64,000 nucleotides of DNA from Variovorax sp. N23. Lineage in GTDB: Bacteria; Pseudomonadota; Gammaproteobacteria; Burkholderiales; Burkholderiaceae_C. The notes beneath the pieces are model-generated. The model did not search any database. It had not been told where the DNA came from and saw only the letters and a program-made list of their open reading frames with translations. Both the position numbers and the translations under genes were made by a program. The stretch's first letter is position 1. The number at the start of each line of letters is the position of its first letter. Shown piece after piece: positions 1 to 64,000 of this stretch. The stretch spans positions 496,001 through 560,000 of the forward strand of contig NZ_JAOOPY010000001.1 in the NCBI RefSeq assembly GCF_025486315.1, in the 5' to 3' direction.

Positions 1-606
1 ACGCCCGACCTGCCGGCGCTCGCCGCGGCCGCCGAGCGCTTCGTCGCGCGGCACGCCGGCGGGGTGCACGACCTGGTGCAGGCGCTCGACGACTTCATGG
101 CCATGGTGCGCGATGCGCGGCTATTCCTGCCCGCCGACCTGGCGCTGCTCTTCAAGGCGCTCGCGACGGCCGACGGCATGCTGCGGCGGCTCGACCCGGC
201 CATCGACCTGGTCGCGACGGTCGCGCCCCTGGTCCGGCGCGAAATGCTCGCGCGCTATTCCGCCGAGGAGATCGGCCGCCGCGGCAAGGCGGCTGCCGCG
301 CAGCTCTACGACGTGGCCGGCGAGGTGCCGCAGGTATTGCGGCTGGTGCTGCACCACCTCAAGCAGGGCAAGGTGCAGGCGGAGCTGGAGGTGAAGCATC
401 TCGACCGGGTGAGCGGTGCGATGGAGCGTGCGGCGACGCGGCTGGCCATCGCCATCGTGGCGGCGGCCTTCATCCTCGGCCTGGCCCCGCAGCTGCTGGC
501 GCTCGGGCCGACCTGGCGCGGCGTGCCGGTGTTCGGCCTGCTGGGGCTGGTGCTCGCGGTGGGCAGCCTGGTCGTGCTGCTGTGGAGCTTCCGCCGACGG
601 CGCTGA
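1..606 (+). CDS. AarF/UbiB-family atypical kinase, C-terminal part (5' truncated by window)
   Basis: The reading frame is open from base 1, so the true start lies upstream; 201 residues are visible. The C-terminus has a helical segment followed by two hydrophobic stretches (about residues 137-160 and 175-195 of the visible part) and a short Arg-rich tail ending RRRR. This layout is typical of ABC1/UbiB (AarF) atypical kinases linked to ubiquinone synthesis, which are anchored by two C-terminal helices. The kinase core is outside the window, so catalytic residues cannot be checked. Standalone AarF paralogues also exist, so no symbol is given. Confidence 0.7.
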   Translation, partial: TPDLPALAAAAERFVARHAGGVHDLVQALDDFMAMVRDARLFLPADLALLFKALATADGMLRRLDPAIDLVATVAPLVRREMLARYSAEEIGRRGKAAAAQLYDVAGEVPQVLRLVLHHLKQGKVQAELEVKHLDRVSGAMERAATRLAIAIVAAAFILGLAPQLLALGPTWRGVPVFGLLGLVLAVGSLVVLLWSFRRRR

Positions 607-622
607 GGGCATCGGCCGGCGC

Positions 623-664
623 TTGACGCGGATCAAGCGAACGTGAGCGCGTTGCTCCTACGCT
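623..664 (+). promoter_or_regulatory. FNR/Anr-type class II promoter for the PHA-efflux-acetate kinase run
   Basis: Bases 623-636 read TTGACGCGGATCAA, matching the FNR/Anr consensus TTGAT-N4-ATCAA at nine of ten specified positions. A -10-like TACGCT lies at 659-664, exactly 22 bp after the box. This puts the box near -41.5 relative to a start at about 671, the class II FNR geometry. The same box, spacing and -10 arrangement recurs at 14416 and 54780. The rest of the 607-762 gap shows no other feature. Confidence 0.72.
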
Positions 665-762
665 AGGGACGGTTGCGATGTCCGCTCTTCGAGACCGACG
701 GCGCGACCGACCTTCCGTTCACCCCCGTTTCGCGTCGACCGCGGAATCTTGAGGACCTGCGC

Positions 763-2499
763 ATGTCTGAGCCAACTCCACCTTCGCCTGTCACGCATCT
801 GGACACGGTGGCGCACGGCGCCCTGGCACGCCTGACCGGCGCGCTCTCTCCGGCATCGGCCCTGCTGGCCGGGCTGGACTGGGGCGCGCACCTCGCGGTG
901 TCGCCCGGTCGGCAATTGGCGCTGGCACAACTGGCCGGCGAACAGGCGCAGCAGCTCGTCCGCTATCTGCACGAATGCCTGCTGGCGGGCCCGGGCGAGG
1001 CGCGCGCGCTGGTCGAGCCCCCGGCCCGTGACCGCCGGTTCGCCGAGCCCGAATGGCGCCAGTGGCCCTTCAATCTCTGGCATCAGTCCTTCCTCCTGAC
1101 GCAGCAATGGTGGGACGCCGCCACGCACGGCATCGCCGGTGTCGAGAAGCACCACGAGAACGTGGTGGCCTTCTGCGCCCGCCAGTGGCTCGACATGCTC
1201 TCGCCAGGCAACCGCTTCCTCACCAACCCGACGGTGCTGCGCCGCACGATGGCGCAGGGCGGAATGAACCTGGTGCGCGGCATGCAGAACCTGGTCGAGG
1301 ATCTGTCGCGGCTCGCCGCCGGCACCGCGCCCGCCGGCACCGAGGACTTCCTCGTCGGGCGCGACGTGGCGGCCACGCCGGGGAAGGTCGTGCTGAAGAA
1401 CCGGGTGATGGAGCTGATCCAGTACGCGCCGACGACGGCCACCGTGCATGCCGAGCCGGTGCTCATCGTGCCGGCATGGATCATGAAGTACTACGTGCTC
1501 GACCTCTCGCCGTCGAATTCGCTGATCCGCTATCTGGTGGCGCAGGGGCACACGGTCTTCTGCATCTCGTGGAAGAACCCGGGCGTGGAGGAACGCGACC
1601 TGGGCATGGACGACTACCTGCAGTCCGGCTTCCAGGCCGCGCTCGATGCGGTCAATGCCATCGTGCCGCGGCAGCGCGTGCATGCCGTGGGCTACTGCCT
1701 GGGCGGCACGCTGCTGGCCATCGCGGCGGCCGCGATGGCGCGCGACGGCGACGATCGCCTGGCGTCGGCCACGCTGCTGGCGGCGCAGACCGACTTCAGC
1801 GAACCCGGCGAGCTGGGGCTCTTCATCGACGAGAGCCAGGTCAGCCTGCTCGAGGCACAGATGGCCGAGACCGGCTATCTCACGGCGGGCCAGATGGCCG
1901 GCGCCTTCCAGATGCTGCGCTCCTACGACCTGCTGTGGTCGCGCCTGGTCAACGAATACATGCTCGGCGACCGCGCCCCCATGAACGACCTGATGGCCTG
2001 GAACGCCGACGCGACGCGCATGCCCGCGAAGATGCATTCGCAGTACCTGCGCCGCCTGTTCCTGGACGACGATCTGAGCGAGGGGCGCTACCCGGTCGGC
2101 GGTCGGCCGGTGGCGCTCGGCGACATCGCGCTGCCGATCTTCATGGTCGGCACCGAGACGGACCACGTCGCGCCCTGGCGATCGGTGCACAAGCTGCACT
2201 TCCTCACGGCGACGGACATCACCTTCGTGCTGACCAGCGGCGGGCACAACGCCGGCATCGTCAGTCCGCCGGGCCATCCGCACCGCCACTACCGGATGCT
2301 TCGGCGCGAGGCTGGCGGCAGCTACGTCGCACCGGACGAGTGGCTCGCCGCCGCGCCGGACGTCGAAGGCTCCTGGTGGCCGGCGTGGCAGCAATGGCTC
2401 GCGGGGCGATCGGGCCGGCGGGTGAAGCCGCCGCGCATGGGTGCCACGGGCTACCCGCCGCTGGCCGATGCGCCGGGCAGCTACGTCCTGGAGAAATGA
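763..2499 (+). CDS. phaC: Class I-type poly(3-hydroxyalkanoate) synthase (PhaC-like)
   Basis: The 578-residue protein has the PhaC N-terminal domain followed by an alpha/beta-hydrolase fold. The lipase-like box GYCLGG holds the predicted nucleophile Cys312. Asp467 (in GTETDH) and His495 (in GGHNAG) complete a triad whose spacing is close to that of the Cupriavidus necator enzyme (Cys319, Asp480, His508). Such enzymes polymerise (R)-3-hydroxyacyl-CoA on granules in the cytoplasm. The ATG at 763 is preferred to the upstream in-frame GTG at 673 because conservation begins there and 673 falls at the predicted transcript start. It is the first gene behind the FNR-type promoter and lies one base from fabI. 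No phaA or phaB is adjacent, so it may be a secondary, oxygen-regulated PHA synthase paralogue. Confidence 0.85.
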   Translation: MSEPTPPSPVTHLDTVAHGALARLTGALSPASALLAGLDWGAHLAVSPGRQLALAQLAGEQAQQLVRYLHECLLAGPGEARALVEPPARDRRFAEPEWRQWPFNLWHQSFLLTQQWWDAATHGIAGVEKHHENVVAFCARQWLDMLSPGNRFLTNPTVLRRTMAQGGMNLVRGMQNLVEDLSRLAAGTAPAGTEDFLVGRDVAATPGKVVLKNRVMELIQYAPTTATVHAEPVLIVPAWIMKYYVLDLSPSNSLIRYLVAQGHTVFCISWKNPGVEERDLGMDDYLQSGFQAALDAVNAIVPRQRVHAVGYCLGGTLLAIAAAAMARDGDDRLASATLLAAQTDFSEPGELGLFIDESQVSLLEAQMAETGYLTAGQMAGAFQMLRSYDLLWSRLVNEYMLGDRAPMNDLMAWNADATRMPAKMHSQYLRRLFLDDDLSEGRYPVGGRPVALGDIALPIFMVGTETDHVAPWRSVHKLHFLTATDITFVLTSGGHNAGIVSPPGHPHRHYRMLRREAGGSYVAPDEWLAAAPDVEGSWWPAWQQWLAGRSGRRVKPPRMGATGYPPLADAPGSYVLEK

Positions 2500-2500
2500 G

Positions 2501-3265
2501 ATGAACACCACCTTGCAGGGCAAGAAGGGGCTGGTCGTCGGCATCGCCAACGCGCAGAGCATCGCCTGGGGCTGCGCACGCGCGTTCCGCGATGCCGGCG
2601 CCGAGCTGGCGGTGACCTGGTTCAACGACAAGGCGCGCCCGTATGTGGAGCCGCTGGCGCAGCAACTGCAGGCCCCCATCGCGCTGCCGCTGGACGTGGA
2701 GCAGCCCGGCCAGATGGAGGCCGTGTTCGCCGCCATCGAACAGCAGTGGGGGCGGCTCGACTTCGTGCTGCACTCCATCGCGTTCGCCCCCAAGAGCGAC
2801 CTGCACGGCCGCGTGACCGACAGTTCGCGCGAAGGCTTCGGCCGCGCCATGGACATCTCCTGCCATTCCTTCGCGCGCATGGCCCGGCTGGCCGAGCCGC
2901 TGATGAAAGACGGCGGCAGCCTGATGACCATGAGCTACGTCGGCGCCGAAGAGGTGATCCCCGACTACGGCCTGATGGGCCCGGTGAAGGCCGCGCTGGA
3001 GGCCAGCACGCGCTACATGGCGGCCGAACTCGGCCCCAAGGGCATCCGCGTCAACGCCGTTTCGCCCGGCCCGCTGGCCACGCGCGCGGCGTCGGGCATC
3101 CCGAACTTCGATGCGCTGCTCGACGAAGCCGTTCGGCGCGCGCCGCTGCGCCGGCGGGTCGACATCGCCGAGGTCGGCGCGCTGTGCGCCTTCCTGGCGA
3201 GCGACGCGGCCAAAGCCATGACCGGTGGCACACTGTATGTGGACGCCGGCTTCCACGTCCTGTGA
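2501..3265 (+). CDS. fabI: Enoyl-[ACP] reductase (NADH), FabI-type
   Basis: This 254-residue short-chain dehydrogenase relative has the FabI pattern rather than the classical YxxxK: Tyr156 and Lys163 in a Y-x6-K arrangement with the characteristic Met-Gly between them, the same numbering as E. coli FabI. The N-terminus has the FabI-type nucleotide-binding loop GIANAQSIAWG. The family reduces trans-2-enoyl-ACP in the last step of fatty acid elongation. The start is one base after the phaC stop, so the two are probably translated together. Co-transcription with a PHA synthase and a MaoC-phosphotransacetylase suggests an acyl-metabolism role under low oxygen. A separate housekeeping fabI elsewhere in the genome is likely. 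Confidence 0.85.
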   Translation: MNTTLQGKKGLVVGIANAQSIAWGCARAFRDAGAELAVTWFNDKARPYVEPLAQQLQAPIALPLDVEQPGQMEAVFAAIEQQWGRLDFVLHSIAFAPKSDLHGRVTDSSREGFGRAMDISCHSFARMARLAEPLMKDGGSLMTMSYVGAEEVIPDYGLMGPVKAALEASTRYMAAELGPKGIRVNAVSPGPLATRAASGIPNFDALLDEAVRRAPLRRRVDIAEVGALCAFLASDAAKAMTGGTLYVDAGFHVL

Positions 3266-3275
3266 ACCCGACCGC

Positions 3276-4700
3276 ATGCTGAAACCCACCGTTCTCGCCG
3301 CCGCGCTGCTGCTCGCCGGTTGCGCTTCCATGGCGCCCGGCTACCAGGCGCCGGCCTTGCCCGTGCCCGCGGCGTATCCCGCCGATGCCATGGCCGATCC
3401 CGCGGCCACGGCGGGGCGGCGCGCCGCCGCCGTGGACTGGCGCGAGCACTTCGCCGATCCGCGCCTGCAGCAGCTGATCGCGCAGGCGTTGCAGAACAAC
3501 CGCGACCTGCGCCTGGCCGCGCTGCGCGTGCAGGAGGCGCGCGCGGCCTACGGCATCCAGCGCGCCGAGCGCTTTCCCGTCGTCGGTGTCGGTGCCGACG
3601 CCAGCCGCGCCCGCGTCCCCGCGTCGCTCAGCACCACGGGCCGGGCCATGGTCGGCAGCCAGTACCAGGTGGCGCTGGGCGTCAATGCCTGGGAGATCGA
3701 CTTCTGGGGCCGCGTGCAGAGCCTGCAGGACGCCGCCCTGCAAAGCTACCTGGCCAGCGATGCGGCGCGGCGCGCGCTCACGCTCTCGCTGGTGGCCCAG
3801 GTGGCCGACGGCTACCTCCTGCTGCGCGAACTGGACGAGCGCCTGGTGCTGGCCCGCCGCAGCATCGCCACGCGCGCGGAATCGCTGCGCATCTTCACGC
3901 GCCGCTTCGAGGTCGGTTCGACCTCGCGGCTCGATCTAGCCCAGGTGCAGACCCTGTCCACCCAGGCCCGCGCGCTGGGCGCCCAGCTGGAACAGCAGCG
4001 CGCCGCGCAGGCCCATGCGCTGGCGCAGCTGGTCGGCGGCCCGGTCGACCTGACACCGGCGGCCACGCCGCTGGACGACGGTGCCGTGCTCCAGCCGCTG
4101 GACGCCGGCCTGCCTTCCGCATTGCTGGCCGACCGGCCCGACATCCTGGCGGCCGAGCACCGCCTGCGCGCGGCCAACGCCAACATCGGCGCCGCGCGCG
4201 CCGCCTTCTTCCCGCGCATCGCACTGACGACGAACGCAGGCGTGGCCAACGCCCAGCTCGACGCCCTGTTCGAGGGCGCCAGCCGGGCATGGACCTTCGC
4301 GCCCAGCATCTCGCTGCCGATCTTCGACGGCGGCGCTCGCAGGAACTCGCTGGACCTGGCCGAAGTGCGGCGCGACCTGGCCGTGGCCGACTACGAGAAG
4401 ACCGTGCAGGCCGCGTTCCGCGACGTGGCCGATGCGCTGTCGGCGCGCCAGTGGCTGGCCGAGCAGGTGCGCATCGGCACGGAAGGCCTGGCGGCCCAGG
4501 CCGAGCGCGCGCGCCTGGCCACGCTGCGCTACGACCATGGTGCGGCCGCGTTTCTCGAAGTGCTGGACGCGCAGCGCGACCTGCTCGCGGCCGAACAGTC
4601 GCTGGTGACGACGCGCCGTGCGCTGCTGTCGGCCCGCATCGGCCTGTATGCCGCGCTGGGCGGCGGCGCCCAGCACGTCGACGCCGCCGCCGCCCCCTGA
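3276..4700 (+). CDS. RND/ABC efflux outer-membrane lipoprotein (NodT/OprM family)
   Basis: The 474-residue protein starts with a lipoprotein signal peptide ending in the lipobox LLAGC. It then carries the two internally repeated outer-membrane efflux protein domains, with the family motif ANANIGAARAAFFPRIALT near residue 305. Members form trimeric TolC-like channels through the outer membrane. The gene lies 10 bp after fabI and is followed by a HlyD adaptor and ABC components, so it most likely supplies the exit duct of a tripartite ABC exporter rather than an RND pump. No RND inner-membrane gene is present. The substrate is unknown. Confidence 0.88.
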   Translation: MLKPTVLAAALLLAGCASMAPGYQAPALPVPAAYPADAMADPAATAGRRAAAVDWREHFADPRLQQLIAQALQNNRDLRLAALRVQEARAAYGIQRAERFPVVGVGADASRARVPASLSTTGRAMVGSQYQVALGVNAWEIDFWGRVQSLQDAALQSYLASDAARRALTLSLVAQVADGYLLLRELDERLVLARRSIATRAESLRIFTRRFEVGSTSRLDLAQVQTLSTQARALGAQLEQQRAAQAHALAQLVGGPVDLTPAATPLDDGAVLQPLDAGLPSALLADRPDILAAEHRLRAANANIGAARAAFFPRIALTTNAGVANAQLDALFEGASRAWTFAPSISLPIFDGGARRNSLDLAEVRRDLAVADYEKTVQAAFRDVADALSARQWLAEQVRIGTEGLAAQAERARLATLRYDHGAAAFLEVLDAQRDLLAAEQSLVTTRRALLSARIGLYAALGGGAQHVDAAAAP

Positions 4701-4713
4701 ATCCCCATCGGAC

Positions 4714-5793
4714 ATGTCCATGAATCCCGCTCTCAAGAAAAAACTGATCATTGCGGCCGTCGTGCTGGCCCTGGCCGCCGGCGGCTGGTATGTCTGGCAG
4801 AAGACGAAGAACAGCGGCCCCGGCGAGGGCTTCGTCAACGGCAACGGCCGCATCGAGGCCACCGAGATCGACGTCGCGGCCAAGCTCGGCGGCCGGCTGC
4901 AGGCCCTGCTGGTGGACGAAGGCGCCTTCGTCAAGGCCGGCCAGAAGCTGGCCGAGATGCAGGTCGACGTGCTGAACGCGCAGCGCGACGAAGCCCGCGC
5001 CCAGCACGCGCAGACACTGGCTGCCGTGGCCAGCGCCCGCGCCCAGGTCAGCGCGCGCGAGAGCGACCGTGCCGCCGCGCTGGCCGTGGTGGCGCAACGC
5101 GAGAGCGAGCTCGACGCCGCCCGGCGCCGGCTGGTGCGCTCGCAGACGCTGTCGGCCGAAGGCGCGTCATCCCTGCAGGAGCTCGACGACGACCGCGCCC
5201 GCGTGCGCAGCGCCGAGGCCGCGGTCACGGCCGCACGCGCCCAGGCCGCCGCCGGCCAGGCCGCCATCGACGCGGCGCGCGCCCAGGTCGCCGGGATGCA
5301 GTCGACCGTCGGCGCGGCCGAGGCCACCATCGCCCGCATCCAGGCCGACATCACCGACAGCGCATTGACGGCACCGCGCGATGGCCGGGTGCAGTACCGC
5401 GTGGCCCAGCCCGGCGAGGTGCTGGCCGCGGGCGGCAAGGTGCTGAACCTGGTCGACCTGTCGGACGTCTACATGACCTTCTTCTTGCCCGAGACCGTGG
5501 CCGGCCGCGTGGCGCTGGGCAGCGACGTGCGCATCGTGCTCGATGCCGCACCCGGCTTCGTGATTCCGGCCAAGGTGAGCTTCGTCGCCAGCACCGCGCA
5601 GTTCACGCCCAAGACGGTGGAAACCGCGAGCGAGCGGCAGAAGCTGATGTTCCGCGTGAAGGCACGGATCGATCCCCAGCTGCTGAAGAACAACCTGGCA
5701 CAGGTCAAGACTGGCCTGCCCGGCGTAGCCTGGCTCAAGCTCGACGACAAGGCCGAGTGGCCGGCCGAGCTGGTGGTGAAAGTGCCGCGGTGA
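4714..5793 (+). CDS. HlyD-family periplasmic adaptor (membrane fusion protein)
   Basis: This 359-residue protein has one N-terminal transmembrane helix (about residues 10-27) and a lipoyl half-motif around residues 50-85. A long Ala/Arg/Glu-rich coiled-coil hairpin follows (about 88-215), then a second lipoyl/beta-barrel segment containing [10 protein letters not shown]. It resembles the adaptors (YhiI-like) found with RbbA/YhhJ-type ABC exporters. The stop codon overlaps the next gene's GTG by 4 bp, which indicates translational coupling. An alternative start two codons downstream (4720) is equally possible. Confidence 0.85.
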
Positions 5794-8546
5794 GCGATGT
5801 CGTCGCCCGCGTCGAGGGGCTGAGCCAGCACTACGGGAAGACCTGCGCGCTGGACGCCGTCACGCTGGACATCCCCGCCGGCTGCATGGTCGGGCTGATC
5901 GGCCCCGACGGCGTGGGCAAGTCCAGCCTGCTGGCGCTGCTGTCCGGCGCACGCGCCGTGCAGCAGGGCCGGGTGGAGGTGCTGGGCGGCGACATGGCGC
6001 GCAAGGCGCACCGCGACCGCGTATGCCCGCGCATTGCCTACATGCCGCAGGGCCTGGGCAAGAACCTCTACCCCACGCTGTCGGTCGAGGAGAACCTGCA
6101 GTTCTTCGCGCGCCTGTTCGGCCATGCGGCCGCCGAGCGACGCCGCCGCATCGACGACCTGACGCGCAGCACCGGCCTGCAGCCCTTCCTGGCGCGGCCG
6201 GCCGGCAAGCTCTCGGGCGGCATGAAGCAGAAGCTCGGCCTGTGCTGTGCGCTGATCCACGACCCCGACCTGCTGATCCTCGACGAGCCCACCACCGGTG
6301 TCGACCCGCTGGCGCGTGCGCAGTTCTGGGGGCTGATCGCGCGCATCCGCGCAGAGCGGCCGCACATGAGCGTCGTCGTCGCCACGGCGTACATGGACGA
6401 GGCGCAGGGTTTCGACTGGCTGATCGTGATGGACGAAGGCCGGGTGCTCGCCACCGGCACGCCGGCCGCGCTGCTCGAACGCACCGGCAGCGGCTCGCTC
6501 GAGAGCGCATTCATTCAGCTGCTGCCCGAGGACAAGAAGCGGGGCTACGCGCCGGTCGAGATCCCGCCGCTGCCGCAGGACGGGCAGGACGACATCGCGA
6601 TCGAGGCCCAGGACCTCACGATGCGCTTTGGCGACTTCACCGCCGTGGACCATGTGAACTTCCGCATCCGGCGCGGTGAGATCTTCGGCTTCCTGGGCTC
6701 CAACGGCTGCGGCAAGTCGACCACCATGAAGATGCTGACCGGCCTGCTGCCCGCCAGCGAGGGCCGGGCCTGGCTGTTCGGTCAGGAGGTCGACCCGAAG
6801 GATATCGACACGCGCCGCCGCGTCGGCTACATGTCGCAGGCCTTCTCGCTGTACGGCGAACTCACGGTGCGGCAGAACCTGGTGCTGCATGCGCGCCTCT
6901 TCCATGTGCCCGAGGCCGAACTGTCCGAGCGCGTGGACGACATGGTCCGGCGCTTCGACCTGGCCGAGGTGCTGGACAGCCTGCCCGAGAGCCTGCCGCT
7001 GGGCATGCGCCAGCGGCTGTCCCTGGCGGTGGCCATGGTGCACCGGCCCGAACTGCTGATCCTCGACGAGCCGACCTCGGGCGTGGACCCGGTCGCGCGC
7101 GACAACTTCTGGCGGCTGCTGATCGCGCTGTCGCGGCGTGACAGGGTCACCATCTTCATCTCCACGCACTTCATGAACGAAGCCGAGCGCTGCGACCGCA
7201 TGTCGATGATGCATGCGGGCAAGGTGCTCGACAGCGACACGCCGGCCCGGCTCGTGGCCAAGCGCGGTGCGCGCACCCTGGAAGAGGCTTTCATCGGCTA
7301 TCTGGTCGAAGCGGGCGGCGGCGCCGACCCGGCCGCTGCGGATGAAGCCGCGGCCGGCGGCAGGGCCGAAGCCGCCAGCCCCGGCGCATCGCCAGCCGCA
7401 GCGGCCTCGCACGCGCGGCCGCCGGCCTTCTCGCTGCAGCGCCTGATGAGCTACGTGTGGCGCGAGACGCTGGAGCTGCAGCGCGACCCGGTGCGCGCCA
7501 CGCTCGCGCTCGGCGGCTCGCTCCTCCTGATGTTCGTGATCGGCTTCGGCATCAGCCTGGACGTGGAGAACCTGCGCTACGCGGTGCTCGACCGCGACCA
7601 GAGCACCCTTAGCCAGGATTACACGCTGAACCTGTCGGGGTCGCGCTATTTCGTCGAGCAGCCGCCGATCGCCGACGACGCCGACATGGACCGCCGCATG
7701 CGAAGCGGCGAGCTCTCGCTGGCCATCGAGATCCCGCCGGGCTTCGGGCGCGACGCGCTGCGCGGGCGCCATGTGGAGGTCGGTGCGTGGATCGACGGCG
7801 CCATGCCGACGCGCGCGGAAACCGTGCTTGGCTACGTGCAGGGGCTGCACCAGCACTGGCTCGCGGAGCAGGCGCGCGCGCGCGGCATGGCGAGCGCCGC
7901 CTCGGTCGGTGTGCAGACACGCTTTCGCTACAACCCCGACGTGAAGAGCCTGCCGGCCATCGTGCCGGCGGTGATTCCGATGCTGCTGATGATGCTGCCG
8001 GCCATGCTCACCGCGCTGGCGGTGGTGCGCGAGAAGGAGCTGGGCTCCATCGTCAACCTGTACGTCACGCCGGTCACGCGCACCGAATTCCTGCTCGGCA
8101 AGCAGCTGCCGTACGTGGCGCTGGCCATGCTGAACTTCCTGCTGATGACCCTGCTGGCCGTCACCGCCTTCGGCGTGCCGATGAGCGGAAGTTTCCCCAC
8201 GCTGGCATTGGCGGCCTTCATCTTCAGCATTGTCTCCACCGGCATGGGGTTGCTGGCCTCGGCCGTCACGCGCAGCCAGATCGCCGCGATGTTCTTCGCG
8301 ATGATCGGCACGCTGATTCCGGCGACGCAGTTCGCCGGACTGATCCATCCGGTGTCATCGCTCGAAGGCGCCGGGCGCATCATCGGCGAGCTCTATCCGG
8401 CCAGCTACATGTTCACCATCAGCCGCGGGGTGTTCAGCAAGGCGCTCGGCCTGTCGGATCTGCGCGCGAGCTTCTGGCCGTTGCTGGCCTCGGTGCCGGT
8501 GATCCTCGGCGTTGCCGTCCTCCTCCTGAAGAAGCAGGAATCATGA
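5790..8546 (+). CDS. RbbA-type fusion: two ABC ATPase domains plus ABC-2 permease
   Basis: The 918-residue protein starts at a GTG overlapping the preceding stop. The first nucleotide-binding domain has Walker [10 protein letters not shown], signature LSGGMKQK and Walker [14 protein letters not shown]. The second has Walker [10 protein letters not shown] and Walker [14 protein letters not shown], but its signature is the altered LPLGMRQR. After a low-complexity Ala-rich linker (about residues 510-545) comes an ABC-2-type membrane domain with an N-terminal helix, a large periplasmic region and five to six further helices. This is the architecture of E. coli RbbA/YhiH. With the HlyD protein, the outer-membrane factor and the second permease it should form a tripartite exporter in the inner membrane. 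The substrate cannot be deduced. Confidence 0.88.
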
Positions 8547-9670
8547 AGCGTCACCTCGCCAACATCTACCGCCTGGGCGTCAAGGAGCTGTGGAGCCTGC
8601 TGCGCGACCCGGTCATGCTGATCCTGATCGGCTACACCTTCACGATCGCGGTCTACACCTCGGCCGCGGCGATGCCGGAGACGCTGAACAAGGCGGCGAT
8701 CGCCGTGGTGGACGAGGACGCTTCGCCGCTGTCGGCGCGCATCGTGTCGGCCTTCTATCCACCGCTGTTCACGACGCCGCGGCTGATCACGCAGCGCGAG
8801 ATGGACGCCGGCATGGACGCCGGCCGCTACACCTTCGTGCTGGTCATCCCCGCCGGGCTGCAGCGCGACGTGCTGGGCGGGCGCACGGCCGAACTGCAGC
8901 TCAACGTCGACGCGACGCGCATGAGCCAGGCCTTCAGCGGCAGCGGCTATGTGCAGCAGATGGTGCAGGGCGAGCTCAGCGAATTCGTGCAGCGCTACCG
9001 CGGCGGCACCACGCTGCCGGTGGACCTGGCGCTGCGGGCGCGCTTCAACCCGGGGCTGGAGCGGGCCTGGTTCGGCGCGCTGATGGAAATCATCAACAAC
9101 GTGACAATGGTGTCGATCATCCTGGCCGGCGCCGCGATCATCCGCGAACGCGAGCACGGCACCATCGAGCACCTGCTGGTCATGCCGGTGACGCCGGCCG
9201 AGATCATGCTGGCGAAGATCTGGTCGATGGGCGCCGTGGTGCTGGTCGCGGCCGCGCTGTCGCTGCAGTTCGTGGTGCGCGGGCTGCTGCAGGTGCCGGT
9301 CGATGGCTCGGTGCCGCTCTTTCTGGCCGGTGCCGCGCTGTGCCTGTTCGCCACGACCTCGATGGGCATCTACCTTGCGACGCTGGCACGCAGCATGCCG
9401 CAGTTCGGTCTGCTGATGATCCTCACGATGATTCCGCTGGAGATGCTCTCGGGCGGCATGACGCCGCGCGAGAGCATGCCCGAGGCCGTGCAGACCGTGA
9501 TGCTGCTGGCGCCGACCACCCACTTCGTCGAGCTGGGCCAGGCCATCCTGTACCGGGGCGCGGGCATCGAGGTCGTCTGGAAGCCGTTCGTCTGGCTGCT
9601 GGTCATCGGCGTCTCGCTGTTCGCGCTGTCCCTGCGGCGCTTCCGCAGGACCATCGCCCTGATGGCCTGA
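8543..9670 (+). CDS. ABC-2 type permease (YhhJ-like) of the same exporter
   Basis: This 375-residue protein has the ABC-2 topology: one N-terminal helix (about residues 20-42), an extracytoplasmic domain, then five helices in the C-terminal half including the motif [16 protein letters not shown]. It overlaps the RbbA-like gene by 4 bp (ATGA) and probably pairs with that protein's membrane domain as a heterodimer. The order outer-membrane factor, HlyD, RbbA-like, YhhJ-like matches known multidrug or unknown-substrate export cassettes. Confidence 0.87.
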
Positions 9671-9711
9671 ATGAATCCCCATCGTCGGCGCCGTGGCGCC
9701 CAGGAGTCCGC

Positions 9712-11118
9712 ATGAGCCCTCAAGACCTTGCCATCGTCCGCAACCGCACCTTCGACGAGATCGCCGTGGGCGACAGCGCCAGCATCGAGCGCACGCTGAC
9801 GGCCGAGGACATCCAGCTGTTCGCGGTGATGTCCGGTGACGTCAACCCGGCGCACCTCGATGCCGAGTACGCGGCATCGACCCGGTTCCACGGCGTGATC
9901 GCGCATGGCATGTGGGGCGGGGCGCTGATCTCGGCGGTCCTCGGCACGCGTCTGCCGGGGCCCGGTACGGTCTACCTGGCGCAGACGCTGAAGTTTCTGC
10001 GTCCTGTGCGGGTCGGCGACACGTTGACCGTCCGTGTGTGCGTGAGCACGCGCGACGAGGCGAAGAAGCGGCTCACGCTGGCCTGCAGCTGCACCAACCA
10101 GCAGGGCGAGGCCGTGATCGACGGGGAGGCCACGGTGCTCGCGCCGACCGAGCGCATCGAGCGCGCCGCCACCACCCTGCCCGAGGTGCGTTTGCGCACG
10201 GCCGACGGATTGCCGCGGCTGCTGGCGCATGTGCGGCCGCTGGCCGCGATCCGTGTCGCCGTGGTCCACCCCTGCGATGCGCTGAGCCTGGGCGGCGCGC
10301 TCGACGCCCGGGCCGCCGGCCTGATCGTGCCGGTGCTGGTGGGACCGCGCGCCCGGCTGCTGGCCGTGGCGGACGAGGCCGGCCTGGACCTCTCGGGCAT
10401 CGACATCGACGACGTGCCGCACAGCCACGCGGCCGCCGCGCGCGCCGCCGAGATGGCCGGCAAGGGCGAGGTCGAGGCGCTGATGAAAGGCAGCCTGCAC
10501 ACCGACGAACTGATGAGCGCCGTGCTGGCCGCCGGCGCGGGGCTGCGCACCGCGCGGCGGCTGTCGCACTGCTACCTGATGCAGACGCCGGCCTACCCGC
10601 GGCCCTTCATCCTCACCGACGCGGCGATCAACATCGCGCCGACGCTCGCCGAGAAGGCCGACATCGTGCGCAATGCCATCGACCTGGCGCATGCCATCGG
10701 CGTGGCCGCGCCGCGCGTGGCCATCCTGGCGGCGGTGGAAACGGTCAACCCGGCCATGCCCGCCACGCTCGATGCCGCCGCGCTGTGCAAGATGGCCGAC
10801 CGCGGGCAGATCGCCGGCGGCGTGCTCGACGGGCCGCTGGCGTTCGACAACGCGGTGTCGATCGCCGCCGCGCGCGTCAAGGGCATCCGCTCCGACGTGG
10901 CGGGCCAGGCCGACGTGCTGGTGGTGCCCGACCTGGAAAGCGGCAACATGCTGGCCAAGCAGCTCGAGTACATGGGCGATGCGGCGACGGCCGGCATCGT
11001 GATGGGCGCAAAGGTGCCCATCGTGCTGACCAGCCGCGCCGATTCGCGCGAAACGCGCATCGCCTCGTGCGCCATCGCGCTGCTGCTGGCGCATCGCTAC
11101 CGCAGCGTGCGCCCCTGA
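9712..11118 (+). CDS. Bifunctional MaoC-like enoyl-CoA hydratase / phosphate acetyl(butyryl)transferase
   Basis: The 468-residue fusion begins with a MaoC/hot-dog hydratase domain (about residues 8-150, with the hydratase-like segment GDVNPAHLD and the following GVIAHGMWG). It ends with a PTA/PTB phosphotransacylase domain (about 165-465, with conserved MKGSLHTDELMSAVL). The first half would hydrate 2-enoyl-CoA and the second would convert acyl-CoA plus phosphate to acyl phosphate. A CAGGAG Shine-Dalgarno precedes the ATG. Together with the following acetate kinase it gives a route from acyl-CoA to acid plus ATP, consistent with fermentative or microaerobic metabolism. Whether acetyl-, propionyl- or butyryl-CoA is preferred is not visible. 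Confidence 0.88.
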   Translation: MSPQDLAIVRNRTFDEIAVGDSASIERTLTAEDIQLFAVMSGDVNPAHLDAEYAASTRFHGVIAHGMWGGALISAVLGTRLPGPGTVYLAQTLKFLRPVRVGDTLTVRVCVSTRDEAKKRLTLACSCTNQQGEAVIDGEATVLAPTERIERAATTLPEVRLRTADGLPRLLAHVRPLAAIRVAVVHPCDALSLGGALDARAAGLIVPVLVGPRARLLAVADEAGLDLSGIDIDDVPHSHAAAARAAEMAGKGEVEALMKGSLHTDELMSAVLAAGAGLRTARRLSHCYLMQTPAYPRPFILTDAAINIAPTLAEKADIVRNAIDLAHAIGVAAPRVAILAAVETVNPAMPATLDAAALCKMADRGQIAGGVLDGPLAFDNAVSIAAARVKGIRSDVAGQADVLVVPDLESGNMLAKQLEYMGDAATAGIVMGAKVPIVLTSRADSRETRIASCAIALLLAHRYRSVRP

Positions 11119-11144
11119 CGGCGCAACGGCAACGCAGGCAGATC

Positions 11145-12431
11145 ATGAATCAACCCCTTCCACGCCTCCACCCCCTGTCCGGTCCGTCGCACGCGCAGGA
11201 CGGCCAGGCCCGGGCGACCCCGCTGATCCTGGTGCTCAACTGCGGCTCGTCGAGCATCAAGTTCGCGCTGTTCGATGCCGGCGCGTCGCCGCTGCCGCGC
11301 GTGCCGGCCTGGAACGGCAAGGTGCAGGACATCGGCGGCCCGGCGCCGACCTATGGCGAGACCGGCATCGCGCCGGTGCCGGTCGCCCTGGACGCGCAGC
11401 AGCCCTATCACGCGGCACTGGCCCACATCCGCGAGCGCGTGGCGGCCCGGCTGGCCGGCCGCCCGCTTGCGGCGGTGGCGCACCGCGTGGTGCACGGCGG
11501 CCGCAAGTACGCGGCGCCGGTACGCATCGATGCCGCGGTGCTGGCCGACCTGCGGGCCTTCGTTCCCCTCGCGCCACTGCACCAGCCTTTCGCGCTGGAG
11601 GCGATGGCCGCGCTGCTGGCGTCGGAGCCGGCCCTGCCGCAGGTCGCCTGCTTCGACACGGCCTTCCACCACACGCTGCCCCGGGTCGAGCAGATGCTGC
11701 CGCTGCCCTACGCGGCGTGGGAGCGGGGGCTGCGCCGCTACGGCTTCCATGGCCTGTCCTACGAGTACCTGTCGGTGGCCTTGCCCGAGCGGCATGGCGA
11801 GCGCGCGCGCGGCCGCACGATCGCCGCGCACCTGGGCAGCGGCGCGAGCCTGTGCGCCATGCAGGGCCTGCGCAGCGTCGCCACGACGATGGGCTTCTCC
11901 GCGCTCGACGGGGTGATGATGGGCACGCGCACCGGGGCGCTGGACCCGGGCGTCGTGCTCTACCTGATGGAGGTCGAGCAGCTCACGCTGGCACAGGTCG
12001 GGCATCTGCTGTACCACGAGTCGGGCCTGTTGGGCGTGTCGGGCGTCTCGTCGGAGCCGCGCGTGCTGCTGGCCGCCGAAGACCGCGACGACGAGGTCGG
12101 CGAGCGCGTGCGTGCCGCCCTGGCGCTGTACGTTCGCCGCATCGTGCGCGAGATCGGTGCGCTGGTGGCGGTGCTCGGCGGGCTGGACCTGCTGGTCTTC
12201 ACGGCGGGCGTGGGCGAGCACAGCGCGCCGATCCGCGAGCGCGTCTGTGCCGCGCTCGGCTACCTGGGCCTGGTGCTCGACGATCCGGCCAACGCGCGCC
12301 ATGCACCCTGGATCGCTGCCGCGCAAAGCCGTGTGGGCGTGGCGGTGGAGCCGACCAACGAGGAGTGGATCGCCGCGCGCGATGCCGCGGCGCTGCTGTC
12401 CCTCGGCCGCGCGGACGGCGCCTCCGGCTGA
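11145..12431 (+). CDS. ackA: Acetate/propionate kinase
   Basis: The 428-residue protein belongs to the acetokinase family. Near the N-terminus it carries the phosphate-binding motif LNCGSSSIKF, and in the middle the family signature around FHGLSYEYLS and AHLGSGASLCA. It converts acyl phosphate and ADP to carboxylate and ATP, or the reverse. It follows the MaoC-PTA gene by 26 bp and closes the run behind the FNR-type promoter. The extra N-terminal 25 residues before the conserved core are Pro/Ser-rich. A later start is possible but no better ribosome site is seen. Confidence 0.9.
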   Translation: MNQPLPRLHPLSGPSHAQDGQARATPLILVLNCGSSSIKFALFDAGASPLPRVPAWNGKVQDIGGPAPTYGETGIAPVPVALDAQQPYHAALAHIRERVAARLAGRPLAAVAHRVVHGGRKYAAPVRIDAAVLADLRAFVPLAPLHQPFALEAMAALLASEPALPQVACFDTAFHHTLPRVEQMLPLPYAAWERGLRRYGFHGLSYEYLSVALPERHGERARGRTIAAHLGSGASLCAMQGLRSVATTMGFSALDGVMMGTRTGALDPGVVLYLMEVEQLTLAQVGHLLYHESGLLGVSGVSSEPRVLLAAEDRDDEVGERVRAALALYVRRIVREIGALVAVLGGLDLLVFTAGVGEHSAPIRERVCAALGYLGLVLDDPANARHAPWIAAAQSRVGVAVEPTNEEWIAARDAAALLSLGRADGASG

Positions 12432-12462
12432 CGCCGCCGGCGTGCGGCGCCGCTTCGCCGCG

Positions 12463-12882
12463 CTAGGGGCGGCGGCTGGCCTGGGCCTGAAGAATCCGGG
12501 GCAGGCTGGTCTCGATCCAGTCGGCCAGGCCCCGGACCCTTTCCGCGGCCTCCAGGCCGAGCGGCGTGAGGCGGTACTCCACATGGGGCGGCACGACGTC
12601 GAAGGCGATGCGGTCGACCAGGCCGTCGCCCTCGAGCGATTGCAGCGTCTGGGCCAGCATGCGTTCGCTGACGCCGCCGATCGCCCGGCGCAGCGCGCTG
12701 AAGCGGTGCACGCGCGTTTCCAGGACCAGCAGGACCAGCACGCCCCACCGGCTCGTGAGGTGCTGGAGCACCTGCCGCGAGGGGCAGCTCGCCACCAGCA
12801 ACTCGCCGCGACGCATGGCGCCCAGCAGCGCCGACGTGTCCTGGGTGGGGTGCCGCGGAACGGGCAGGGTACTTACCTTCAT
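12463..12882 (-). CDS. HxlR-family transcriptional regulator (YtfH-like)
   Basis: This 139-residue protein has a winged-helix core matching HxlR regulators. The motif CPSRQVLQHLTSRWGVLVLLVL comes early, followed by the recognition region FSALRRAIGGVSERMLAQTLQSLE and the wing region VDRIAFDVVPPHVEYRLTPLG. It is divergent from a QorB-like quinone reductase, the same arrangement as ytfH-qorB in enterobacteria, so it probably represses that gene and itself. Members often sense quinones or electrophiles through an N-terminal cysteine. One Cys sits at the start of the HTH region here. The start codon lies between two copies of a predicted operator. Confidence 0.85.
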   Translation of the reverse strand: MKVSTLPVPRHPTQDTSALLGAMRRGELLVASCPSRQVLQHLTSRWGVLVLLVLETRVHRFSALRRAIGGVSERMLAQTLQSLEGDGLVDRIAFDVVPPHVEYRLTPLGLEAAERVRGLADWIETSLPRILQAQASRRP

Positions 12883-12919
12883 GTGCGTACTTACAAAAAG
12901 TTCGTGTCGATCCTACAGT
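12869..12919 (+). promoter_or_regulatory. HxlR operator pair overlapping the qorB promoter
   Basis: GTACTTAC occurs twice in direct orientation, at 12869-12876 and 12887-12894, exactly 18 bp apart. The second copy overlaps a -35 element TTACAA (12891-12896), followed 17 bp later by the -10 element TACAGT (12914-12919) directed at the qorB-like gene. The first copy overlaps the 5' end of the HxlR gene. Repression of both divergent genes by HxlR binding here is inferred. Confidence 0.6.
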
Positions 12920-12949
12920 GCCTGCTTTCACCACTTCACAGGACATCTC

Positions 12950-13810
12950 ATGAAAGTCGCAGTCACCGGCGCCACCGGCCAACTCGGTCGCCTCGTCATC
13001 GAGGGACTTCGCGCCAAGCTGCCGGCGGCCGACATCGTCGCGCTGGTCCGCACACCCTCGAAGGCCGCCGACCTGGGCGTGGAAGCGCGTGAGGCCGACT
13101 ACAGCCGCCCGGAAACGCTGAGCCGGGCGCTGGCCGGGGTGGAGACGCTGCTGCTCATCTCCTCCAGCGAAGTCGGCCAGCGCGTGGCGCAGCACCGCCA
13201 TGTCATCGATGCGGCCAAGGCGGCGGGCGTCACGCGCGTGGTCTACACCAGCCTGCTCCATGCCGACCGTTCGACCTTGAGCCTGGCGACCGAGCACGTC
13301 GAGACGGAGGCGCTGATGCGCGCCTCGGGCCTGCGCGTCACGCTCCTGCGCAACGGCTGGTACACCGAGAACTACACGGGCTCCGTCGGCTCCGCCGTCG
13401 CCCACGGCGCGTTCATCGGCAGCGCGGGCGACGGCCGCATCGCTTCGGCCGCGCGTGCCGACTACGCCGCCGCCGCGGTGGCGGTGCTGACCACGCCGGG
13501 ACACGAGGGAAAGACGTACGAACTCGCCGGCGACTCGGCCTACACCCTGGCCGAACTCGCCGCGGAAATCACGCGCCAGACGGGCAAGGACATTCCCTAC
13601 AGGAACCTGCCGCCGGCGGACTTCGCCGCAGCGCTGCGCGGCGCCGGCCTCCCGGCACCGTGGCCGGAGGCGCTGGCGGCGATTGACGTCGAGGTGTCGA
13701 AGGGCGCGCTGTTCGACGACGGTCGTGCCCTGTCGTCGCTCATCGGACGCCCGACGACACCGCTGGCGGCGTCGGTCGCCGCGGCGCTGCCCGGGCGTTC
13801 ATCGCCGTGA
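12950..13810 (+). CDS. qorB: NAD(P)H:quinone oxidoreductase, QorB-like atypical SDR
   Basis: The 286-residue protein has the same length as E. coli QorB and belongs to the NmrA-like/atypical SDR group. It has an N-terminal GATGQLG dinucleotide-binding loop and the substrate-side stretch LLRNGWYTENY. The enzyme reduces quinones with NADPH and protects against electrophile stress. It is divergent from the HxlR regulator and its 3' end overlaps the convergent DedA gene by 12 bp. Expression is probably derepressed by quinones through the adjacent regulator. Confidence 0.82.
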   Translation: MKVAVTGATGQLGRLVIEGLRAKLPAADIVALVRTPSKAADLGVEAREADYSRPETLSRALAGVETLLLISSSEVGQRVAQHRHVIDAAKAAGVTRVVYTSLLHADRSTLSLATEHVETEALMRASGLRVTLLRNGWYTENYTGSVGSAVAHGAFIGSAGDGRIASAARADYAAAAVAVLTTPGHEGKTYELAGDSAYTLAELAAEITRQTGKDIPYRNLPPADFAAALRGAGLPAPWPEALAAIDVEVSKGALFDDGRALSSLIGRPTTPLAASVAAALPGRSSP

Positions 13811-14365
13811 TCGCCACTGCCGGGCCAGCGCGACCAGGAGCGCGATCGCCAGCGCCGCCAGGATCAGGACATGCTCGTACGGCCGCAGCTGGCCGACGAG
13901 CCCATGCAGCAGCTGCGTCAGCTTGAGGCCGAACAGGACGACGACAGCGGCCCACACGAGCGACGCGGGAATACTCAGCGCCGTGTAGACCGATGCCCGC
14001 ATCGGCCCCAGGCCCAGGGTGGCCGGCAGCACGATCCGCAGGCCCCAGGCGAAACGCATCAGGAAGACGGTGGCGGCCGGATGGCGCGAGACGAAGCCGT
14101 TGACGCGCGCGATGTGCCGGGCCATCGTCGGGCGTTTCGCCAGCAGGGCGGCGCCCTGGCGCCGCCCGAGGTGGAAGTAGAACTGGTCGGCCAGGAAGGC
14201 CGCAGCGGCGCCGCAGGCGACGAGCGGCCACAGCGAGAGGTAGCCCTGGTGCACCGCATAGGCACCGAGCATCAGGATCGTCTCGCCCTCGAAAAGCCCC
14301 CCGATGAAGACCGCGAGGTAGCCGTAATGCTCGAGGAGCGCGGAAGCATGCATGGCGCCGATCAT
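13799..14365 (-). CDS. DedA-family membrane protein (VTT domain)
   Basis: The 188-residue polytopic inner-membrane protein has the DedA/VTT signature: an N-terminal re-entrant acidic segment FIGGLFEGETILMLGAY, then RFAWGLRIVLPATLG with the conserved arginines. Four to five hydrophobic segments are visible. Family members are proposed lipid scramblases or transporters supporting membrane homeostasis and envelope stress tolerance. It is transcribed away from the UspA gene, so the FNR box between them could in principle serve it too. An in-frame ATG at codon 5 is an alternative start. Confidence 0.83.
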   Translation of the reverse strand: MIGAMHASALLEHYGYLAVFIGGLFEGETILMLGAYAVHQGYLSLWPLVACGAAAAFLADQFYFHLGRRQGAALLAKRPTMARHIARVNGFVSRHPAATVFLMRFAWGLRIVLPATLGLGPMRASVYTALSIPASLVWAAVVVLFGLKLTQLLHGLVGQLRPYEHVLILAALAIALLVALARQWRSRR

Positions 14366-14415
14366 GCCGCAGCCTCGTGGCCGTTTCCCTCGCCCTGGAC
14401 GCCGAGCGGGTGGAC

Positions 14416-14457
14416 TTGATCGCCATCAAGCGCGCGCCGAGATGCCGCGCCTAGAGT
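14416..14457 (+). promoter_or_regulatory. FNR/Anr-type class II promoter of the UspA gene
   Basis: TTGATCGCCATCAA at 14416-14429 is a perfect match to TTGAT-N4-ATCAA. A -10-like TAGAGT lies at 14452-14457, again 22 bp after the box, giving a predicted start near 14464 and a leader of about 50 bases before the UspA start codon. Geometry is identical to the boxes at 623 and 54780. Confidence 0.8.
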
Positions 14458-14516
14458 GCAGGCGAACACCCGCCCTTTCATCCATCGCCGCACCCCGGCC
14501 TATCGAGTCCTCCGTC

Positions 14517-14969
14517 ATGTACCGAAAGATCCTGGTCCCCATCGATGGCAGCACGACCTCGCAACGCGCGCTGACCGAGGCCGCGCAGCTGGCGCAGCTT
14601 TGCGGTGCGTCGCTCGTGCTGCTGCACATCGTCGACGACGCTGCGCACGTCAACGGCTTCGAGCGCCCGGGGGTCTACGTTCAGGAGATCCGCCCGCGCT
14701 TCCTCGCGGCCGGCCAGGCGCTGCTCGACACCGCGAAGGCCGGGCTGGCCGCCACGCCCGTCGCGGTCGAGACCGTGCTGGTGGAGTGCTGCGGCGACCG
14801 GGTGTCCGAACGCATCGTGGAGCACGCCGTGAAGTCCGGCGCCGACCTGATCGTGCTCGGCACGCACGGTCGGCGCGGGGTCGACCGCCTGCTCATCGGC
14901 AGCGATGCCGAACAGGTCGCGCGCCTGGCGTCGGTGCCTGTGCTGCTGGTGCGCGCGCCGCGCGACTGA
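14517..14969 (+). CDS. Universal stress protein, UspA family
   Basis: The single-domain 150-residue UspA protein begins MYRKILVPIDGS. It keeps the ATP-binding pattern G-x2-G-x9-G-S near residues 118-132 (in LGTHGRRG and IGSDAEQV). Universal stress proteins bind ATP and support survival during growth arrest and hypoxia. The start was chosen because it aligns with the conserved N-terminus; the longer reading frame upstream runs through the promoter. A perfect FNR/Anr-type box precedes it, as is common for usp genes in the Pseudomonas Anr regulon. Confidence 0.9.
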   Translation: MYRKILVPIDGSTTSQRALTEAAQLAQLCGASLVLLHIVDDAAHVNGFERPGVYVQEIRPRFLAAGQALLDTAKAGLAATPVAVETVLVECCGDRVSERIVEHAVKSGADLIVLGTHGRRGVDRLLIGSDAEQVARLASVPVLLVRAPRD

Positions 14970-15020
14970 GGTTCAGCGCACCGGTTCGATCGTCATCACC
15001 GTGAGTGCGCCGTCGACCGT
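14966..15020 (-). pseudogene. Remnant 3' end of a second cusF-like gene (direct repeat, copy A)
   Basis: These 55 bases match 16396-16450, the real cusF 3' end, at 48 of 55 positions. Read on the minus strand they still encode a CusF-like tail (VDGALTVMTIEPVR then stop), but nothing of the gene remains beyond about 15020. The repeat period of 1430 bp contains the FAD oxidoreductase. A duplicated and decayed cusF, or an insertion event that copied the junction, would explain it. Confidence 0.7.
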
Positions 15021-15076
15021 CGCGTGAGGATCACGGCGCCGCCGGTGTGACGGTCGCGCCACGTACGATCGGCGTG

Positions 15077-16399
15077 ATGCAGGTACGTGAACACCCAGAG
15101 AGCCTTCGATCCACGGAAGCTTGGCGCCATGTCGTCGTCATCGGCGCCGGCGCGGTCGGCAGTGCAACAGCCATCGAAGCCTTGCGCGCGGGGCTGCGCG
15201 TCACCGTGATCGAGCCCGGCGAACCCGGTGACGAGCACGCCACCAGCTACGGCAATGCCGGCTGGCTGTCGTCCCATTCGGTCGTGCCGCCGGCCTTGCC
15301 GGGCGCCTGGCGCAAGGTGCCGGGCTGGCTGGCCGACCCGCTCGGTCCGCTGGCGGTGCGTTGGCGCCACCTGCCGCGCGCTGCGCCCTGGCTGCTGCGC
15401 TATCTGCTGTCGGGGGGGACCGAGGCACGGGTGCAGCGCACCGCCGATGCGTTGCGCACCTTGCTCGTCGATGCGCCGCAGCTGCACCAGCAACTGGCGC
15501 GCGAGGCCGGCGTGCCGCAGCTGATCGAACACCGCGGGCTGCTGCATGTCTATCGCTCGCAGGCCGAGTTCATGGGCGATGCGCTGGGGTGGCGCGTGCG
15601 CGAGCGCACCGGGGTGCGCTGGGTGCAGTGGGATGCGGCGCAACTGCGCGCGCACGAGCCCGACCTCGACGAGCGCTACACGCTCGGCATCTTCGTGGCG
15701 GAGGCCGGGCACTGCCGGGATCCGGGCGCTTACGTGGCGGCACTCGCGCGTCATGCCGGGCGGCAGGGTGCACAGCGCGTGGTGGCGCGCGCCACGGGTT
15801 TTCGCATCGAGGGCGGCCGGCTGCGGGGCGTGCTGACCGACCACGGCGAGGTCGCTTGCGACGCGGCGGCCATCTGCGCCGGCGCGTACTCGGCCGGGCT
15901 GGCGCGTGCGGCGGGCTCGCCGGTGCCGCTCGAGTCGGAGCGCGGCTACCACGTGATGGTCGGCGCCCCTGGGGTCGGTCCGCGCACGCCGATGATGGCG
16001 GCCGACGGCAAGCTGATCGCGCACTGGATGGACGGCGGCCTGCGCGCCGCAGGCCAGGTGGAGATCGGCGGGCTCGATGCGGCGCCCGACTGGCGCCGTG
16101 CCGACATCCTGTACAGCCACCTGCGCTCGATGTTCCCCGCCTTGCCGCGCGATGCCCAGGGGGCCGGCGTGCGCCACTGGCTGGGCCACCGGCCGAGCAT
16201 GCCCGACGGGCTGCCCTGCATCGGGCCGGCGGCTGCGACGCCCGACGTGGTGCTGGCCTTCGGCCATGGCCATGTCGGGCTGGGCGGTTCGGCCCGCACC
16301 GGCCGGCTGGCGGCGCAGCTGCTCGCCGGCCGGACGCCGGAGACGCCGCTTGCGCCCTTCGACCCGCAGCGCTTCGGCCGCCGGCGCGCCGCGGCCTGA
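15077..16399 (+). CDS. FAD-dependent D-amino acid dehydrogenase-like oxidoreductase (DAO family)
   Basis: The 440-residue flavoprotein carries an N-terminal Rossmann motif VVVIGAGAVGSATAIEALRAGLRV. It also has the DadA-like segment ATSYGNAGWLS and a C-terminal FAD-contact region FGHGHVGLGGSARTGRLAAQL. Relatives (DadA type) oxidise D-amino acids and pass electrons to the respiratory chain at the cytoplasmic membrane. The substrate here is not determined. The upstream frame continues, but codon 1 at 15077 lies just before the conserved fold. It sits alone between UspA and a convergent copper cluster and is bounded by two copies of a cusF 3' end, which suggests it entered this site by insertion. 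Confidence 0.75.
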   Translation: MQVREHPESLRSTEAWRHVVVIGAGAVGSATAIEALRAGLRVTVIEPGEPGDEHATSYGNAGWLSSHSVVPPALPGAWRKVPGWLADPLGPLAVRWRHLPRAAPWLLRYLLSGGTEARVQRTADALRTLLVDAPQLHQQLAREAGVPQLIEHRGLLHVYRSQAEFMGDALGWRVRERTGVRWVQWDAAQLRAHEPDLDERYTLGIFVAEAGHCRDPGAYVAALARHAGRQGAQRVVARATGFRIEGGRLRGVLTDHGEVACDAAAICAGAYSAGLARAAGSPVPLESERGYHVMVGAPGVGPRTPMMAADGKLIAHWMDGGLRAAGQVEIGGLDAAPDWRRADILYSHLRSMFPALPRDAQGAGVRHWLGHRPSMPDGLPCIGPAAATPDVVLAFGHGHVGLGGSARTGRLAAQLLAGRTPETPLAPFDPQRFGRRRAAA

Positions 16400-16450
16400 G
16401 GCTCAGTTCGCCGGTTCGAGCGTCATCACCGTGAGCGCGCCGTCGACCTT
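16396..16450 (-). repeat. Direct repeat copy B (intact cusF 3' end)
   Basis: This is the functional counterpart of the 14966-15020 remnant, with 48 of 55 identical positions. It contains the last codons of the CusF-like gene and extends to the stop codon of the FAD oxidoreductase. Confidence 0.75.
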
Positions 16451-16720
16451 GTCGGCGGTGAACCTCACCTTGTCGCCGGGCTTGACCTTCTGCAGCAGCG
16501 CCGGCTCCTGGACCCGGAACACCATGGTCATCGGCGGCATGTCGAGGTTGGCGATCTCGCCATGGCGCAGCGTGATCTTCTGCTGCTCGACGTCTACTTT
16601 GCGGACCTCACCGTCGACCACGGGCAGCGGCGCCTGGGCGAAGGCCGAGAGGGACACGGCCATCAGGCCGAAGGCGAGGAGAACGAAGGGTGTGTGGCGC
16701 AGCAGCGCGCGTCTTTTCAT
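16403..16720 (-). CDS. CusF-like periplasmic copper-binding protein
   Basis: The 105-residue protein has a cleavable signal peptide (about residues 1-28, ending SAFAQ) followed by a single small beta-barrel domain of the CusF/CusX type. The metal site is visible as a His in TLRHGEIANL followed by DMPPMTM. The position held by the copper-capping Trp of E. coli CusF is Met here, a common variant in this family. The ATG at 16720 is preferred because it gives a proper signal peptide; the open frame upstream is an overlap with the cupredoxin gene. It is the last gene of the copper cluster and probably ferries Cu(I) in the periplasm. Confidence 0.85.
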   Translation of the reverse strand: MKRRALLRHTPFVLLAFGLMAVSLSAFAQAPLPVVDGEVRKVDVEQQKITLRHGEIANLDMPPMTMVFRVQEPALLQKVKPGDKVRFTADKVDGALTVMTLEPAN

Positions 16721-16746
16721 GAGGGACTCCATGTCGATCGGCGGGT

Positions 16747-17241
16747 TCATCGGGCCGGCAGCACACGCACGCGCCCGGCCATGCCGAGTTCGTAGTGGTC
16801 GCCGACCAGGCAGGCGAAGTCGAAGTCGCCGGGGCGGTTGAAGTGCCACACCAGCTCGCCGGTGCGGCCGGCCTTCACATGCGCCATCCACGGGTCGTCG
16901 TGCTCCATGGTCGGGTGCTTCTTCATCTGTTCGGCGTGCTCGTCGATGGTCGCGCGGGTGCCGAGCACCAGCTCGTGCAGTTCCTTGCCGCGGTTGCGCA
17001 GGCGCAGGCGAACGGTTTCGCCTTCGCGCACTTCGATCACCGACGGTGTGAAGCGCATTTCGTCGGTCATGGCGATGTCGATGGTGCGGCGCACGGCCCG
17101 GGCTTCGCCGGCGATGCCCCAGGCCTGCTGTTCGGGCGGCAGCGCGGCCTGCGCGGCACGGGGCGTGTGCGCTTCATGCGCGAGAACGAAGAGCGGCGCC
17201 GCGAGCAGGGCGCTCGCGATGAGGGTTCGGAAGAGCTTCAT
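16747..17241 (-). CDS. Periplasmic cupredoxin (plastocyanin/azurin-like copper protein)
   Basis: The 164-residue protein has an N-terminal signal peptide (about residues 1-20, ending VLAHEA) and a C-terminal cupredoxin fold. The type 1 copper ligands are visible as a His in KELHELVLG and C-x4-H-x4-M in ACLVGDHYELGM. The region between (residues 100-130) is rich in His, Met and Asp and may bind additional metal. It lies 32 bp downstream of the multicopper oxidase stop and probably exchanges electrons or copper with that enzyme. This cupredoxin type is common in copper-resistance clusters. Confidence 0.87.
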   Translation of the reverse strand: MKLFRTLIASALLAAPLFVLAHEAHTPRAAQAALPPEQQAWGIAGEARAVRRTIDIAMTDEMRFTPSVIEVREGETVRLRLRNRGKELHELVLGTRATIDEHAEQMKKHPTMEHDDPWMAHVKAGRTGELVWHFNRPGDFDFACLVGDHYELGMAGRVRVLPAR

Positions 17242-17273
17242 ATGGAATCTTTCGAGAGGAACTGAGGAGGGGG

Positions 17274-18647
17274 TCAATGCGCGTGGCCGGACGGCTTGCG
17301 CACGCTGGCGTCGGGGGCACCCGTGGCGGGCGGCGTGGCAGGCGACGTCGCGGGCGGCGCGCTGTCGCCGGGCACCTCGTGCGCCACCGTGCCGGCCGGG
17401 TGCCTGAACCAGCCGGGGTCGCGGTAGTCGCCCGGCCGCTGGTCGCGCCGCACCTTGAGCAGCGTGAACATGCCGCCCATCTCGGCGGGGCCGAACGGAC
17501 CCTGGCCGGCCATCATCGGCAGCGTGTTGTCGGGCAGCGGCATCTCCATCGCGCCCATGTCGGCCATGCCCTTGTCGCCCATCACCATGTAGTCGGGCAC
17601 CAGCTTCTGGATCTTCTCGGCAATGCCGCGGTGGTCGACGCCGATCATGGTCGGCACCGCGTGCCCCATCGGCCCCATCGTGTGGTGGCTCTTGTGGCAG
17701 TGCAGCGCCCAGTCGCCTTCCTCGCCGGCGATGAACTCGACCTGGCGCATCTGGCCGACCGCGACATCGGTCGTCACCTCGGGCCAGCGCGCCGTCTTCG
17801 GCACCGGGCCGCCGTCGGTGCCGGTCACCTCGAACTCGTGGCCGTGCAGGTGGACCGGGTGGTTCGTCATCGTGAGGTTGCCCACGCGGATGCGCACCCG
17901 GTCGCCACGGCGCACGTTGAGCGAATCGATGCCCGGGAACACGCGGCTGTTGAAGGCCCAGGTGTTGAAGTCGGTCATGGTGTTGACCTTGGGTGTCGCG
18001 CTGCCGGGCTCGACGTCGAAGCTGCCGAGCAGGAAGCAGAAGTCGCGCTGCACCTCGGCGATCAGCGGATGCCGCGCCTTCGGATGCGTCACCCAGAAAC
18101 CCATCATGCCCATCGCCATCTGCGTCATCTCGTCCGCATGCGGGTGGTACATGAAGGTGCCCGGCCGGCGCGCGACGAACTCGTAGACGAAGGTCTTGCC
18201 CGGCGGGATGTGCGGCTGCGTGATGCCGCCGACGCCGTCCATGCCGTTGGGCAGGCGCTGGCCGTGCCAGTGCACGGTGGTGTGCTCGGGCAGCCGGTTG
18301 GTCACGAAAATGCGCACGCGGTCGCCTTCGACCACCTCGATCGTCGGGCCCGGCGACTGGCCGTTGTAGCCCCACATGTTGACCTTGAAGCCGGGCGCCA
18401 TCTCGCGCACGACCGTCTCGGCGACCAGGTGGAATTCCTTGACGTTGCCGTTCATGCGCCAGGGCAGCGTCCAGCCGTTGAGCGTGACGACCGGGTTGTA
18501 GGGGCGGCCGTCGGGCGGCAGCAGCGGCGCGGCCGTGGCGGTCGATGACTGCGTGTGCGCGTCGGGCAGCGCGGCGAGCGCGACGCGGCTGACGCTGGCG
18601 GCGGCCACGGCCGTGGCCGCGCCGGTGAAGAAGTGGCGGCGGTCCAT
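17274..18647 (-). CDS. Multicopper oxidase, copper-resistance type (CopA/CueO-like)
   Basis: The 457-residue protein starts with a Tat-type signal (DRRHFFTG then an Ala-rich segment ending ALA), as expected for a folded copper enzyme exported to the periplasm. All copper-ligand motifs are present: HWHG near residue 125, HPH near 168, HPVHLHGHEF, and a C-terminal HCHKSHHTMGPM giving His-Cys-His, His at +5 and Met at +10 from the Cys. It probably oxidises Cu(I) to Cu(II). The C-terminus carries a Met-rich stretch and a Pro/Ala/Thr-rich tail ending SGHAH. Its ATG overlaps the stop of the outer-membrane factor gene (TGATG). Confidence 0.9.
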   Translation of the reverse strand: MDRRHFFTGAATAVAAASVSRVALAALPDAHTQSSTATAAPLLPPDGRPYNPVVTLNGWTLPWRMNGNVKEFHLVAETVVREMAPGFKVNMWGYNGQSPGPTIEVVEGDRVRIFVTNRLPEHTTVHWHGQRLPNGMDGVGGITQPHIPPGKTFVYEFVARRPGTFMYHPHADEMTQMAMGMMGFWVTHPKARHPLIAEVQRDFCFLLGSFDVEPGSATPKVNTMTDFNTWAFNSRVFPGIDSLNVRRGDRVRIRVGNLTMTNHPVHLHGHEFEVTGTDGGPVPKTARWPEVTTDVAVGQMRQVEFIAGEEGDWALHCHKSHHTMGPMGHAVPTMIGVDHRGIAEKIQKLVPDYMVMGDKGMADMGAMEMPLPDNTLPMMAGQGPFGPAEMGGMFTLLKVRRDQRPGDYRDPGWFRHPAGTVAHEVPGDSAPPATSPATPPATGAPDASVRKPSGHAH

Positions 18648-20140
18648 CAATGGGCTCCTGCAGGGGTTGGGTTGGGGGCGGCGGCGTTGTCGCCGGCGGT
18701 TTGCAAGGCACTCAGCCCCGCGGGCGAACTGCCGGTGAGCGTGAGCTGCAGGTCGGTGTCGGCCAGCCAGAAGTCGCGCTGCGCGTCCATGGCCGCGTTC
18801 ACGGCCCCCATGCTGGTGCGCGTTTCGGCGAGCAGTTCCCACACGCTCGCGAGCATGCCGTTGTAGCGCAGCAGCATCTCGTCGTTGACCGTCCGGCGCA
18901 GCGGCAGCACCTCGGTCTGGTAGCGATGCGCCACGTCCCACGCGCTGCGCCAGCCGCCGTAGGCTTCGCGTGCCTCGCTCGCGGCCTGCAGGCCGGTGGC
19001 GCGCACACGGGCGGCCGATTGGCCGTAGAGCGCCTCGGCGCGCGCGTTGCGGGCCAGTCCCCCGTCGAACAGCGGGATCGGCAGCGCCAGCTCGACACCG
19101 CGCTGCGTGCTGCGGCCACCGTCGGCGTCGTTCGAGAAGGTGGTGTTGCGCACCGCCCCGATCTCCAGCGCATCGACGAAGCGCGTGGCCTTCGTGAGGC
19201 CGAGCGAATCGGCGGTGGCCGAGGCTTGCGCCTGCGCTGCGCGCACGTCGAGCCGGTCGCGCAGCGCGCTGGCCTGCACGTCCGTCAGCGTGGGCATCGA
19301 CACCGGCAGCGGTGGCAAGCGGTCGGGCAAACGGTACGTCGACTGCGCGCTCGTCAGGCCCATCAGGCGGGTCAGCTGTTCGCGGTTGGCGAGCGCGCTT
19401 TGCTCGGCGCGCGCGAGCTGGGCCGATGCGTCGGCCAGCAGCAGTTGTTCGCGCGTGCGCTGCAGCGCGCTCCAGTTGCCGACCTGCGCCATGCGCTGCG
19501 CCAGGTCGGCACCGGCCTCGGCGGCGGCCTGGGCATCGCGCAGGTAGACCGCCGCCTGCTGCGCCGCCACCGCGCGCACCCAGGCGCGGCGGGTGTCGGC
19601 GGCCAGTTGCAGCACGCTCTGCGCCGCCTGCAGCTTGGCGACTTCGTGGCGCTGACCGGCCCAGCGGGCCTGCCAGGGCAGGGTGAGCAGGCCCAGCACG
19701 TTGAAGCTCAGCGCGCGGTCCAGCTCCAGTTCGCGTCCTTGGCGCAGGCGGCCGAAGGCGAACACGGGGTTGGGCAGCGACGCGGCCTGCGCGCGGTCGG
19801 CATCGCTCAGTTGCAGCGTCGCGAAGGCCTCCTGCATGCGCGGGCCGTTCGCCAGCGCGATGCGCACGGCCGCCTGCGCGTCGAGCGGCCGCGCGAGCAA
19901 CGCGTCGACCGCCTGGCGGCTGGCGTCGTCGGGTGCACGGCGTGGCGTGGCGTCGCCGACGATGGGGTTGCGCGCGACGAGCACCTGCACGTCGCGCTCG
20001 CCCCCGTCGGGCGAGACGCTGGCGCAACCGGCCAGCGTGAACGCGAGCGCGGCGGCAGCCGCACGATGCGTGAGAGGAAGACGGAGGCTGCCGTCAGAAC
20101 GGCGCGGCCAGCCCCGGAAGGGGCGATGAAAAAGGGACAC
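18647..20140 (-). CDS. TolC/CusC-family outer-membrane efflux lipoprotein in the copper cluster
   Basis: This 497-residue protein has an Arg-rich N-terminus, a hydrophobic stretch and a lipobox (TLAGC near residue 39). Two outer-membrane efflux protein repeats rich in Ala/Arg/Leu coiled-coil sequence follow. Proteins of this type form the outer-membrane duct of metal or drug pumps. No HlyD-type adaptor or RND pump lies beside it; its neighbours are a multicopper oxidase and copper carriers, an arrangement seen in some cop-type clusters. A shorter start at a later ATG is not supported because the lipobox spacing would be lost. Confidence 0.85.
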   Translation of the reverse strand: MSLFHRPFRGWPRRSDGSLRLPLTHRAAAAALAFTLAGCASVSPDGGERDVQVLVARNPIVGDATPRRAPDDASRQAVDALLARPLDAQAAVRIALANGPRMQEAFATLQLSDADRAQAASLPNPVFAFGRLRQGRELELDRALSFNVLGLLTLPWQARWAGQRHEVAKLQAAQSVLQLAADTRRAWVRAVAAQQAAVYLRDAQAAAEAGADLAQRMAQVGNWSALQRTREQLLLADASAQLARAEQSALANREQLTRLMGLTSAQSTYRLPDRLPPLPVSMPTLTDVQASALRDRLDVRAAQAQASATADSLGLTKATRFVDALEIGAVRNTTFSNDADGGRSTQRGVELALPIPLFDGGLARNARAEALYGQSAARVRATGLQAASEAREAYGGWRSAWDVAHRYQTEVLPLRRTVNDEMLLRYNGMLASVWELLAETRTSMGAVNAAMDAQRDFWLADTDLQLTLTGSSPAGLSALQTAGDNAAAPNPTPAGAH

Positions 20141-20218
20141 GATGGATCTCCACGAGCGAGGAAGCGGCCGCTTGCCACCCGGAACGGGCGAACAGCGGAC
20201 GGACTGCGGGCAGGGAGA

Positions 20219-20629
20219 TCAGGAAATGGGCGGCTTGAAGCCCTGAACGGCTTCGGCGCTGGCGAAGCGCATGGCCTCGGCGACCGGCGCGTGGGCCGGC
20301 GCCGTGACTGGCATCGGCACCTCGGGCCAGGCCGTCACCGCGACGGAATGGCAGAACTGGCAGGTGTCGCAGGTGGCGTGCGCGGCGTGGGTGCCCTCGG
20401 AGCCGTCATGCGTGGCGCCGGGGTCCATCGCGGCATGCATCGCATGCGCTTCGTTGTCGTCGGCCGAAGGCATGGCATGCATCCCATGCGCCTTCATGGC
20501 GCCGTCGGCCATGGCATGCATCGCGTGCCCGGCCGTGGACGGCTGCACCGGTGCGAGCATCATGGCGTCGCCCAGCCAGCCGCGCAGGGGCAGCAGGACG
20601 ATGGCGAGGACGAGCACCAGCAGACGCAT
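20219..20629 (-). CDS. Small His/Met/Cys-rich periplasmic or membrane-anchored metal-binding protein
   Basis: The 136-residue protein starts with a hydrophobic segment MRLLVLVLAIVLLPLRG, either a signal peptide or an anchor. It is then dominated by His and Met: HAMHAM, HGMHAM and HAMHAA blocks between residues 35 and 68, then THAAHATCDTCQFCHS near residue 90. Such sequences bind Cu(I) or Cu(II). I do not recognise a named family with certainty; it has some likeness to short DUF2946-type copper proteins. It is the first gene upstream of the copper outer-membrane factor (79 bp gap) and lies 10 bp after the P-type ATPase, on the same strand. Confidence 0.6.
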   Translation of the reverse strand: MRLLVLVLAIVLLPLRGWLGDAMMLAPVQPSTAGHAMHAMADGAMKAHGMHAMPSADDNEAHAMHAAMDPGATHDGSEGTHAAHATCDTCQFCHSVAVTAWPEVPMPVTAPAHAPVAEAMRFASAEAVQGFKPPIS

Positions 20630-20639
20630 GGGGTCGATT

Positions 20640-22727
20640 CTAGAGCCGGGTGCGCAGCAGCCTCAAGCCGTTCGCCACCACCAGCAGGCTGGCCCCCATG
20701 TCCGCGAACACCGCCATCCACATGGTCGCGCTGCCGGCCACGGCGAGTGCGAAGAAAACGACCTTGATGCCCAGCGCGAGCGAGATGTTCTGCCACAGCA
20801 CCGTGTGCGTGCGGCGCGACAGGCGGATGGTTTCGGCGATGCGGCCGAGGTCGTCGTTCATGATGACCACGTCGGCCGCCTCCATGGCGATGTCGGTGCC
20901 CGCGGCACCCATCGCGAAGCCGATGTCGGCCTGGGCCAGTGCGGGTGCGTCGTTGATGCCGTCGCCGGTCATGCCGGTCATGCCGTAGCGCTGGCGCATG
21001 GCCTGCACGGCCTTGAGCTTATCGTCGGGCAGCAGGTCGCCGCGCGCATCGTCGATGCCGGCGGCCTCGGCCACGGCGCGGGCCGTGAGCGCGTTGTCGC
21101 CGGTCAGCATGACGGGCGCCACGCCCATCGCCTTCAGGTCGGCCACCGCCTGGCGCGAGCCGGGCTTGACGGTGTCGGCGACCGCGAAGAGGCCGAGCAC
21201 CGCGTGCTCGTCGGCCAGCAGCGTCACGGTGCGGCCTTGCCGTTCGTGCGCGGCCAGGGCCTGCGCCAGCGCGTCGGTGCGCAGGCCGCGTTCGTCGATC
21301 AGCCGCAGGTTGCCGAGCGCCAGTGGGCGTCCTCCGATGCGGCCTTCGGTGCCGCGCCCGGCCAGGGCACGCACATCCGTCACGTCTTCGCGCGGCAGGT
21401 CGATGCCCGCGGCGATCGCCTTCGACACCGGGTGATCGGAGCGCGCCGCAAGGCTGCCCGCCGCGCTGCGTGTCCGAGCTTCATCCGCATCGCCCCAGGC
21501 TTGGAAGGCCACCAGCGTGGGCTTGCCTTCGGTCAGCGTGCCGGTCTTGTCGAGCGCCACCGCGCGCAGATTGCGCGCGCCTTCCAGGTGGGTGCCGCCC
21601 TTGATGAGAATCCCGCGCCGTGCCGCAGCGGTCAGGCCACTCACGACCGTGACGGGCGTCGAGATCACCAGCGCGCACGGGCAGGCGATGACCAGCAGCA
21701 CCAGCGCCTTGTAGATCGCGTCGAGCCATGCCCAGTCGAGCAGCAGCGGCGGCAGCACCGCGACGAGCACGGCCAGCGCGAACACGGTCGGCGTGTAGAC
21801 CGCGGCGAAGCGCTCGACGAAGCGCTGCGTCGGCGCACGCGAAGCCTGCGCCTGCTCGACCGATTCGATGATGCGGTCGAGCGTGGTGTGCCCGGCCGCC
21901 GCCGTGACGCGCATCTCGAGCTCGCCGGTCTGGTTGACCGTGGCGGCGAAGACCGCATCGCCGATACCCTTGTCCACCGGGATGCTCTCGCCGGTGACGC
22001 TGGCCTGGTCGACCGCGCTGCTGCCGGCCGTCACCACGCCGTCGAGCGGCACGCGCTCGCCGGGGCGGATGCGCACCACCGCGTCGACCGCGACGCTGCG
22101 TGCCGCCACGCGCTGCCACGCGCCGTCGGCGCCGCGCACCTCGGCTTCGTCCGGCGCCAGCGCCATCAGGCCGCCGATCGCGTTGCGCGCGCGGTCGGCC
22201 GCCTTGTGCTCGATGAATTCGGCCAGCGCGTAGAGCGCCATCACCATCGCCGCCTCGGGCCACTGGCCGATCAGGAAGGCGCCCGTGACGGCCACCGCCA
22301 TGAGCGCGTCGATGCCCAGCCTGCCGCGCAGCAGCGAGCTCAGGCCGTTGCGGTAGATGCCGGTGCCAGCCAGCGCGATGGCCAGCGCTGCGAGCACCAT
22401 GCCGCCGAGGCGCCCCATGGTGGTGTCGGGCAGCAGCAGGTGGCTCAGCTCGGCCAGCACCGCGACGACCAGCGCGGCGACGATGCGCGGCAGCGCGGGC
22501 AGCGGGCCATGGTCGTGCCCGTCGTCGCCTGCGTCGGCATGCGTGTGGTCGTGGTCATGGTCGTGCCCCGCCTCGCCATGGGCGGGCGGCACTGGCGCGC
22601 TGGCCGGGCGCAGCCGCACCGGGGCGCCGCAGCAGCTGTCGCAACCGGCAGTGTCTTTGACCGGGCGCTGTGGCGGGGTCGTGGCGGCGGTGTGGTCCTG
22701 GGACATTCGGGGCGTGCGCTTTCTCAT
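20640..22727 (-). CDS. P1B-type heavy-metal (Zn/Cd/Pb) translocating ATPase
   Basis: The 695-residue protein has the full P-type core: CPC motif in helix 6 (ACPCALVIS, about residue 350), phosphorylation site DKTGT (Asp393) and hinge GDGINDAPAL. The actuator motif is present as TGES. A short Cys pair (CDSCCG) and a His/Asp-rich stretch (HDHDHDHTH) precede the first helix in place of a standard GMxCxxC domain, which favours Zn(II)/Cd(II)/Pb(II) over Cu(I). It exports metal across the inner membrane. A MerR-type regulator is divergent, with a 19-bp-spaced promoter between them. An in-frame ATG eight codons in (22706) is an alternative start. Confidence 0.9.
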   Translation of the reverse strand: MRKRTPRMSQDHTAATTPPQRPVKDTAGCDSCCGAPVRLRPASAPVPPAHGEAGHDHDHDHTHADAGDDGHDHGPLPALPRIVAALVVAVLAELSHLLLPDTTMGRLGGMVLAALAIALAGTGIYRNGLSSLLRGRLGIDALMAVAVTGAFLIGQWPEAAMVMALYALAEFIEHKAADRARNAIGGLMALAPDEAEVRGADGAWQRVAARSVAVDAVVRIRPGERVPLDGVVTAGSSAVDQASVTGESIPVDKGIGDAVFAATVNQTGELEMRVTAAAGHTTLDRIIESVEQAQASRAPTQRFVERFAAVYTPTVFALAVLVAVLPPLLLDWAWLDAIYKALVLLVIACPCALVISTPVTVVSGLTAAARRGILIKGGTHLEGARNLRAVALDKTGTLTEGKPTLVAFQAWGDADEARTRSAAGSLAARSDHPVSKAIAAGIDLPREDVTDVRALAGRGTEGRIGGRPLALGNLRLIDERGLRTDALAQALAAHERQGRTVTLLADEHAVLGLFAVADTVKPGSRQAVADLKAMGVAPVMLTGDNALTARAVAEAAGIDDARGDLLPDDKLKAVQAMRQRYGMTGMTGDGINDAPALAQADIGFAMGAAGTDIAMEAADVVIMNDDLGRIAETIRLSRRTHTVLWQNISLALGIKVVFFALAVAGSATMWMAVFADMGASLLVVANGLRLLRTRL

Positions 22728-22745
22728 TTCTGAAGATGTGCCACG

Positions 22746-22776
22746 ATTGGAAACGTTGAAGTCACTTGAAGGTCAA
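22746..22776 (-). promoter_or_regulatory. MerR-type promoter of the metal ATPase gene
   Basis: On the minus strand, TTGACC (22776-22771) and TCCAAT (22751-22746) are separated by 19 bp, the over-long spacing that MerR-family activators correct. The spacer holds an imperfect dyad (CTTCAAGT-G-ACTTCAACG) suited to a CadR/ZntR/PbrR dimer. The MerR-family gene starts four bases away on the other strand. Confidence 0.7.
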
Positions 22777-22779
22777 GCC

Positions 22780-23253
22780 ATGTCTGTTGCAATGCCGCGC
22801 GCCGCGCAGGGTTTCCGCATCGGCGAGGCCGCGCACGCCAGCGGCGTGAGCGCCGCCAACATCCGCTACTACGAGAAGCAGGGCCTGATGGCGCCGCAGG
22901 GCCGCGGCGACAACAGCTACCGCCTCTACAGCGACGCCGACGTGCACACGCTGCGCTTCATTCGCCTGTGCCGGGCGATGGACATGTCGCTCGACGAGGT
23001 GCGCACCCTGCTCGGGCTCGACCTGCGCAGCAAGACCGATTGCGACGCGGCTTGCGTCGCGCTCGACGCGCACCTGGGCCATGTGCGCGAACGGCTGCGC
23101 GAACTGCGTGCGCTGGAGAAGGACCTGCTCGCGTTGCGCAATAGCTGCGACGGCAGCGATGCGCAGTGCCACATCATCGAGTCGCTGCACGCGCGGGCCG
23201 ATGCGCAGCCGTTGCGCGGCGAGCGCGGCACCTCGGCCACGCGGCATGTCTGA
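22780..23253 (+). CDS. cadR: MerR-family Cd/Zn/Pb-responsive regulator (CadR/PbrR-like)
   Basis: The 157-residue regulator has a MerR helix-turn-helix near the N-terminus (FRIGEAAHASGVSAANIRYYEKQGL) and a dimerisation helix. The C-terminal metal region has Cys in KTDCDAACVA and in NSCDGSDAQCHII, matching the Cys-x-x-x-Cys plus C-terminal Cys pattern of CadR/PbrR proteins. It should activate the divergent ATPase gene when Cd, Zn or Pb binds. The start was chosen at MSVAMPRAAQG, just before the conserved HTH. The choice of cadR over pbrR is by resemblance only. Confidence 0.85.
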   Translation: MSVAMPRAAQGFRIGEAAHASGVSAANIRYYEKQGLMAPQGRGDNSYRLYSDADVHTLRFIRLCRAMDMSLDEVRTLLGLDLRSKTDCDAACVALDAHLGHVRERLRELRALEKDLLALRNSCDGSDAQCHIIESLHARADAQPLRGERGTSATRHV

Positions 23254-23259
23254 TCGACG

Positions 23260-23996
23260 TTAGTTAACCGGCGGCCCGGACGGCAGCGGCATTGGCAGGC
23301 CGCGCATGCGCACTTCCGTGCGCAGCAGGTCGGGGAAGTCGCTGATCAGCCCGTTGACACCCAGGTCGATCAGCTTCGCCATGTCGGCGCGCGTGTTGAT
23401 CGTCCAGGGGATCACCTGGAAGCCCAGGGCCTGCGCTTGCTTCACCGCCGCGGCGGTCACCGTGCTGCCGGCGGGCGACCACACGACCGGGCCTGGCGTG
23501 GCGCCGGTCGCGGCCTTCACCAGCAGCGGCGTCGAGCCGAAGTCCGCCGCGTTCAGCCCGGCCGTCCACCGGCTGTCCTTGAGCGTGCGCGCCATCGTGA
23601 GGTAGGCCCGCGGCATCTGCGGCGCGAGCTCGCCGACGAGCGCGAGCGAACGCCAGTCGAAGCTCTGGATCGTCACGCGCTCCGCCATGCCGGCCTGGTC
23701 GATCTCGGCCAGCAGCGCGCGCACCATCGCCTCGGGCGACGCGCTGTCGTCCGGGCGCGTCGGGTCCAGCTTGGTCTCGATGTTGAAGCGCACCGCGTGG
23801 GCGCGGCGCGCCGCGTGATCGCCTGGTCGAAGGCGTGCAGCGTGTTCTCGGGCCACAGGCCCCGGCCGCCGCGGTGTGCCTGGAGGTCGAAGGCGTGTGC
23901 GGCGGTGGCTGCCAGCGACGTCAGCGCCATCAGCGCCGTACCGATCAGGGGGCGTGCGCGCGGCACTTCAAATTTCCATAGCGCTCCGCAGCGCAT
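23260..23996 (-). pseudogene. Glycerophosphodiester phosphodiesterase, internally deleted and frameshifted
   Basis: The N-terminal part (signal peptide, then FDLQAHRGGRGLWPENTLHAFDQAI) is in one frame and ends in nonsense. The C-terminal part (VRFNIETKLDPTRPDD through GLISDFPDLL to the stop at 23260) is in another frame. The junction lies near 23800-23825 in GC-rich sequence. Family members have roughly 100 residues between these two blocks, including the Glu-x-Asp and HD catalytic motifs, and these are absent here. The gene therefore carries an internal deletion plus frame change and should be inactive. The remaining coding blocks look well preserved, which suggests a recent event, or an assembly error that should be excluded. 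Confidence 0.8.
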
Positions 23997-24095
23997 GAAA
24001 CCGGCGCGGCCAAATGCCAGGGCACCCGCGGAACTGGCTCTGCCAGGCCGCTGGGTGCGCCCCTAGGGGGGAGGCGCCGTAGGCGCTTCGGGGGG
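23997..24095 (+). repeat. Triple-hairpin intergenic repeat, copy 1
   Basis: Three consecutive hairpins: an outer GCACCC/GGGTGC stem containing GCGG/CCGC and CTGGC-TCT-GCCAG, then CCCCTAGGGG, then GCGCC-GTA-GGCGC. The sequence is about 85% similar by eye to the copy at 29244. It lies between the stop codon of the DUF1439 gene and the start of the GDPD pseudogene, both on the minus strand. Confidence 0.75.
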
Positions 24096-24680
24096 TCATT
24101 TCAACCCTACCTTGATGTCGTCTTGCTGTACGGTGATGTCACCGATCTCGTAGGTCTTGCGGCCGACAGTCAGCTCTTCGGGCTTGAAGGTGCGCAGCGG
24201 GTAGTCGCGCAGCAGCTCCTGCGCCACCAGGCCGCCGATCTGCTGCAACCGTTCGGCATCGCGGCCGTTCAGGCCCTGCAGTTCGATGCGCTCGGCGCGC
24301 GGGTCGTGCAGCCGCAGCGTCAGCGCGGGCACGTCGTACTTCAGCGCACTGCTCACCGACACGATGCCCTCGACGCTCGACGGCTGCATCAGCGGGCTGC
24401 CGATGGTCATCAGCGCCGTGATCGCCGCGCGGTTGCCGGCCGCATCGAGCACCAGCTTCGGGTCGCGCAGGCTCACCGAGAACAGTTCGGCGTAGCGCTG
24501 GCGCACCGGGAAGCGCTTGGCGATCTGCGCCTGCAGCTCATCGCGGCCGATGGTGTATTCGCTGGTGAAGAAGTTGAAGCCGGCCAGGGCGGCGAGCGGC
24601 GTGCCGGCCGCGACCGCGCCCAGTGCGCGAAGAAGTCGACGGCGTTCAGGCGAAGCGGAGTGTCGAGAGCGTTTCTGCAT
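24096..24680 (-). CDS. DUF1439 family probable lipoprotein-like periplasmic protein
   Basis: The 194-residue protein has a basic N-terminus with RRRLLRALGAVAAGTPLAALAG, a Tat-like or Sec signal region, but I see no lipobox Cys. The body matches the DUF1439 (YceB-like) pattern: FNFFTSEYTIGRDELQAQIAKRFP then YAELFSVSLRDPKL, and near the end YEIGDITVQQDDIKVGLK. This is a conserved envelope protein with a lipid-binding-like fold and no assigned reaction. The triple-hairpin repeat follows its stop codon directly. Confidence 0.75.
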   Translation of the reverse strand: MQKRSRHSASPERRRLLRALGAVAAGTPLAALAGFNFFTSEYTIGRDELQAQIAKRFPVRQRYAELFSVSLRDPKLVLDAAGNRAAITALMTIGSPLMQPSSVEGIVSVSSALKYDVPALTLRLHDPRAERIELQGLNGRDAERLQQIGGLVAQELLRDYPLRTFKPEELTVGRKTYEIGDITVQQDDIKVGLK

Positions 24681-24744
24681 AACGCTGGGAGCTTGCCACA
24701 GCCGAAAAGATCCCCGGTGTGCCGTTTGGCGTGACCCGTTGTCG

Positions 24745-25716
24745 TCAGAGTGCCCGTCGGCGGGCGTAGCGCACCACCGTCACACCTGCGCGTGCCTGGC
24801 GCGTGGAGGGCATCACCAGCACGCAGTCGTCGTAGGGCGTGGTAACCGGTTCGCCATCGTTCCAGCCGATCACGGTGCCGGCCTGTGCGATGACCTCGAG
24901 GCCGGTGAAGGGCTTCGCGAAGCGGAAATCCGCGCTGCGCGCGACCACCGGCCCGGTCACGTCCAGCGCCCACTGGCGCGGGGCGTCTGCTTGCACCCAA
25001 CCGGCCAGCAACTGCGCAACCGTCGCTTCGTCGAGCGTGCCGGCGGCGCACAGGAACCGTGCGCACTGGTCCTGCGCCACGGTGCGGCTGGCCAGGGCGC
25101 CGTGGAAGCCGCATTCGACCAGCAGGGCCAGCGCATCGTTCGTCGAGTCGGCATCGGGCGCACCGAAGCGACCGAAGTCACGCATGCGAACGCCGTCCTG
25201 GTGGCCGGCGTCGATGACGACGTGCTCGGGGCTGCGCAACTGCCGCGCCAGCGCGAGGTTGCGCGGCATCGGGCCGGTGAGCGTCAGCGGCGGAGAGGGC
25301 TCGTGCATCGAATGCAGATCGAGCAGCCAGTCCGCCTGTTCGACATAGGGCTGCAGCGCGGCGGCACGGCGGCGCTCGCGCGTGCCGCCTTCGGCGATGC
25401 GATCGGCCGACCATTGGCGATTCAGGTCTTCATCGACGAAGCGCGACGCGTCGTGATCGGCGGGGTCGAAGCGATCGAAGGCTTCGAGGTTGCAGAAGGC
25501 CAGCGTCAGGCTGCCGCGTTGTGGCCGCACGCCGGCTTCGAGCAGGCCCTTCAAGGCCCAGGCGCCACAGACCTCGTTGCCGTGGACCAGTGCAGAGATC
25601 ATCACGTGGCGACCGGGCGCGTCCGCGTCGAAGCGCCAGACGCCTTCGGTGCCGGTGTTGCCGGATCGCCAGGCCGACAGGTCGGGGGCAGGGAGATCGA
25701 AGGTCGACAGGGGCAC
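24745..25716 (-). CDS. Succinylglutamate desuccinylase/aspartoacylase-family M14 amidohydrolase
   Basis: The 323-residue zinc hydrolase shows the AstE/AspA pattern: HGNEVCG provides the His and Glu zinc ligands (near residue 41), DEDLNRQW the substrate loop, and DLHSMHEP the third ligand. The enzyme should hydrolyse an N-acyl amino acid or related amide. The GTG at 25716 is chosen because AAGGAG sits five bases before it; another GTG at 25722 would overlap the upstream stop by 4 bp but lacks spacing. It is coupled to a TctC/Bug-type binding protein, so the imported carboxylate may be its substrate. A related enzyme is encoded at 57073. Confidence 0.8.
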   Translation of the reverse strand: MPLSTFDLPAPDLSAWRSGNTGTEGVWRFDADAPGRHVMISALVHGNEVCGAWALKGLLEAGVRPQRGSLTLAFCNLEAFDRFDPADHDASRFVDEDLNRQWSADRIAEGGTRERRRAAALQPYVEQADWLLDLHSMHEPSPPLTLTGPMPRNLALARQLRSPEHVVIDAGHQDGVRMRDFGRFGAPDADSTNDALALLVECGFHGALASRTVAQDQCARFLCAAGTLDEATVAQLLAGWVQADAPRQWALDVTGPVVARSADFRFAKPFTGLEVIAQAGTVIGWNDGEPVTTPYDDCVLVMPSTRQARAGVTVVRYARRRAL

Positions 25717-25718
25717 GC

Positions 25719-26696
25719 TCACTCCTTGATGTTCGCGAACTGGACGATCTTCTTGTACTTGGCGGTCTCCGTGACCAGGAAACGGTCGAGGTCCACCGGC
25801 ACCGTCGGGACGACCGAACTGCTGGCCTCCATCTTCTTGCGGAAGTCGGGCGATTGCAGGATGTCGGCCAGCGCCTTCTTGAGGCTCGCCTGCACCGGCT
25901 CGGGCAGCCTGGCCGGCCCCAGCAGGGCGAACCAGACGCTGATGTCCAGGCCCTTCAGGGTGGGGCTCTCGCCGAGCGCTGGCACGTCCGGCGTGATGGC
26001 CGAGCGCTTGGCCTCGGTGGTGCCCAGCGCCACCATCTTGCCGCTGCGGATGTAGGGCAGGGCGCTGGAGAGAACGAACATGCCGAACTCGATGTTGCCG
26101 CCCAGCAGGTCGTTGGTGAGCGGGGCCACGCCGCGGTAGGGCACATGCGTCATGAACACGCCGCCCTGTTGCTTGACCATTTCGCCCGCCAGGTGCAGCG
26201 AGGTGCCCACGCCGGAGCTGCCGTAGCTGAACTTGCCGGGGTTCTTCTTCAGCAGCGCCAGCAGGTCGTTGGCATTCTTCACGCCGGCCGCTGGCGAGGC
26301 GACCAGGACCAGGGGTTGGGAAGCGACCAGACCGATGGGCGTGAAGTCCTTCAGGTCGTAGCGCACGCTGGGATTGACCAGCCTGCTGATCGCCACCTCG
26401 TTGTTGGCGCCGACCAGCAGCGTGTAGCCGTCGGGCGCGGCATTGGCCACCTTCTGGGCGCCGATGGCGCCGCCGGCACCGCCCACGTTCTCGATGACGA
26501 CCGGCACACCCAGGCGCTGCGACAGCTCGAGGCCCAGCGCGCGACCGGTCAGGTCGGTGGAGCCGCCGGGCGGGTAGCCGACCACCAGCGTGATGGGCTT
26601 GCTCGGGTACACGTCGGCCATGGCAGCGCCGGCCGACCAGGCCAGGCCGCACAGGGCCAGGGTGACGCAGGAAGAGAGGGTACGGGAAAGACGCAT
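25719..26696 (-). CDS. Bug/TctC-family tripartite tricarboxylate transporter substrate-binding protein
   Basis: The 325-residue protein has a signal peptide (about residues 1-28, ending AAMADVYP) and the Bug-family signature PSKPITLVVGYPPGGSTDLTGR. Further Bug-typical segments are GGAGGAIGA, VPYRGVAPLTNDLLGG and the C-terminal helical region. These periplasmic proteins bind carboxylates for TctAB transporters; orphan copies without TctAB are abundant in Burkholderiales, as here. The start at 26696 gives a normal signal peptide, whereas the longer frame adds a Cys/Arg-rich stretch unlikely to be translated. It is co-directional with a LysR regulator upstream and the AstE-like gene downstream. 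Confidence 0.88.
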   Translation of the reverse strand: MRLSRTLSSCVTLALCGLAWSAGAAMADVYPSKPITLVVGYPPGGSTDLTGRALGLELSQRLGVPVVIENVGGAGGAIGAQKVANAAPDGYTLLVGANNEVAISRLVNPSVRYDLKDFTPIGLVASQPLVLVASPAAGVKNANDLLALLKKNPGKFSYGSSGVGTSLHLAGEMVKQQGGVFMTHVPYRGVAPLTNDLLGGNIEFGMFVLSSALPYIRSGKMVALGTTEAKRSAITPDVPALGESPTLKGLDISVWFALLGPARLPEPVQASLKKALADILQSPDFRKKMEASSSVVPTVPVDLDRFLVTETAKYKKIVQFANIKE

Positions 26697-26796
26697 CGCG
26701 GTGGCCTCGGGTTGGGTGGGACTGCGCGAATTCTGCGAATCCCGGCCGCCGGCCGTGGTGCCGTCGCAGCACGATCTCATGCCGATTGGGACCTGG

Positions 26797-27690
26797 TCAG
26801 CGCGGCGTCATGGCGTGCCAGACGGCCTCGGCGAGTTCACCCAGCCGGCGCTTCGGCCGGTAGAGCCGCACCTCGAAGCGGATTTCCAGGCGTCGACCTC
26901 CCACCGCGATCAGGCGGCCGGCCTTGCAGTCCGCCTGCACCATCGACCAGGGCAGCCATGCCACGCCCAGGCCGCGGAGCACGTACTCATACAGCGCGTC
27001 GGCCGAATCGCATTCGATATGGCGCTTCAGGCGCGGCGCCTGCGTGTTGTTCACGAGCAGGTCTTCCACCATGCGGCCCATGGCCAGGGTGCGCGCATAC
27101 GACAGGAAGGGCACGTCGCCAGGCACATCGAACCCATGAAGCGCGATGCCGCTGGCATCGGTGCGGGACACCGGCACCAGCTTGTCGGAGGCGACCGTCG
27201 CATGCGCGAACTGCCGCCCGTCGAGCCGGAAGGTGAGCGCGGCGTGATGAAAGATCAACGAGAAGTCGACCTCGTTGTGCTCGAGCATGCGAACGATCTC
27301 GGCCAGCGCGTTGGTCAGCACCCGGACCTCGCCTTGCCGCAGCACGGGTTGCAGCCGTACCAGCGCGTCGGCCAGCACCGTGCGTGCCAGCGTGCGGCCG
27401 GTGGCCACCGTCACCGTGCGCGCCTGGCGGCCGGCGACGCTGCGCATTTCCTCGCGCGAGCCTTCGACACCCCGCACCACCTGCGTGGCGTTTTCCAGGA
27501 AGCTGTCGCCCGCAGGCGTCAGCGCCACGGGCGAACTGCCCCGCTCGATCAGTGCCGTTCCGGCCCACGACTCCAGCGCGCGGATGCGGCGGCCGAAGGC
27601 CGGGTGCGTGACATGGCGAAGTTCGGCCGCGCGCGTGAAGCTGCGGGTCTGCGCCAGCACGATGAAGTCTTCCATCCACTTGAGTTGCAT
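26797..27690 (-). CDS. LysR-family transcriptional regulator
   Basis: The 297-residue protein has an N-terminal winged HTH (MQLKWMEDFIVLAQTRSFTRAAELRHVTHPAFGRRIRALE) and a C-terminal periplasmic-binding-like effector domain. It lies 100 bp upstream of the Bug/TctC gene on the same strand, not divergent as is more usual, so control of that gene is likely but not certain. The effector is probably a small carboxylate or N-acyl amino acid, by association with the neighbouring amidohydrolase. Confidence 0.87.
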   Translation of the reverse strand: MQLKWMEDFIVLAQTRSFTRAAELRHVTHPAFGRRIRALESWAGTALIERGSSPVALTPAGDSFLENATQVVRGVEGSREEMRSVAGRQARTVTVATGRTLARTVLADALVRLQPVLRQGEVRVLTNALAEIVRMLEHNEVDFSLIFHHAALTFRLDGRQFAHATVASDKLVPVSRTDASGIALHGFDVPGDVPFLSYARTLAMGRMVEDLLVNNTQAPRLKRHIECDSADALYEYVLRGLGVAWLPWSMVQADCKAGRLIAVGGRRLEIRFEVRLYRPKRRLGELAEAVWHAMTPR

Positions 27691-27735
27691 GGCGTGGATT
27701 CTCCGGCCAGCGACCGGAATGGGCGCAGCAGTGCG

Positions 27736-28543
<808 letters not shown>

Positions 28544-28560
<17 letters not shown>

Positions 28561-29197
28561 GGGTCTTCCTCTCGAGATGTTTGGCGAACAGACTGATGGG
28601 GAAACACAGCGCGAAGTACATCAGCGCGACGCAGCTGAAGACCACGAAGGGCTTGAAGGTGGCATTGGAGATCATGCTGCCGGCCTTGGTGAGTTCCACG
28701 AAGCCGATCACCGAGGCCAGCGCGGTGCCCTTGACCACCTGCACCAGGAAGCCGACGGTGGGCGCGGTGGCGATCTTCACGGCCTGCGGCAGGATCACGT
28801 GGCGCATCTGCTCGCCGAAGGTGAGCGCGAGGCTTCCCGATGCCTCCCACTGCCCCTTGGGGATGGAGGCCACGCAGCCGCGCCAGATCTCGGTGAGGAA
28901 GGCGCTGGTGTAGAGCGTGAGCGCCACGGTGGCCGCGGTCCATGCCGACACCTCGATGCCCATCAACGCGATGCCGAAGTAGGCGAGGAAGAGTTGCATG
29001 AGCAGCGGCGTGCCCTGGAACAGCTGGACGTAGGCGCCGATCGCGCGGTCGAGCCACTTGCCCGCGCGCAGCCGCAGGAAGAGCAGCAGCCCGCCCACCA
29101 GCCCGCCGCCGACGAAGGCGATCAGCGAGAGCACCACGGTCCAGCGCAGGGCCAGCAGCAGGTTGCGCAGGATGTCCCAGAGAGAGAAGTCGTTCAT
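28544..29197 (-). CDS. Polar amino acid ABC transporter permease
   Basis: This 217-residue inner-membrane protein of the HisM/GlnP type has about five hydrophobic segments and the EAA-type loop containing EASGSLALTFGEQMRHVILPQA. An upstream extension in the same frame is mostly repeat DNA, so the start at 29197 (MNDFSLWDILRN) is chosen. It pairs with the other permease encoded 160 bp upstream. Copy 2 of the triple-hairpin repeat separates them. Confidence 0.88.
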
Positions 29198-29243
29198 GAC
29201 GGTATTCCTCGAGTTTCTTGCGCTAAGCCTGGGCGCAGCCGAT

Positions 29244-29345
29244 GAGACCGGCACGGCCGGAGGCCAGGGCACCCGCGGAACTGGCTTCGCCAGGCCGCTG
29301 GGTGCGCCCCCTTGAGGGGGAAGCGCCGCAGGCGCATCGGGGGTG
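29244..29345 (+). repeat. Triple-hairpin intergenic repeat, copy 2
   Basis: Same three hairpins as copy 1: GCACCC/GGGTGC enclosing CTGGC-TTC-GCCAG, then CCCCCTTGAGGGGG, then GCGCC-GCA-GGCGC. It begins 12 bp beyond the stop codon of one permease gene and ends before the next, all on the minus strand. Confidence 0.78.
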
Positions 29346-29356
29346 GGTGTTCATTT

Positions 29357-30013
29357 TCAGCGGCCGAAGAAGAGTTTGGGGCCGGCCCAGTTGAGCAGGC
29401 GGCGCAGGCCGATCGACAGCGCCAGGTAGATCAGCGTGGCGATGATGAAGGCCTCGAACGCGCGGAAGTTGCGGCTCTGGATCAGGTTGGCCGCGTAGCT
29501 CAGGTCTTCGACCGAGATCTGGCTGCACACCGCCGAGCCGAGCATCACGATGATGATCTGGCTCACCATGGCGGGCCAGACCTTCTTGAGCGCGGGCGGC
29601 AGCACCACGCGCAGGAAGACCTGCATGCGGTTGAGCGCGAGGCTCACGGCGGCTTCGATCTGTCCCTTGGGCGTGGCCTCGATGCCGGCGCGGATGATCT
29701 CGGTCGCGTAGGCGCCGAGGTTGGCCACCATCGCGATGATCGAGGCCGTCTCCGGCGTGAGCTTGACGCCCGCGGCCGGCAGCCCGAAGAAGATGAAGAA
29801 GAGCTGGACGATGAAGGGCGTGTTGCGGATCAGCTCCACATAGGTGCCCACCACCCAGCGCAGCCATGCTGGCCCGCTGGAGCGGGCCCAGGCGCAGGCC
29901 ACGCCCACCACCATGCCGATGACCGTGGCGATGGCCGTGAGGCCGATGGTCCACGCCACGCCCTTGGCGAGCAGCCGCCAGTCGACCAGAACGGCGCCGA
30001 AGTCGAATTCCAT
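29357..30013 (-). CDS. Polar amino acid ABC transporter permease (second subunit)
   Basis: The 218-residue protein has five predicted helices and the family loop YATEIIRAGIEATPKGQIEAAVSLALN, which contacts the ATPase. The motif ELIRNTPFIVQLFF is characteristic of HisQ/GlnP permeases. It lies 143 bp downstream of the binding protein gene, with repeat copy 3 in between, and forms the importer core with the other permease. Confidence 0.9.
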   Translation of the reverse strand: MEFDFGAVLVDWRLLAKGVAWTIGLTAIATVIGMVVGVACAWARSSGPAWLRWVVGTYVELIRNTPFIVQLFFIFFGLPAAGVKLTPETASIIAMVANLGAYATEIIRAGIEATPKGQIEAAVSLALNRMQVFLRVVLPPALKKVWPAMVSQIIIVMLGSAVCSQISVEDLSYAANLIQSRNFRAFEAFIIATLIYLALSIGLRRLLNWAGPKLFFGR

Positions 30014-30040
30014 GTCAGCCTTTCAGCAGGTGTTGTGACG

Positions 30041-30152
30041 CCGCAGCGTTTCAAGTCCCTTCCAGGGACACCGCGGAACCGGCTTCGCCGGACCGCTGGT
30101 GTCTCCCCCTCGAGGGGGAGGCGGCTACACGAAGTGAGCCGCTTCGGGGGTG
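30041..30152 (+). repeat. Triple-hairpin intergenic repeat, copy 3 (variant)
   Basis: Same architecture with changed but still paired bases: GACACC/GGTGTC enclosing GCGG/CCGC and CCGGC-TTC-GCCGG, then CCCCCTCGAGGGGG, then a longer GCGGCT-CAC-GAA-GTG-AGCCGC hairpin with one bulged A. It starts a few bases after the stop codon of the binding protein gene. The left boundary is approximate. Confidence 0.72.
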
Positions 30153-30156
30153 GGAC

Positions 30157-30963
30157 TCATACAGGCAGGTCGCCGGCTGCTTTACCCAGCCACTTCATCG
30201 ACATCTTGTCGAGCGTGCCGTCCTTCTTGGCGGCCGCGATGATCTCGTTGACCTTGGCCTTCAGGGCGGTTTCGTTCTTGGCGATGCCCACGAAGCACGG
30301 GCTGTCCTTGAGCAGCAGCTTGAATTCGGCGCTGACCTTCGGGTTCTTGGCCAGCATGTCGCTCGCCACCGCGGCGCTGGTCGCGACGGTTTGCGTCTGG
30401 CCGGCCACGAAGGCGGCGATGGTCGCGTTGTTGTCCTCGAAGCGGCGGTAGTCGACGTTCGGCGGCGCCACCTTGTTCAGTTCCTGGTCTTCCATCGCGC
30501 CGCGCGTCACGGCCACGGTCTTGCCGGCCATGTCGGCGAAGCTGGTGAGCTTCATGCTCTTGGCGGCGTACACGGCCTGGAAGAAGGGCGCGTAGGCGGA
30601 GGAGAAGTCGATGACCTTCTCGCGCTCGGCGTTCTTGCCCAGCGTGGAGATCACGAGGTCGGCCTTCCTGGTTTGCAGGTACGGGATGCGGTTGGCGCTG
30701 GTGACGGGCACCAGTTCGATCTTCACTCCCATCTTGGCGGCGATGAGCTGGGCCATCTCGATGTCCAGGCCGACGGGCGTCATGGTCTTGTCGACCGAGC
30801 CGTAGGGCGGGTAGTCGGTGGGCACGGCGACCTTCAGGGTCTTGGACTTCATGATGTTGTCCAGCGCGTTTTGGGCCTGCGCGCCGCCGGCGGCGAACAG
30901 GGCGGACGATGCCAGCGCGAGAAGGGCGAACCGGCGTTTGGAGAGAGTGAGAACGGACTTCAT
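30157..30963 (-). CDS. Polar amino acid ABC transporter substrate-binding protein
   Basis: The 268-residue protein has a signal peptide (about residues 1-30, ending GGAQAQ). The family 3 solute-binding fold begins at LKVAVPTDYPPYG, continues with GLDIEMAQLIAAKMG, and has the ligand-binding segment RKADLVISTLGKNAERE. It captures a polar amino acid in the periplasm. Its ATG overlaps the gntR stop by 4 bp, so it is translationally coupled to the regulator. Substrate identity is not readable from motifs. Confidence 0.9.
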   Translation of the reverse strand: MKSVLTLSKRRFALLALASSALFAAGGAQAQNALDNIMKSKTLKVAVPTDYPPYGSVDKTMTPVGLDIEMAQLIAAKMGVKIELVPVTSANRIPYLQTRKADLVISTLGKNAEREKVIDFSSAYAPFFQAVYAAKSMKLTSFADMAGKTVAVTRGAMEDQELNKVAPPNVDYRRFEDNNATIAAFVAGQTQTVATSAAVASDMLAKNPKVSAEFKLLLKDSPCFVGIAKNETALKAKVNEIIAAAKKDGTLDKMSMKWLGKAAGDLPV

Positions 30964-31769
30964 AGCAAGGCTCCTAGGTAAGTCGATGAATCGTCGGAAG
31001 GGGTGGCGGGCTTGGCGGGCGTCTTGCGCCCGGCCTTGCCTTTTTCGGCAGTGCTTGTATGCAAGAGTTGTGCCTTAGTCTTGTCGGCCGAAGGGGTGCC
31101 CCGAAGCGGGGCCAGTGCATCGCGCAGGTGCGCGAGCGGGTCGTTCTGGGTCTGCTGGCGCAGGGCGGAATGCACCGTTCCGATGTGCTCGGCCATCAAG
31201 GCTTCGGCCGCGGCGGCGTCGCCCCGGGCCAGTGCGTCGACGATGCGCACATGGTCGTCGCACGATTGCGCGGCGTCGTGCGTCGACTGGTAGAGCATGG
31301 CGATCAGCGTGGTGCGCGCGGTGAAGTCGCGCAGGGTGTCGGCCAGCAGGTTGTTGCCCAGGCACTCGGCCAGGCAGACGTGGAAGTCGCCCAGCAGGAA
31401 GCTGCGCGCGCCCACGTCGCTCTCCTTGATGGCGGCCTTCTCGCGCTGCAGGTGCTGCTTCAGGCGGCGCAGCGCCGCCTTGTCGACGCTGCCCGCGCTG
31501 CGGATCAGGCCGACCTCGATCACGCGGCGGGCCTCGAAGGCCTCCCGGGCTTCCTCCTCGGACGGCTCGATCACGAACCAGCCCCGGCGCGCCGACACGG
31601 TGACGATGCCGCGCGCCGCCAGGCGGGTGAGGGCCTCGCGCACGATGGTGCGGCTGCAGTCGAACAGCATGGCGAGCTGCTGCTCGCCCAGGCGCGAGCC
31701 GGGTGCCAGCTTGCGGGCCATCACCGCTTCGACGATGCGTGCACTGATTTCGGAGGCGGAGATGGACAT
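30960..31769 (-). CDS. GntR-family regulator (FadR/FCD subgroup), first gene of the ABC operon
   Basis: The 269-residue protein has an N-terminal winged HTH (RLGEQQLAMLFDCSRTIVREALTRLAARG) and a helical FCD effector domain whose Asp/His metal-site residues are partly visible (LGDFHVCLAE). It ends with a Lys/Ala/Pro-rich tail of about 35 residues. The start at 31769 is chosen because the HTH begins right after; the upstream extension covers a predicted operator. It overlaps the binding protein gene by 4 bp and probably represses the whole operon. Confidence 0.88.
   Translation of the reverse strand: MSISASEISARIVEAVMARKLAPGSRLGEQQLAMLFDCSRTIVREALTRLAARGIVTVSARRGWFVIEPSEEEAREAFEARRVIEVGLIRSAGSVDKAALRRLKQHLQREKAAIKESDVGARSFLLGDFHVCLAECLGNNLLADTLRDFTARTTLIAMLYQSTHDAAQSCDDHVRIVDALARGDAAAAEALMAEHIGTVHSALRQQTQNDPLAHLRDALAPLRGTPSADKTKAQLLHTSTAEKGKAGRKTPAKPATPSDDSSTYLGALL
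31058..31073. promoter_or_regulatory. Candidate GntR operator inside the gntR 3' end, upstream of the binding protein gene
   Basis: TATGCAAGAGTTGTGC matches the site at 31803-31818 in 14 of 16 positions, the two differences being an adjacent GT/TG swap. It lies about 95-110 bp upstream of the binding protein start codon. The immediate context CTTGTATGCAAG is nearly palindromic, as in FCD-type operators. Confidence 0.4.
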
Positions 31770-31802
31770 GCCTGAGGCGTCAGCAGGTTCCGTGCCTGCT
31801 GG

Positions 31803-31818
31803 TATGCAAGATGTGTGC
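31803..31818. promoter_or_regulatory. Candidate GntR operator in the gntR promoter region
   Basis: TATGCAAGATGTGTGC lies 34-49 bp upstream of the gntR start codon and repeats the site at 31058. Autoregulation is inferred. The 31770-31972 gap contains nothing else that I can support except the 5' region of the divergent diguanylate cyclase. Confidence 0.4.
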
Positions 31819-31972
31819 ACCAAGCCGGTGAATGCGCCGGGTGGTGCATCGGCGCCGTTGGCGTGCGTCGCGCTGCACCGCACCGGTTCGTGCCGTGCGC
31901 AGGCGGCGTCGGAGCGCGGTGTTTTCCGCAGGCAGAATCCGAGCCAGCACAACAACAATCTCTCAGACCCGC

Positions 31973-33781
31973 ATGTTCCCGCGTGATGGCCGCCCGACGA
32001 GCATCGACCTCCTGCCAGTGTCCGGGCGGTCGGACACCGTCGTGGCCGATGTGCTCAGACCCATCGGCGAGGCGCTCGACAGCCTGGGGATCGCCTGCTG
32101 CCTGTTCGACCCGAGCGACGCCACGCTGCTGTGGAACCGCACCTTCCTGCGTTTCTTCCCCGAGCACGCGGACGCCATCCATGTCGGCGAGCCCTATGCC
32201 GAGAACCTGCGCCGCTTCTACGGCAAGCGGCTCGATGCCCGCGAGAAGCCGGCGATCGAGCGCTACATCGCCGAGGGGATCGCGCGCCATCGCACGCAGC
32301 AGCAGCCGATCGTCTTCAGCCACGGAGGGCGTCAGCTGCGGGTCGCGTCCCTGCCGCTGCAGGGCGTCGGGCGCATCCGCCTGTGGCGCGAGGAGGCCCT
32401 GGAGGCCGGCGGGGGCCTGACGGCGTCGGGCAACGGTTGCCCGGAGTTCTCGAGCCTCGACGGCGCTTCGCTGTTCGACCATCTGGCGGATGGCTTCATG
32501 GTGACCGACCCCGACCACTGCATCGCGTGGGTCAACGAGCCTTTCGTTCACCTCTATGGACTGGCGGACCGCGATGCGGCCCGGGGCCTGCGCTTCGAGG
32601 CGGTCTACCGCCTGGCCTGGTCGGATGCCGCGCGGGAGGAGCACCCTCTGTTCGAGCAGGGCCTGGTCGTGCTCGAGGAGAACCTGCGCTTCGCCGGCGC
32701 GCCTTTCGAGGTGCCGCTGCCACAGGCGCGCTGGAGCCGTGTGGTGGTGCAGCACGGCCCCGATGGCCGAGGCTACTTCGCGCACGTCGACATCACGGTG
32801 CTCAAGCGCCAGCAGCAGCAGCTGGTGGCGGCCGAGCGCCGCGCGCGCGAGAGCGAAACCTTGCTGCGCCAGAAGTCGGCGCTGCTCGAGGCCACGCTCG
32901 AGCGGATGGAGCAGGGCATCATGATGGTCAATGCGCAGCGGGTGGTCGAGGTGTGCAACCGCCGGGCGATGCAGCTGCTCGACCTGCCGGAAGACCTGAT
33001 GGCGTCGCGGCCCAGTTTCCAGTCGGTGCTCGACTACCAGACCGCGAAGGGCGAGTTCGCCAGCACCCCGGCGGACGTGCTGGACTTCATTCGCGAAGGC
33101 GGCATCCTCCAGACGTCCCAGCGCTACGAACGGCCGCGGCCCGACGGGCGTGTGATCGAGATCTTCAGCGTACCGATCGAGGGCGGCGGCGTGGTGCGGA
33201 CCTACACCGACATCACTGACCGGCGTCGCAGCGAGGCGCGCATCCGCCACCTGGCGCGCCACGACGGATTGACGGCCCTGGTGAACCGCGATGCCTTTCT
33301 CGAAAGCCTGGTGGAGGCGGTCCGCGCGGCCCGCCTGGGCGCCGTGCCCTTCGCGGTGCACTACATCGACATCGACCGCTTCAAGCCGATCAACGACCGC
33401 TTCGGCCACGCCGTCGGCGACAAGGTGCTGGTGATGGTGGCCGATCGCATGCGGCAGACCGCCGTGGACGGCGAGGTCCTGGCGCGTCTGGGGGGCGACG
33501 AGTTCGCCGTGCTGCAGTACGGCGCGGGCAACGAACAGGCGGCGCGGTCGCTGGCCGACCGCCTGCTGGCGGCGCTGGCGCCGCCGATGCAGGTCGAAGG
33601 CCATCGCCTGACCGTGGGCGCATCGATCGGTATCGCGCTGTATCCCGACGCAGGCGACGACGCCGACCTGCTCATGCGGCACGCGGACAGCGCGATGTAC
33701 GCCGCCAAGGTGCACGGCGCGGCCAGCGTGCAGCTCTACGCGCGCGGCGTGCCGGGACTCAGGCTTTCAGCGTCGCCTTGA
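31973..33781 (+). CDS. PAS-containing diguanylate cyclase (GGDEF)
   Basis: This 602-residue cytoplasmic signalling protein has two or three PAS-like segments (about residues 35-130, 155-275 and 300-425, the last ending in the PAC motif VVRTYTDITDRRRSE). A short coiled coil near residue 285 links two of them. A GGDEF domain follows, beginning RHDGLTALVNRDAF, with an intact RLGGDEFAVL active site near residue 507. No RxxD inhibitory site precedes the GGDEF motif. It should synthesise cyclic di-GMP in response to a PAS-sensed signal; no transmembrane segment is visible. The 3' end overlaps the convergent OsmC gene by 23 bp. The ATG at 31973 is chosen because the frame upstream is Arg-rich and unlike protein. 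Confidence 0.87.
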   Translation: MFPRDGRPTSIDLLPVSGRSDTVVADVLRPIGEALDSLGIACCLFDPSDATLLWNRTFLRFFPEHADAIHVGEPYAENLRRFYGKRLDAREKPAIERYIAEGIARHRTQQQPIVFSHGGRQLRVASLPLQGVGRIRLWREEALEAGGGLTASGNGCPEFSSLDGASLFDHLADGFMVTDPDHCIAWVNEPFVHLYGLADRDAARGLRFEAVYRLAWSDAAREEHPLFEQGLVVLEENLRFAGAPFEVPLPQARWSRVVVQHGPDGRGYFAHVDITVLKRQQQQLVAAERRARESETLLRQKSALLEATLERMEQGIMMVNAQRVVEVCNRRAMQLLDLPEDLMASRPSFQSVLDYQTAKGEFASTPADVLDFIREGGILQTSQRYERPRPDGRVIEIFSVPIEGGGVVRTYTDITDRRRSEARIRHLARHDGLTALVNRDAFLESLVEAVRAARLGAVPFAVHYIDIDRFKPINDRFGHAVGDKVLVMVADRMRQTAVDGEVLARLGGDEFAVLQYGAGNEQAARSLADRLLAALAPPMQVEGHRLTVGASIGIALYPDAGDDADLLMRHADSAMYAAKVHGAASVQLYARGVPGLRLSASP

Positions 33782-34199
33782 GGGTGATCTCCGGCACGCT
33801 GGCCAGCGCCTTCGACAGGGGGCAGCCGGCCTTGGCGGCGGCGGCGATGGCCTGAAACTTCGCCTCGTCGATGCCGGGAATGCTGGCGTCGAGTTCCAGC
33901 GCGATGCGGTCGATCTTGAAGCCGGCGCCGTCCTTGGACAGGCGCACGGCGGCGCGCGTGTCGATCGCCGTGGCCGCGAGGCCTTCGGCCTCCAGCGCGA
34001 AGGCGAAGGCCATGGTGAGGCAGGCGGCGTGGGCCGCGCCCACGATCTCTTCCGGGTTGGTGCCGGTGCGGTCGTCGCCGAAGCGGCTCGCGAAACCGTA
34101 GGGGTAGTCCTTGAGCGCGCCGGTCTCGGTGCTGATGTGGCCTTGGCCGGTCTTGCCGGCGCCTTCCCAGTGAACGCTTGCCTTCTTGTCTGCTGCCAT
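33759..34199 (-). CDS. OsmC-family peroxiredoxin
   Basis: The 146-residue protein matches OsmC, a thiol peroxidase for organic hydroperoxides. It opens with KKASVHWEGAGKTGQGHISTE and holds the two catalytic Cys in AAHAACLTMAFAF and AGCPLSKAL. A Shine-Dalgarno AAGGAGTTCCTC precedes the ATG at 34199. It is divergent from the acyl-CoA synthetase gene. The 208-base gap between them holds GC-rich hairpins (for example CCCCATGGGG near 34351) but no clear promoter. Confidence 0.9.
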   Translation of the reverse strand: MAADKKASVHWEGAGKTGQGHISTETGALKDYPYGFASRFGDDRTGTNPEEIVGAAHAACLTMAFAFALEAEGLAATAIDTRAAVRLSKDGAGFKIDRIALELDASIPGIDEAKFQAIAAAAKAGCPLSKALASVPEITLKATLKA

Positions 34200-34407
34200 G
34201 AGGAACTCCTTGAGGGGGTGATGCGGTGAGTGGGCCTCTCTTGTAGGGTGGCGCCGGCCGCCCGTCTGTCGGCCTGAGGCGCGAACTGGCTCCCTCGTTG
34301 GGGGCGGGAGCGCGCTGTGGCGTCGCCTGTGCGACGGCTTCGGGGCTTCCCCCATGGGGTTCCCCCTCCGTGCGTCGTACCCTCGGGGGCTCTCGTCTGG
34401 AGACTTC

Positions 34408-36102
34408 ATGGACCGCCCGCATCACAAGTTCTGGCCCAAGCGCCTGCCCCATGCCATCACCGTGCCGGCGACCTCGCTGTGGCACAACCTCGCCACCGCC
34501 GCCGCGCGCTACCCGGACAAGGCCGCGCTGGTCTTCTTCGGCACGGTCGTGACGTACCGCGAGCTGGTGGCGCGCGCGGAGCGGCTGGCCGGCACGCTGC
34601 ACGCGCTGGGGGTGCGGCGCGGCGACCGTGTCGTGCTGGACATGCAGAACTGCCCGCAGCTGGTCGTCGCCCATTTCGCCATCCTTCGTGCCAACGCCGT
34701 GGTGGTGCCGGTCAACCCGATGAACCGGGCCGAGGAGCTCAAGCACTACATCGTCGACCCCGATGCCAAGGTCGCCCTCACCACCGGCGACCTCGCGCCC
34801 GAGCTGGCCAGGGCCAGCGACGCGCTCGAGCCCGCGCAGCGGCTGTCGCACCTGATCGTCACGCAGTTCACCGATGCCTTCGACCCCGCGGTGACCGGCG
34901 ACGAGGCGCCCGCCCCGGCCTGGCGCGACTGGCTGCTGGCGCGCCACCCGCTGCCCGCGCTGGCGGGCGGCACCGTGCTGCACTGGCAGGACGCGCTCGA
35001 CGCCGGCCACACGCCGCCCGCGCACGTGGTGGGCGCCGGCGACATGGCGCTGCTGCCCTACACCAGCGGCACCACCGGCCTGCCCAAGGGCTGCATCCAT
35101 CACCATTCGAGCCTGATGCACAACGCGGTGGCCAGCCAGCTGTGGGGCTCGGTGTCGCACGAAGCGGTGGTGCTGGCGGTGGTGCCGATGTTCCACATCA
35201 CCGGCGTGGTGAGCATGATGCACACCGCCATCTACTCGGGCGCCACGCTGGTCATCATGCCGCGCTGGGACCGCGAGGTGGCCGGGCGCCTGATCTCGCT
35301 GCGCAAGGTGACGAGCTGGACCAACATCCCGACGATGGTGATCGACCTGATGGCCAGCCCCAACTTCGCCAGCTTCGACCTGAGCAGCCTGAGCTACATC
35401 GGCGGCGGCGGCGCGGCGATGCCGCAGGCCGTGGCGCAGCGGCTGTTCGAGCAATACGGCCTGCGCTACCAGGAAGGCTACGGCCTGACCGAGACCGCTG
35501 CGCCCTCGCACGCGCAACCCTTCGAGCACCCGAAGCAGCAGTGCCTGGGCATCCCCTACATGAGCAGCGACTCGCGCGTGGTCGACCCCGAGACGCTGCA
35601 GGAAATGCCGATGGGCGAATCCGGCGAGATCATCACCTGCGGCCCGGAAGTGTTCCAGGGCTACTGGAAGCGCCCCGACGCCACGGCCGCGGCCTTCGTC
35701 GACTTCGACGGCAAGCGCTACTTCCGCACCGGCGACATGGGCCGCGTCGACGAGGACGGCTACTTCTTCATGACCGACCGCCTCAAGCGGATGATCAACG
35801 CCAGCGGCTTCAAGGTCTGGCCGGCCGAGGTCGAGCTGCTGATGTTCAAGAACCCGGCGATCCAGGAGGCCTGCATCATCGGCACCAAGGACGCCTACCG
35901 CGGCGAGTCGGTCAAGGCGGTGGTCGTGCTGCGGCCCACGCACAAGGACACGACCGAGCAGCAGATCATCGACTGGTGCCGCGAGCACATGGCGGTCTAC
36001 AAGATTCCGCGCCAGGTGCAGTTCGTCGACGCACTGCCGAAGAGCGGGGCGGGCAAGGTGATGTGGCGCCTGCTGCAGGAGAAGGAAGCGGACCCGGCCT
36101 GA
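34408..36102 (+). CDS. Long-chain fatty-acid/acyl-CoA synthetase (AMP-forming)
   Basis: The 564-residue member of the ANL superfamily has the P-loop YTSGTTGLPKG near residue 220, the A5 motif YQEGYGLTET and the A8 hinge region MGRVDEDGYFFMTDRLKRMI. The catalytic Lys lies near the end in PKSGAGKVMWR. It activates a carboxylic acid, probably a fatty acid, to acyl-CoA through an acyl-adenylate. The start at 34408 follows a GGAGA ribosome site and aligns with conserved sequence. Chain-length preference is not evident. Confidence 0.88.
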   Translation: MDRPHHKFWPKRLPHAITVPATSLWHNLATAAARYPDKAALVFFGTVVTYRELVARAERLAGTLHALGVRRGDRVVLDMQNCPQLVVAHFAILRANAVVVPVNPMNRAEELKHYIVDPDAKVALTTGDLAPELARASDALEPAQRLSHLIVTQFTDAFDPAVTGDEAPAPAWRDWLLARHPLPALAGGTVLHWQDALDAGHTPPAHVVGAGDMALLPYTSGTTGLPKGCIHHHSSLMHNAVASQLWGSVSHEAVVLAVVPMFHITGVVSMMHTAIYSGATLVIMPRWDREVAGRLISLRKVTSWTNIPTMVIDLMASPNFASFDLSSLSYIGGGGAAMPQAVAQRLFEQYGLRYQEGYGLTETAAPSHAQPFEHPKQQCLGIPYMSSDSRVVDPETLQEMPMGESGEIITCGPEVFQGYWKRPDATAAAFVDFDGKRYFRTGDMGRVDEDGYFFMTDRLKRMINASGFKVWPAEVELLMFKNPAIQEACIIGTKDAYRGESVKAVVVLRPTHKDTTEQQIIDWCREHMAVYKIPRQVQFVDALPKSGAGKVMWRLLQEKEADPA

Positions 36103-36166
36103 TCGCACGGGCTCACCCTGAACGGGGGCGTTGTGCTTCGCGCCCAGGTCCGCAAGAATCGCGGGC

Positions 36167-36424
36167 ATGAAACGCAAGATGGCACATGTGAAAAAGGCGC
36201 CCGCCGCAGCGACGGGCGCGCACGCCATCGGTACCGTGGCGTTGGGATCGCTCGCGACGGCCGCCCTGGCCGTCGGTACCGTGGCGATCGGCGCGTTGGC
36301 CATCGGCCGGCTCTCGGTGGGCCGGGCGCGCATCCGGCGGCTCGAGATCGACGAGCTGGTCGTGCGTCGGGTCCGTGTGGAAGATCCGCACGCTGATGCG
36401 GCTCGGGCAGAGGCCGAGCGCTAG
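36167..36424 (+). CDS. Small protein built of tandem five-residue repeats
   Basis: The 85-residue protein begins with a Lys-rich leader (MKRKMAHVKKAP). Residues from about 20 to 75 then follow a strict five-residue period: AIGTV, ALGSL, ATAAL, AVGTV, AIGAL, AIGRL, SVGRA, RIRRL, EIDEL, VVRRV. The pattern Ala-(Ile/Val)-Gly-x-(Leu/Val) gradually gives way to charged residues at the C-terminus. It suggests a small beta-solenoid or a membrane-associated hydrophobic stalk. I recognise no named family. It sits 19 bp before the aldo/keto reductase ATG and may be co-transcribed with it. Confidence 0.55.
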   Translation: MKRKMAHVKKAPAAATGAHAIGTVALGSLATAALAVGTVAIGALAIGRLSVGRARIRRLEIDELVVRRVRVEDPHADAARAEAER

Positions 36425-36443
36425 CCAGTCTCAGGAGCACACC

Positions 36444-37457
36444 ATGGCACTCAAGGATCTTCTTCCCGGCAAGCTGGGTTTCGGCACCGCGCCGCTCGGC
36501 AACATGTTCCGCGATATCCCGGAGGCCGAAGCGCGGGCGACCGTGGATGCCGCGTGGAACGACGGCATCCGCTACTTCGACAACGCGCCCTTCTATGGCG
36601 CGGGCCTGGCGGAAATCCGCATGGGCGAGGCGTTGGCCGATCGGCCCCGCGACGACTACGTGATCAGCACCAAGGTCGGCCGCCTCATCCTCGACGAGGT
36701 GGAGGACGTGAGCGCCCGCGACCTGGGCGAGAAGGGCGAGGTCTTCAAGCATGGGCGCCCCAACCGGATCGTCAACGACTATTCGGCGGATGCGACGCTG
36801 CGGTCGATCGAGGACAGCCTGAAGCGCCTGAAGACGGACCACATCGAGATCGTCTGGGTCCACGACGTCGCCCAGGACTTCTACGGCGACGAATGGCTGA
36901 GCGCGTTCGAGAGCGCACGCAAGGGTGCGTTCAAGACGCTCGACCGGCTGCGTGACGAAGGCGTGATCCAGGCCTGGGGCCTGGGCGTGAACCGGGTGGA
37001 GCCGATCGAGCTGCTGCTCGCCCTGGACGAGCCGCGCCCCGACGGCTTCCTGCTGGCCGGCCGCTACACCTTGCTCGACCACGAGCGCGCACTGCAGCGC
37101 GTGATGCCGCAGGTGGCTGCGCGCGGGCTGGGCATCGTCGTGGGCGGCCCCTACAGTTCCGGCGCGCTGGTCGGCGGCCCGAACTTCGAATACGCGCCGG
37201 CCACGCCGGCGATCCTGGGCAAGGTGGCGCGCATCAAGGCGATCGCCGATCGCCATGGCGTCAGCATGAAGGCGGCCGGCCTGCAGTTCGCGCTCGCCAA
37301 TCCGGCGGTGGCGGCGGTCATTCCCGGTGCCAGTCAGCCAAGCCGCATCGCGGAAGACCGGTCGGCCCTCGACGAGGTGGTGCCGCTCGACTTCTGGCGC
37401 GAACTCCGGCAGGCGGCGCTGGTGCATCCGTCCGCGCCGCTGCCGGGCAACGCCTGA
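36444..37457 (+). CDS. Aldo/keto reductase (L-fucose/D-threo-aldose dehydrogenase-like)
   Basis: The 337-residue TIM-barrel reductase begins LPGKLGFGTAPLGNMFRDI. The catalytic Tyr is in FDNAPFYGAGLAEIRMGEAL, with the catalytic Lys in STKVGRL and the His in IVWVHDVAQDF. The subgroup resembles bacterial D-threo-aldose 1-dehydrogenases/pyridoxal reductase-like enzymes using NAD(P). A CAGGAG site precedes the ATG. The substrate is inferred only at family level. Confidence 0.85.
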   Translation: MALKDLLPGKLGFGTAPLGNMFRDIPEAEARATVDAAWNDGIRYFDNAPFYGAGLAEIRMGEALADRPRDDYVISTKVGRLILDEVEDVSARDLGEKGEVFKHGRPNRIVNDYSADATLRSIEDSLKRLKTDHIEIVWVHDVAQDFYGDEWLSAFESARKGAFKTLDRLRDEGVIQAWGLGVNRVEPIELLLALDEPRPDGFLLAGRYTLLDHERALQRVMPQVAARGLGIVVGGPYSSGALVGGPNFEYAPATPAILGKVARIKAIADRHGVSMKAAGLQFALANPAVAAVIPGASQPSRIAEDRSALDEVVPLDFWRELRQAALVHPSAPLPGNA

Positions 37458-37499
37458 CGTCTGTTCGGCCCGTTCGCTGCGGTGCCGGCATGCGTCGGC

Positions 37500-38831
37500 C
37501 TACGACTCGCCCTCGCCCGGACCATCCACATCCGCCACCACGCGCGCATAGCGCCGGAAGCTCCAGTACGCGCTGGCCCAGTCCATCAGCACGACCAGGC
37601 GGTTGCGAAAGCCGATCAGGAAGTAGACGTGCGCGAACAGCCAGAACAGCCAGGCCAGTTTGCCGCTGAAGCGCAGCGGGCCGAAGGGCGTGCCCAGGTC
37701 GACCACCGCCGAGTTGCGGCCGATGGTCGCGAGGTTGCCGTAGTCGCGGTAGCGGAACACCTCGGTCGGCGTGCCTGCGATGCGGTGCAGTACGTTGCCC
37801 GCGGCGGTGCGGCCCATCTGCTTGGCGCCGGGCGACACGCCGGGCACCGGCTTCGGTTCCTGGCCCGGGGCGTGGCTCATGGCGGCGGCGAGGTCGCCCA
37901 CCACGCTGATCTCGGGATGGCCGGCCAGGCTCAGGTCGGGCTCGACGCGCACGCGCCCGGCGCGGTCGGTCTCGGCGCCGGTGGCCGCGGCGAGCAGCTT
38001 GCCGAGCGGCGAGGCGGCCACGCCGGCCGCCCACACCACGCAGTGGCTGGCGATGCGCTCGCTGCCGGCCGCGGTCGCGATGTCGAGCCCGGTCGCGTCG
38101 ATGGACGTGACCTTGGCATCGAGCCGCACCTTGACGCCGAGCCGCTCAAGCTGTTCCTTCGCCTTCTGGCTCAAGCCCTCGGGCATGGCCTGCAGCACGC
38201 GCGGGCCGCCCTCGATCAGCAGCACCTCGGCGCTGGCCGGGTCGATGTGGCGGAACTCGCCCTCGAGCGTGTGGCGGGCGATCTCGGCCAGCGTGCCCGC
38301 CATCTCGACGCCGGTCGGCCCGCCGCCGATGACGGCGAAGGTCAGCAGGGCGCGGCGGCGCGCCGGGTCGGGTTCCTTCTCCGCCGCTTCGTAGGACATC
38401 AGCACGTGGCGGCGGATCGCGAAGGCGTCGGCCAGCGTCTTCAGGCCCGGCGCATGCGCGGCCCAGGCGTCGTTGCCGAAGTAGCTGTGGGTGGCGCCGG
38501 CGGCGACGATCAGGTGGTCGTAGCTGATGCGCAGGCCGTCGCGCAGCAGCACCGCGCGCTCGGCCGGGAGGATGTCGGTCACCTCGCCCATCAGGGTGGT
38601 GATGTTGCGCTCCCCGCGGAAGAGCAGGCGTGTCGGCGCGGCGATCGACGGCGCCGCCAGGCCGGCGGTGGCCACCTGGTAGAGCAGGGGCTGGAACAGG
38701 TGGTGGTTGGTCTTCTCGACCACCGTCACATCGACGTCTGCACGCTGGAGCCGCCGCGCGGCTTCGAGCCCGCCAAAACCACAGCCGACGATGAGGACAT
38801 GGGGGCGGTGGGCGGAAGGGGGAGGGCTCAT
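37500..38831 (-). CDS. ndh: Type II NADH dehydrogenase (NDH-2)
   Basis: The 443-residue flavoprotein has two dinucleotide-binding motifs, GCGFGGLEAARRL for FAD near residue 17 and IGGGPTGVEMAGTLAEI for NADH near residue 170. The quinone-side segment HHLFQPLLYQVATAGL is present, as is a C-terminal amphipathic/membrane helix region (WLFWLFAHVYFLIGFRNR). It transfers electrons from NADH to ubiquinone at the inner face of the membrane without proton pumping. The gene is divergent from egtB, with 119 bp between start codons. Confidence 0.88.
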   Translation of the reverse strand: MSPPPSAHRPHVLIVGCGFGGLEAARRLQRADVDVTVVEKTNHHLFQPLLYQVATAGLAAPSIAAPTRLLFRGERNITTLMGEVTDILPAERAVLLRDGLRISYDHLIVAAGATHSYFGNDAWAAHAPGLKTLADAFAIRRHVLMSYEAAEKEPDPARRRALLTFAVIGGGPTGVEMAGTLAEIARHTLEGEFRHIDPASAEVLLIEGGPRVLQAMPEGLSQKAKEQLERLGVKVRLDAKVTSIDATGLDIATAAGSERIASHCVVWAAGVAASPLGKLLAAATGAETDRAGRVRVEPDLSLAGHPEISVVGDLAAAMSHAPGQEPKPVPGVSPGAKQMGRTAAGNVLHRIAGTPTEVFRYRDYGNLATIGRNSAVVDLGTPFGPLRFSGKLAWLFWLFAHVYFLIGFRNRLVVLMDWASAYWSFRRYARVVADVDGPGEGES

Positions 38832-38950
38832 TCGCGCATTATGGTCAGCGGTTCGCGCGGATGGGGCGGGAGGCCTCGTGTGCGGGCTTGTCCTACGGAC
38901 GCGCACCCGGCCCATCGACTACAACGACCGCTGCCAAATCTGGAGACCCC

Positions 38951-40201
38951 ATGACGCTTTCCCGGCCGAGCCCGCAGGCTCCCCACGCCTTGCGCGACGC
39001 CTTCCGGACGGTACGCAGCGCCAGCCGCGAACTGGCCGCCCCGCTGTCTGCCGAAGACCAGTGCATCCAGTCGATGCCCGACGCCAGCCCGACCAAATGG
39101 CACCTGGCCCACACCACCTGGTTCTTCGAGACGGTGCTGCTGCAGCCGCATGCCGACGGCTACCGCGCCTTCGACCCGCGCTTCCAGTACCTGTTCAATT
39201 CCTACTACGAGGCGCTGGGTCCGCGCCATCCGCGCCCGCAGCGCGGCCTGCTCACGCGGCCGTCGATCGACGAGGTGCATGCCTACCGCGCACATGTCGA
39301 CGCGGGGGTGGAGCGCCTGCTCGACACGGTCGACGACGCGGCCTGGGCCACGATCGAACCCATCCTCACGCTGGGCCTGCACCACGAGCAGCAGCACCAG
39401 GAACTGCTGCTCACCGACATCCTGCATGCCTTCTCGTGCAACCCGCTGCTGCCGGCCTACCGGCCCGTTGCGGCGCCCGCGCTGCGCCTGGCCACGGTGC
39501 CGCCCCCCATGCAATGGCGCGCGCAGCCGGGCGGGCACGTGGAGGTCGGGCATGGCGGCGCCGGCTTCGCCTTCGACAACGAAATGCCGCGCCATCGCGC
39601 GCTGCTGCGGCCCTTCGCCATCGCCGATCGGCTGGTGCGCTGTGGCGACTATGCGCAGTTCATCGCCGACGGCGGCTACCAGCGGCCCGAGCTGTGGCTG
39701 TCCGATGGCTGGGCGGCCGTGCAGGCGCAGGGCTGGCGGGCGCCGGCCTACTGGCTGGCGTCGGACGATCCGCGGCTCGCCCATCAAGGGGGAACCGCGG
39801 CGGGCTGGCAGGTCTTCGGCCTGCATGGCGTGCGGCCGATGGCGCCCGAGGCGCCGGTGTCGCAGCTGAGCTTCTATGAAGCGGCGGCCTACGCCGAATG
39901 GGCCGGCGCCCGGCTGCCGACGGAGTTCGAGTGGGAGGCCGCGTGCGCCGACGACGGCATGACCGACATGACCGGCCACGTCTGGCAATGGACGCGCTCG
40001 TCCTACGACCCGTACCCCGGCTTCCGCCCGCTGCCCGGCGTGGCCGCGGAATACAACGGCAAGTTCATGGTCGGCCAGCTGGTGCTGCGCGGCGGCAGCG
40101 TCGCCACGCCGGACGGCCACACGCGGCCGAGCTACCGCAATTTCTTTCCGCCGGCCGCGCGCTGGCAGTTTTCGGGGCTGCGGCTCGCGAAGGATCTCTG
40201 A
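38951..40201 (+). CDS. egtB: Ergothioneine biosynthesis sulfoxide synthase
   Basis: This 416-residue protein combines an N-terminal DinB-like four-helix domain with a C-terminal formylglycine-generating-enzyme-type domain, the EgtB arrangement. Iron ligands are visible as a His in KWHLAHTTWFFE and His145/His149 in HHEQQHQELL. The enzyme joins trimethylhistidine (hercynine) to a thiol donor with oxygen in the cytoplasm. EgtD follows directly (next base after the stop), so the two are coupled. No egtC or egtE is adjacent; the C-S lyase must be elsewhere or replaced. Confidence 0.9.
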   Translation: MTLSRPSPQAPHALRDAFRTVRSASRELAAPLSAEDQCIQSMPDASPTKWHLAHTTWFFETVLLQPHADGYRAFDPRFQYLFNSYYEALGPRHPRPQRGLLTRPSIDEVHAYRAHVDAGVERLLDTVDDAAWATIEPILTLGLHHEQQHQELLLTDILHAFSCNPLLPAYRPVAAPALRLATVPPPMQWRAQPGGHVEVGHGGAGFAFDNEMPRHRALLRPFAIADRLVRCGDYAQFIADGGYQRPELWLSDGWAAVQAQGWRAPAYWLASDDPRLAHQGGTAAGWQVFGLHGVRPMAPEAPVSQLSFYEAAAYAEWAGARLPTEFEWEAACADDGMTDMTGHVWQWTRSSYDPYPGFRPLPGVAAEYNGKFMVGQLVLRGGSVATPDGHTRPSYRNFFPPAARWQFSGLRLAKDL

Positions 40202-41194
40202 ATGCGCAATCCCGCCTCACTCCCGCTCGATCTTCAGCGCGACGACACGCGCACCACGCCCGCGCTCAGCGAGTTCGGCCGCGAACTGCATGCCGGCCTG
40301 TCGCGCCGCGCGAAAAGCATCTCGCCCAAGTTCTTCTACGACGTGGAGGGCTCGGCGCTGTTCGACCGCATCTGCGACCTGCCCGAGTACTACCCGACGC
40401 GCACCGAACTGCGCATCCTCACCGAGCGCGCCGGCGAGATCGCCGAACAGATCGGGCCGAACGCCGAGATCATCGAGTTCGGCGCCGGCTCGCTCACCAA
40501 GGTGCGGCTGCTGCTCGACGCGCTCGAGACGCCGCGGCGCTACGTGCCCATCGACATCTCCGGCGAGCACCTGGGCGCCGCGGCCGAGCGGCTGCGCGCC
40601 GACTACCCGCAGCTCACGGTGCAGCCGGTCGCGGCCGACTACACGATGCCGCTGGTGCTGCCGGCGCCGGGCGAGGGCGCCGGCCGCCGCGTCGGCTTCT
40701 TCCCCGGCTCCACGCTGGGCAACTTCACGCCCGACGAGGCGCTGGCCTTCCTGCAGCTGTCCGCCCGGTTGCTGCGTGGCGGCGGGCTGCTGCTGGGTGT
40801 CGATCTGGTGAAGAACCCGGCGGTGCTGCATGCCGCCTACAACGACGCGCAGGGCGTGACGGCCGCCTTCAACCTCAACCTGCTGCGCCGCGCCAATGCC
40901 GAGTTGCAGACCGATTTCGACCTCGACGGCTTCTCGCACGCCGCCTTCTACAACGCGCCGATGCAGCGCATCGAGATGCACCTGGTGAGCCGCCGCGCGC
41001 AGGCGGTGACGCTCGATGGCCGGCGCTTCCACGTCGCCGAAGGCGAGACCATTCACACCGAGTACTCGCACAAGTTCACCGTCGATGGCCTGCGTGCGCT
41101 GGCCGAGAAGGCCGGCTTCACGCCGACGGCCGTGTGGACCGACCCCGAGCGCCTGTTCAGCGTGCACTGGCTGCAGGCGCCGGCGGCACAATAG
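40202..41194 (+). CDS. egtD: L-histidine N-alpha-methyltransferase
   Basis: The 330-residue protein matches EgtD: KSISPKFFYDVEGSALFDRICDLPEYYPTRTE in the N-terminal part, the SAM-binding loop IIEFGAGSLTK, and the histidine-site segment FFPGSTLGNFTPDEA. It trimethylates the alpha-amino group of histidine to hercynine, the first step of ergothioneine synthesis. It starts on the base after the egtB stop. Confidence 0.92.
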   Translation: MRNPASLPLDLQRDDTRTTPALSEFGRELHAGLSRRAKSISPKFFYDVEGSALFDRICDLPEYYPTRTELRILTERAGEIAEQIGPNAEIIEFGAGSLTKVRLLLDALETPRRYVPIDISGEHLGAAAERLRADYPQLTVQPVAADYTMPLVLPAPGEGAGRRVGFFPGSTLGNFTPDEALAFLQLSARLLRGGGLLLGVDLVKNPAVLHAAYNDAQGVTAAFNLNLLRRANAELQTDFDLDGFSHAAFYNAPMQRIEMHLVSRRAQAVTLDGRRFHVAEGETIHTEYSHKFTVDGLRALAEKAGFTPTAVWTDPERLFSVHWLQAPAAQ

Positions 41195-41241
41195 GGGGCT
41201 GCTGGCGCGCGACGTGCCGGCACGGACCCCGGAGATCTCCC

Positions 41242-41523
41242 ATGAAAGCAACCTGGAACGGCGTCACGATCGCCGAGAGCGACGACACCGTGGTCGTCGA
41301 AGGTAACCACTACTTCCCGATGGACTCGCTCAAGCGCGAGCACGTCACCTTCAGCAACCACAAGACCACCTGCCCCTGGAAGGGCTCGGCCAGCTACTAC
41401 TCGCTGCTGGTCAACGGCGAGCTCAACGCCGACGCCGCCTGGTACTACGCCGACCCCAAGCCCGAGGCCGAGGAGGTGAAGAACCGCGTCGCCTTCTGGA
41501 AGGGCGTGAAGGTCGAAGCGTGA
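41242..41523 (+). CDS. DUF427 domain protein
   Basis: The 93-residue single-domain DUF427 protein is marked by FSNHKTTCPWKGSASYYSL and the Trp in AAWYYADP. The function of this small conserved beta-rich family is not established. An AGATCTCC-type ribosome site lies before the ATG, and the stop overlaps the next gene's GTG by 4 bp, tying it to the dioxygenase. It follows egtD by 47 bp and is probably in the same transcript. Confidence 0.85.
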   Translation: MKATWNGVTIAESDDTVVVEGNHYFPMDSLKREHVTFSNHKTTCPWKGSASYYSLLVNGELNADAAWYYADPKPEAEEVKNRVAFWKGVKVEA

Positions 41524-42263
41524 GCGCGGCGGTTTTCGCGCCGTCGTTTGACCCTCCGTCCAGACTCGTCGACGCCCTGCGCCTGCAGGGCTACGCCGTG
41601 TTGAGCCCCGAGGGCGTGGCCGAATGGCTCGGCCTGCCGCTCGACGCGCTGGAGGCCCTGCGTGCCGACTGGGACGCGCTGCCACCCGACGAGTACCTCA
41701 AGGACGGCGGCCGCTACCGCCAGCGCCGGCATTCGTGCTTCACGGTCGATGGCGACGCGCTGGCCCAGGTGCCGCATCGCGCGCACTGGCAGCCGATCGA
41801 ATACAACGCCCTGCATGGCGGTATGCAGCGCTGGTTCGCGCCGATGTCCGACGCCACCGTCGCCAATGCGGCCTGGCAGCGCCTGCTGGTGCGCATCGCC
41901 GATGCGGCCACGGGCCTGCGCGGGCGGCAGCGCTGGTTCGTCGAGGCGCACCAGTTCCGCATCGACACCACCGACGGCATCGGCCGGCCGACCCCCGAGG
42001 GTGCGCACCGCGACGGGGTGGACCTGGTGGCCGTGCTGCTGGTCGGGCGGCAGGGCATCAAGGGCGGCGAGACGCGCGTGTTCGAGGCCGACGGCCGCCG
42101 CGGCGAGCGCTTCACGCTGACCGAACCCTGGTCGCTGATGCTGGTCGACGACGCCCGCGTGATCCACGAGTCGACACCGATCCAGCCGCTGGTGGAGGGC
42201 CAGAGCGGCCACCGCGACACGCTGGTCGTCACCTGCCGGGCCGGCGGTTTCCAGGGCGACTGA
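41520..42263 (+). CDS. 2OG-Fe(II) dioxygenase family protein (BsmA/IDO-like)
   Basis: The 247-residue protein starts with GTG overlapping the DUF427 stop. It resembles the PF10014-type 2-oxoglutarate dioxygenases: EYNALHGGMQRWF, the metal facial triad His-x-Asp in GAHRDGVDLV, and the distal His in ARVIHESTPI. Characterised relatives (BsmA, L-isoleucine dioxygenase) hydroxylate free amino acids. Position behind egtB-egtD-DUF427 hints at an amino-acid or histidine-derived substrate, but this is only context. Confidence 0.8.
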   Translation: MSAAVFAPSFDPPSRLVDALRLQGYAVLSPEGVAEWLGLPLDALEALRADWDALPPDEYLKDGGRYRQRRHSCFTVDGDALAQVPHRAHWQPIEYNALHGGMQRWFAPMSDATVANAAWQRLLVRIADAATGLRGRQRWFVEAHQFRIDTTDGIGRPTPEGAHRDGVDLVAVLLVGRQGIKGGETRVFEADGRRGERFTLTEPWSLMLVDDARVIHESTPIQPLVEGQSGHRDTLVVTCRAGGFQGD

Positions 42264-42371
42264 ACGGGGGATGGGGCGCGCCCGCGCGCGTCCTACAACC
42301 GGTAACAGGCGGCCGGGTTAAATTCCAGCCCCGGCTCCACCGCGAGCCCCGAGCACGCAGCGAGGGCATCC

Positions 42372-42812
42372 ATGTTCAATCACATCCTGGTTCCGATCGA
42401 TGGTTCCGAAACGTCGATGTATGCGGTCAGCAAGGCCAGCGGGCTGGCGCTCGCCTTCGGCAGCCGCATCACGCTGATCCACGTGATCGACAACTACCCC
42501 TTCATCGGCGTCGGCGCGGACTACGCGCTGGGCCAGAACGAATACCTGGCCGCAGCCACGTCGAGCGCCAATGCCGCGCTCGCCCGCGGCGTGGCGGCGC
42601 TCGCGGCCGAAGGCCTGCACAGCGACCAGCGCGTGATCGACGGCCATGTGGTGCACGAAGGCATCGTCGATACCGCCAACGCGCTCGGCGTGGACCTGAT
42701 CGTGATGGGCTCGCACGGCCGCGCCGGCATCGAGAAGCTCCTGCTGGGCAGCGTGACGCAGCGCGTGCTGCAGGACGCCACCATGCCGGTGATGGTGGTC
42801 AAGGGACTCTGA
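42372..42812 (+). CDS. Universal stress protein, UspA family (second copy)
   Basis: The 146-residue UspA protein begins MFNHILVPIDGSETS, with the ATP-binding pattern G-x2-G-x9-G-S in MGSHGRAGIEKLLLGSVTQRV. It is only moderately similar to the UspA encoded at 14517. No FNR-type box is visible upstream; the 108-base gap has only an AT-richer patch (GTTAAATT near 42318). Its stop is directly adjacent to the stop of the convergent pseudouridine synthase gene. Confidence 0.9.
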   Translation: MFNHILVPIDGSETSMYAVSKASGLALAFGSRITLIHVIDNYPFIGVGADYALGQNEYLAAATSSANAALARGVAALAAEGLHSDQRVIDGHVVHEGIVDTANALGVDLIVMGSHGRAGIEKLLLGSVTQRVLQDATMPVMVVKGL

Positions 42813-43499
42813 TCACGCGGCTTGGGCGTCGCCCCCGAAGCCCAGTGCATCGAAGCCCGGCGGGCTCTCGAAGCGCACCGCCTCGCCGGTCGCCGGGTGG
42901 CGTAGCTGCAGCACGCTGGCGTGCAGCATCAGCCGCGGCGCCCGGCGCTGGATGTCTTCATCGCCGTACAACGCATCGCCCAGGATCGTGTGCCCGATCG
43001 ACGCCAGGTGTACCCGCAACTGGTGCGTGCGCCCGGTGCGCGGCTCCAGCAGCAGTCGGCTGGCACGCAGCGCCGGCCAGGCCTCCAGCACGCGCCAGCG
43101 CGTGAGGCTCGGCTTGCCGGCCGGGTCGATCTTCTGCAGCGGCCGGCGCGGCCAGTCGGCCATCAGCGGGGCGTCGATCACCGACCAGTGCGGGCTCTCG
43201 TCCAGCACGCCGTCGACCACCGCCTCGTAGCGCTTCCACACCTGCTGCGCGGCGAAGGCGTCGCCCAGCACCCGCTGCATCTCGGGGCTGCGCGCCATCA
43301 GCACCAGGCCGCTGGTGGCCATGTCGAGCCGGTGCACCACCCGTGCGTCGGGCCAGCGCGCCGCGGCGCGCGCGCTCAGGCAGTCCTGCTTGTCATCGCC
43401 GCGGCCCGGCACGCACAGCAGGCCGGCGGGTTTGTCGAGCACCAGCAGGTGGGCGTCTTCGTGGACGAGGGTCAGGGCGGGCGCGGGCAGCATGTTCAT
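42813..43499 (-). CDS. RluA-family pseudouridine synthase
   Basis: The 228-residue protein has the RluA active-site motif VVHRLDMATSGLVL containing the catalytic Asp, plus PRTGRTHQLRVHLASIGHTILGDALYG. No S4 domain is present. The size fits RluA-type enzymes that modify U746 of 23S rRNA and U32 of tRNA. An ATG two codons later (43493) is an alternative start. Only 21 bp separate its start codon from that of the divergent MFS gene. Confidence 0.88.
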   Translation of the reverse strand: MNMLPAPALTLVHEDAHLLVLDKPAGLLCVPGRGDDKQDCLSARAAARWPDARVVHRLDMATSGLVLMARSPEMQRVLGDAFAAQQVWKRYEAVVDGVLDESPHWSVIDAPLMADWPRRPLQKIDPAGKPSLTRWRVLEAWPALRASRLLLEPRTGRTHQLRVHLASIGHTILGDALYGDEDIQRRAPRLMLHASVLQLRHPATGEAVRFESPPGFDALGFGGDAQAA

Positions 43500-43520
43500 G
43501 GCTCGGCTATTCTCGAACGG

Positions 43521-44762
43521 ATGTCCTCCGTGTCAGACGCCTCCCGCACCACCCCGAATTTTTCCGACCTGACGCGCGAGCGTCCCTTCATGCAGCTGTG
43601 GGTGGCGCGGCTCTTCGGCACCGCCGCCAGCCAGATGCTGCTGGTGGCCATCGGCTGGCACATGTACGACCTGACCGGCAGCGCCTGGGACCTCGGCCTG
43701 GTCGGGCTCTACCAGTTCGTGCCGGCGCTGGTGCTGGCGCTGTACGCGGGCCATGTGGTCGACCGCCACCACCGCGGGCGCATCGTGGCCGCCTGCTTCG
43801 CGGTGCAGGGCGTGGTCGGGCTGGCACTGCTGACGGCGCATCAGCTGCACCACGATTCGCGCGCGTTGCTGCTGGGCCTGTCGGTGGTGCTGGGCGCGGT
43901 GCGCGCCTTCCAGATGCCGGCGCAGCAGTCGCTCACGCCGATGCTGGTGCCGCCGCTGATGCTGCCGCGCGCGATGGCCTTCAGCTCGGCCGGCATGCAG
44001 GGCGCCATCATCGGTGGGCCGGCGCTGGGCGGCCTGCTGTTCGCGGCCGGCACCGGCGTGGTCTACGGTGCGAGCGTGGCGCTGTTCGTGGTCGGCGGCG
44101 TGCTGGTGGCGCGCCTGCGCTACCGGCAGCCGGCGCGGGTGCGCGAGCCGGTCACGCTGGCCACGGTGTTCGCGGGCGTGAACTTCATCTGGCGCCGCAA
44201 GCCGGTGCTCGGCGCCATCTCGCTCGACCTGTTCGCGGTGCTGCTGGGCGGCGCCGTGGCGCTGCTGCCGATCTACGCCAAGGACATCCTGCACACCGGC
44301 GCCTGGGGCATGGGCCTGCTGCGTAGCGCGCCGGCCGTGGGGGCGTTGCTCACGTCCGTCTGGCTCACGCGCCAGCCGATCGAGCGGCACGTGGGCCGCA
44401 CGCTGCTGATCGCCGTGGCGGCCTTCGGCGTGTGCATGGTGGTGTTCGGCATCTCGCGCAGCTTCACGGTGTCGCTCATCGCGCTGGCGATCTCGGGCGG
44501 CGCGGACATGGTGAACGTGGTGATCCGCCAGACGCTGGTGCAGCTCGAGACGCCCGACGACATGCGCGGCCGCGTGAGCGCGGTCAGCTCGATCTTCATC
44601 GGCGCGAGCAACCAGCTCGGCGAGTTCGAGTCGGGCGCCACCGCGGCGCTGCTGGGGCCCGTGGGCTCGGTCGTGCTGGGCGGCGCGGGCACGGTCGCCG
44701 TGGCGCTCGCGTGGTTCAAGCTGTTCCCGTCGCTGGCGCGGCGCGACCGGATGGTGGGTTAG
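43521..44762 (+). CDS. MFS transporter (EntS/enterobactin exporter-like subfamily)
   Basis: The 413-residue inner-membrane protein has about 12 hydrophobic segments and the MFS loop motif GHVVDRHHRGRIV between helices 2 and 3. The pattern FMQLWVARLFGTAASQMLLVAIGWHMYDLTG and the segment QTLVQLETPDDMRGRVSA are typical of the MFS_3/EntS-like group, whose members often export siderophores or drugs. A possible -10 TATTCT ends only seven bases before the ATG, suggesting leaderless translation. The 3' end overlaps the convergent ferredoxin gene by 4 bp. Confidence 0.85.
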   Translation: MSSVSDASRTTPNFSDLTRERPFMQLWVARLFGTAASQMLLVAIGWHMYDLTGSAWDLGLVGLYQFVPALVLALYAGHVVDRHHRGRIVAACFAVQGVVGLALLTAHQLHHDSRALLLGLSVVLGAVRAFQMPAQQSLTPMLVPPLMLPRAMAFSSAGMQGAIIGGPALGGLLFAAGTGVVYGASVALFVVGGVLVARLRYRQPARVREPVTLATVFAGVNFIWRRKPVLGAISLDLFAVLLGGAVALLPIYAKDILHTGAWGMGLLRSAPAVGALLTSVWLTRQPIERHVGRTLLIAVAAFGVCMVVFGISRSFTVSLIALAISGGADMVNVVIRQTLVQLETPDDMRGRVSAVSSIFIGASNQLGEFESGATAALLGPVGSVVLGGAGTVAVALAWFKLFPSLARRDRMVG

Positions 44763-45046
44763 CCCCCGAACGCCGAGAACGCCGCCGGCACCTCGAGCAC
44801 GACGTCCGACAGCGGCTCGGCCACGCAGGGCAGGATCCAGCCTTCGACCTTTTCCTCGGCGCTGAGGCCGGGCCAGTCGACGGTGTGGCGCACCTGGCCA
44901 GCGCGCAGCCGGCAGATGCAGGTGCGGCAGGTGCCGTTGCGGCAGGAACTGGGCAACTCGATGCCGGCGGCGTCGGCGGCGCGCAGCAGGGTCTGGCCGG
45001 GGGCGGCGTCGAACTCGAAACCGCGGGGGTCGATGCGCACCCGCAT
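44759..45046 (-). CDS. 2Fe-2S plant-type ferredoxin
   Basis: The 95-residue protein has the plant-type cluster pattern C-x4-C-x2-C then a distant Cys: SSCRNGTCRTCICRLRAG and ILPCVAEPLSD. An extra Cys in CIC is present, which is common. It is a small electron carrier whose partner is not encoded nearby. It is followed after 5 bp by a VF530-type gene in the upstream direction of the same strand. Confidence 0.9.
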   Translation of the reverse strand: MRVRIDPRGFEFDAAPGQTLLRAADAAGIELPSSCRNGTCRTCICRLRAGQVRHTVDWPGLSAEEKVEGWILPCVAEPLSDVVLEVPAAFSAFGG

Positions 45047-45051
45047 CCTGC

Positions 45052-45330
45052 TCAGCGCGGTGCCGCGCCCTGCGACTGGCGGCGCTGGTCGCGCAGCATG
45101 AAGAGGTAGAGGCTTTCGACCTTCTCGCGCGCCCAGGGCGTCTTGCGCAGGAACTTGAGGCTGGAGCCCACGCTCGGGTCCTGCCCGAAGCAGCGCAGCG
45201 GGATGCGTTCGTTCAGCCCGGCCCAGCCGTACTCCGCCTCCAGCGCCCGCACGATGGCTTCGAGCGTCAGGCCGTGCAGCGGGTTGCGCGGCTGGGGTGC
45301 AGGGGCCGGCGGGGCGGCGTCTTCGGTCAC
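45052..45330 (-). CDS. VF530/DUF2132 family small DNA-binding-like protein
   Basis: The 92-residue protein has the complete family signature [21 protein letters not shown], then [30 protein letters not shown]. The fold of VF530-type proteins suggests nucleic-acid binding, with no defined role. The start overlaps the stop of the 49-residue gene upstream by 4 bp. Confidence 0.85.
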
Positions 45331-45476
45331 TTGTTCTTGAGCTTGCCGCGCGGGATCACGGCGGTGGTCATGGTGCGGATCGGCTCGTCAGGGGACGAAG
45401 ACGGTGCCTTCGGTGGCGAGGTGTCCTTCTTGGGCTTCTTCGCCTCTTTGTTGGCGCGTTGCTGACCTTTGGCCAT
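45327..45476 (-). CDS. Small Lys-rich conserved protein (49 aa)
   Basis: The 49-residue protein begins [19 protein letters not shown] and ends PRGKLKNK. It is strongly basic and probably disordered, so it could bind RNA or DNA. The start at 45476 is chosen because AGAGACC and the conserved-looking MAKGQQR start there; the upstream frame extension is unlike protein. It is translationally coupled to the VF530 gene (ATGA overlap). I recall similar short proteins in related bacteria but know no function. Confidence 0.6.
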
Positions 45477-45564
45477 GATGGTCTCTCCGACGATGAATGG
45501 TGAATGTGCCGGGGAGTTTAGCGGGCGGCGACAATACACGGTTCCATCGAAGAACTCAGCATTC

Positions 45565-46083
45565 ATGTCCCACTACGAAGTCCGTCCCGCCACGATGCGC
45601 GACGCCAAAGCCATCGCCGAAATCCACGCCGCCGCCGCCCGCGCGGCCTATGCGGACATCCTGCCCGAGGACCAGCTCCTGGCCCTGGCGCCGGCCACCC
45701 GTGAAGCCAAGTGGCGCGAGGCCATCGAATTCAGCGAGCCACAGGTGCAGGTGGCGGTGATCGACGGCGAAGTCGTCGGCTTCGTCGGCTACGACCGCTC
45801 GCGCGACCCCAAGACGCCCTCGACCACCGGCGAGATCTGGGCCATCTACCTCAAGCCCGAGCACTGGGGCAAGGGCGCCGGCGTGGCCCTCTGGGATGCC
45901 GCGCGCGACGGCCTCGAGGAAGAGGGCTGCACCACCGTCACCATCTGGGTGCCGCTGCGCAACGAGCGCGCCATGCGCTTTCACGAACTGGCCGGCTTCA
46001 AGCGCGAGATGAAGACCGCCAAGACCACCGCCATCGGCACGGTGAAGATCGAAGAAATCCGCCTCAAGCGCAGCGTGAGCTGA
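45565..46083 (+). CDS. GNAT-family N-acetyltransferase
   Basis: The 172-residue GNAT protein starts YEVRPATMRDAKAIAEIH. The acetyl-CoA-binding motif A region is EIWAIYLKPEHWGKGAGVALWDAA, followed by RNERAMRFHELAGFKRE. The substrate is unknown. A tract of nine T residues begins inside and after the stop codon (46083 onward) with only a weak stem before it, so termination there is uncertain. Confidence 0.85.
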   Translation: MSHYEVRPATMRDAKAIAEIHAAAARAAYADILPEDQLLALAPATREAKWREAIEFSEPQVQVAVIDGEVVGFVGYDRSRDPKTPSTTGEIWAIYLKPEHWGKGAGVALWDAARDGLEEEGCTTVTIWVPLRNERAMRFHELAGFKREMKTAKTTAIGTVKIEEIRLKRSVS

Positions 46084-46203
46084 TTTTTTTTGCCGGCGCC
46101 GCCTGTGCCGCTCGTGGCGCCGTAGGACGGTTGCGGGATTTCCCTGACCCGGGGCTGACCAGCGGCTAAGCTGCGCGGCTTCATCACTCCGACGTCCTGC
46201 ACC

Positions 46204-47106
46204 ATGGCCGCCAGTCTCTTTCTCCTGCTCGACGACATCGCGACCGTCCTCGACGATGTGTCGCTCCTCACCAAGGTCGCGGCCAAGAAGACCGCGGGGG
46301 TGCTGGGCGACGACCTGGCGCTCAACGCGCAGCAGGTCGCCGGCGTCAAGGCCGACCGCGAGCTGCCGGTGGTCTGGGCGGTGTGCAAGGGCTCCTTCCT
46401 CAACAAGCTGATCCTGGTGCCGGCCGCCTTGCTCATCGGCAGCGTCCTGCCGTGGGCGATCACGCCCTTGCTGATGATCGGCGGCGCCTTCCTGTGCTTC
46501 GAGGGCGTCGAGAAGCTGGCCCACAAGTTCCTGCACAAGGCCGAGCACGACGCCGAGGTGGCGCAGCACGTGCGGGCCGTGGCCGATCCGGCCGTCGACG
46601 TGGTCGCCGCCGAGAAGGCCAAGATCAAGGGCGCGGTGCGCACCGACTTCATCCTGTCGGCCGAGATCATCGTCATCACGCTCGGCACGGTGGGCGGCCA
46701 GCCCTTCGGCACCCAGGTCGCGGTGCTCTCGGGCATCGCGGTCATCATGACCATCGGTGTCTACGGGCTGGTGGCAGGCATCGTGAAGCTGGACGACGCC
46801 GGCCTCTGGCTGACCCGCCGCGCCAGCGCCGCGCAGCAGGCCTTCGGCCGCGGCATCCTGGCGGCGGCGCCCTGGCTGATGAAGGCGCTGTCGGTGGCCG
46901 GCACCGCCGCCATGTTCCTGGTCGGCGGCGGCATCCTGGTGCACGGCGTGCCGGCCTTCGGCCACGCGGTGGAGGCCTGGACCGCGGGCGCGGGGGCGTT
47001 GGGCACCGTGGGGTCGATGCTCGTCAACGCGGGCATCGGCATCGTGGCCGGCGCCCTCGTGCTCGGTGCCGTGGAGCTGGCGAAGAAGTTGCTCGGCAAG
47101 CGCTGA
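46204..47106 (+). CDS. DUF808 (YedI-like) inner-membrane protein
   Basis: The 300-residue protein matches the DUF808 family: LLLDDIATVLDDVSLLTKVAAKKTAGVLGDDLALNAQQV at the N-terminus, then several hydrophobic helices and the conserved VCKGSFLNKLILVPAALL. This is an integral membrane protein of unknown function. It converges on a small membrane protein gene seven bases downstream. Confidence 0.88.
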   Translation: MAASLFLLLDDIATVLDDVSLLTKVAAKKTAGVLGDDLALNAQQVAGVKADRELPVVWAVCKGSFLNKLILVPAALLIGSVLPWAITPLLMIGGAFLCFEGVEKLAHKFLHKAEHDAEVAQHVRAVADPAVDVVAAEKAKIKGAVRTDFILSAEIIVITLGTVGGQPFGTQVAVLSGIAVIMTIGVYGLVAGIVKLDDAGLWLTRRASAAQQAFGRGILAAAPWLMKALSVAGTAAMFLVGGGILVHGVPAFGHAVEAWTAGAGALGTVGSMLVNAGIGIVAGALVLGAVELAKKLLGKR

Positions 47107-47113
47107 AAAAACG

Positions 47114-47332
47114 CTAGGGGCGCTTGCCCTTGGCCCGCTGCACCAGGTCGACCACGATCAGCGCCATGCCCAGCACCAGCGCGAACCAGCCGACGGTGGC
47201 GGCGCCCGCGATCATGTCGTGCCAGTGGGGCGACTGAAGGAAGTACGGCGCGACCAGCACGGCGATGCCGATCAGCAGACAGAGGACGCCGCGTTCGGCC
47301 ATGCGCGGTGCGCGTGAAGGTTTGGATGCCAT
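47114..47332 (-). CDS. Small two-helix membrane protein
   Basis: The 72-residue protein begins MASKPSRAPRMAERG. It has two hydrophobic segments (about residues 17-33 and 42-60) and a short basic tail ending AKGKRP. I do not recognise a family. Starts 16 codons upstream (47380) or nine codons upstream are possible, but the upstream codons overlap the divergent gene's start region. Confidence 0.55.
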   Translation of the reverse strand: MASKPSRAPRMAERGVLCLLIGIAVLVAPYFLQSPHWHDMIAGAATVGWFALVLGMALIVVDLVQRAKGKRP

Positions 47333-47372
47333 CGGGCGAGTGTAGGGGCGGCTCATAGGAGAATCGGAACCC

Positions 47373-47774
47373 ATGACCACAGCCTTGCCGTCCCCGCGCG
47401 CTCTCCGGCGCCTTCTTGCGCTGGCCGCCTTCGCGGCCGGCGGTGCCGCAGCGCAGGATGCGGCCCAGTTTCCCGCGGCCGCCGTGCGGTTCCTCGACGG
47501 CGAACTGCCCCGGATGGAAAACGCCGTGAAGGAGCGCGACCGCGACTACTTCGAGGAGGCGATGGGCCGCACGGTGGCGTTTTCGGACGACTGGGGCTTC
47601 AAGAGCCACGCCAACCCGGCACTGGCGCCGTACCGCGGCTGCACCGAGGCCGTGTCCGATTTTGTCATCGTCGGCCTGTGCCGCCTGATGCCCAACGGCA
47701 GCGAGTGCGACGCGATGCTCGCCACCCGCTTCGACACCAACCTGCGCCAGTGCCGGCAAGCCGCCGGGCGCTGA
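47373..47774 (+). CDS. Exported protein of unknown function (133 aa)
   Basis: This protein has a clear signal peptide (RRLLALAAFAAGGAAAQDA) and a mature domain of about 105 residues. The mature part has Cys at YRGCTEAV, GLCRL, SECDAML and RQCRQ, compatible with two disulfides in the periplasm. AGGAGA precedes the ATG. I recognise no family. It converges on the DUF2817 gene. Confidence 0.65.
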   Translation: MTTALPSPRALRRLLALAAFAAGGAAAQDAAQFPAAAVRFLDGELPRMENAVKERDRDYFEEAMGRTVAFSDDWGFKSHANPALAPYRGCTEAVSDFVIVGLCRLMPNGSECDAMLATRFDTNLRQCRQAAGR

Positions 47775-47784
47775 GCGCTGGGGC

Positions 47785-48900
47785 TCAGGCGCCGGCCTTC
47801 TCGGCGTTCCCGGCCTTCTGCAGGCCCTGCAGGGTCTGCAGCATCACCACCCGGGCCTGGCCGAGCACCATGCCCTTCCATTCGTCGTTGTCGCAGTAGA
47901 AGGCGTCGCGCAGGTCGCGGCGGATGGCGTGCTGCTGCACGTCGGGCGCGTCCGGGTGGCGGCGCAGCCAGGTGTCGGCGCGCAGCCGGTCGAGCACCTC
48001 CTGGTCGGGCAGGGTGCCGAATTCCAGGCCCATCAGCGTGGCGTGGGCCTGCGGGCACTCGTCGTAGACGATGGTCACGACCGGCCCCGTCACGTCGGCC
48101 GAGGCGGACGTGCCCTCGAAGGGCGCGAACACGTCGGCGCCCCACCAGGCCAGCGCGCGTGGCAGGCCGTCGGGCCGGCCGGGGTAGATCTTCTCGCCGT
48201 GCCCGTAGGGGCCGAGGCCGGTGTGCACGTCGATCCAGGCGATGTGCCTGGCCGCCGCGCCGTGCCTGCGCAGGATGGCGCGCATGGTGCGGTTGCTCCA
48301 CGAAGGCGCCTGGCCGCCGTAGAACACGCCGTCGGGTGCGGTGTACTGGCCGGTGGTCACGGCCGCGCGGTAGCCGCGCACGCCGTGCTTCCCGATGTAG
48401 GCAGCCATGGCGGCCCGGTCCGCCTCGGTGGGCGGCCACTGCGCGGGCAGCACGAAGGGCTCGACCTCGGCGTAGGCCGCGTTCACCGGCAGCGGTGCGT
48501 CGAAATCGATGTGGTTGCGGTTCAGGTCGATGTTGTCTTCGTTGGTGCGGTGCAGGTGCGAGAAGCCGTGTGGGTTGACCGCGTGCACCAGCAGCAGCGC
48601 GACGCCGGCCCGTTCGAGGCGAGCCATCAGGTCGGCGTCGTTCAGCAGGGCGACCTGGCAGCCCGAGCCGCAGAAGCCTTCGGGCCCGTGCGTGCCCGAG
48701 CTGACGATCAGCAGCTTGTCGGCGCCGGGCGCGCCGAGGAGGGCGGTGTCGGTGGCCAGCGCCTCGCCCAGGGCGCCGGTGTGGCCGTCGAGCGGGAAGG
48801 TGTCGATCGTGGCCTGGCGCTCGCGGGCGGCGTCGAGGAACTTGCGGCGGGCTTCGGCATAGCTGCCGGAGAAGTGGCGGGCGGCGTGGGTGCTGTACAT
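47785..48900 (-). CDS. DUF2817/M14-like carboxypeptidase family protein
   Basis: The 371-residue protein matches DUF2817, a branch of the M14 zinc peptidase clan. SSGTHGPEGFCGSG provides the His and Glu ligands, LHRTNEDNIDLNRNHIDF the substrate loop, and AWIDVHTGLGPYGHGE the third His ligand. It is probably a cytoplasmic amidohydrolase or peptidase; the substrate is unknown. It is the third M14-like hydrolase in this window, with those at 24745 and 57073. Confidence 0.83.
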   Translation of the reverse strand: MYSTHAARHFSGSYAEARRKFLDAARERQATIDTFPLDGHTGALGEALATDTALLGAPGADKLLIVSSGTHGPEGFCGSGCQVALLNDADLMARLERAGVALLLVHAVNPHGFSHLHRTNEDNIDLNRNHIDFDAPLPVNAAYAEVEPFVLPAQWPPTEADRAAMAAYIGKHGVRGYRAAVTTGQYTAPDGVFYGGQAPSWSNRTMRAILRRHGAAARHIAWIDVHTGLGPYGHGEKIYPGRPDGLPRALAWWGADVFAPFEGTSASADVTGPVVTIVYDECPQAHATLMGLEFGTLPDQEVLDRLRADTWLRRHPDAPDVQQHAIRRDLRDAFYCDNDEWKGMVLGQARVVMLQTLQGLQKAGNAEKAGA

Positions 48901-48945
48901 GCCGCGAGTATTGCGCGCCGGCGGCGTTTGCGCTTCATCGCGCCT

Positions 48946-49311
48946 TCAGCCGCGGCGGCGCAGATGGTCGGCCACGGCCTGCACGTCGGATCTGCCGCGC
49001 ACGGCGGCCAGTCGCAGCGGGCCGTCGCCCGTCGCGGCGGCCACGGCGGTGGCCTTCTTCGGGCACAGGCCCAGGCAGGACGATTCGACGATGCGAAAGC
49101 GCGGCCGTTCGGCCCCCAGCGCCTTCCTGAATTCGCCCGGCAGCTTCTTCGCCTTGCGCCTGGGCGGGCCGCTGCCGCGCTCGGCACAGCGGCCGCAGAC
49201 CAGCAGCAGGGCGTCGAACCTGGGCGCCACGAAAGGCGAGGTCGGCCCGGCCGGGATCGACGCGGAAGGGGCGGGCGGCGTGTCCGTCGGCAGGATGGGC
49301 GTGCGGTTCAT
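48946..49311 (-). CDS. Thioredoxin-like 2Fe-2S ferredoxin / DUF1636-like protein
   Basis: The 121-residue protein has a disordered Pro-rich N-terminus of about 25 residues and a thioredoxin-like fold. Four Cys form a CGRC pair near residue 41 and a second pair in SSCLGLCPKKA, the arrangement of (2Fe-2S) thioredoxin-like ferredoxins. The start at 49311 begins at MNRTPILPTD. It could act in electron transfer or metal handling; the partner is not evident. A long open frame continues upstream only as the antisense shadow of gshA. Confidence 0.65.
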   Translation of the reverse strand: MNRTPILPTDTPPAPSASIPAGPTSPFVAPRFDALLLVCGRCAERGSGPPRRKAKKLPGEFRKALGAERPRFRIVESSCLGLCPKKATAVAAATGDGPLRLAAVRGRSDVQAVADHLRRRG

Positions 49312-49401
49312 GCGGTTCCTCGGGGTGATCGAACAGGGTAGCCGCCCGCCGTGCGCTATCGTGTCGGTCTGCCACCCGTCACCCCACTCATCCTCTCCGC
49401 C

Positions 49402-50067
49402 ATGTCCCTGCTGCCCACCTTCGAGATCGAAACCGCGCCCAACCCTACCGCCACCGTCATCGTGATGCACGGCCTGGGCGCCGACGGCAACGATTTCGTG
49501 CCGATCGCCAAGGAACTCGAACTCGGCGACGTCGGCCCGGTGCGCTTCGTGTTCCCCAGCGCGCCGTCGATGCCGGTGAGCATCAACGGCGGCTATCCGA
49601 TGCCCGCCTGGTACGACATCTTCGCGCCCGACCTGGTGCGGCGCGAAGACGATGCCGGCCTGCGCCGCTCGCGCGACGCCATTGAGGCGCTGATCGCCCA
49701 CGAGAAGTCGCGCGGCATCTCGGCCGGGCGCATCGTGCTGGCCGGCTTCTCGCAGGGCTGCGCCATGGCCCTCATGACCGGGCTGCGCCATCCCGAGCGA
49801 CTGGCCGGCATCGTCGGCCTGTCGGGCTACCTGCCGCTGGCCGCCACGACCGAGGCCGAGCGCCATCCGGCGAACCAGTCGACGCCGGTGTTCCTGGCGC
49901 ACGGCACGCAAGATGGCGTGGTGGTGCTGCCGCGCGCCCTCGACACCCGCGCGGCGCTGGAGCGGCTCGGCTACACCGTGGAATGGCACGACTACCCGAT
50001 GGCGCATTCGGTCTGCCTGGAGGAAATCGCCGACCTCGGCGCCTTCCTGCGGCGTGTGCTGGGCTGA
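49402..50067 (+). CDS. Carboxylesterase/phospholipase family hydrolase
   Basis: The 221-residue alpha/beta hydrolase is of the EstB/acyl-protein-thioesterase type. VIVMHGLGADGNDF forms the oxyanion region, LAGFSQGCAMA holds the nucleophile Ser, AHGTQDGVVV the Asp and MAHSVCLEE the His. It is a cytoplasmic esterase of broad specificity. The in-frame ATG at 49402 is chosen over 49351 because conservation begins at LPTFEIE. Confidence 0.88.
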   Translation: MSLLPTFEIETAPNPTATVIVMHGLGADGNDFVPIAKELELGDVGPVRFVFPSAPSMPVSINGGYPMPAWYDIFAPDLVRREDDAGLRRSRDAIEALIAHEKSRGISAGRIVLAGFSQGCAMALMTGLRHPERLAGIVGLSGYLPLAATTEAERHPANQSTPVFLAHGTQDGVVVLPRALDTRAALERLGYTVEWHDYPMAHSVCLEEIADLGAFLRRVLG

Positions 50068-50163
50068 GCCCGGGCCGGACTCCGGGCAGTTTCCCCGTGC
50101 CAGCAGCCGTCTGCCGAAAGTGCTACCTTCCAGCCCCACCAAAGACGGACAAGCGATAAGAAC

Positions 50164-51720
50164 ATGAGCACATTGCAGGAGCGGCTCGCCGCGCTCTCGC
50201 CCGCACGCTTGAGGGGCGTGCGGCGGGGCATCGAGAAGGAAAGCCTGCGCGCGCGGCCCGACGGGCAGCTCGCGCTGACGCCGCACCCGGCGGCGCTGGG
50301 CTCGGCGCTCACGCACCCCCACATCACCACCGACTTCAGCGAATCGCAGCTGGAGCTGATCACCGGCGTGCACGGCGACGTCGAGGCGGCGCTCGCCGAA
50401 CTCACGCAGGTGCACCAGTTCACCTACCGGGTGCTCAACGAGCTGGGCGATGAGCGCATGTGGGTGTCGAGCATGCCCTGCGGCCTGCCGACCGACGAGA
50501 CCATTCCCATCGCCCGCTACGGCAGCTCGAACGTGGGCCGCGCCAAGAGCGTCTACCGCATGGGGCTGAGCCACCGCTACGGCCGGCGCATGCAGACCAT
50601 TTCCGGCATCCACTACAACTGGTCGCTCCCCGAGGTGTCGAGCGAGCAGTACTTCGCGCTGATCCGCAACTTCCGCCGGCACGCCTTCCTGCTGCTGTAC
50701 CTGTTCGGCGCGTCGCCGGCGCTGTGCTCGAGCTTCGTGGCCGGTCGGCCGCACGAGCTGCGTCCGATCGGCGAGGGCAGCATGCACATGCCCTTCGGCA
50801 CCTCGCTGCGCATGGGGCGCCTGGGCTACCAGAGCGAGGCGCAGTCGTCGCTGCAGGTGAGCTACAACAGCCTCGAAGGCTACGGTGCGTCGCTGCAGGA
50901 CGCGCTGACGCGGCCCTGGCCGGCCTACGAGAGCATCGGCATCCAGAACCCCGGCGGCGACTACAACCAGCTGGGCACCACGCTGCTGCAGATCGAGAAC
51001 GAGTTCTACGGCACCATCCGCCCCAAGCGCGTGATCTATCCCGGCGAGCGCCCGCTGCATGCGCTGCGCGAGCGCGGCGTCGAATACGTCGAAGTGCGCC
51101 TGATGGACCTCGACCCCTTCGTGCCGGTCGGCATCACGGCGCAGACCATCCGCTTCCTCGACGTGTTCCTGCTGCACTGCCTGCTCAGCGACAGCCCCGA
51201 CGACACGCCGCAGGAGATCGCCGAGCTGGCGCACAACCAGCACCTGACGGCGGCCCGCGGACGCGAGCCCGGCCTGCAGCTGCTGCGCGGCGGCCAGGAG
51301 ATCGCGCTGACCGAGTGGGGTGCCGACCTGGTGGCGCAATGCCGGCCGATCGCCCAGGCGCTGGATGCTGCCCATGGCGGCAGCACCTACATGCAGTCGC
51401 TCGACGCGGCGGTGACCGGCCTGCGCGACGCGCACAGCCTGCCGTCGGCGCGCGTGCTCGCCGCGATGGCGGCCGACCATGGCCATTCCTTCACCGACTT
51501 CGCGCGCGCGCGCTCCGAGGCGGCGCGGCAGGCGCTGCTGACACAGCCCTTCGCGCCCGAGGACCAGGCCCGCTTCGTCCAGGCCAGCGCCGAATCGATC
51601 GAGGCGCAGAAGGCCATCGAAGCGGCCGACACCATGCCCTTCGAGATCTACCGACAGCAGTACGTGTCGCCGGCCCGCCTGGGCTTGGGCGCGCGGGCAC
51701 GCAACGCGGTCGCGGTGTGA
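50164..51720 (+). CDS. gshA: Glutamate-cysteine ligase
   Basis: The 518-residue protein has the same length as E. coli GshA and the gamma-proteobacterial-type signature. The N-terminus is RGVRRGIEKESLRARPDG, followed by TTDFSESQLELITG, SGIHYNWSLP and LGYQSEAQSSLQVSYNSLEGYGASL. It joins glutamate and cysteine with ATP in the first step of glutathione synthesis, in the cytoplasm. gshB is not in the window. Some EgtB enzymes use its product gamma-glutamylcysteine, so it may also support the egt genes 10 kb upstream. Confidence 0.93.
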   Translation: MSTLQERLAALSPARLRGVRRGIEKESLRARPDGQLALTPHPAALGSALTHPHITTDFSESQLELITGVHGDVEAALAELTQVHQFTYRVLNELGDERMWVSSMPCGLPTDETIPIARYGSSNVGRAKSVYRMGLSHRYGRRMQTISGIHYNWSLPEVSSEQYFALIRNFRRHAFLLLYLFGASPALCSSFVAGRPHELRPIGEGSMHMPFGTSLRMGRLGYQSEAQSSLQVSYNSLEGYGASLQDALTRPWPAYESIGIQNPGGDYNQLGTTLLQIENEFYGTIRPKRVIYPGERPLHALRERGVEYVEVRLMDLDPFVPVGITAQTIRFLDVFLLHCLLSDSPDDTPQEIAELAHNQHLTAARGREPGLQLLRGGQEIALTEWGADLVAQCRPIAQALDAAHGGSTYMQSLDAAVTGLRDAHSLPSARVLAAMAADHGHSFTDFARARSEAARQALLTQPFAPEDQARFVQASAESIEAQKAIEAADTMPFEIYRQQYVSPARLGLGARARNAVAV

Positions 51721-51738
51721 GGGGGCCGGGGGCGCACC

Positions 51739-51769
51739 CCGGCGCATGCGCCGGTAGGCGCGCACCTAC
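51739..51769. other. Two adjacent palindromes between gshA and the response regulator gene
   Basis: CCGGCGCATGCGCCGG at 51739-51754 is a perfect 16-bp palindrome. It shares its last base with GTAGGCGCGCACCTAC (51754-51769), a palindrome with one mispaired base pair. No T-tract follows, so a standard intrinsic terminator is unlikely. A protein binding site or the end of the gshA transcript are possible. Confidence 0.45.
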
Positions 51770-51855
51770 CCGGATTGGCCGGCATGACCCACTGCCGGGC
51801 TGCGCGCGGCGCGGATGATGGTCTTCAACCAAGGCACCTCCGTACATCGCTCGCC

Positions 51856-52242
51856 GTGATTCGTTCTTCCAAGCCCTACAAGACCTACCTGGTCGAAGAC
51901 AACCCCGTGATCCGAGAGAACCTCGTCGGTTTCCTCGAGGATGTGGCCGACACCACGGTCGTGGCTCATGCGAGCAGCGAGCAGGAAGCGGTGCAGTGGC
52001 TGGACGGCCACCGCGACGAGTGGGACATGGCCATCGTCGACCTGTTCCTGCAGGAGGGCAACGGCTTCGGTGTGGTCGATGCCTGCCGCAACCGCGCATC
52101 CCACCAGAAGGTCGTCGTGCTGAGCAACTACGCCACGGCCGACATGCGCGAGCGCTCCAGGGTGCTGGGCGCCGATGCCTTCTTCGACAAGTCCGCCGAG
52201 ATCGACCAGCTGCTCGAGTACTTCGAGCACGCCCACCGCTAG
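51856..52242 (+). CDS. Single-domain response regulator (CheY-like receiver)
   Basis: The 128-residue receiver domain without an output domain has an acidic pair in YLVEDNPVI, the phosphoacceptor Asp in MAIVDLFLQEGNG, Ser in VVLSNYA, and the conserved Lys in AFFDKSAEI. It starts with GTG at 51856, where the domain begins; an earlier in-frame ATG (51784) adds a non-conserved stretch. No histidine kinase is adjacent, so it is an orphan regulator acting through protein contacts. Confidence 0.82.
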   Translation: MIRSSKPYKTYLVEDNPVIRENLVGFLEDVADTTVVAHASSEQEAVQWLDGHRDEWDMAIVDLFLQEGNGFGVVDACRNRASHQKVVVLSNYATADMRERSRVLGADAFFDKSAEIDQLLEYFEHAHR

Positions 52243-52330
52243 GGTCTGGCCCGCGTTGTCGCATGCGTGGCCGGCGTTGCCGGGCCGCTGCGGTACAACC
52301 GCAGCCCTTGCAACCACGAATTTCAACGAG

Positions 52331-53251
52331 ATGAACGCATCGATCGACTTCAAAGGCCGCGTCGCCATCGTCACGGGCGCCGGTGGCGGGCTGGGCCGCC
52401 AGCACGCCCTGGCCCTCGCGGCACGGGGCGCGCGGGTGGTGGTGAATGACCTGGGCGGTGCGCGCGATGGCTCCGGCGGCTCGGTCAGCGCGGCCGAGGC
52501 CGTCGTCGCCGAGATCCGTGCGGCCGGCGGCGAGGCGATCGCCAACGGCGCGTCGGTCACCGACTTCTCGGCCGTGCAGGCCATGGTGCAGCAGGCGGTC
52601 GACGCCTGGGGCCGGGTCGACGTGCTGGTCAACAACGCCGGCATCCTGCGCGACAAGAGCTTCGCGAAGATGGAACTGGCGGATTTCCGGCTGGTGATGG
52701 ACGTGCACCTGATGGGCGCCGTGCATTGCACCAAGGCGGTGTGGCCGTTCATGACCGACCAGAAGTACGGCCGCATCGTGATGACCACCTCGTCGTCGGG
52801 CCTGTACGGCAACTTCGGCCAGAGCAACTACGGCGCGGCCAAGATGGCGCTGGTCGGCCTCATGCAGACGCTGAGCCTCGAAGGCGCCAAGCACGACATC
52901 CGTGTCAACTGCCTGGCGCCCACCGCCGCCACCCGCATGACCGAGGACCTGATGCCGCAGGCGGTGCTCGATGCGCTCAAGCCCGAGGCCGTGGTGCCGG
53001 CCATGCTGGTGCTGGCCTCGCAGGACGCGCCGAACCGCACCATCCTGTGCGCCGGTGCCGGCGGCTTCGAGGCCGCGCATGTCACGCTGACGCAGGGCGT
53101 GTTCGTGGGCCTCGGGGCCGACGCGCCGGAACGGCTGGCTGCGCGTCTGGCCGAGGTCGTCGATCGCCAGGGTGAGCAGGTGCCACAGAGTGGCGCGGCG
53201 CAGGGCACCGTCGAGATCGCCAAGGCGACGCAGGCCGCTGGCGGACGCTAG
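52331..53251 (+). CDS. Short-chain dehydrogenase, (3R)-hydroxyacyl-CoA dehydrogenase-like
   Basis: The 306-residue SDR has VAIVTGAGGGLGRQHALALA for NAD(P) binding and VLVNNAGIL. The catalytic Ser is in TTSSSGLYG, with Tyr and Lys in SNYGAAKMAL. Sequence style and length match the dehydrogenase unit of peroxisomal-type multifunctional enzyme 2, which oxidises (3R)-hydroxyacyl-CoA. It lacks the hydratase and SCP2 domains of the eukaryotic protein. It may act in beta-oxidation or PHA precursor metabolism. Confidence 0.83.
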   Translation: MNASIDFKGRVAIVTGAGGGLGRQHALALAARGARVVVNDLGGARDGSGGSVSAAEAVVAEIRAAGGEAIANGASVTDFSAVQAMVQQAVDAWGRVDVLVNNAGILRDKSFAKMELADFRLVMDVHLMGAVHCTKAVWPFMTDQKYGRIVMTTSSSGLYGNFGQSNYGAAKMALVGLMQTLSLEGAKHDIRVNCLAPTAATRMTEDLMPQAVLDALKPEAVVPAMLVLASQDAPNRTILCAGAGGFEAAHVTLTQGVFVGLGADAPERLAARLAEVVDRQGEQVPQSGAAQGTVEIAKATQAAGGR

Positions 53252-53348
53252 TTCTCAGGAATGGCGGGACGCCCGCCGTGGCGTTGCCGCGCACGGCGCG
53301 CATGCACTGCGGGGAGAATCGGGGGCTTCATCCCCTTTCGGTTTCCGC

Positions 53349-54212
53349 ATGTCCGCTCTTCCCGATTCCCTCTGCTACCTCAACGGCGAGTTCACGGCGC
53401 TGGCCGACGCCAAGATCTCCGTGCTCGACCGCGGCTTCATCTTCGGCGACGGCATCTACGAGGTGGTGCCCGTGTACGGGCGCAAGTTCTTCCGTTTCGC
53501 GCAGCACATGGCGCGCCTGAACCGCAGCCTGGCCAGCGTGCGCATCCCCAACCCGCTGGACGAGGCCGGCTGGCTCGAGCGGGCGCGCCGCCTCGTCGCC
53601 GCGCATTCCGCCGACGACCAGATGCTCTACATCCAGGTGAGCCGCGGCGTGGCACCGCGCGACCATGTGATGCCCAAGGCGATCGTGCCCACGGTCTTCA
53701 TCATGACCAACGCCATGAAGCCGCCGTCGGCCGCGCTGCTGGCCCAGGGCGTGGCGTGCGTCACGGCGCGCGACTTCCGCTGGGAGCGCGCCGACATCAA
53801 GAGCACCTCGCTGCTGGGCAACGTGCTGGCACGTCAGATCTCGGCGGACGTCGGCGCGGTCGAGACCATCCTGTTGCGCGACGGGCTGCTGACCGAGGCG
53901 TCGTCGTCGAACGTGTGGGTGGTGCAGGGCGGCGCCCTGTTCGGCGCGCCCAAGAGCGAGCATGTGCTCGAAGGCATCCGCTACGACCTGATCCGGGAGC
54001 TGTGCGAGGCCGAAGGCATCCCCTACGACCTGCGCCCCATCGCCGAGGCCGAGGTGCGTGGCGCCGACGAGCTGCTGCTGAGTTCGGCCAGCAAGGAAAT
54101 CATGCCCGTCACCCAGCTCGACGGCCGGCCCATCGGCAGCGGCACGCCCGGCCCGGTCTTCGCGCGCCTGCACGCCGCGTACCAGCGCGCGAAGGAAGCG
54201 CAGTCGATCTGA
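53349..54212 (+). CDS. D-amino acid aminotransferase (fold type IV)
   Basis: The 287-residue PLP enzyme has CYLNGEFTALADAKISVLDRGFIFGDGIYEVV at the N-terminus. The catalytic Lys151 is in ADIKSTSLLGN, and the C-terminal motif is SSASKEIMPVTQLDG. This pattern matches D-alanine/D-amino acid transaminase rather than IlvE. It exchanges amino groups between D-amino acids and 2-oxoglutarate, supplying D-Glu or D-Ala for peptidoglycan. The stop is directly adjacent to the stop of the convergent CBS gene. Confidence 0.85.
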   Translation: MSALPDSLCYLNGEFTALADAKISVLDRGFIFGDGIYEVVPVYGRKFFRFAQHMARLNRSLASVRIPNPLDEAGWLERARRLVAAHSADDQMLYIQVSRGVAPRDHVMPKAIVPTVFIMTNAMKPPSAALLAQGVACVTARDFRWERADIKSTSLLGNVLARQISADVGAVETILLRDGLLTEASSSNVWVVQGGALFGAPKSEHVLEGIRYDLIRELCEAEGIPYDLRPIAEAEVRGADELLLSSASKEIMPVTQLDGRPIGSGTPGPVFARLHAAYQRAKEAQSI

Positions 54213-54644
54213 TCAGCTCTGGATGTAGCTCGTCAGTTGTTCGATCGTCTTTTCGTGGTCCGCGATGATGTCGTCCATCAGGTCGCGGATCGAGAGCATG
54301 CCAACCACCTTGCCGTTGTCGACCACCGGCAAGTGGCGGATGCGCTTCTGGCTCATGAGCGCCATGCAGGCGTGCGTGGGGGTGTTCGGCGTCACGGTGA
54401 TGACATGGGCCGTCATGATCTCCGCCACCTGCATCGCCTTGGAGTTCTTGCCCAGCAGGGCCACCTTGCGCGTGTAGTCGCGCTCGGAAAACACGCCGAC
54501 GAGGCGCTCGCCTTCGAGGACCACGAGCGCGCCGACTTCGTGGCGCGCCAGCAGGTGCAGCGCCTCGAAGACGGTGGTGTCGGGGCCGGTGTGCCAGAGG
54601 CCGGCATTGCGGCGCTGGCCAAGCAGGGCGGATACGGGTTTCAT
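54213..54644 (-). CDS. CBS-domain pair protein
   Basis: The 143-residue protein consists of two CBS motifs (about residues 10-65 and 75-135), including VLEGERLVGVFSERDYTRKV and RIRHLPVVDNGKVVGMLSIRDLMDDIIADHE. CBS pairs bind adenine nucleotides and usually regulate a partner protein. The ATG at 54644 is chosen because a GAGGGAGTGACC ribosome site precedes it; an earlier ATG (54701) adds an Arg-rich segment. It shares an intergenic region with the FNR-type promoter of the diiron protein gene. Confidence 0.87.
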   Translation of the reverse strand: MKPVSALLGQRRNAGLWHTGPDTTVFEALHLLARHEVGALVVLEGERLVGVFSERDYTRKVALLGKNSKAMQVAEIMTAHVITVTPNTPTHACMALMSQKRIRHLPVVDNGKVVGMLSIRDLMDDIIADHEKTIEQLTSYIQS

Positions 54645-54779
54645 GGTCACTCCCTCGGGCAGGTTGCGGACGATGCGTCGGGTACGCGCTGCATTCATCA
54701 TAGGGGCGCAGCGTGGTCCGTGGCTAGTGCGACGAATGGATGCGTCGCGCCGGCGACGGCATAGCCGTGTCCGCCGCGC

Positions 54780-54821
54780 TTGATCCGCGTCAAGCGCCGC
54801 AGCGCCGTGTCTCCCTACAGT
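54780..54821 (+). promoter_or_regulatory. FNR/Anr-type class II promoter of the ODP-type gene
   Basis: TTGATCCGCGTCAA at 54780-54793 matches the FNR/Anr consensus at nine of ten positions. TACAGT lies at 54816-54821, again 22 bp after the box. Predicted start near 54828, giving a leader of about 29 bases. No -10 at the mirrored distance is visible toward the CBS gene. Confidence 0.75.
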
Positions 54822-54856
54822 CGGGCCTCCTTCATCCGACCCTCCGGACCTGCCCC

Positions 54857-55666
54857 GTGCCGATCGAGCTCTACCGCGACCCGCAGCATGCCTGCCTGAT
54901 GTTCACCGACCTGGTCGGCGCGGATGGACAGGCAGTGCAGGCGAACCAGTTCCTCATCGTCGATCACGGCACCGGCGCGGTCATCGATCCGGGCGGCAAC
55001 CTCGCCTTCAACGAGCTGTACCTGGGCATGACGCGCCACTTCAGCCCGCACAAGCTGTCGTACATCATCGCCTCGCATGCCGACCCGGACATCATTGCGT
55101 CGCTCGACCGCTGGCTGACGTCGACCCGCGCGCAGCTCGTGATCTCGCGCGTGTGGGAACGCTTCGTGCCGCACTTCACCAAGGTCGGCAAGACCGAGGA
55201 ACGGATCATCGGCGTGCCCGACCTCGGCGGGCGCCTGCCGCTGGGCGCCAGCGAGCTGTGGCTGCTGCCGGCGCATTTCCTGCACGCCGAGGGCAACTTC
55301 CATTTCTACGACCCGGTCAGCCGCATCCTCTTCACCGGCGACCTCGGCGTGTCGATGACCAGCGGCCGCGAGGCCCAGACACCCGTGCGTGACCTGGCGC
55401 CGCACATCCCGCGCATGGAAGCCTTCCACCGCCGCTACATGGTGTCGAACAAGATCCTGCGGCTGTGGGCGCGCATGGCGCGCACGCTCGACATCGCGAT
55501 GCTGGTGCCGCAGCACGGCGCGCCCATCGAAGGGCGGGCGGCCATCTCGGACTTCTTCGACTGGGTGGAGTCGCTGATGTGCGGCATCGACCTGTTCGAC
55601 GACCGGGCCTATCAGGTGCCGCAGGCGCTGATCGACCCGCGCGTGCACCGCACCGACATGTCCTGA
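54857..55666 (+). CDS. Metallo-beta-lactamase fold protein, oxygen-binding diiron (ODP) type
   Basis: This 269-residue protein starts with GTG at 54857. Metal ligands of the flavodiiron-like site are seen as His74, Asp76 and Asp78 in ASHADPDII, a His in LPAHFLHAEGNF, an Asp in LFTGDLG and a His in VPQHGAPIEG. The sixth-ligand His of classical flavodiiron proteins is Ile here, and no flavodoxin domain is present. This fits ODP-type proteins, characterised in Treponema denticola as oxygen-binding sensors. The FNR-type promoter supports a low-oxygen role. No chemoreceptor gene is adjacent. Confidence 0.8.
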   Translation: MPIELYRDPQHACLMFTDLVGADGQAVQANQFLIVDHGTGAVIDPGGNLAFNELYLGMTRHFSPHKLSYIIASHADPDIIASLDRWLTSTRAQLVISRVWERFVPHFTKVGKTEERIIGVPDLGGRLPLGASELWLLPAHFLHAEGNFHFYDPVSRILFTGDLGVSMTSGREAQTPVRDLAPHIPRMEAFHRRYMVSNKILRLWARMARTLDIAMLVPQHGAPIEGRAAISDFFDWVESLMCGIDLFDDRAYQVPQALIDPRVHRTDMS

Positions 55667-55730
55667 GTTCGCGCCTTCCCGCACAATGCGTGCCCCACCA
55701 CGCATCAGCAGACGAAAAGGAAAGCGCCCC

Positions 55731-56684
55731 ATGGCCATTCAGTGGTTCCCCGGCCACATGCACCTGACCCGCAAGGCCATCGGGGAACGCATCAAGGACA
55801 TCGACGTGGTGATCGAACTGCTCGACGCCCGCTTGCCGGCCTCCAGTGCCAACCCGATGCTGGCCGAGCTCACCGGTCACAAGCCGGGCCTGAAGGTGCT
55901 CAACAAGCAGGACCTGGCCGACCCCGGGCGTACCGTGCAATGGCTGGCGCACTACAACGCGCTGCCCGACACGCGCGCCATCGGCCTGGACGCCAGCCAG
56001 ACGACGCCGGCCCGGCAACTGGTCGAGGCCTGCCATGCGCTGGCGCCCAACCGCGGCGGCATGGCCAAGCCGATGCGGGTGCTGATCTGCGGCATCCCGA
56101 ACGTGGGCAAGTCGACGCTGATCAACACGCTGGCGGGCGGGCGCAAGGCCAAGACCGGCGACGAGGCCGGCATCACCAAGCTCGAGCAGCGCATCACGCT
56201 GGCCGACGACTTCTACCTGTGGGACACGCCGGGCATGCTGTGGCCGCGCATCATCGTGGCCAAGAGCGGCTACAACCTGGCGGCGAGCGGCGCGGTCGGC
56301 CGCAATGCCTTCGACGACGAGGAGGTCGCGCTGGAACTGCTCGACTACGTCAAGCGGCACTACGCACCGGTGCTCTCGGCGCGCTTCAAGCTCGACCTCG
56401 ATGCGGCCACGGTGGCGGACATGCAGGACGAAGAACTGCTCGAGGCCATCGGCCGCAAGCGCGGTGCGCTGCTGGGCAAGGGCCGCGTCAATCTGCAGAA
56501 GGCGGCGGAGATCGTGATGCACGCCTTCCGCGACGGCAGCCTCGGTCGCATCACGCTCGAGACGCCGGAGGAATTCGCGGCCTGGCTGGCGGAGGGCGAG
56601 CAGCTCGACGCGGAGCGCCGCGCCAAGAAGGAGGCGCGGGGTGGCAAGGGCAGGCGTGCACCCGCGGCGGACGCGGGCGCGTAG
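55731..56684 (+). CDS. ylqF: Ribosome-biogenesis GTPase, YlqF/RbgA family
   Basis: The 317-residue circularly permuted GTPase has the G4 motif NKQDL near residue 57, before the P-loop GIPNVGKSTLIN near residue 121. G3 follows as WDTPGMLWPR. The N-terminal WFPGHMHLTRKAI is the family hallmark. It assists late assembly of the large ribosomal subunit. The C-terminus is basic (RAKKEARGGKGRRAPA). ATG 55731 follows an AAGGAAAGC ribosome site. Confidence 0.9.
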   Translation: MAIQWFPGHMHLTRKAIGERIKDIDVVIELLDARLPASSANPMLAELTGHKPGLKVLNKQDLADPGRTVQWLAHYNALPDTRAIGLDASQTTPARQLVEACHALAPNRGGMAKPMRVLICGIPNVGKSTLINTLAGGRKAKTGDEAGITKLEQRITLADDFYLWDTPGMLWPRIIVAKSGYNLAASGAVGRNAFDDEEVALELLDYVKRHYAPVLSARFKLDLDAATVADMQDEELLEAIGRKRGALLGKGRVNLQKAAEIVMHAFRDGSLGRITLETPEEFAAWLAEGEQLDAERRAKKEARGGKGRRAPAADAGA

Positions 56685-56690
56685 GGCCCG

Positions 56691-56909
56691 TCAGTCCTTC
56701 AGGACGATCTTCCCGGCCTCGACGTACTCGTCGTACTGCATCCGCGGAATGGCCGTGAGGCCGACCACGCCCTTCTCGGCCTCCCAGCTGAGGGTGGCGC
56801 TGTCCGGTGCAAGCACCACTTCGACGAGGGTGCCGACCGGGATGATCAGCGGCACGCCGTCCCCCGGCGAATAGCTGACGTGGCCCTGGATGGTGGCGAA
56901 CTGGCTCAT
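56691..56909 (-). CDS. Conserved hypothetical protein (72 aa)
   Basis: The 72-residue soluble protein begins MSQFATIQGHVSYSPGDGVPL and contains VGTLVEVVLAPDSATLSWEAEKGVVGLTAI. It looks like a single small beta-rich domain. A strong AGGAGG site sits about nine bases before the ATG at 56909. I recognise no family. It is divergent from the M14 amidohydrolase gene. Confidence 0.65.
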   Translation of the reverse strand: MSQFATIQGHVSYSPGDGVPLIIPVGTLVEVVLAPDSATLSWEAEKGVVGLTAIPRMQYDEYVEAGKIVLKD

Positions 56910-57072
56910 TCTCGGATCCTCCTTCATGGATAAACGTCGATTGGACGCGATCCGGCGTGCCGCGCCTGTCGGAGAAATGGCCGCCTTGACCATGCAACGT
57001 CCGCACTTGTAGCAAACTTGCGACGCACGCTCCGGCGCGCATCGCGAAAAACCTCCACCTTCCTCCCATCCC

Positions 57073-58008
57073 ATGACGCAAGCCCCTCCCGTTCTCGAAG
57101 TCCTGCCGCGCGACATCGCGGCCTACCGCGAAGGCAACACCGGCATCGACTATGTGCATCGCTTCGAGTCCGGCAAGCCCGGCCCGCACGTGCTGATCAA
57201 CGCCCTGACGCACGGCAACGAGATCTGCGGCATGGTCGCCGCCACGCACCTGCTCGACACCGGCGTGCGGCCGAAGATCGGGACGCTGACCGTGAGCTTC
57301 TCGCACATCGAGGCCTACAACGCCTTCGACGCCGACAAGCCCTTCGACAACCGGCAGATCGTGCACAACCTCAACCGCATCTGGTCGGCCGAGATGCTCG
57401 ACGGCACCGAGGACAGCCCCGAGCTGCGCCGTGCCCGCGCGCTGCGGCCGGTGATCGACGCGGCCGACTACATCCTCGATATCCACTCCACCAGCCAGGA
57501 CGTGGTGCCTTTTTGGGTCTACCCGGCCTACGAGCGCAACGCCGAGGTGGCGCTGGCCGTGGGCCTGCCCGCGGTGCACCTGGTCATGCCCAACGGCCTG
57601 GGCTCGGGCACGCCGCTGATCCAGTACGGCCGCCATGGCGAGACGGACGGCAAGGGCGCGGCCATGGTGGTCGAATGCGGCCAGCACTTCAAGCAATCGG
57701 CCGCCGACCTGGCGACCGCGGTGACGCTGCGTTTCCTCGCGCACTTCGGCCTGATCGACCGGGACCCGGCGGCGCCGGCGCCCGCGCCGCAGCGCCGATT
57801 CGAGCTGCTGCAGACGCACATGATCAAGGACGCCGGCTTCCACTTCGTGCGCCCGCTGATCGGCTTCGAGACCTTCGCCAAGGGCGAACTCATCGCCACC
57901 AATGGCGACGAGGAGATCCGCTCGCCCTGCGACGACTGCACCATCTTCATGCCGGCGCAGCGCGCGGTCGTCGGACGCGAGGCGGTCTACCTCACCCGGC
58001 CGCTCTGA
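57073..58008 (+). CDS. Succinylglutamate desuccinylase/aspartoacylase-family M14 amidohydrolase
   Basis: The 311-residue zinc enzyme has THGNEICGMV giving His and Glu ligands, NLNRIWSAEM for substrate binding and LDIHSTSQDVV for the third His. A C-terminal beta domain carries the conserved CDDCTIFMPAQ. It probably cleaves an N-acyl amino acid or acyl amide. It is a distant paralogue of the 24745 gene (both keep the EGNTG opening). It lies upstream of the nitrogen-controlled peptide ABC operon and could feed the same pool. Confidence 0.83.
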   Translation: MTQAPPVLEVLPRDIAAYREGNTGIDYVHRFESGKPGPHVLINALTHGNEICGMVAATHLLDTGVRPKIGTLTVSFSHIEAYNAFDADKPFDNRQIVHNLNRIWSAEMLDGTEDSPELRRARALRPVIDAADYILDIHSTSQDVVPFWVYPAYERNAEVALAVGLPAVHLVMPNGLGSGTPLIQYGRHGETDGKGAAMVVECGQHFKQSAADLATAVTLRFLAHFGLIDRDPAAPAPAPQRRFELLQTHMIKDAGFHFVRPLIGFETFAKGELIATNGDEEIRSPCDDCTIFMPAQRAVVGREAVYLTRPL

Positions 58009-58048
58009 ACGACGGCGCCCGCGCGGGTGTCGAGCGGGTTATCACGGG

Positions 58049-58065
58049 TGCATCACCCTGGTGCG
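58049..58065. promoter_or_regulatory. NtrC-like enhancer site
   Basis: TGCATCACCCTGGTGCG matches the NtrC consensus TGCACCA-N3-TGGTGCA at 12 of 14 specified positions. Its centre lies about 56 bp upstream of the -12 element of the sigma-54 promoter. Binding is predicted, not shown. Confidence 0.5.
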
Positions 58066-58099
58066 CGCGCCTATCCTGACCCAGCCGGCACCTGCAAAG

Positions 58100-58115
58100 T
58101 GGTGCGCTTCTTGCA
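58100..58115 (+). promoter_or_regulatory. Sigma-54 (RpoN) promoter of the peptide ABC operon
   Basis: TGGTGCGCTTCTTGCA has the invariant GG-N10-GC spacing of -24/-12 promoters and a perfect TTGCA at -12. The -24 half is TGGTGC against the consensus TGGCAC. Predicted transcription start is near 58126, about 50 bases before the binding protein ATG. Confidence 0.6.
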
Positions 58116-58129
58116 TGCTCCTCCGCAAC

Positions 58130-58148
58130 GCGCCGAGGCGCTTTTTTT
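58130..58148 (+). terminator. Intrinsic terminator before the peptide ABC operon
   Basis: GCGCC-GA-GGCGC (58130-58141) is followed immediately by seven T residues, a classical intrinsic terminator. It would stop read-through from the M14 amidohydrolase gene. It starts about four bases after the predicted sigma-54 transcript start, too early to terminate that transcript. Confidence 0.75.
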
Positions 58149-58175
58149 ATGACCCTGCCCTGGAGAGAACCACAC

Positions 58176-59786
58176 ATGCGAGGCATTGCTTCAACCGCTT
58201 CCCTTCGGCCTCGTGCGCGACGCCTGCTGGTCGCCGCCGTCGTTGCCGGTGCCGCGTTCTCGGGTGCCGCCTTCGCGCGCGACCTGGTCGTCGCCCTGAA
58301 GACCGAGCCCACGTCGATGGACCCGCAGTACCACGCGCTCACGCCGAACATCCAGCTGTCGCAGACGCTGTTCGACCCGCTGGTGTGCGGCGACGCCGAA
58401 CTCAAGGTCGAGCCGTGCCTGGCCGAATCGTGGAAAGCGGACGGCAATGTCTGGACCTTCAAGCTGCGGCCGAACGTCAAGTTCTCCGATGGCTCGCCCA
58501 TGACCTCGGCCGACGTGCTGTTCACCATGGACCGCGTGGCCAAGGTGCCCAACAGCCCTTCGTCCTTCAAGGTGTACCTGCAGAAGGTCGAGAAAATCGA
58601 GGCGCCCGACGCCCTGACGGTGCGCATCACCACGTCGGAGCCGTACCCGCTGCTGGCGATCAACATGGTGGGCCTGCCGATCATGTCGGCCAAGGCCGCG
58701 GCCGGCCCGGCGCCCGAAGGCAAGACCACCACCGAACTCAACGCCGGCAACGGCCTGGTGGGCACCGGCCCGTACCGCTTCGTCTCGTGGAAGCGCGGCT
58801 CGGAAATCATCTTCGAGCGCAACCCGAACTACTGGGGCAAGGCGCCCGCGTGGGACAAGGTCATCTACCGCCCGATCAGCAACCCGGCCGCCCGCGTGGC
58901 CGCGCTGCTCGCCGGTGACGTCGACCTGGTCGAAGACCCGCCGACCGACGACCTCGAGCGCCTCAAGAAAGACCCGAAGCTCACGGTCGAGACCAAGGCC
59001 TCGAACCGCATCATCTACGTCGCGCTCGACCAGAACGGCGAGACCACGCCGGGCATCACCGACACCAACGGCAAGAACCCGCTGCTCGACAAGCGCGTGC
59101 GCGAAGCGCTGTCGCTGGCGATCGACCGTTCGGCGCTGGTGTCGCGCACCATGGGTGGTGTCGCGACGCCTGCGGCACAACTGCTGCCGTACCCGATGTT
59201 CGGCGCCAGCAAGAACCTGGTGACCGCCGCCAAGCCGAACCCCGAAAAGGCCAAGGCGCTGCTGAAGGAAGCCGGCTACCCCAACGGCTTCACGCTGGTG
59301 CTGGGCACGCCCAATGGCCGCTACATCAACGACAGCAAGGTCGCGCAGACGCTGGCCGCCATGTGGACGCGCATCGGCGTGAAGACCTCGATCGACGCCA
59401 ATGCGCCGGCCGTGTTCTTCAAGAACCGCGACAGCTATGCCTACAGCGCCTACCTGGCGGGCTGGGGCACCTCGACCGGCGAGATGTCGAACACGCTGAA
59501 CTCGCTGCTGGTCACGCCCAACAAGGAGAAGGGCGTGGGCACCACCAACCGCAGCCGCTACTCGAACCCGGCGATGGACAAGCTGGTGGCCGAGTCGGCC
59601 ACGCAGATGGACGACGCCGCGCGCGCCGCCACGCTGGCCAAGGCCAGCGAGGTGGCGATGGCCGACTTCGCGATGCTGCCGATCCACTTCGAGCACTCGG
59701 TGTGGGCGATGAAGAAGGACGTGAGCTTCAAGGGCCGCGCCGACCAGCAGACCATGGTCCAGTACGCGGTGCCCGCCAAGAAGTAG
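58176..59786 (+). CDS. Peptide/nickel-type (family 5) ABC substrate-binding protein
   Basis: The 536-residue protein has a signal peptide (Arg-rich start, then LLVAAVVAGAAFSGAAFAR) and the DppA/OppA family 5 fold: EPTSMDPQYHALTPNIQLSQTLFDPLV and GTGPYRFVSWKRGSEIIFERNPNYWG. It binds di- or oligopeptides or similar ligands in the periplasm. ATG 58176 is preferred to 58149 because GGAGAG lies 8-13 bases before it and it starts the signal peptide. It is the first gene of the operon with two permeases and two ATPases. Confidence 0.9.
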   Translation: MRGIASTASLRPRARRLLVAAVVAGAAFSGAAFARDLVVALKTEPTSMDPQYHALTPNIQLSQTLFDPLVCGDAELKVEPCLAESWKADGNVWTFKLRPNVKFSDGSPMTSADVLFTMDRVAKVPNSPSSFKVYLQKVEKIEAPDALTVRITTSEPYPLLAINMVGLPIMSAKAAAGPAPEGKTTTELNAGNGLVGTGPYRFVSWKRGSEIIFERNPNYWGKAPAWDKVIYRPISNPAARVAALLAGDVDLVEDPPTDDLERLKKDPKLTVETKASNRIIYVALDQNGETTPGITDTNGKNPLLDKRVREALSLAIDRSALVSRTMGGVATPAAQLLPYPMFGASKNLVTAAKPNPEKAKALLKEAGYPNGFTLVLGTPNGRYINDSKVAQTLAAMWTRIGVKTSIDANAPAVFFKNRDSYAYSAYLAGWGTSTGEMSNTLNSLLVTPNKEKGVGTTNRSRYSNPAMDKLVAESATQMDDAARAATLAKASEVAMADFAMLPIHFEHSVWAMKKDVSFKGRADQQTMVQYAVPAKK

Positions 59787-59789
59787 CCG

Positions 59790-60767
59790 GTGCTGGCCTT
59801 CATCATTCGCCGCCTGCTGCAGGCGGTGCTCGTCATGGCCGTGATGTCGGGCCTGGTCTTCGTCGGCCTCTACGTCGTCGGCGACCCCGTGTCGATGATG
59901 GCGAGCGCCGAGGCCACCGACCTCGAACGCGACGAGATCCGCGCCAACTTCGGGCTCGACAAGCCGCTGTGGCAGCAGTACGGCATCTTCATGTCGCACG
60001 CGCTGCAGCTGGACTTCGGCAAGAGCTTTCTCACCGGCCAGTCGGCCATGGGGCTGATCCTGGAGCGCATGCCGGCCACGCTCGAACTCGCCATCGTGTC
60101 GATGGGCCTGTCGATGCTCATCGGCGTGCCGCTGGGCATCTGGGCCGGGCTGCGGCCGAACGCGATCAGCACGCGCGGCATCATGACCGGCTCGGTGCTC
60201 GGCTTCTCGCTGCCCAACTTCTGGGTCGGGCTGATGCTGATCATGGTGTTCGCCGTGTACCTGGGTTGGCTGCCGGCCAGCGGGCGCGGCGCGACCGTCA
60301 ACATCGGGCCGCTCGACCTGAGCGTGCTCACGCTCGACGGCTGGTCGCGCCTGCTGCTGCCGGCCGTGACCATCGCGCTGGCCAAGGCCGCGCTCATCAT
60401 CCGCGTGACCCGTGCCGCCACGCGCGAGGCGCTGCCGATGGACTACATCAAGTTCGCGCGCGCCAAGGGCCTGGGCTGGAGCCGTATCCTGCGGGTGCAC
60501 CTGCTCAAGAACATCATGATCCCGATCATCACGGTCGGCGGGCTGGAGTTCGGCCAGGTGGTCGCCTTCGCGGTGGTCACCGAGACCATCTTCGCGTGGC
60601 CCGGCATGGGCAAGCTGCTGCTCGACTCCATCATCACGCTCGACCGCCCGGTGGTCGTGGCGTACCTCCTCCTCATCGTGTTCTTCCTCGTGATGCTCAA
60701 TCTCGCGGTGGACATCCTCTATTCGGTGCTCGACCCGCGCGTGCGGCTGCAGGGAGCCAAGGCATGA
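59790..60767 (+). CDS. Peptide-type ABC transporter permease (DppB/OppB-like)
   Basis: The 325-residue inner-membrane protein starts with GTG, three bases after the preceding stop. The N-terminus MLAFIIRRLLQAVLVMAVMS and about six helices fit DppB. The EAA-type loop includes MDYIKFARAKGLGWSRILRVHLLKNIMIP. It forms the translocation channel with the next gene product. Confidence 0.9.
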   Translation: MLAFIIRRLLQAVLVMAVMSGLVFVGLYVVGDPVSMMASAEATDLERDEIRANFGLDKPLWQQYGIFMSHALQLDFGKSFLTGQSAMGLILERMPATLELAIVSMGLSMLIGVPLGIWAGLRPNAISTRGIMTGSVLGFSLPNFWVGLMLIMVFAVYLGWLPASGRGATVNIGPLDLSVLTLDGWSRLLLPAVTIALAKAALIIRVTRAATREALPMDYIKFARAKGLGWSRILRVHLLKNIMIPIITVGGLEFGQVVAFAVVTETIFAWPGMGKLLLDSIITLDRPVVVAYLLLIVFFLVMLNLAVDILYSVLDPRVRLQGAKA

Positions 60768-61701
60768 ACGACACGACCCAGGTCGCACCGGCTATCGTGG
60801 CCGAGGGGCCGGTGGCGAAGCTGCCGCCGCCCGAGACGCCGTGGCAGCGCTTCCGCCGCGAGTTCATGGCCAACAAGCTGGCGATGTTCGGCCTGGTGCT
60901 GCTCGCGCTGGCGGTGTTCGTCGCGGTGTTCGCGCCGTGGATCTCGCCGCAGAACCCCTACGACATCGGCAAGCTCGACATCTTCGATTCCAAGCTGCCG
61001 CCGGGCAGCCAGGATGCGGCCGGCACCATGACCTACTGGCTGGGCACCGACGGCCAGGCGCGGGACCTGCTCTCGGCCATCTTCTACGGCCTGCGCACCA
61101 GCCTGATGGTGGGCGGCATCTCGGTGGCGGCAGCGCTCGCCATCGGCAGCGTGGTCGGCTTGGCGGCGGCCTACTTCGGTGGCTGGATCGATGCGCTGCT
61201 GATGCGCATCGTCGACATCCAGCTGTCGTTCCCGGCCATCCTCGTCGCGCTGATCCTGCTGGCCATTCTCGGCAAGGGCGTCGACAAGGTGATCATCGCG
61301 CTCATCATCGTGCAGTGGGCCTACTTCGCGCGGGCCGCGCGCGGTGCCGCGCTGGTCGAGCGCGCCAAGGAATACGTCGAGGCCGCGCAGTGCATGTCGC
61401 TCGGCTGGCCGCGCGTGCTGCTGCGCCACATGCTGCCCAACTGCATGCCGCCGTTGATCGTGATCGCGACCATCGACCTGGCGCATGCCATCGCGCTCGA
61501 ATCGACGCTGTCCTTTCTCGGTGTCGGCGTGCCGGTGACCGAGCCCTCGCTCGGCATGCTCATCGCCAATGGCTTCGAATTTCTGCTCTCGGGCAATTAT
61601 TGGATCTCGTTCTTCCCGGGCATCGCGCTGGCGCTGTCGATCGTGGGTATCAACCTGGTGGGCGACCACCTGCGCGACATCCTCAACCCGCACAACGCCA
61701 A

Positions 61702-61705
<4 letters not shown>
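60764..61705 (+). CDS. Peptide-type ABC transporter permease (DppC/OppC-like)
   Basis: The 313-residue protein overlaps the previous gene by 4 bp. It has a cytoplasmic N-terminal tail of about 40 residues, the OppC motif YWLGTDGQARDLLSAIFYGLRTSL, about six helices and the loop EYVEAAQCMSLGWPRVLLRHMLPN. It is the partner of the DppB-like permease. Confidence 0.9.
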
Positions 61706-62691
<986 letters not shown>

Positions 62692-62697
62692 ACGCGC

Positions 62698-63741
62698 ATG
62701 GAAACCCTTCTCGAACCTACGCCCCTGGGCCCGGTCAGCACCGGCACGCCGCTGCTGCAGCTCCAGGGCATCTCCAAGCGCTTCGTGCAGGACATCGACC
62801 TGGCCGGGCGCATCGCCAACCTGATGGGCGCGAACAACCGCGCCTCTGTCGTGCATGCGGTGGCCGACGTCGACCTGGAGATCCGACCCGGCGAAGTGAT
62901 CGGCGTGGTCGGCGAATCGGGCTGCGGCAAGTCGACGCTGGGCCGCGTCATCGCCGGCATCAACCCGCCGACCGAAGGCACCGTCAGCTATCTCGGCAAG
63001 CCGATCAGCGACATGAACGCGACCGAGCGCCGCGCGTGGGGCCTGGGCGTGCAGATGATCTTCCAGAACCCGATGGCCTCGCTCAACCCGCGCATGCGGG
63101 TGATGGACATCGTGGGCGAAGCGCCGGTGGTGCACGGGCTGGTGAAGGCCAGGGACAAGGCCGATTACGTCGGCGCGCTGATGCGCCAGGTCGGGCTCGA
63201 CCCCGACTACGCGCAGCGCTACCCGCACCAGTTCTCGGGCGGGCAGCGCCAGCGCATCGGCATCGCGCGCGCGCTGGCGCTCAAGCCGCGGTTGATCGTT
63301 TGCGACGAGGCGGTGGCGGCGCTCGACGTGTCGATCCAGGCGCAGGTGCTCAACCTCTTCCTCGCACTGCGCCGCGAGTTCGACCTGACCTATCTCTTCA
63401 TCAGCCACAACCTCGGCGTGGTGGGGCATGTGTCGGACCGCGTGGTCATCATGTACCTCGGCCGCATCGTCGAGGTGGCGCCGACCGAGACCATCTTCAG
63501 CGCGCCGAACCACCCGTACACGCAGGCGCTGCTGTCCGAGCTGCCGACGCTCGAGACCACGCGCCGCGCCTACCAGCCCATCAAGGGCGAACTGCCGTCT
63601 CCCCTGGCGCCGCCATCCGGCTGCGCCTTCCATCCGCGCTGCCCGCACGCGATGCCGCGCTGCCAGGTCGAGGCGCCGCTGCTGCGCACGCTGCAGCCCG
63701 GCCACACCAGCGCGTGCCACCTCAACGACCTTCCTGCATGA
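62698..63741 (+). CDS. Peptide-type ABC transporter ATPase (DppF/OppF-like)
   Basis: The 347-residue ATPase has Walker [10 protein letters not shown], signature FSGGQRQR, Walker [16 protein letters not shown] and the C-terminal Cys-rich tail [16 protein letters not shown]. An insertion of about 20 residues near position 35-55 ([15 protein letters not shown]) is typical of the longer OppF forms. It forms the heterodimeric motor with the previous ATPase and overlaps the following gene by 4 bp. Confidence 0.92.
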
Positions 63742-64000
63742 CCGCTTTGAAACCCGTTCTCCCCAGCGTCCCCACGCCGTTCCCGCCCTTCACGCTGCGC
63801 TTGCCCGAGGGCGATCCGCTGCCGCTCATCTGCGACTCGCCGCACAGCGGCGTGAAGTACCCCGACGACTTCGGCTACGCCGTGCCCTTCGACCTGCTGC
63901 GTGCCGGCGAAGACACCGACGTGCATGTGCTGTGGCAGGCGCTGCCGTCCGTCGGCGCCACACTGTTGGCGGCCGAATTCCCGCGCGCCTACATCGACCC
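63738..64000 (+). CDS. N-formylglutamate amidohydrolase family protein (3' truncated by window)
   Basis: The first 87 codons are visible. The ATG overlaps the upstream ATPase stop (ATGA). The family signature is clear: ICDSPHSGVKYPDDFG, then LRAGEDTDVHVLW and EFPRAYID just before the edge. Members (HutG-type FGase) hydrolyse N-formylglutamate to formate and glutamate. No hut genes are visible, and its coupling to a peptide ABC transporter suggests that an imported N-acyl compound is the substrate. Confidence 0.85.
   Translation, partial: MTALKPVLPSVPTPFPPFTLRLPEGDPLPLICDSPHSGVKYPDDFGYAVPFDLLRAGEDTDVHVLWQALPSVGATLLAAEFPRAYID

Follow-up and report, generated by a model that had tools for sequence, protein, structure and literature searches.

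A predicted low-oxygen operon of Variovorax sp. N23 combines PHA synthase and acyl-phosphate genes with an RbbA-type exporter

Eight genes, all on the forward strand, form one run (positions 763-12431) downstream of an FNR-type box in the 64,000-nucleotide stretch of Variovorax sp. N23 DNA analysed here (the window). Judging from the sequence, we find it reasonably likely that this run is an FNR-switched operon that provides a PHB electron sink together with ATP, and to which an exporter is joined as a second low-oxygen module. The operon would offer a plausible PHB-to-butyrate route with a gain of ATP under the same switch as the exporter, and the fate of the storage polymer in aerobes when oxygen runs out becomes testable via one promoter and a few deletions.

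FNR class II promoters carry a TTGAT-N4-ATCAA-type palindrome centred at -41.5. An FNR/Anr-type box (TTGACGCGGATCAA) is located at 623-636 on the forward strand and is kept upstream of phaC in relatives, and the -10-like hexamer TACGCT (659-664, forward strand) follows exactly 22 bp after it, which is class II geometry. If TACGCT serves as the -10 element, the box centre would lie at -41.5 and transcription would start near 671; both the palindrome type and the centre predicted at 623-636 are thus those of a class II promoter. The single FNR/Anr box with class II spacing described in the earlier note was confirmed, and a single low-oxygen-type class II promoter ahead of the run is supported as a prediction. 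The 5.29-Mb genome contains 26 exact palindromes of the box form versus 1 for the reversed pattern. In 44 aligned promoters, TAnnnT was found 22 bp after the box in 13 and was missing from this position in 31, and any other offset accounted for at most 2. Because the box is kept in relatives despite differing spacer and flanks, it is more than chance; a chance match was ruled out by this retention, by the hexamer peak at 22 bp and by comparison with permuted palindromes. In addition, an FNR-type protein is encoded in the genome; it has Cys-x2-Cys-x5-Cys and further Cys as candidate cysteine ligands, and its gene carries a box of its own ~95 bp before the presumed start. The box sequence does not single out Fnr among the CRP/FNR-family regulators that share this site.

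From phaC to ackA, the gaps between the genes are 1, 10, 13, -4, -4, 41 and 26 bp, and Pfam and NCBIfam profile matches back the gene assignments of the run. The claim of eight co-directional genes with gaps of 42 bp or less therefore holds, the largest measured gap being 41 bp, while the 'several' 4-bp overlaps of that claim are two, a slight overstatement. The eight genes are probably switched on together at low oxygen. Several transcripts, with internal promoters separately driving the exporter and maoC-pta/ackA, seem very unlikely. The 41-bp gap ahead of maoC-pta could give room for start signals and extends to ~0.5 kb in two relatives (L047 and L051), and in a sister genome maoC-pta is separated from the body of ackA by a P-type ATPase gene; against this, neither a second exact FNR box nor a promoter-like site on the forward strand was found inside the operon in the scan of 500-13100. 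The consensus scan of this region found no sigma-70-type site on the forward strand and one on the reverse strand, and it returned 3 terminator-like matches where chance alone predicts 3.0. The window gave no hits to Rfam at gathering thresholds and none in a tRNA search. An HxlR gene lies downstream in the window, and the reading frame upstream adjoins phaC with no gene between them.

The first gene (763-2499, forward strand) encodes a PhaC-like, class I-like PHA synthase, assigned by profile matches and active-site alignment. Its score against the class I model TIGR01838 (559 bits, below the cut-off of 622.65) marks it as class I-like but divergent, and the residues that align with the catalytic Cys, Asp and His in solved synthase structures are kept. 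The FabI-type enoyl reductase (2501-3265, forward strand; NF005717, 456 bits, cut-off 337) is the second FabI match of the genome and keeps Tyr-x6-Lys, presumably a functional motif. In some relatives FabI was not found, or only as a fragment, so the cassette does not depend on enoyl reduction. The gene at 9712-11118 (forward strand) encodes a fusion of MaoC and PTA/PTB that passes the family cut-off of the bifunctional enoyl-CoA hydratase/phosphate acyltransferase (NF006045, 760 bits, cut-off 282), and its MaoC domain scores nearer (R)-specific enoyl-CoA hydratases. The acyltransferase domain reached 301 bits against the phosphate butyryltransferase model TIGR02706, below the equivalog cut-off of 410.5, versus 67 bits against the pta model TIGR00651, and its nearest solved relative is the butyryltransferase 7vg9. 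Thus, the MaoC-PTA fusion proposed earlier was confirmed, but its 'PTA' is by score closer to butyryltransferases than to classical acetyltransferases. The same domain also passes the 'phosphate acetyltransferase' subfamily model NF008852 (468 bits, cut-off 413). The last gene (11145-12431, forward strand) encodes the acetate/propionate-family kinase AckA (TIGR00016, 319 bits, cut-off 293), which scored only 35 bits against butyrate kinase. Because NF008852 was passed, TIGR02706 was failed and the kinase is of the acetate/propionate type, acetyl- or propionyl-phosphate is possibly the true intermediate.

Between fabI and maoC-pta, four forward-strand genes encode a NodT-type outer-membrane efflux factor (3276-4700; TIGR01845, 395 bits, cut-off 210), an HlyD/YhiI-type periplasmic adaptor (4714-5793), an RbbA-type fused ABC ATPase with a GTG start (5790-8546; NF033858, 1587 bits, cut-off 1050) and a YhhJ-type ABC-2 permease (8543-9670). 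The adaptor and the permease align with YhiI and YhhJ of a P. veronii plasmid, and the RbbA-type protein has two nucleotide-binding domains and an ABC-2 membrane domain in one chain. With an RbbA score at equivalog level and the adaptor and permease adjoining, the genes form an RbbA-YhiI-YhhJ system. The exporter had been called tripartite; it is present, but with four genes it is not strictly so. Among solved structures, ABCA phospholipid transporters come closest to the second ABC domain. To our knowledge, RbbA-family pumps have no established cargo.

In the mechanism that we propose, one class II FNR promoter would turn on all eight genes when oxygen falls. The MaoC domain would interconvert (R)-3-hydroxybutyryl-CoA and crotonyl-CoA, the FabI-type enzyme would reduce the enoyl group with NADH, the butyryl-type phosphate acyltransferase domain would form an acyl-phosphate, and the kinase would convert this to a short acid and ATP; PhaC would be the other sink for hydroxyacyl-CoA. 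The PHB pool may in this way serve as an electron sink and yield substrate-level ATP once respiration has ceased. A second low-oxygen module, joined to the metabolic half, would be formed by the RbbA-YhiI-YhhJ exporter and the NodT-type outer-membrane factor.

Gene order was compared in 40 family loci, picked from the top of the MaoC-PTA matches listed (299 genomes) and not at random. The exporter lay between phaC and pta in 13 of these 40 loci, and 8 of the 13 had all eight genes among the matches listed. The order that the earlier note expected to be conserved is thus kept in a set of relatives, although the exporter is not at this place in 27 of the 40 loci from the top of that list. Cultured relatives with an identical or almost identical arrangement are Curvibacter gracilis (L211) and Acidovorax soli (L214), the latter with no fabI there. 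The box is retained at all 13 phaC-exporter-pta loci, as an exact match at 10 and with a single mismatch and TAnnnT at 22 bp at the other 3, and phaC-first loci with no exporter in between had an exact FNR-type box at 10/13. Furthermore, the exporter occurs together with phaC/pta/ackA in alpha-, beta- and gammaproteobacteria in differing orders, and some copies are accompanied by phospholipase A, PagL or ketoacyl-ACP synthase III genes. Because exporter and metabolic genes are found together repeatedly, in several classes, a one-off insertion of the exporter was ruled out. The idea that a TetR regulator always belongs to the unit was also rejected: a divergent TetR-like gene adjoins the unit in nine loci, and the window has HxlR downstream. 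Seven of these nine TetR-flanked loci are boxed (one of the nine was checked with Pfam). A TetR homologue search from Sphingobium gave three loci, query included, and clustering of ORFs around exporter loci gave nothing useful beyond TetR and known genes.

Exporter loci elsewhere were collected as 185 loci with RbbA of at least 50% identity; 12 with less than 500 bp upstream were dropped (7 from named genomes, 5 from another sample), and the remaining 173 gave 143 after dereplication, of which 11 had been fetched through pta (8 boxed). The box test took exact matches from 450 bp upstream to 60 bp of the inferred unit start, and misses weaker or more distant boxes and boxes ahead of unrecognised first genes. 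By this test, an exact FNR box lay upstream of the exporter unit at 34 of the 143 loci, about a quarter, and was absent from the tested stretch at 109; each of 23 permuted palindromes used as a control was found at no more than 1 of 143. Low oxygen is thus when to look for the pump's job. Leaving out the pta-fetched loci gave 26/132, and loci with no phaC/pta/ackA match in the fetched stretch gave 20/111. When loci were sampled by RbbA alone, boxes were present at 8/40 across the phylum and, among named-genome loci having upstream sequence, at 17/73. A stand-alone exporter promoter is predicted, for example, in Pseudomonas chengduensis (L243). The samples overlap slightly: six named-genome loci have 200 bp of rbbA in common with a locus sampled earlier, among them L226 (titled Lysobacter MAG), which was not counted as a separate lineage. 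On the RbbA tree (144 rows), box state changed 25 times and linkage to phaC/pta/ackA 21 times; the two were not significantly tied, with a median p of 0.45 for 15 independent pairs and 0.73 for 18. No FNR box was found in the 500 bp upstream of yhiI in E. coli K-12, where the best match has 3 mismatches. An order-wide RbbA search gave a match in 40 of 300 genomes. Because 34 of 143 loci are boxed, including 20 of 111 unlinked ones, the exporter is most plausibly a recurrent module of predicted low-oxygen regulons and not a chance passenger.

The same unlinked, boxed loci argue against a cargo made solely by this pathway, and so weigh on the idea that the exporter is the pathway's dedicated outlet, moving across both membranes a PhaC/MaoC-PTA/FabI product, either oligomers of hydroxyacyl units or an acyl lipid in modified form. 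We consider this idea unlikely, even with the co-location in three proteobacterial classes, the lipid-related neighbours of some copies and the likeness of the second ABC domain to ABCA lipid transporters in its favour. A pump of this kind should be unnecessary for short acids, and most exporters sampled by RbbA are unlinked: within the fetched stretches, some of them short, a phaC/pta/ackA match of at least 35% identity was found at 3/40 phylum-wide and 12/80 named-genome loci. Export of envelope or hydrophobic compounds at low oxygen appears the most likely role of the exporter, rather than that of a dedicated outlet for this pathway. A bolder extension, which we hold only tentatively and think improbable, is that, under hypoxia, lipids or acyl-derived compounds are widely exported by RbbA-YhiI-YhhJ, a recurrent member of Pseudomonadota FNR regulons that in several lineages is wired to a PHA-synthase/phosphate-butyryltransferase/kinase cassette feeding acyl chains to the exporter's cargo.

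PTA and AckA are reversible, and the pathway might run the other way, with both enzymes activating acetate or propionate for PHA, low-oxygen control being incidental and the exporter a hitch-hiker. The pass against the acetyltransferase-named model NF008852 fits this direction. The available text of a review also proposes acetate use for the phaC-(phaJ-pta)-ackA-fabI synteny (groups D1/D2) of Burkholderia sensu lato, and cites a related S. meliloti ORF-pta-ack-fabI operon as induced by phosphate starvation (PMC8231600). However, the exact boxes at 10 of 13 phaC-first loci with no exporter in between tie the pathway to oxygen, FNR control has been published in two species (PMC2908626; PMC5934665, as far as the available parts go), and linkage to the exporter repeated in several classes speaks against a hitch-hiker; we therefore regard the reverse direction as quite unlikely.

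Precedents for the metabolic half and for its control by FNR exist elsewhere, in phbC-fabI, phaC2-fabI and lxa. As in the operon described here, PHA synthase and FabI stand together under FNR in R. sphaeroides phbC-fabI (RSP1257-4), whose FnrL site is listed with '+' in the available part of PMC2908626, and in Herbaspirillum seropedicae dksA-phaC2-fabI, for which the available part of PMC5934665 states direct Fnr1 regulation. Because FNR control of phaC-fabI operons was already published, the earlier note implied more novelty in the low-oxygen part than there is. Unlike here, no exporter is named for those two operons in the same parts of these sources. The metabolic genes of the D1/D2 synteny are also those found here, and the available review text mentions neither an exporter nor oxygen control (PMC8231600). 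E. coli yhiI-rbbA-yhhJ shares the exporter family and gene order, but its 14-kb stretch differs in having no annotated outer-membrane factor, phaC, pta or ackA.

Low-oxygen induction of the lxa locus was reported for Burkholderia cenocepacia J2315 (PMC4981469; PMC6127331). According to the available parts of these papers, lxa shares with the present operon ackA, PHA polymerase, a phosphate acetyl/butyryl transferase and transporters, and also holds phbB, universal stress proteins and a metallo-beta-lactamase protein. Co-expression of ackA, phbB, PHA polymerase and PTA/PTB was described, in B. contaminans also of OMF-HlyD-ABC genes, and the B. contaminans lxa genes were expressed in aerobic culture (PMC4981469, in part). 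The OMF-HlyD-ABC-permease genes of B. contaminans are given there with no J2315 orthologue, BCAM0302-0304 in J2315 being other ABC transporter genes. With its MaoC-PTA fusion and FabI, the eight-gene operon is a compact, lxa-like variant, in contrast to the ~50 genes that the same sources give for lxa.

As possible counterparts of other lxa members, the window has a universal stress protein gene at 14517 with its own box and, 42 kb away from the operon, an ODP protein gene. The universal stress protein gene (14517-14969, forward strand) stands behind the box at 14416-14429, which is followed at 22 bp by TAGAGT (14452-14457), and 14416-14969 is predicted to be a separate unit of the same regulon. 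A further separate unit of this regulon is predicted at 54780-55666 (forward strand), where the box at 54780-54793 is followed at 22 bp by TACAGT (54816-54821) and precedes the gene for an ODP-family metallo-beta-lactamase-fold protein, which probably starts near 54857 and runs to 55666. Both hexamers were picked out by eye, and all three boxes of the window have TAnnnT at exactly 22 bp.

The eight co-directional genes lie where the earlier note had placed them (763-12431, + strand), separated by gaps of 1, 10, 13, -4, -4, 41 and 26 bp. Using Pfam and NCBIfam models, we identified a PHA synthase and a FabI-type reductase as the products of the first two genes (phaC and fabI), then the exporter genes (a NodT-type outer-membrane factor (OMF), an HlyD adaptor, an RbbA equivalog and the ABC-2 permease YhhJ), and finally a MaoC-PTA fusion and an acetate/propionate kinase (AckA). 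The FNR/Anr-type box TTGACGCGGATCAA is located at 623-636, ahead of the operon. The proposed class II spacing was borne out: the hexamer TACGCT begins exactly 22 bp downstream of the box, and a box with a TAnnnT hexamer at 22 bp is what we take to be the class II FNR arrangement. All three boxes in the window have TAnnnT at exactly this offset; by eye, the hexamers are TAGAGT after the box at 14416 (universal stress protein gene at 14517) and TACAGT after the box at 54780 (ODP-family protein gene). Furthermore, when 44 promoters were aligned (the window, 34 exporter loci and 9 phaC loci without exporter), TAnnnT was found at 22 bp in 13 and in at most 2 at every other offset; at 22 bp the second place was A in 30/44 and the last place was T in 29/44. 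Exact palindromes of this form occur 26 times across the genome. Four of them fall within about 66 kb (window 623, 14416 and 54780, and one 1.9 kb past the window) against 0.32 expected, giving a Poisson P of about 0.0003 for a region picked after the boxes were seen. The genome also encodes an FNR-type protein (Cys-x2-Cys-x5-Cys and further cysteines), whose gene has its own box about 95 bp ahead of the presumed start; the site would also suit other members of the CRP/FNR family. We conclude that the eight-gene operon is real and that its predicted low-oxygen control has good support from the sequence.

We searched 299 genomes from the organism's family for MaoC-PTA and inspected 40 loci of 15-20 kb surrounding full-length matches, the best-ranked of those listed. 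The order phaC-fabI-OMF-HlyD-RbbA-YhhJ-MaoC-PTA-ackA was found in 9 of the 40 loci (one, L051, with a fabI fragment only) and the same order minus fabI in 4 more, and the exporter was missing from this position in the other 27, including 4 with it nearby but differently ordered (L065, L068, L069 and L070). Every one of the 13 loci with the exporter between phaC and MaoC-PTA carries a box, 10 exact and 3 with one mismatch (L052, L061 and L062, all with TAnnnT at 22 bp). Among the 13 phaC-first loci without an intervening exporter, an exact box precedes phaC in 10, at a distance of 451 bp in one of them. At L053, merely a short yhhJ match persists between fabI and pta, the only exporter trace there, which suggests that the exporter was lost. 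Within the genus, RbbA is present in 9/100 genomes, that of the organism included. The nearest (94% identity), in the sister genome G1045, sits in a matching operon with a box, except that a heavy-metal-binding P-type ATPase gene (L290, 4832-7003), a 724-aa open frame with an HMBD domain, splits maoC-pta from the body of ackA.

Alignment to a solved synthase showed its Cys, Asp and His, the catalytic residues of such enzymes, to be conserved in the operon PhaC, and FabI retains Tyr-x6-Lys. Because second PhaC_N and FabI matches (the latter at 43% identity) exist elsewhere in the genome, the operon copies look like extra ones. The acyl-transferase domain scored 301 bits to the phosphate butyryltransferase model, without reaching its cut-off, versus 67 to the classical phosphate acetyltransferase model, and passed an NCBI subfamily model bearing the name phosphate acetyltransferase (468 bits against a cut-off of 413). 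Its closest solved structure is a phosphate butyryltransferase (240 bits), and solved chains named phosphate acetyltransferase or phosphotransacetylase gave at most 53 bits. Among solved relatives, the MaoC domain is nearest to (R)-specific enoyl-CoA hydratase. A butyrate route would fit these predicted enzymes: 3-hydroxybutyryl-CoA would be converted first to crotonyl-CoA, next to butyryl-CoA and finally to butyrate, with a gain of one ATP; the acetate/propionate type of the kinase, however, counts against it.

Several related systems have been published. In R. sphaeroides, phbC-fabI (RSP1257-4) has an FnrL site marked '+', taken as activation; a FixK regulon predicted in that study includes an HlyD and ABC transporter genes (PMC2908626). 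Direct Fnr1 regulation is stated for Herbaspirillum dksA-phaC2-fabI-Hsero_2407 (PMC5934665), a B. diazoefficiens FixK2 study has phbC2 on its list, as well as an ABC-permease-HlyD operon (PMC9104804), and a review covers phaC-(phaJ-pta)-ackA-fabI synteny (PMC8231600). The Burkholderia lxa locus holds the same kinds of genes as the operon, and they are co-expressed; in B. contaminans the co-expression was observed under aerobic culture, and the OMF-HlyD-ABC genes of that species are described as lacking an orthologue in J2315 (PMC4981469, PMC6127331). No title or abstract opening among the matches listed tied an RbbA/YhiI/YhhJ exporter to FNR, oxygen or anaerobic conditions. The metabolic half is an addition to operons already known, and the less expected part is the exporter in the operon, together with the recurrent FNR box ahead of that exporter family.

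RbbA was found in 58/299 family genomes and in 39/398 phylum-wide. By match coordinates, at least 22 of the 58 have a pta match no more than about 20 kb from it, and locus layouts show 3 more with phaC or ackA only (at least 25/58 linked); such linkage was seen at 3/40 phylum-wide and 12/80 named-genome loci. A box precedes the exporter unit at 8/40 phylum-wide and 17/73 named loci. After dereplication, an exact box was present at 34/143 exporter loci, with each of 23 permuted palindromes at no more than 1/143; the count was 26/132 once pta-fetched loci were removed, and 20/111 for loci with no phaC, pta or ackA match in the stretch. Among named genomes, boxed exporters lacking such a match occur in Pseudomonas chengduensis, P. 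composti, Agrobacterium pusense, Halopseudomonas aestusnigri and Achromobacter marplatensis, among others. In the named-genome sample, no upstream box was seen for Acinetobacter, Klebsiella, Kluyvera, Proteus and Gilliamella; the E. coli K-12 exporter likewise has none. On an RbbA tree of 144 rows, box state changed 25 times and linkage 21 times, with no significant tie between box and metabolic linkage. Three exporter neighbourhoods (L169, L178 and L188) hold 7, 7 and 4 exact boxes per 20 kb and are apparently low-oxygen islands. An exporter locus whose title places it outside the proteobacteria (Lentisphaeria bacterium MAG, L265) has an exact FNR-type box some 50 bp ahead of its HlyD match. 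An identical 200-bp rbbA stretch is shared by L226, titled Lysobacter MAG, and the family locus L069, reflecting either a mislabelled bin or recent transfer.

Operon-like loci with a box were found in the gammaproteobacteria Pseudoxanthomonas mexicana (L212; phaC-fabI-OMF-HlyD-RbbA-YhhJ, further genes, then pta and ackA) and Luteimonas (L199; fabI-exporter-pta-ackA), and in Acidovorax soli (operon order without fabI). Curvibacter gracilis L211, probably the same genome as L061, has the complete order. Plasmids of Novosphingobium, Sphingobium, Rhizorhabdus and Pseudomonas veronii carry most operon genes together, differently ordered, and have no exact box upstream of the exporter unit. A DUF3141 protein is encoded ahead of pta in L065, L068, L069, L070, L094, L203, L212 and L267, and the stretches of L065 and L068 show no phaC match; in P. 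veronii (L132) the protein has 822 aa.

At nine loci (L091, L092, L094, L100, L152, L191, L199, L203 and L206), a divergent TetR-like gene, checked with Pfam at one of the nine, lies just upstream of the exporter unit; seven of these loci are boxed. Since GGTCGTTA-like palindromes, seen by eye, adjoin several of the boxes, a second regulatory input is suggested at these loci. Elsewhere in the window, 17274-22727 (- strand) encodes multicopper oxidase domains and an outer-membrane efflux protein with an adjoining P-type ATPase, and is likely a copper-handling cluster.
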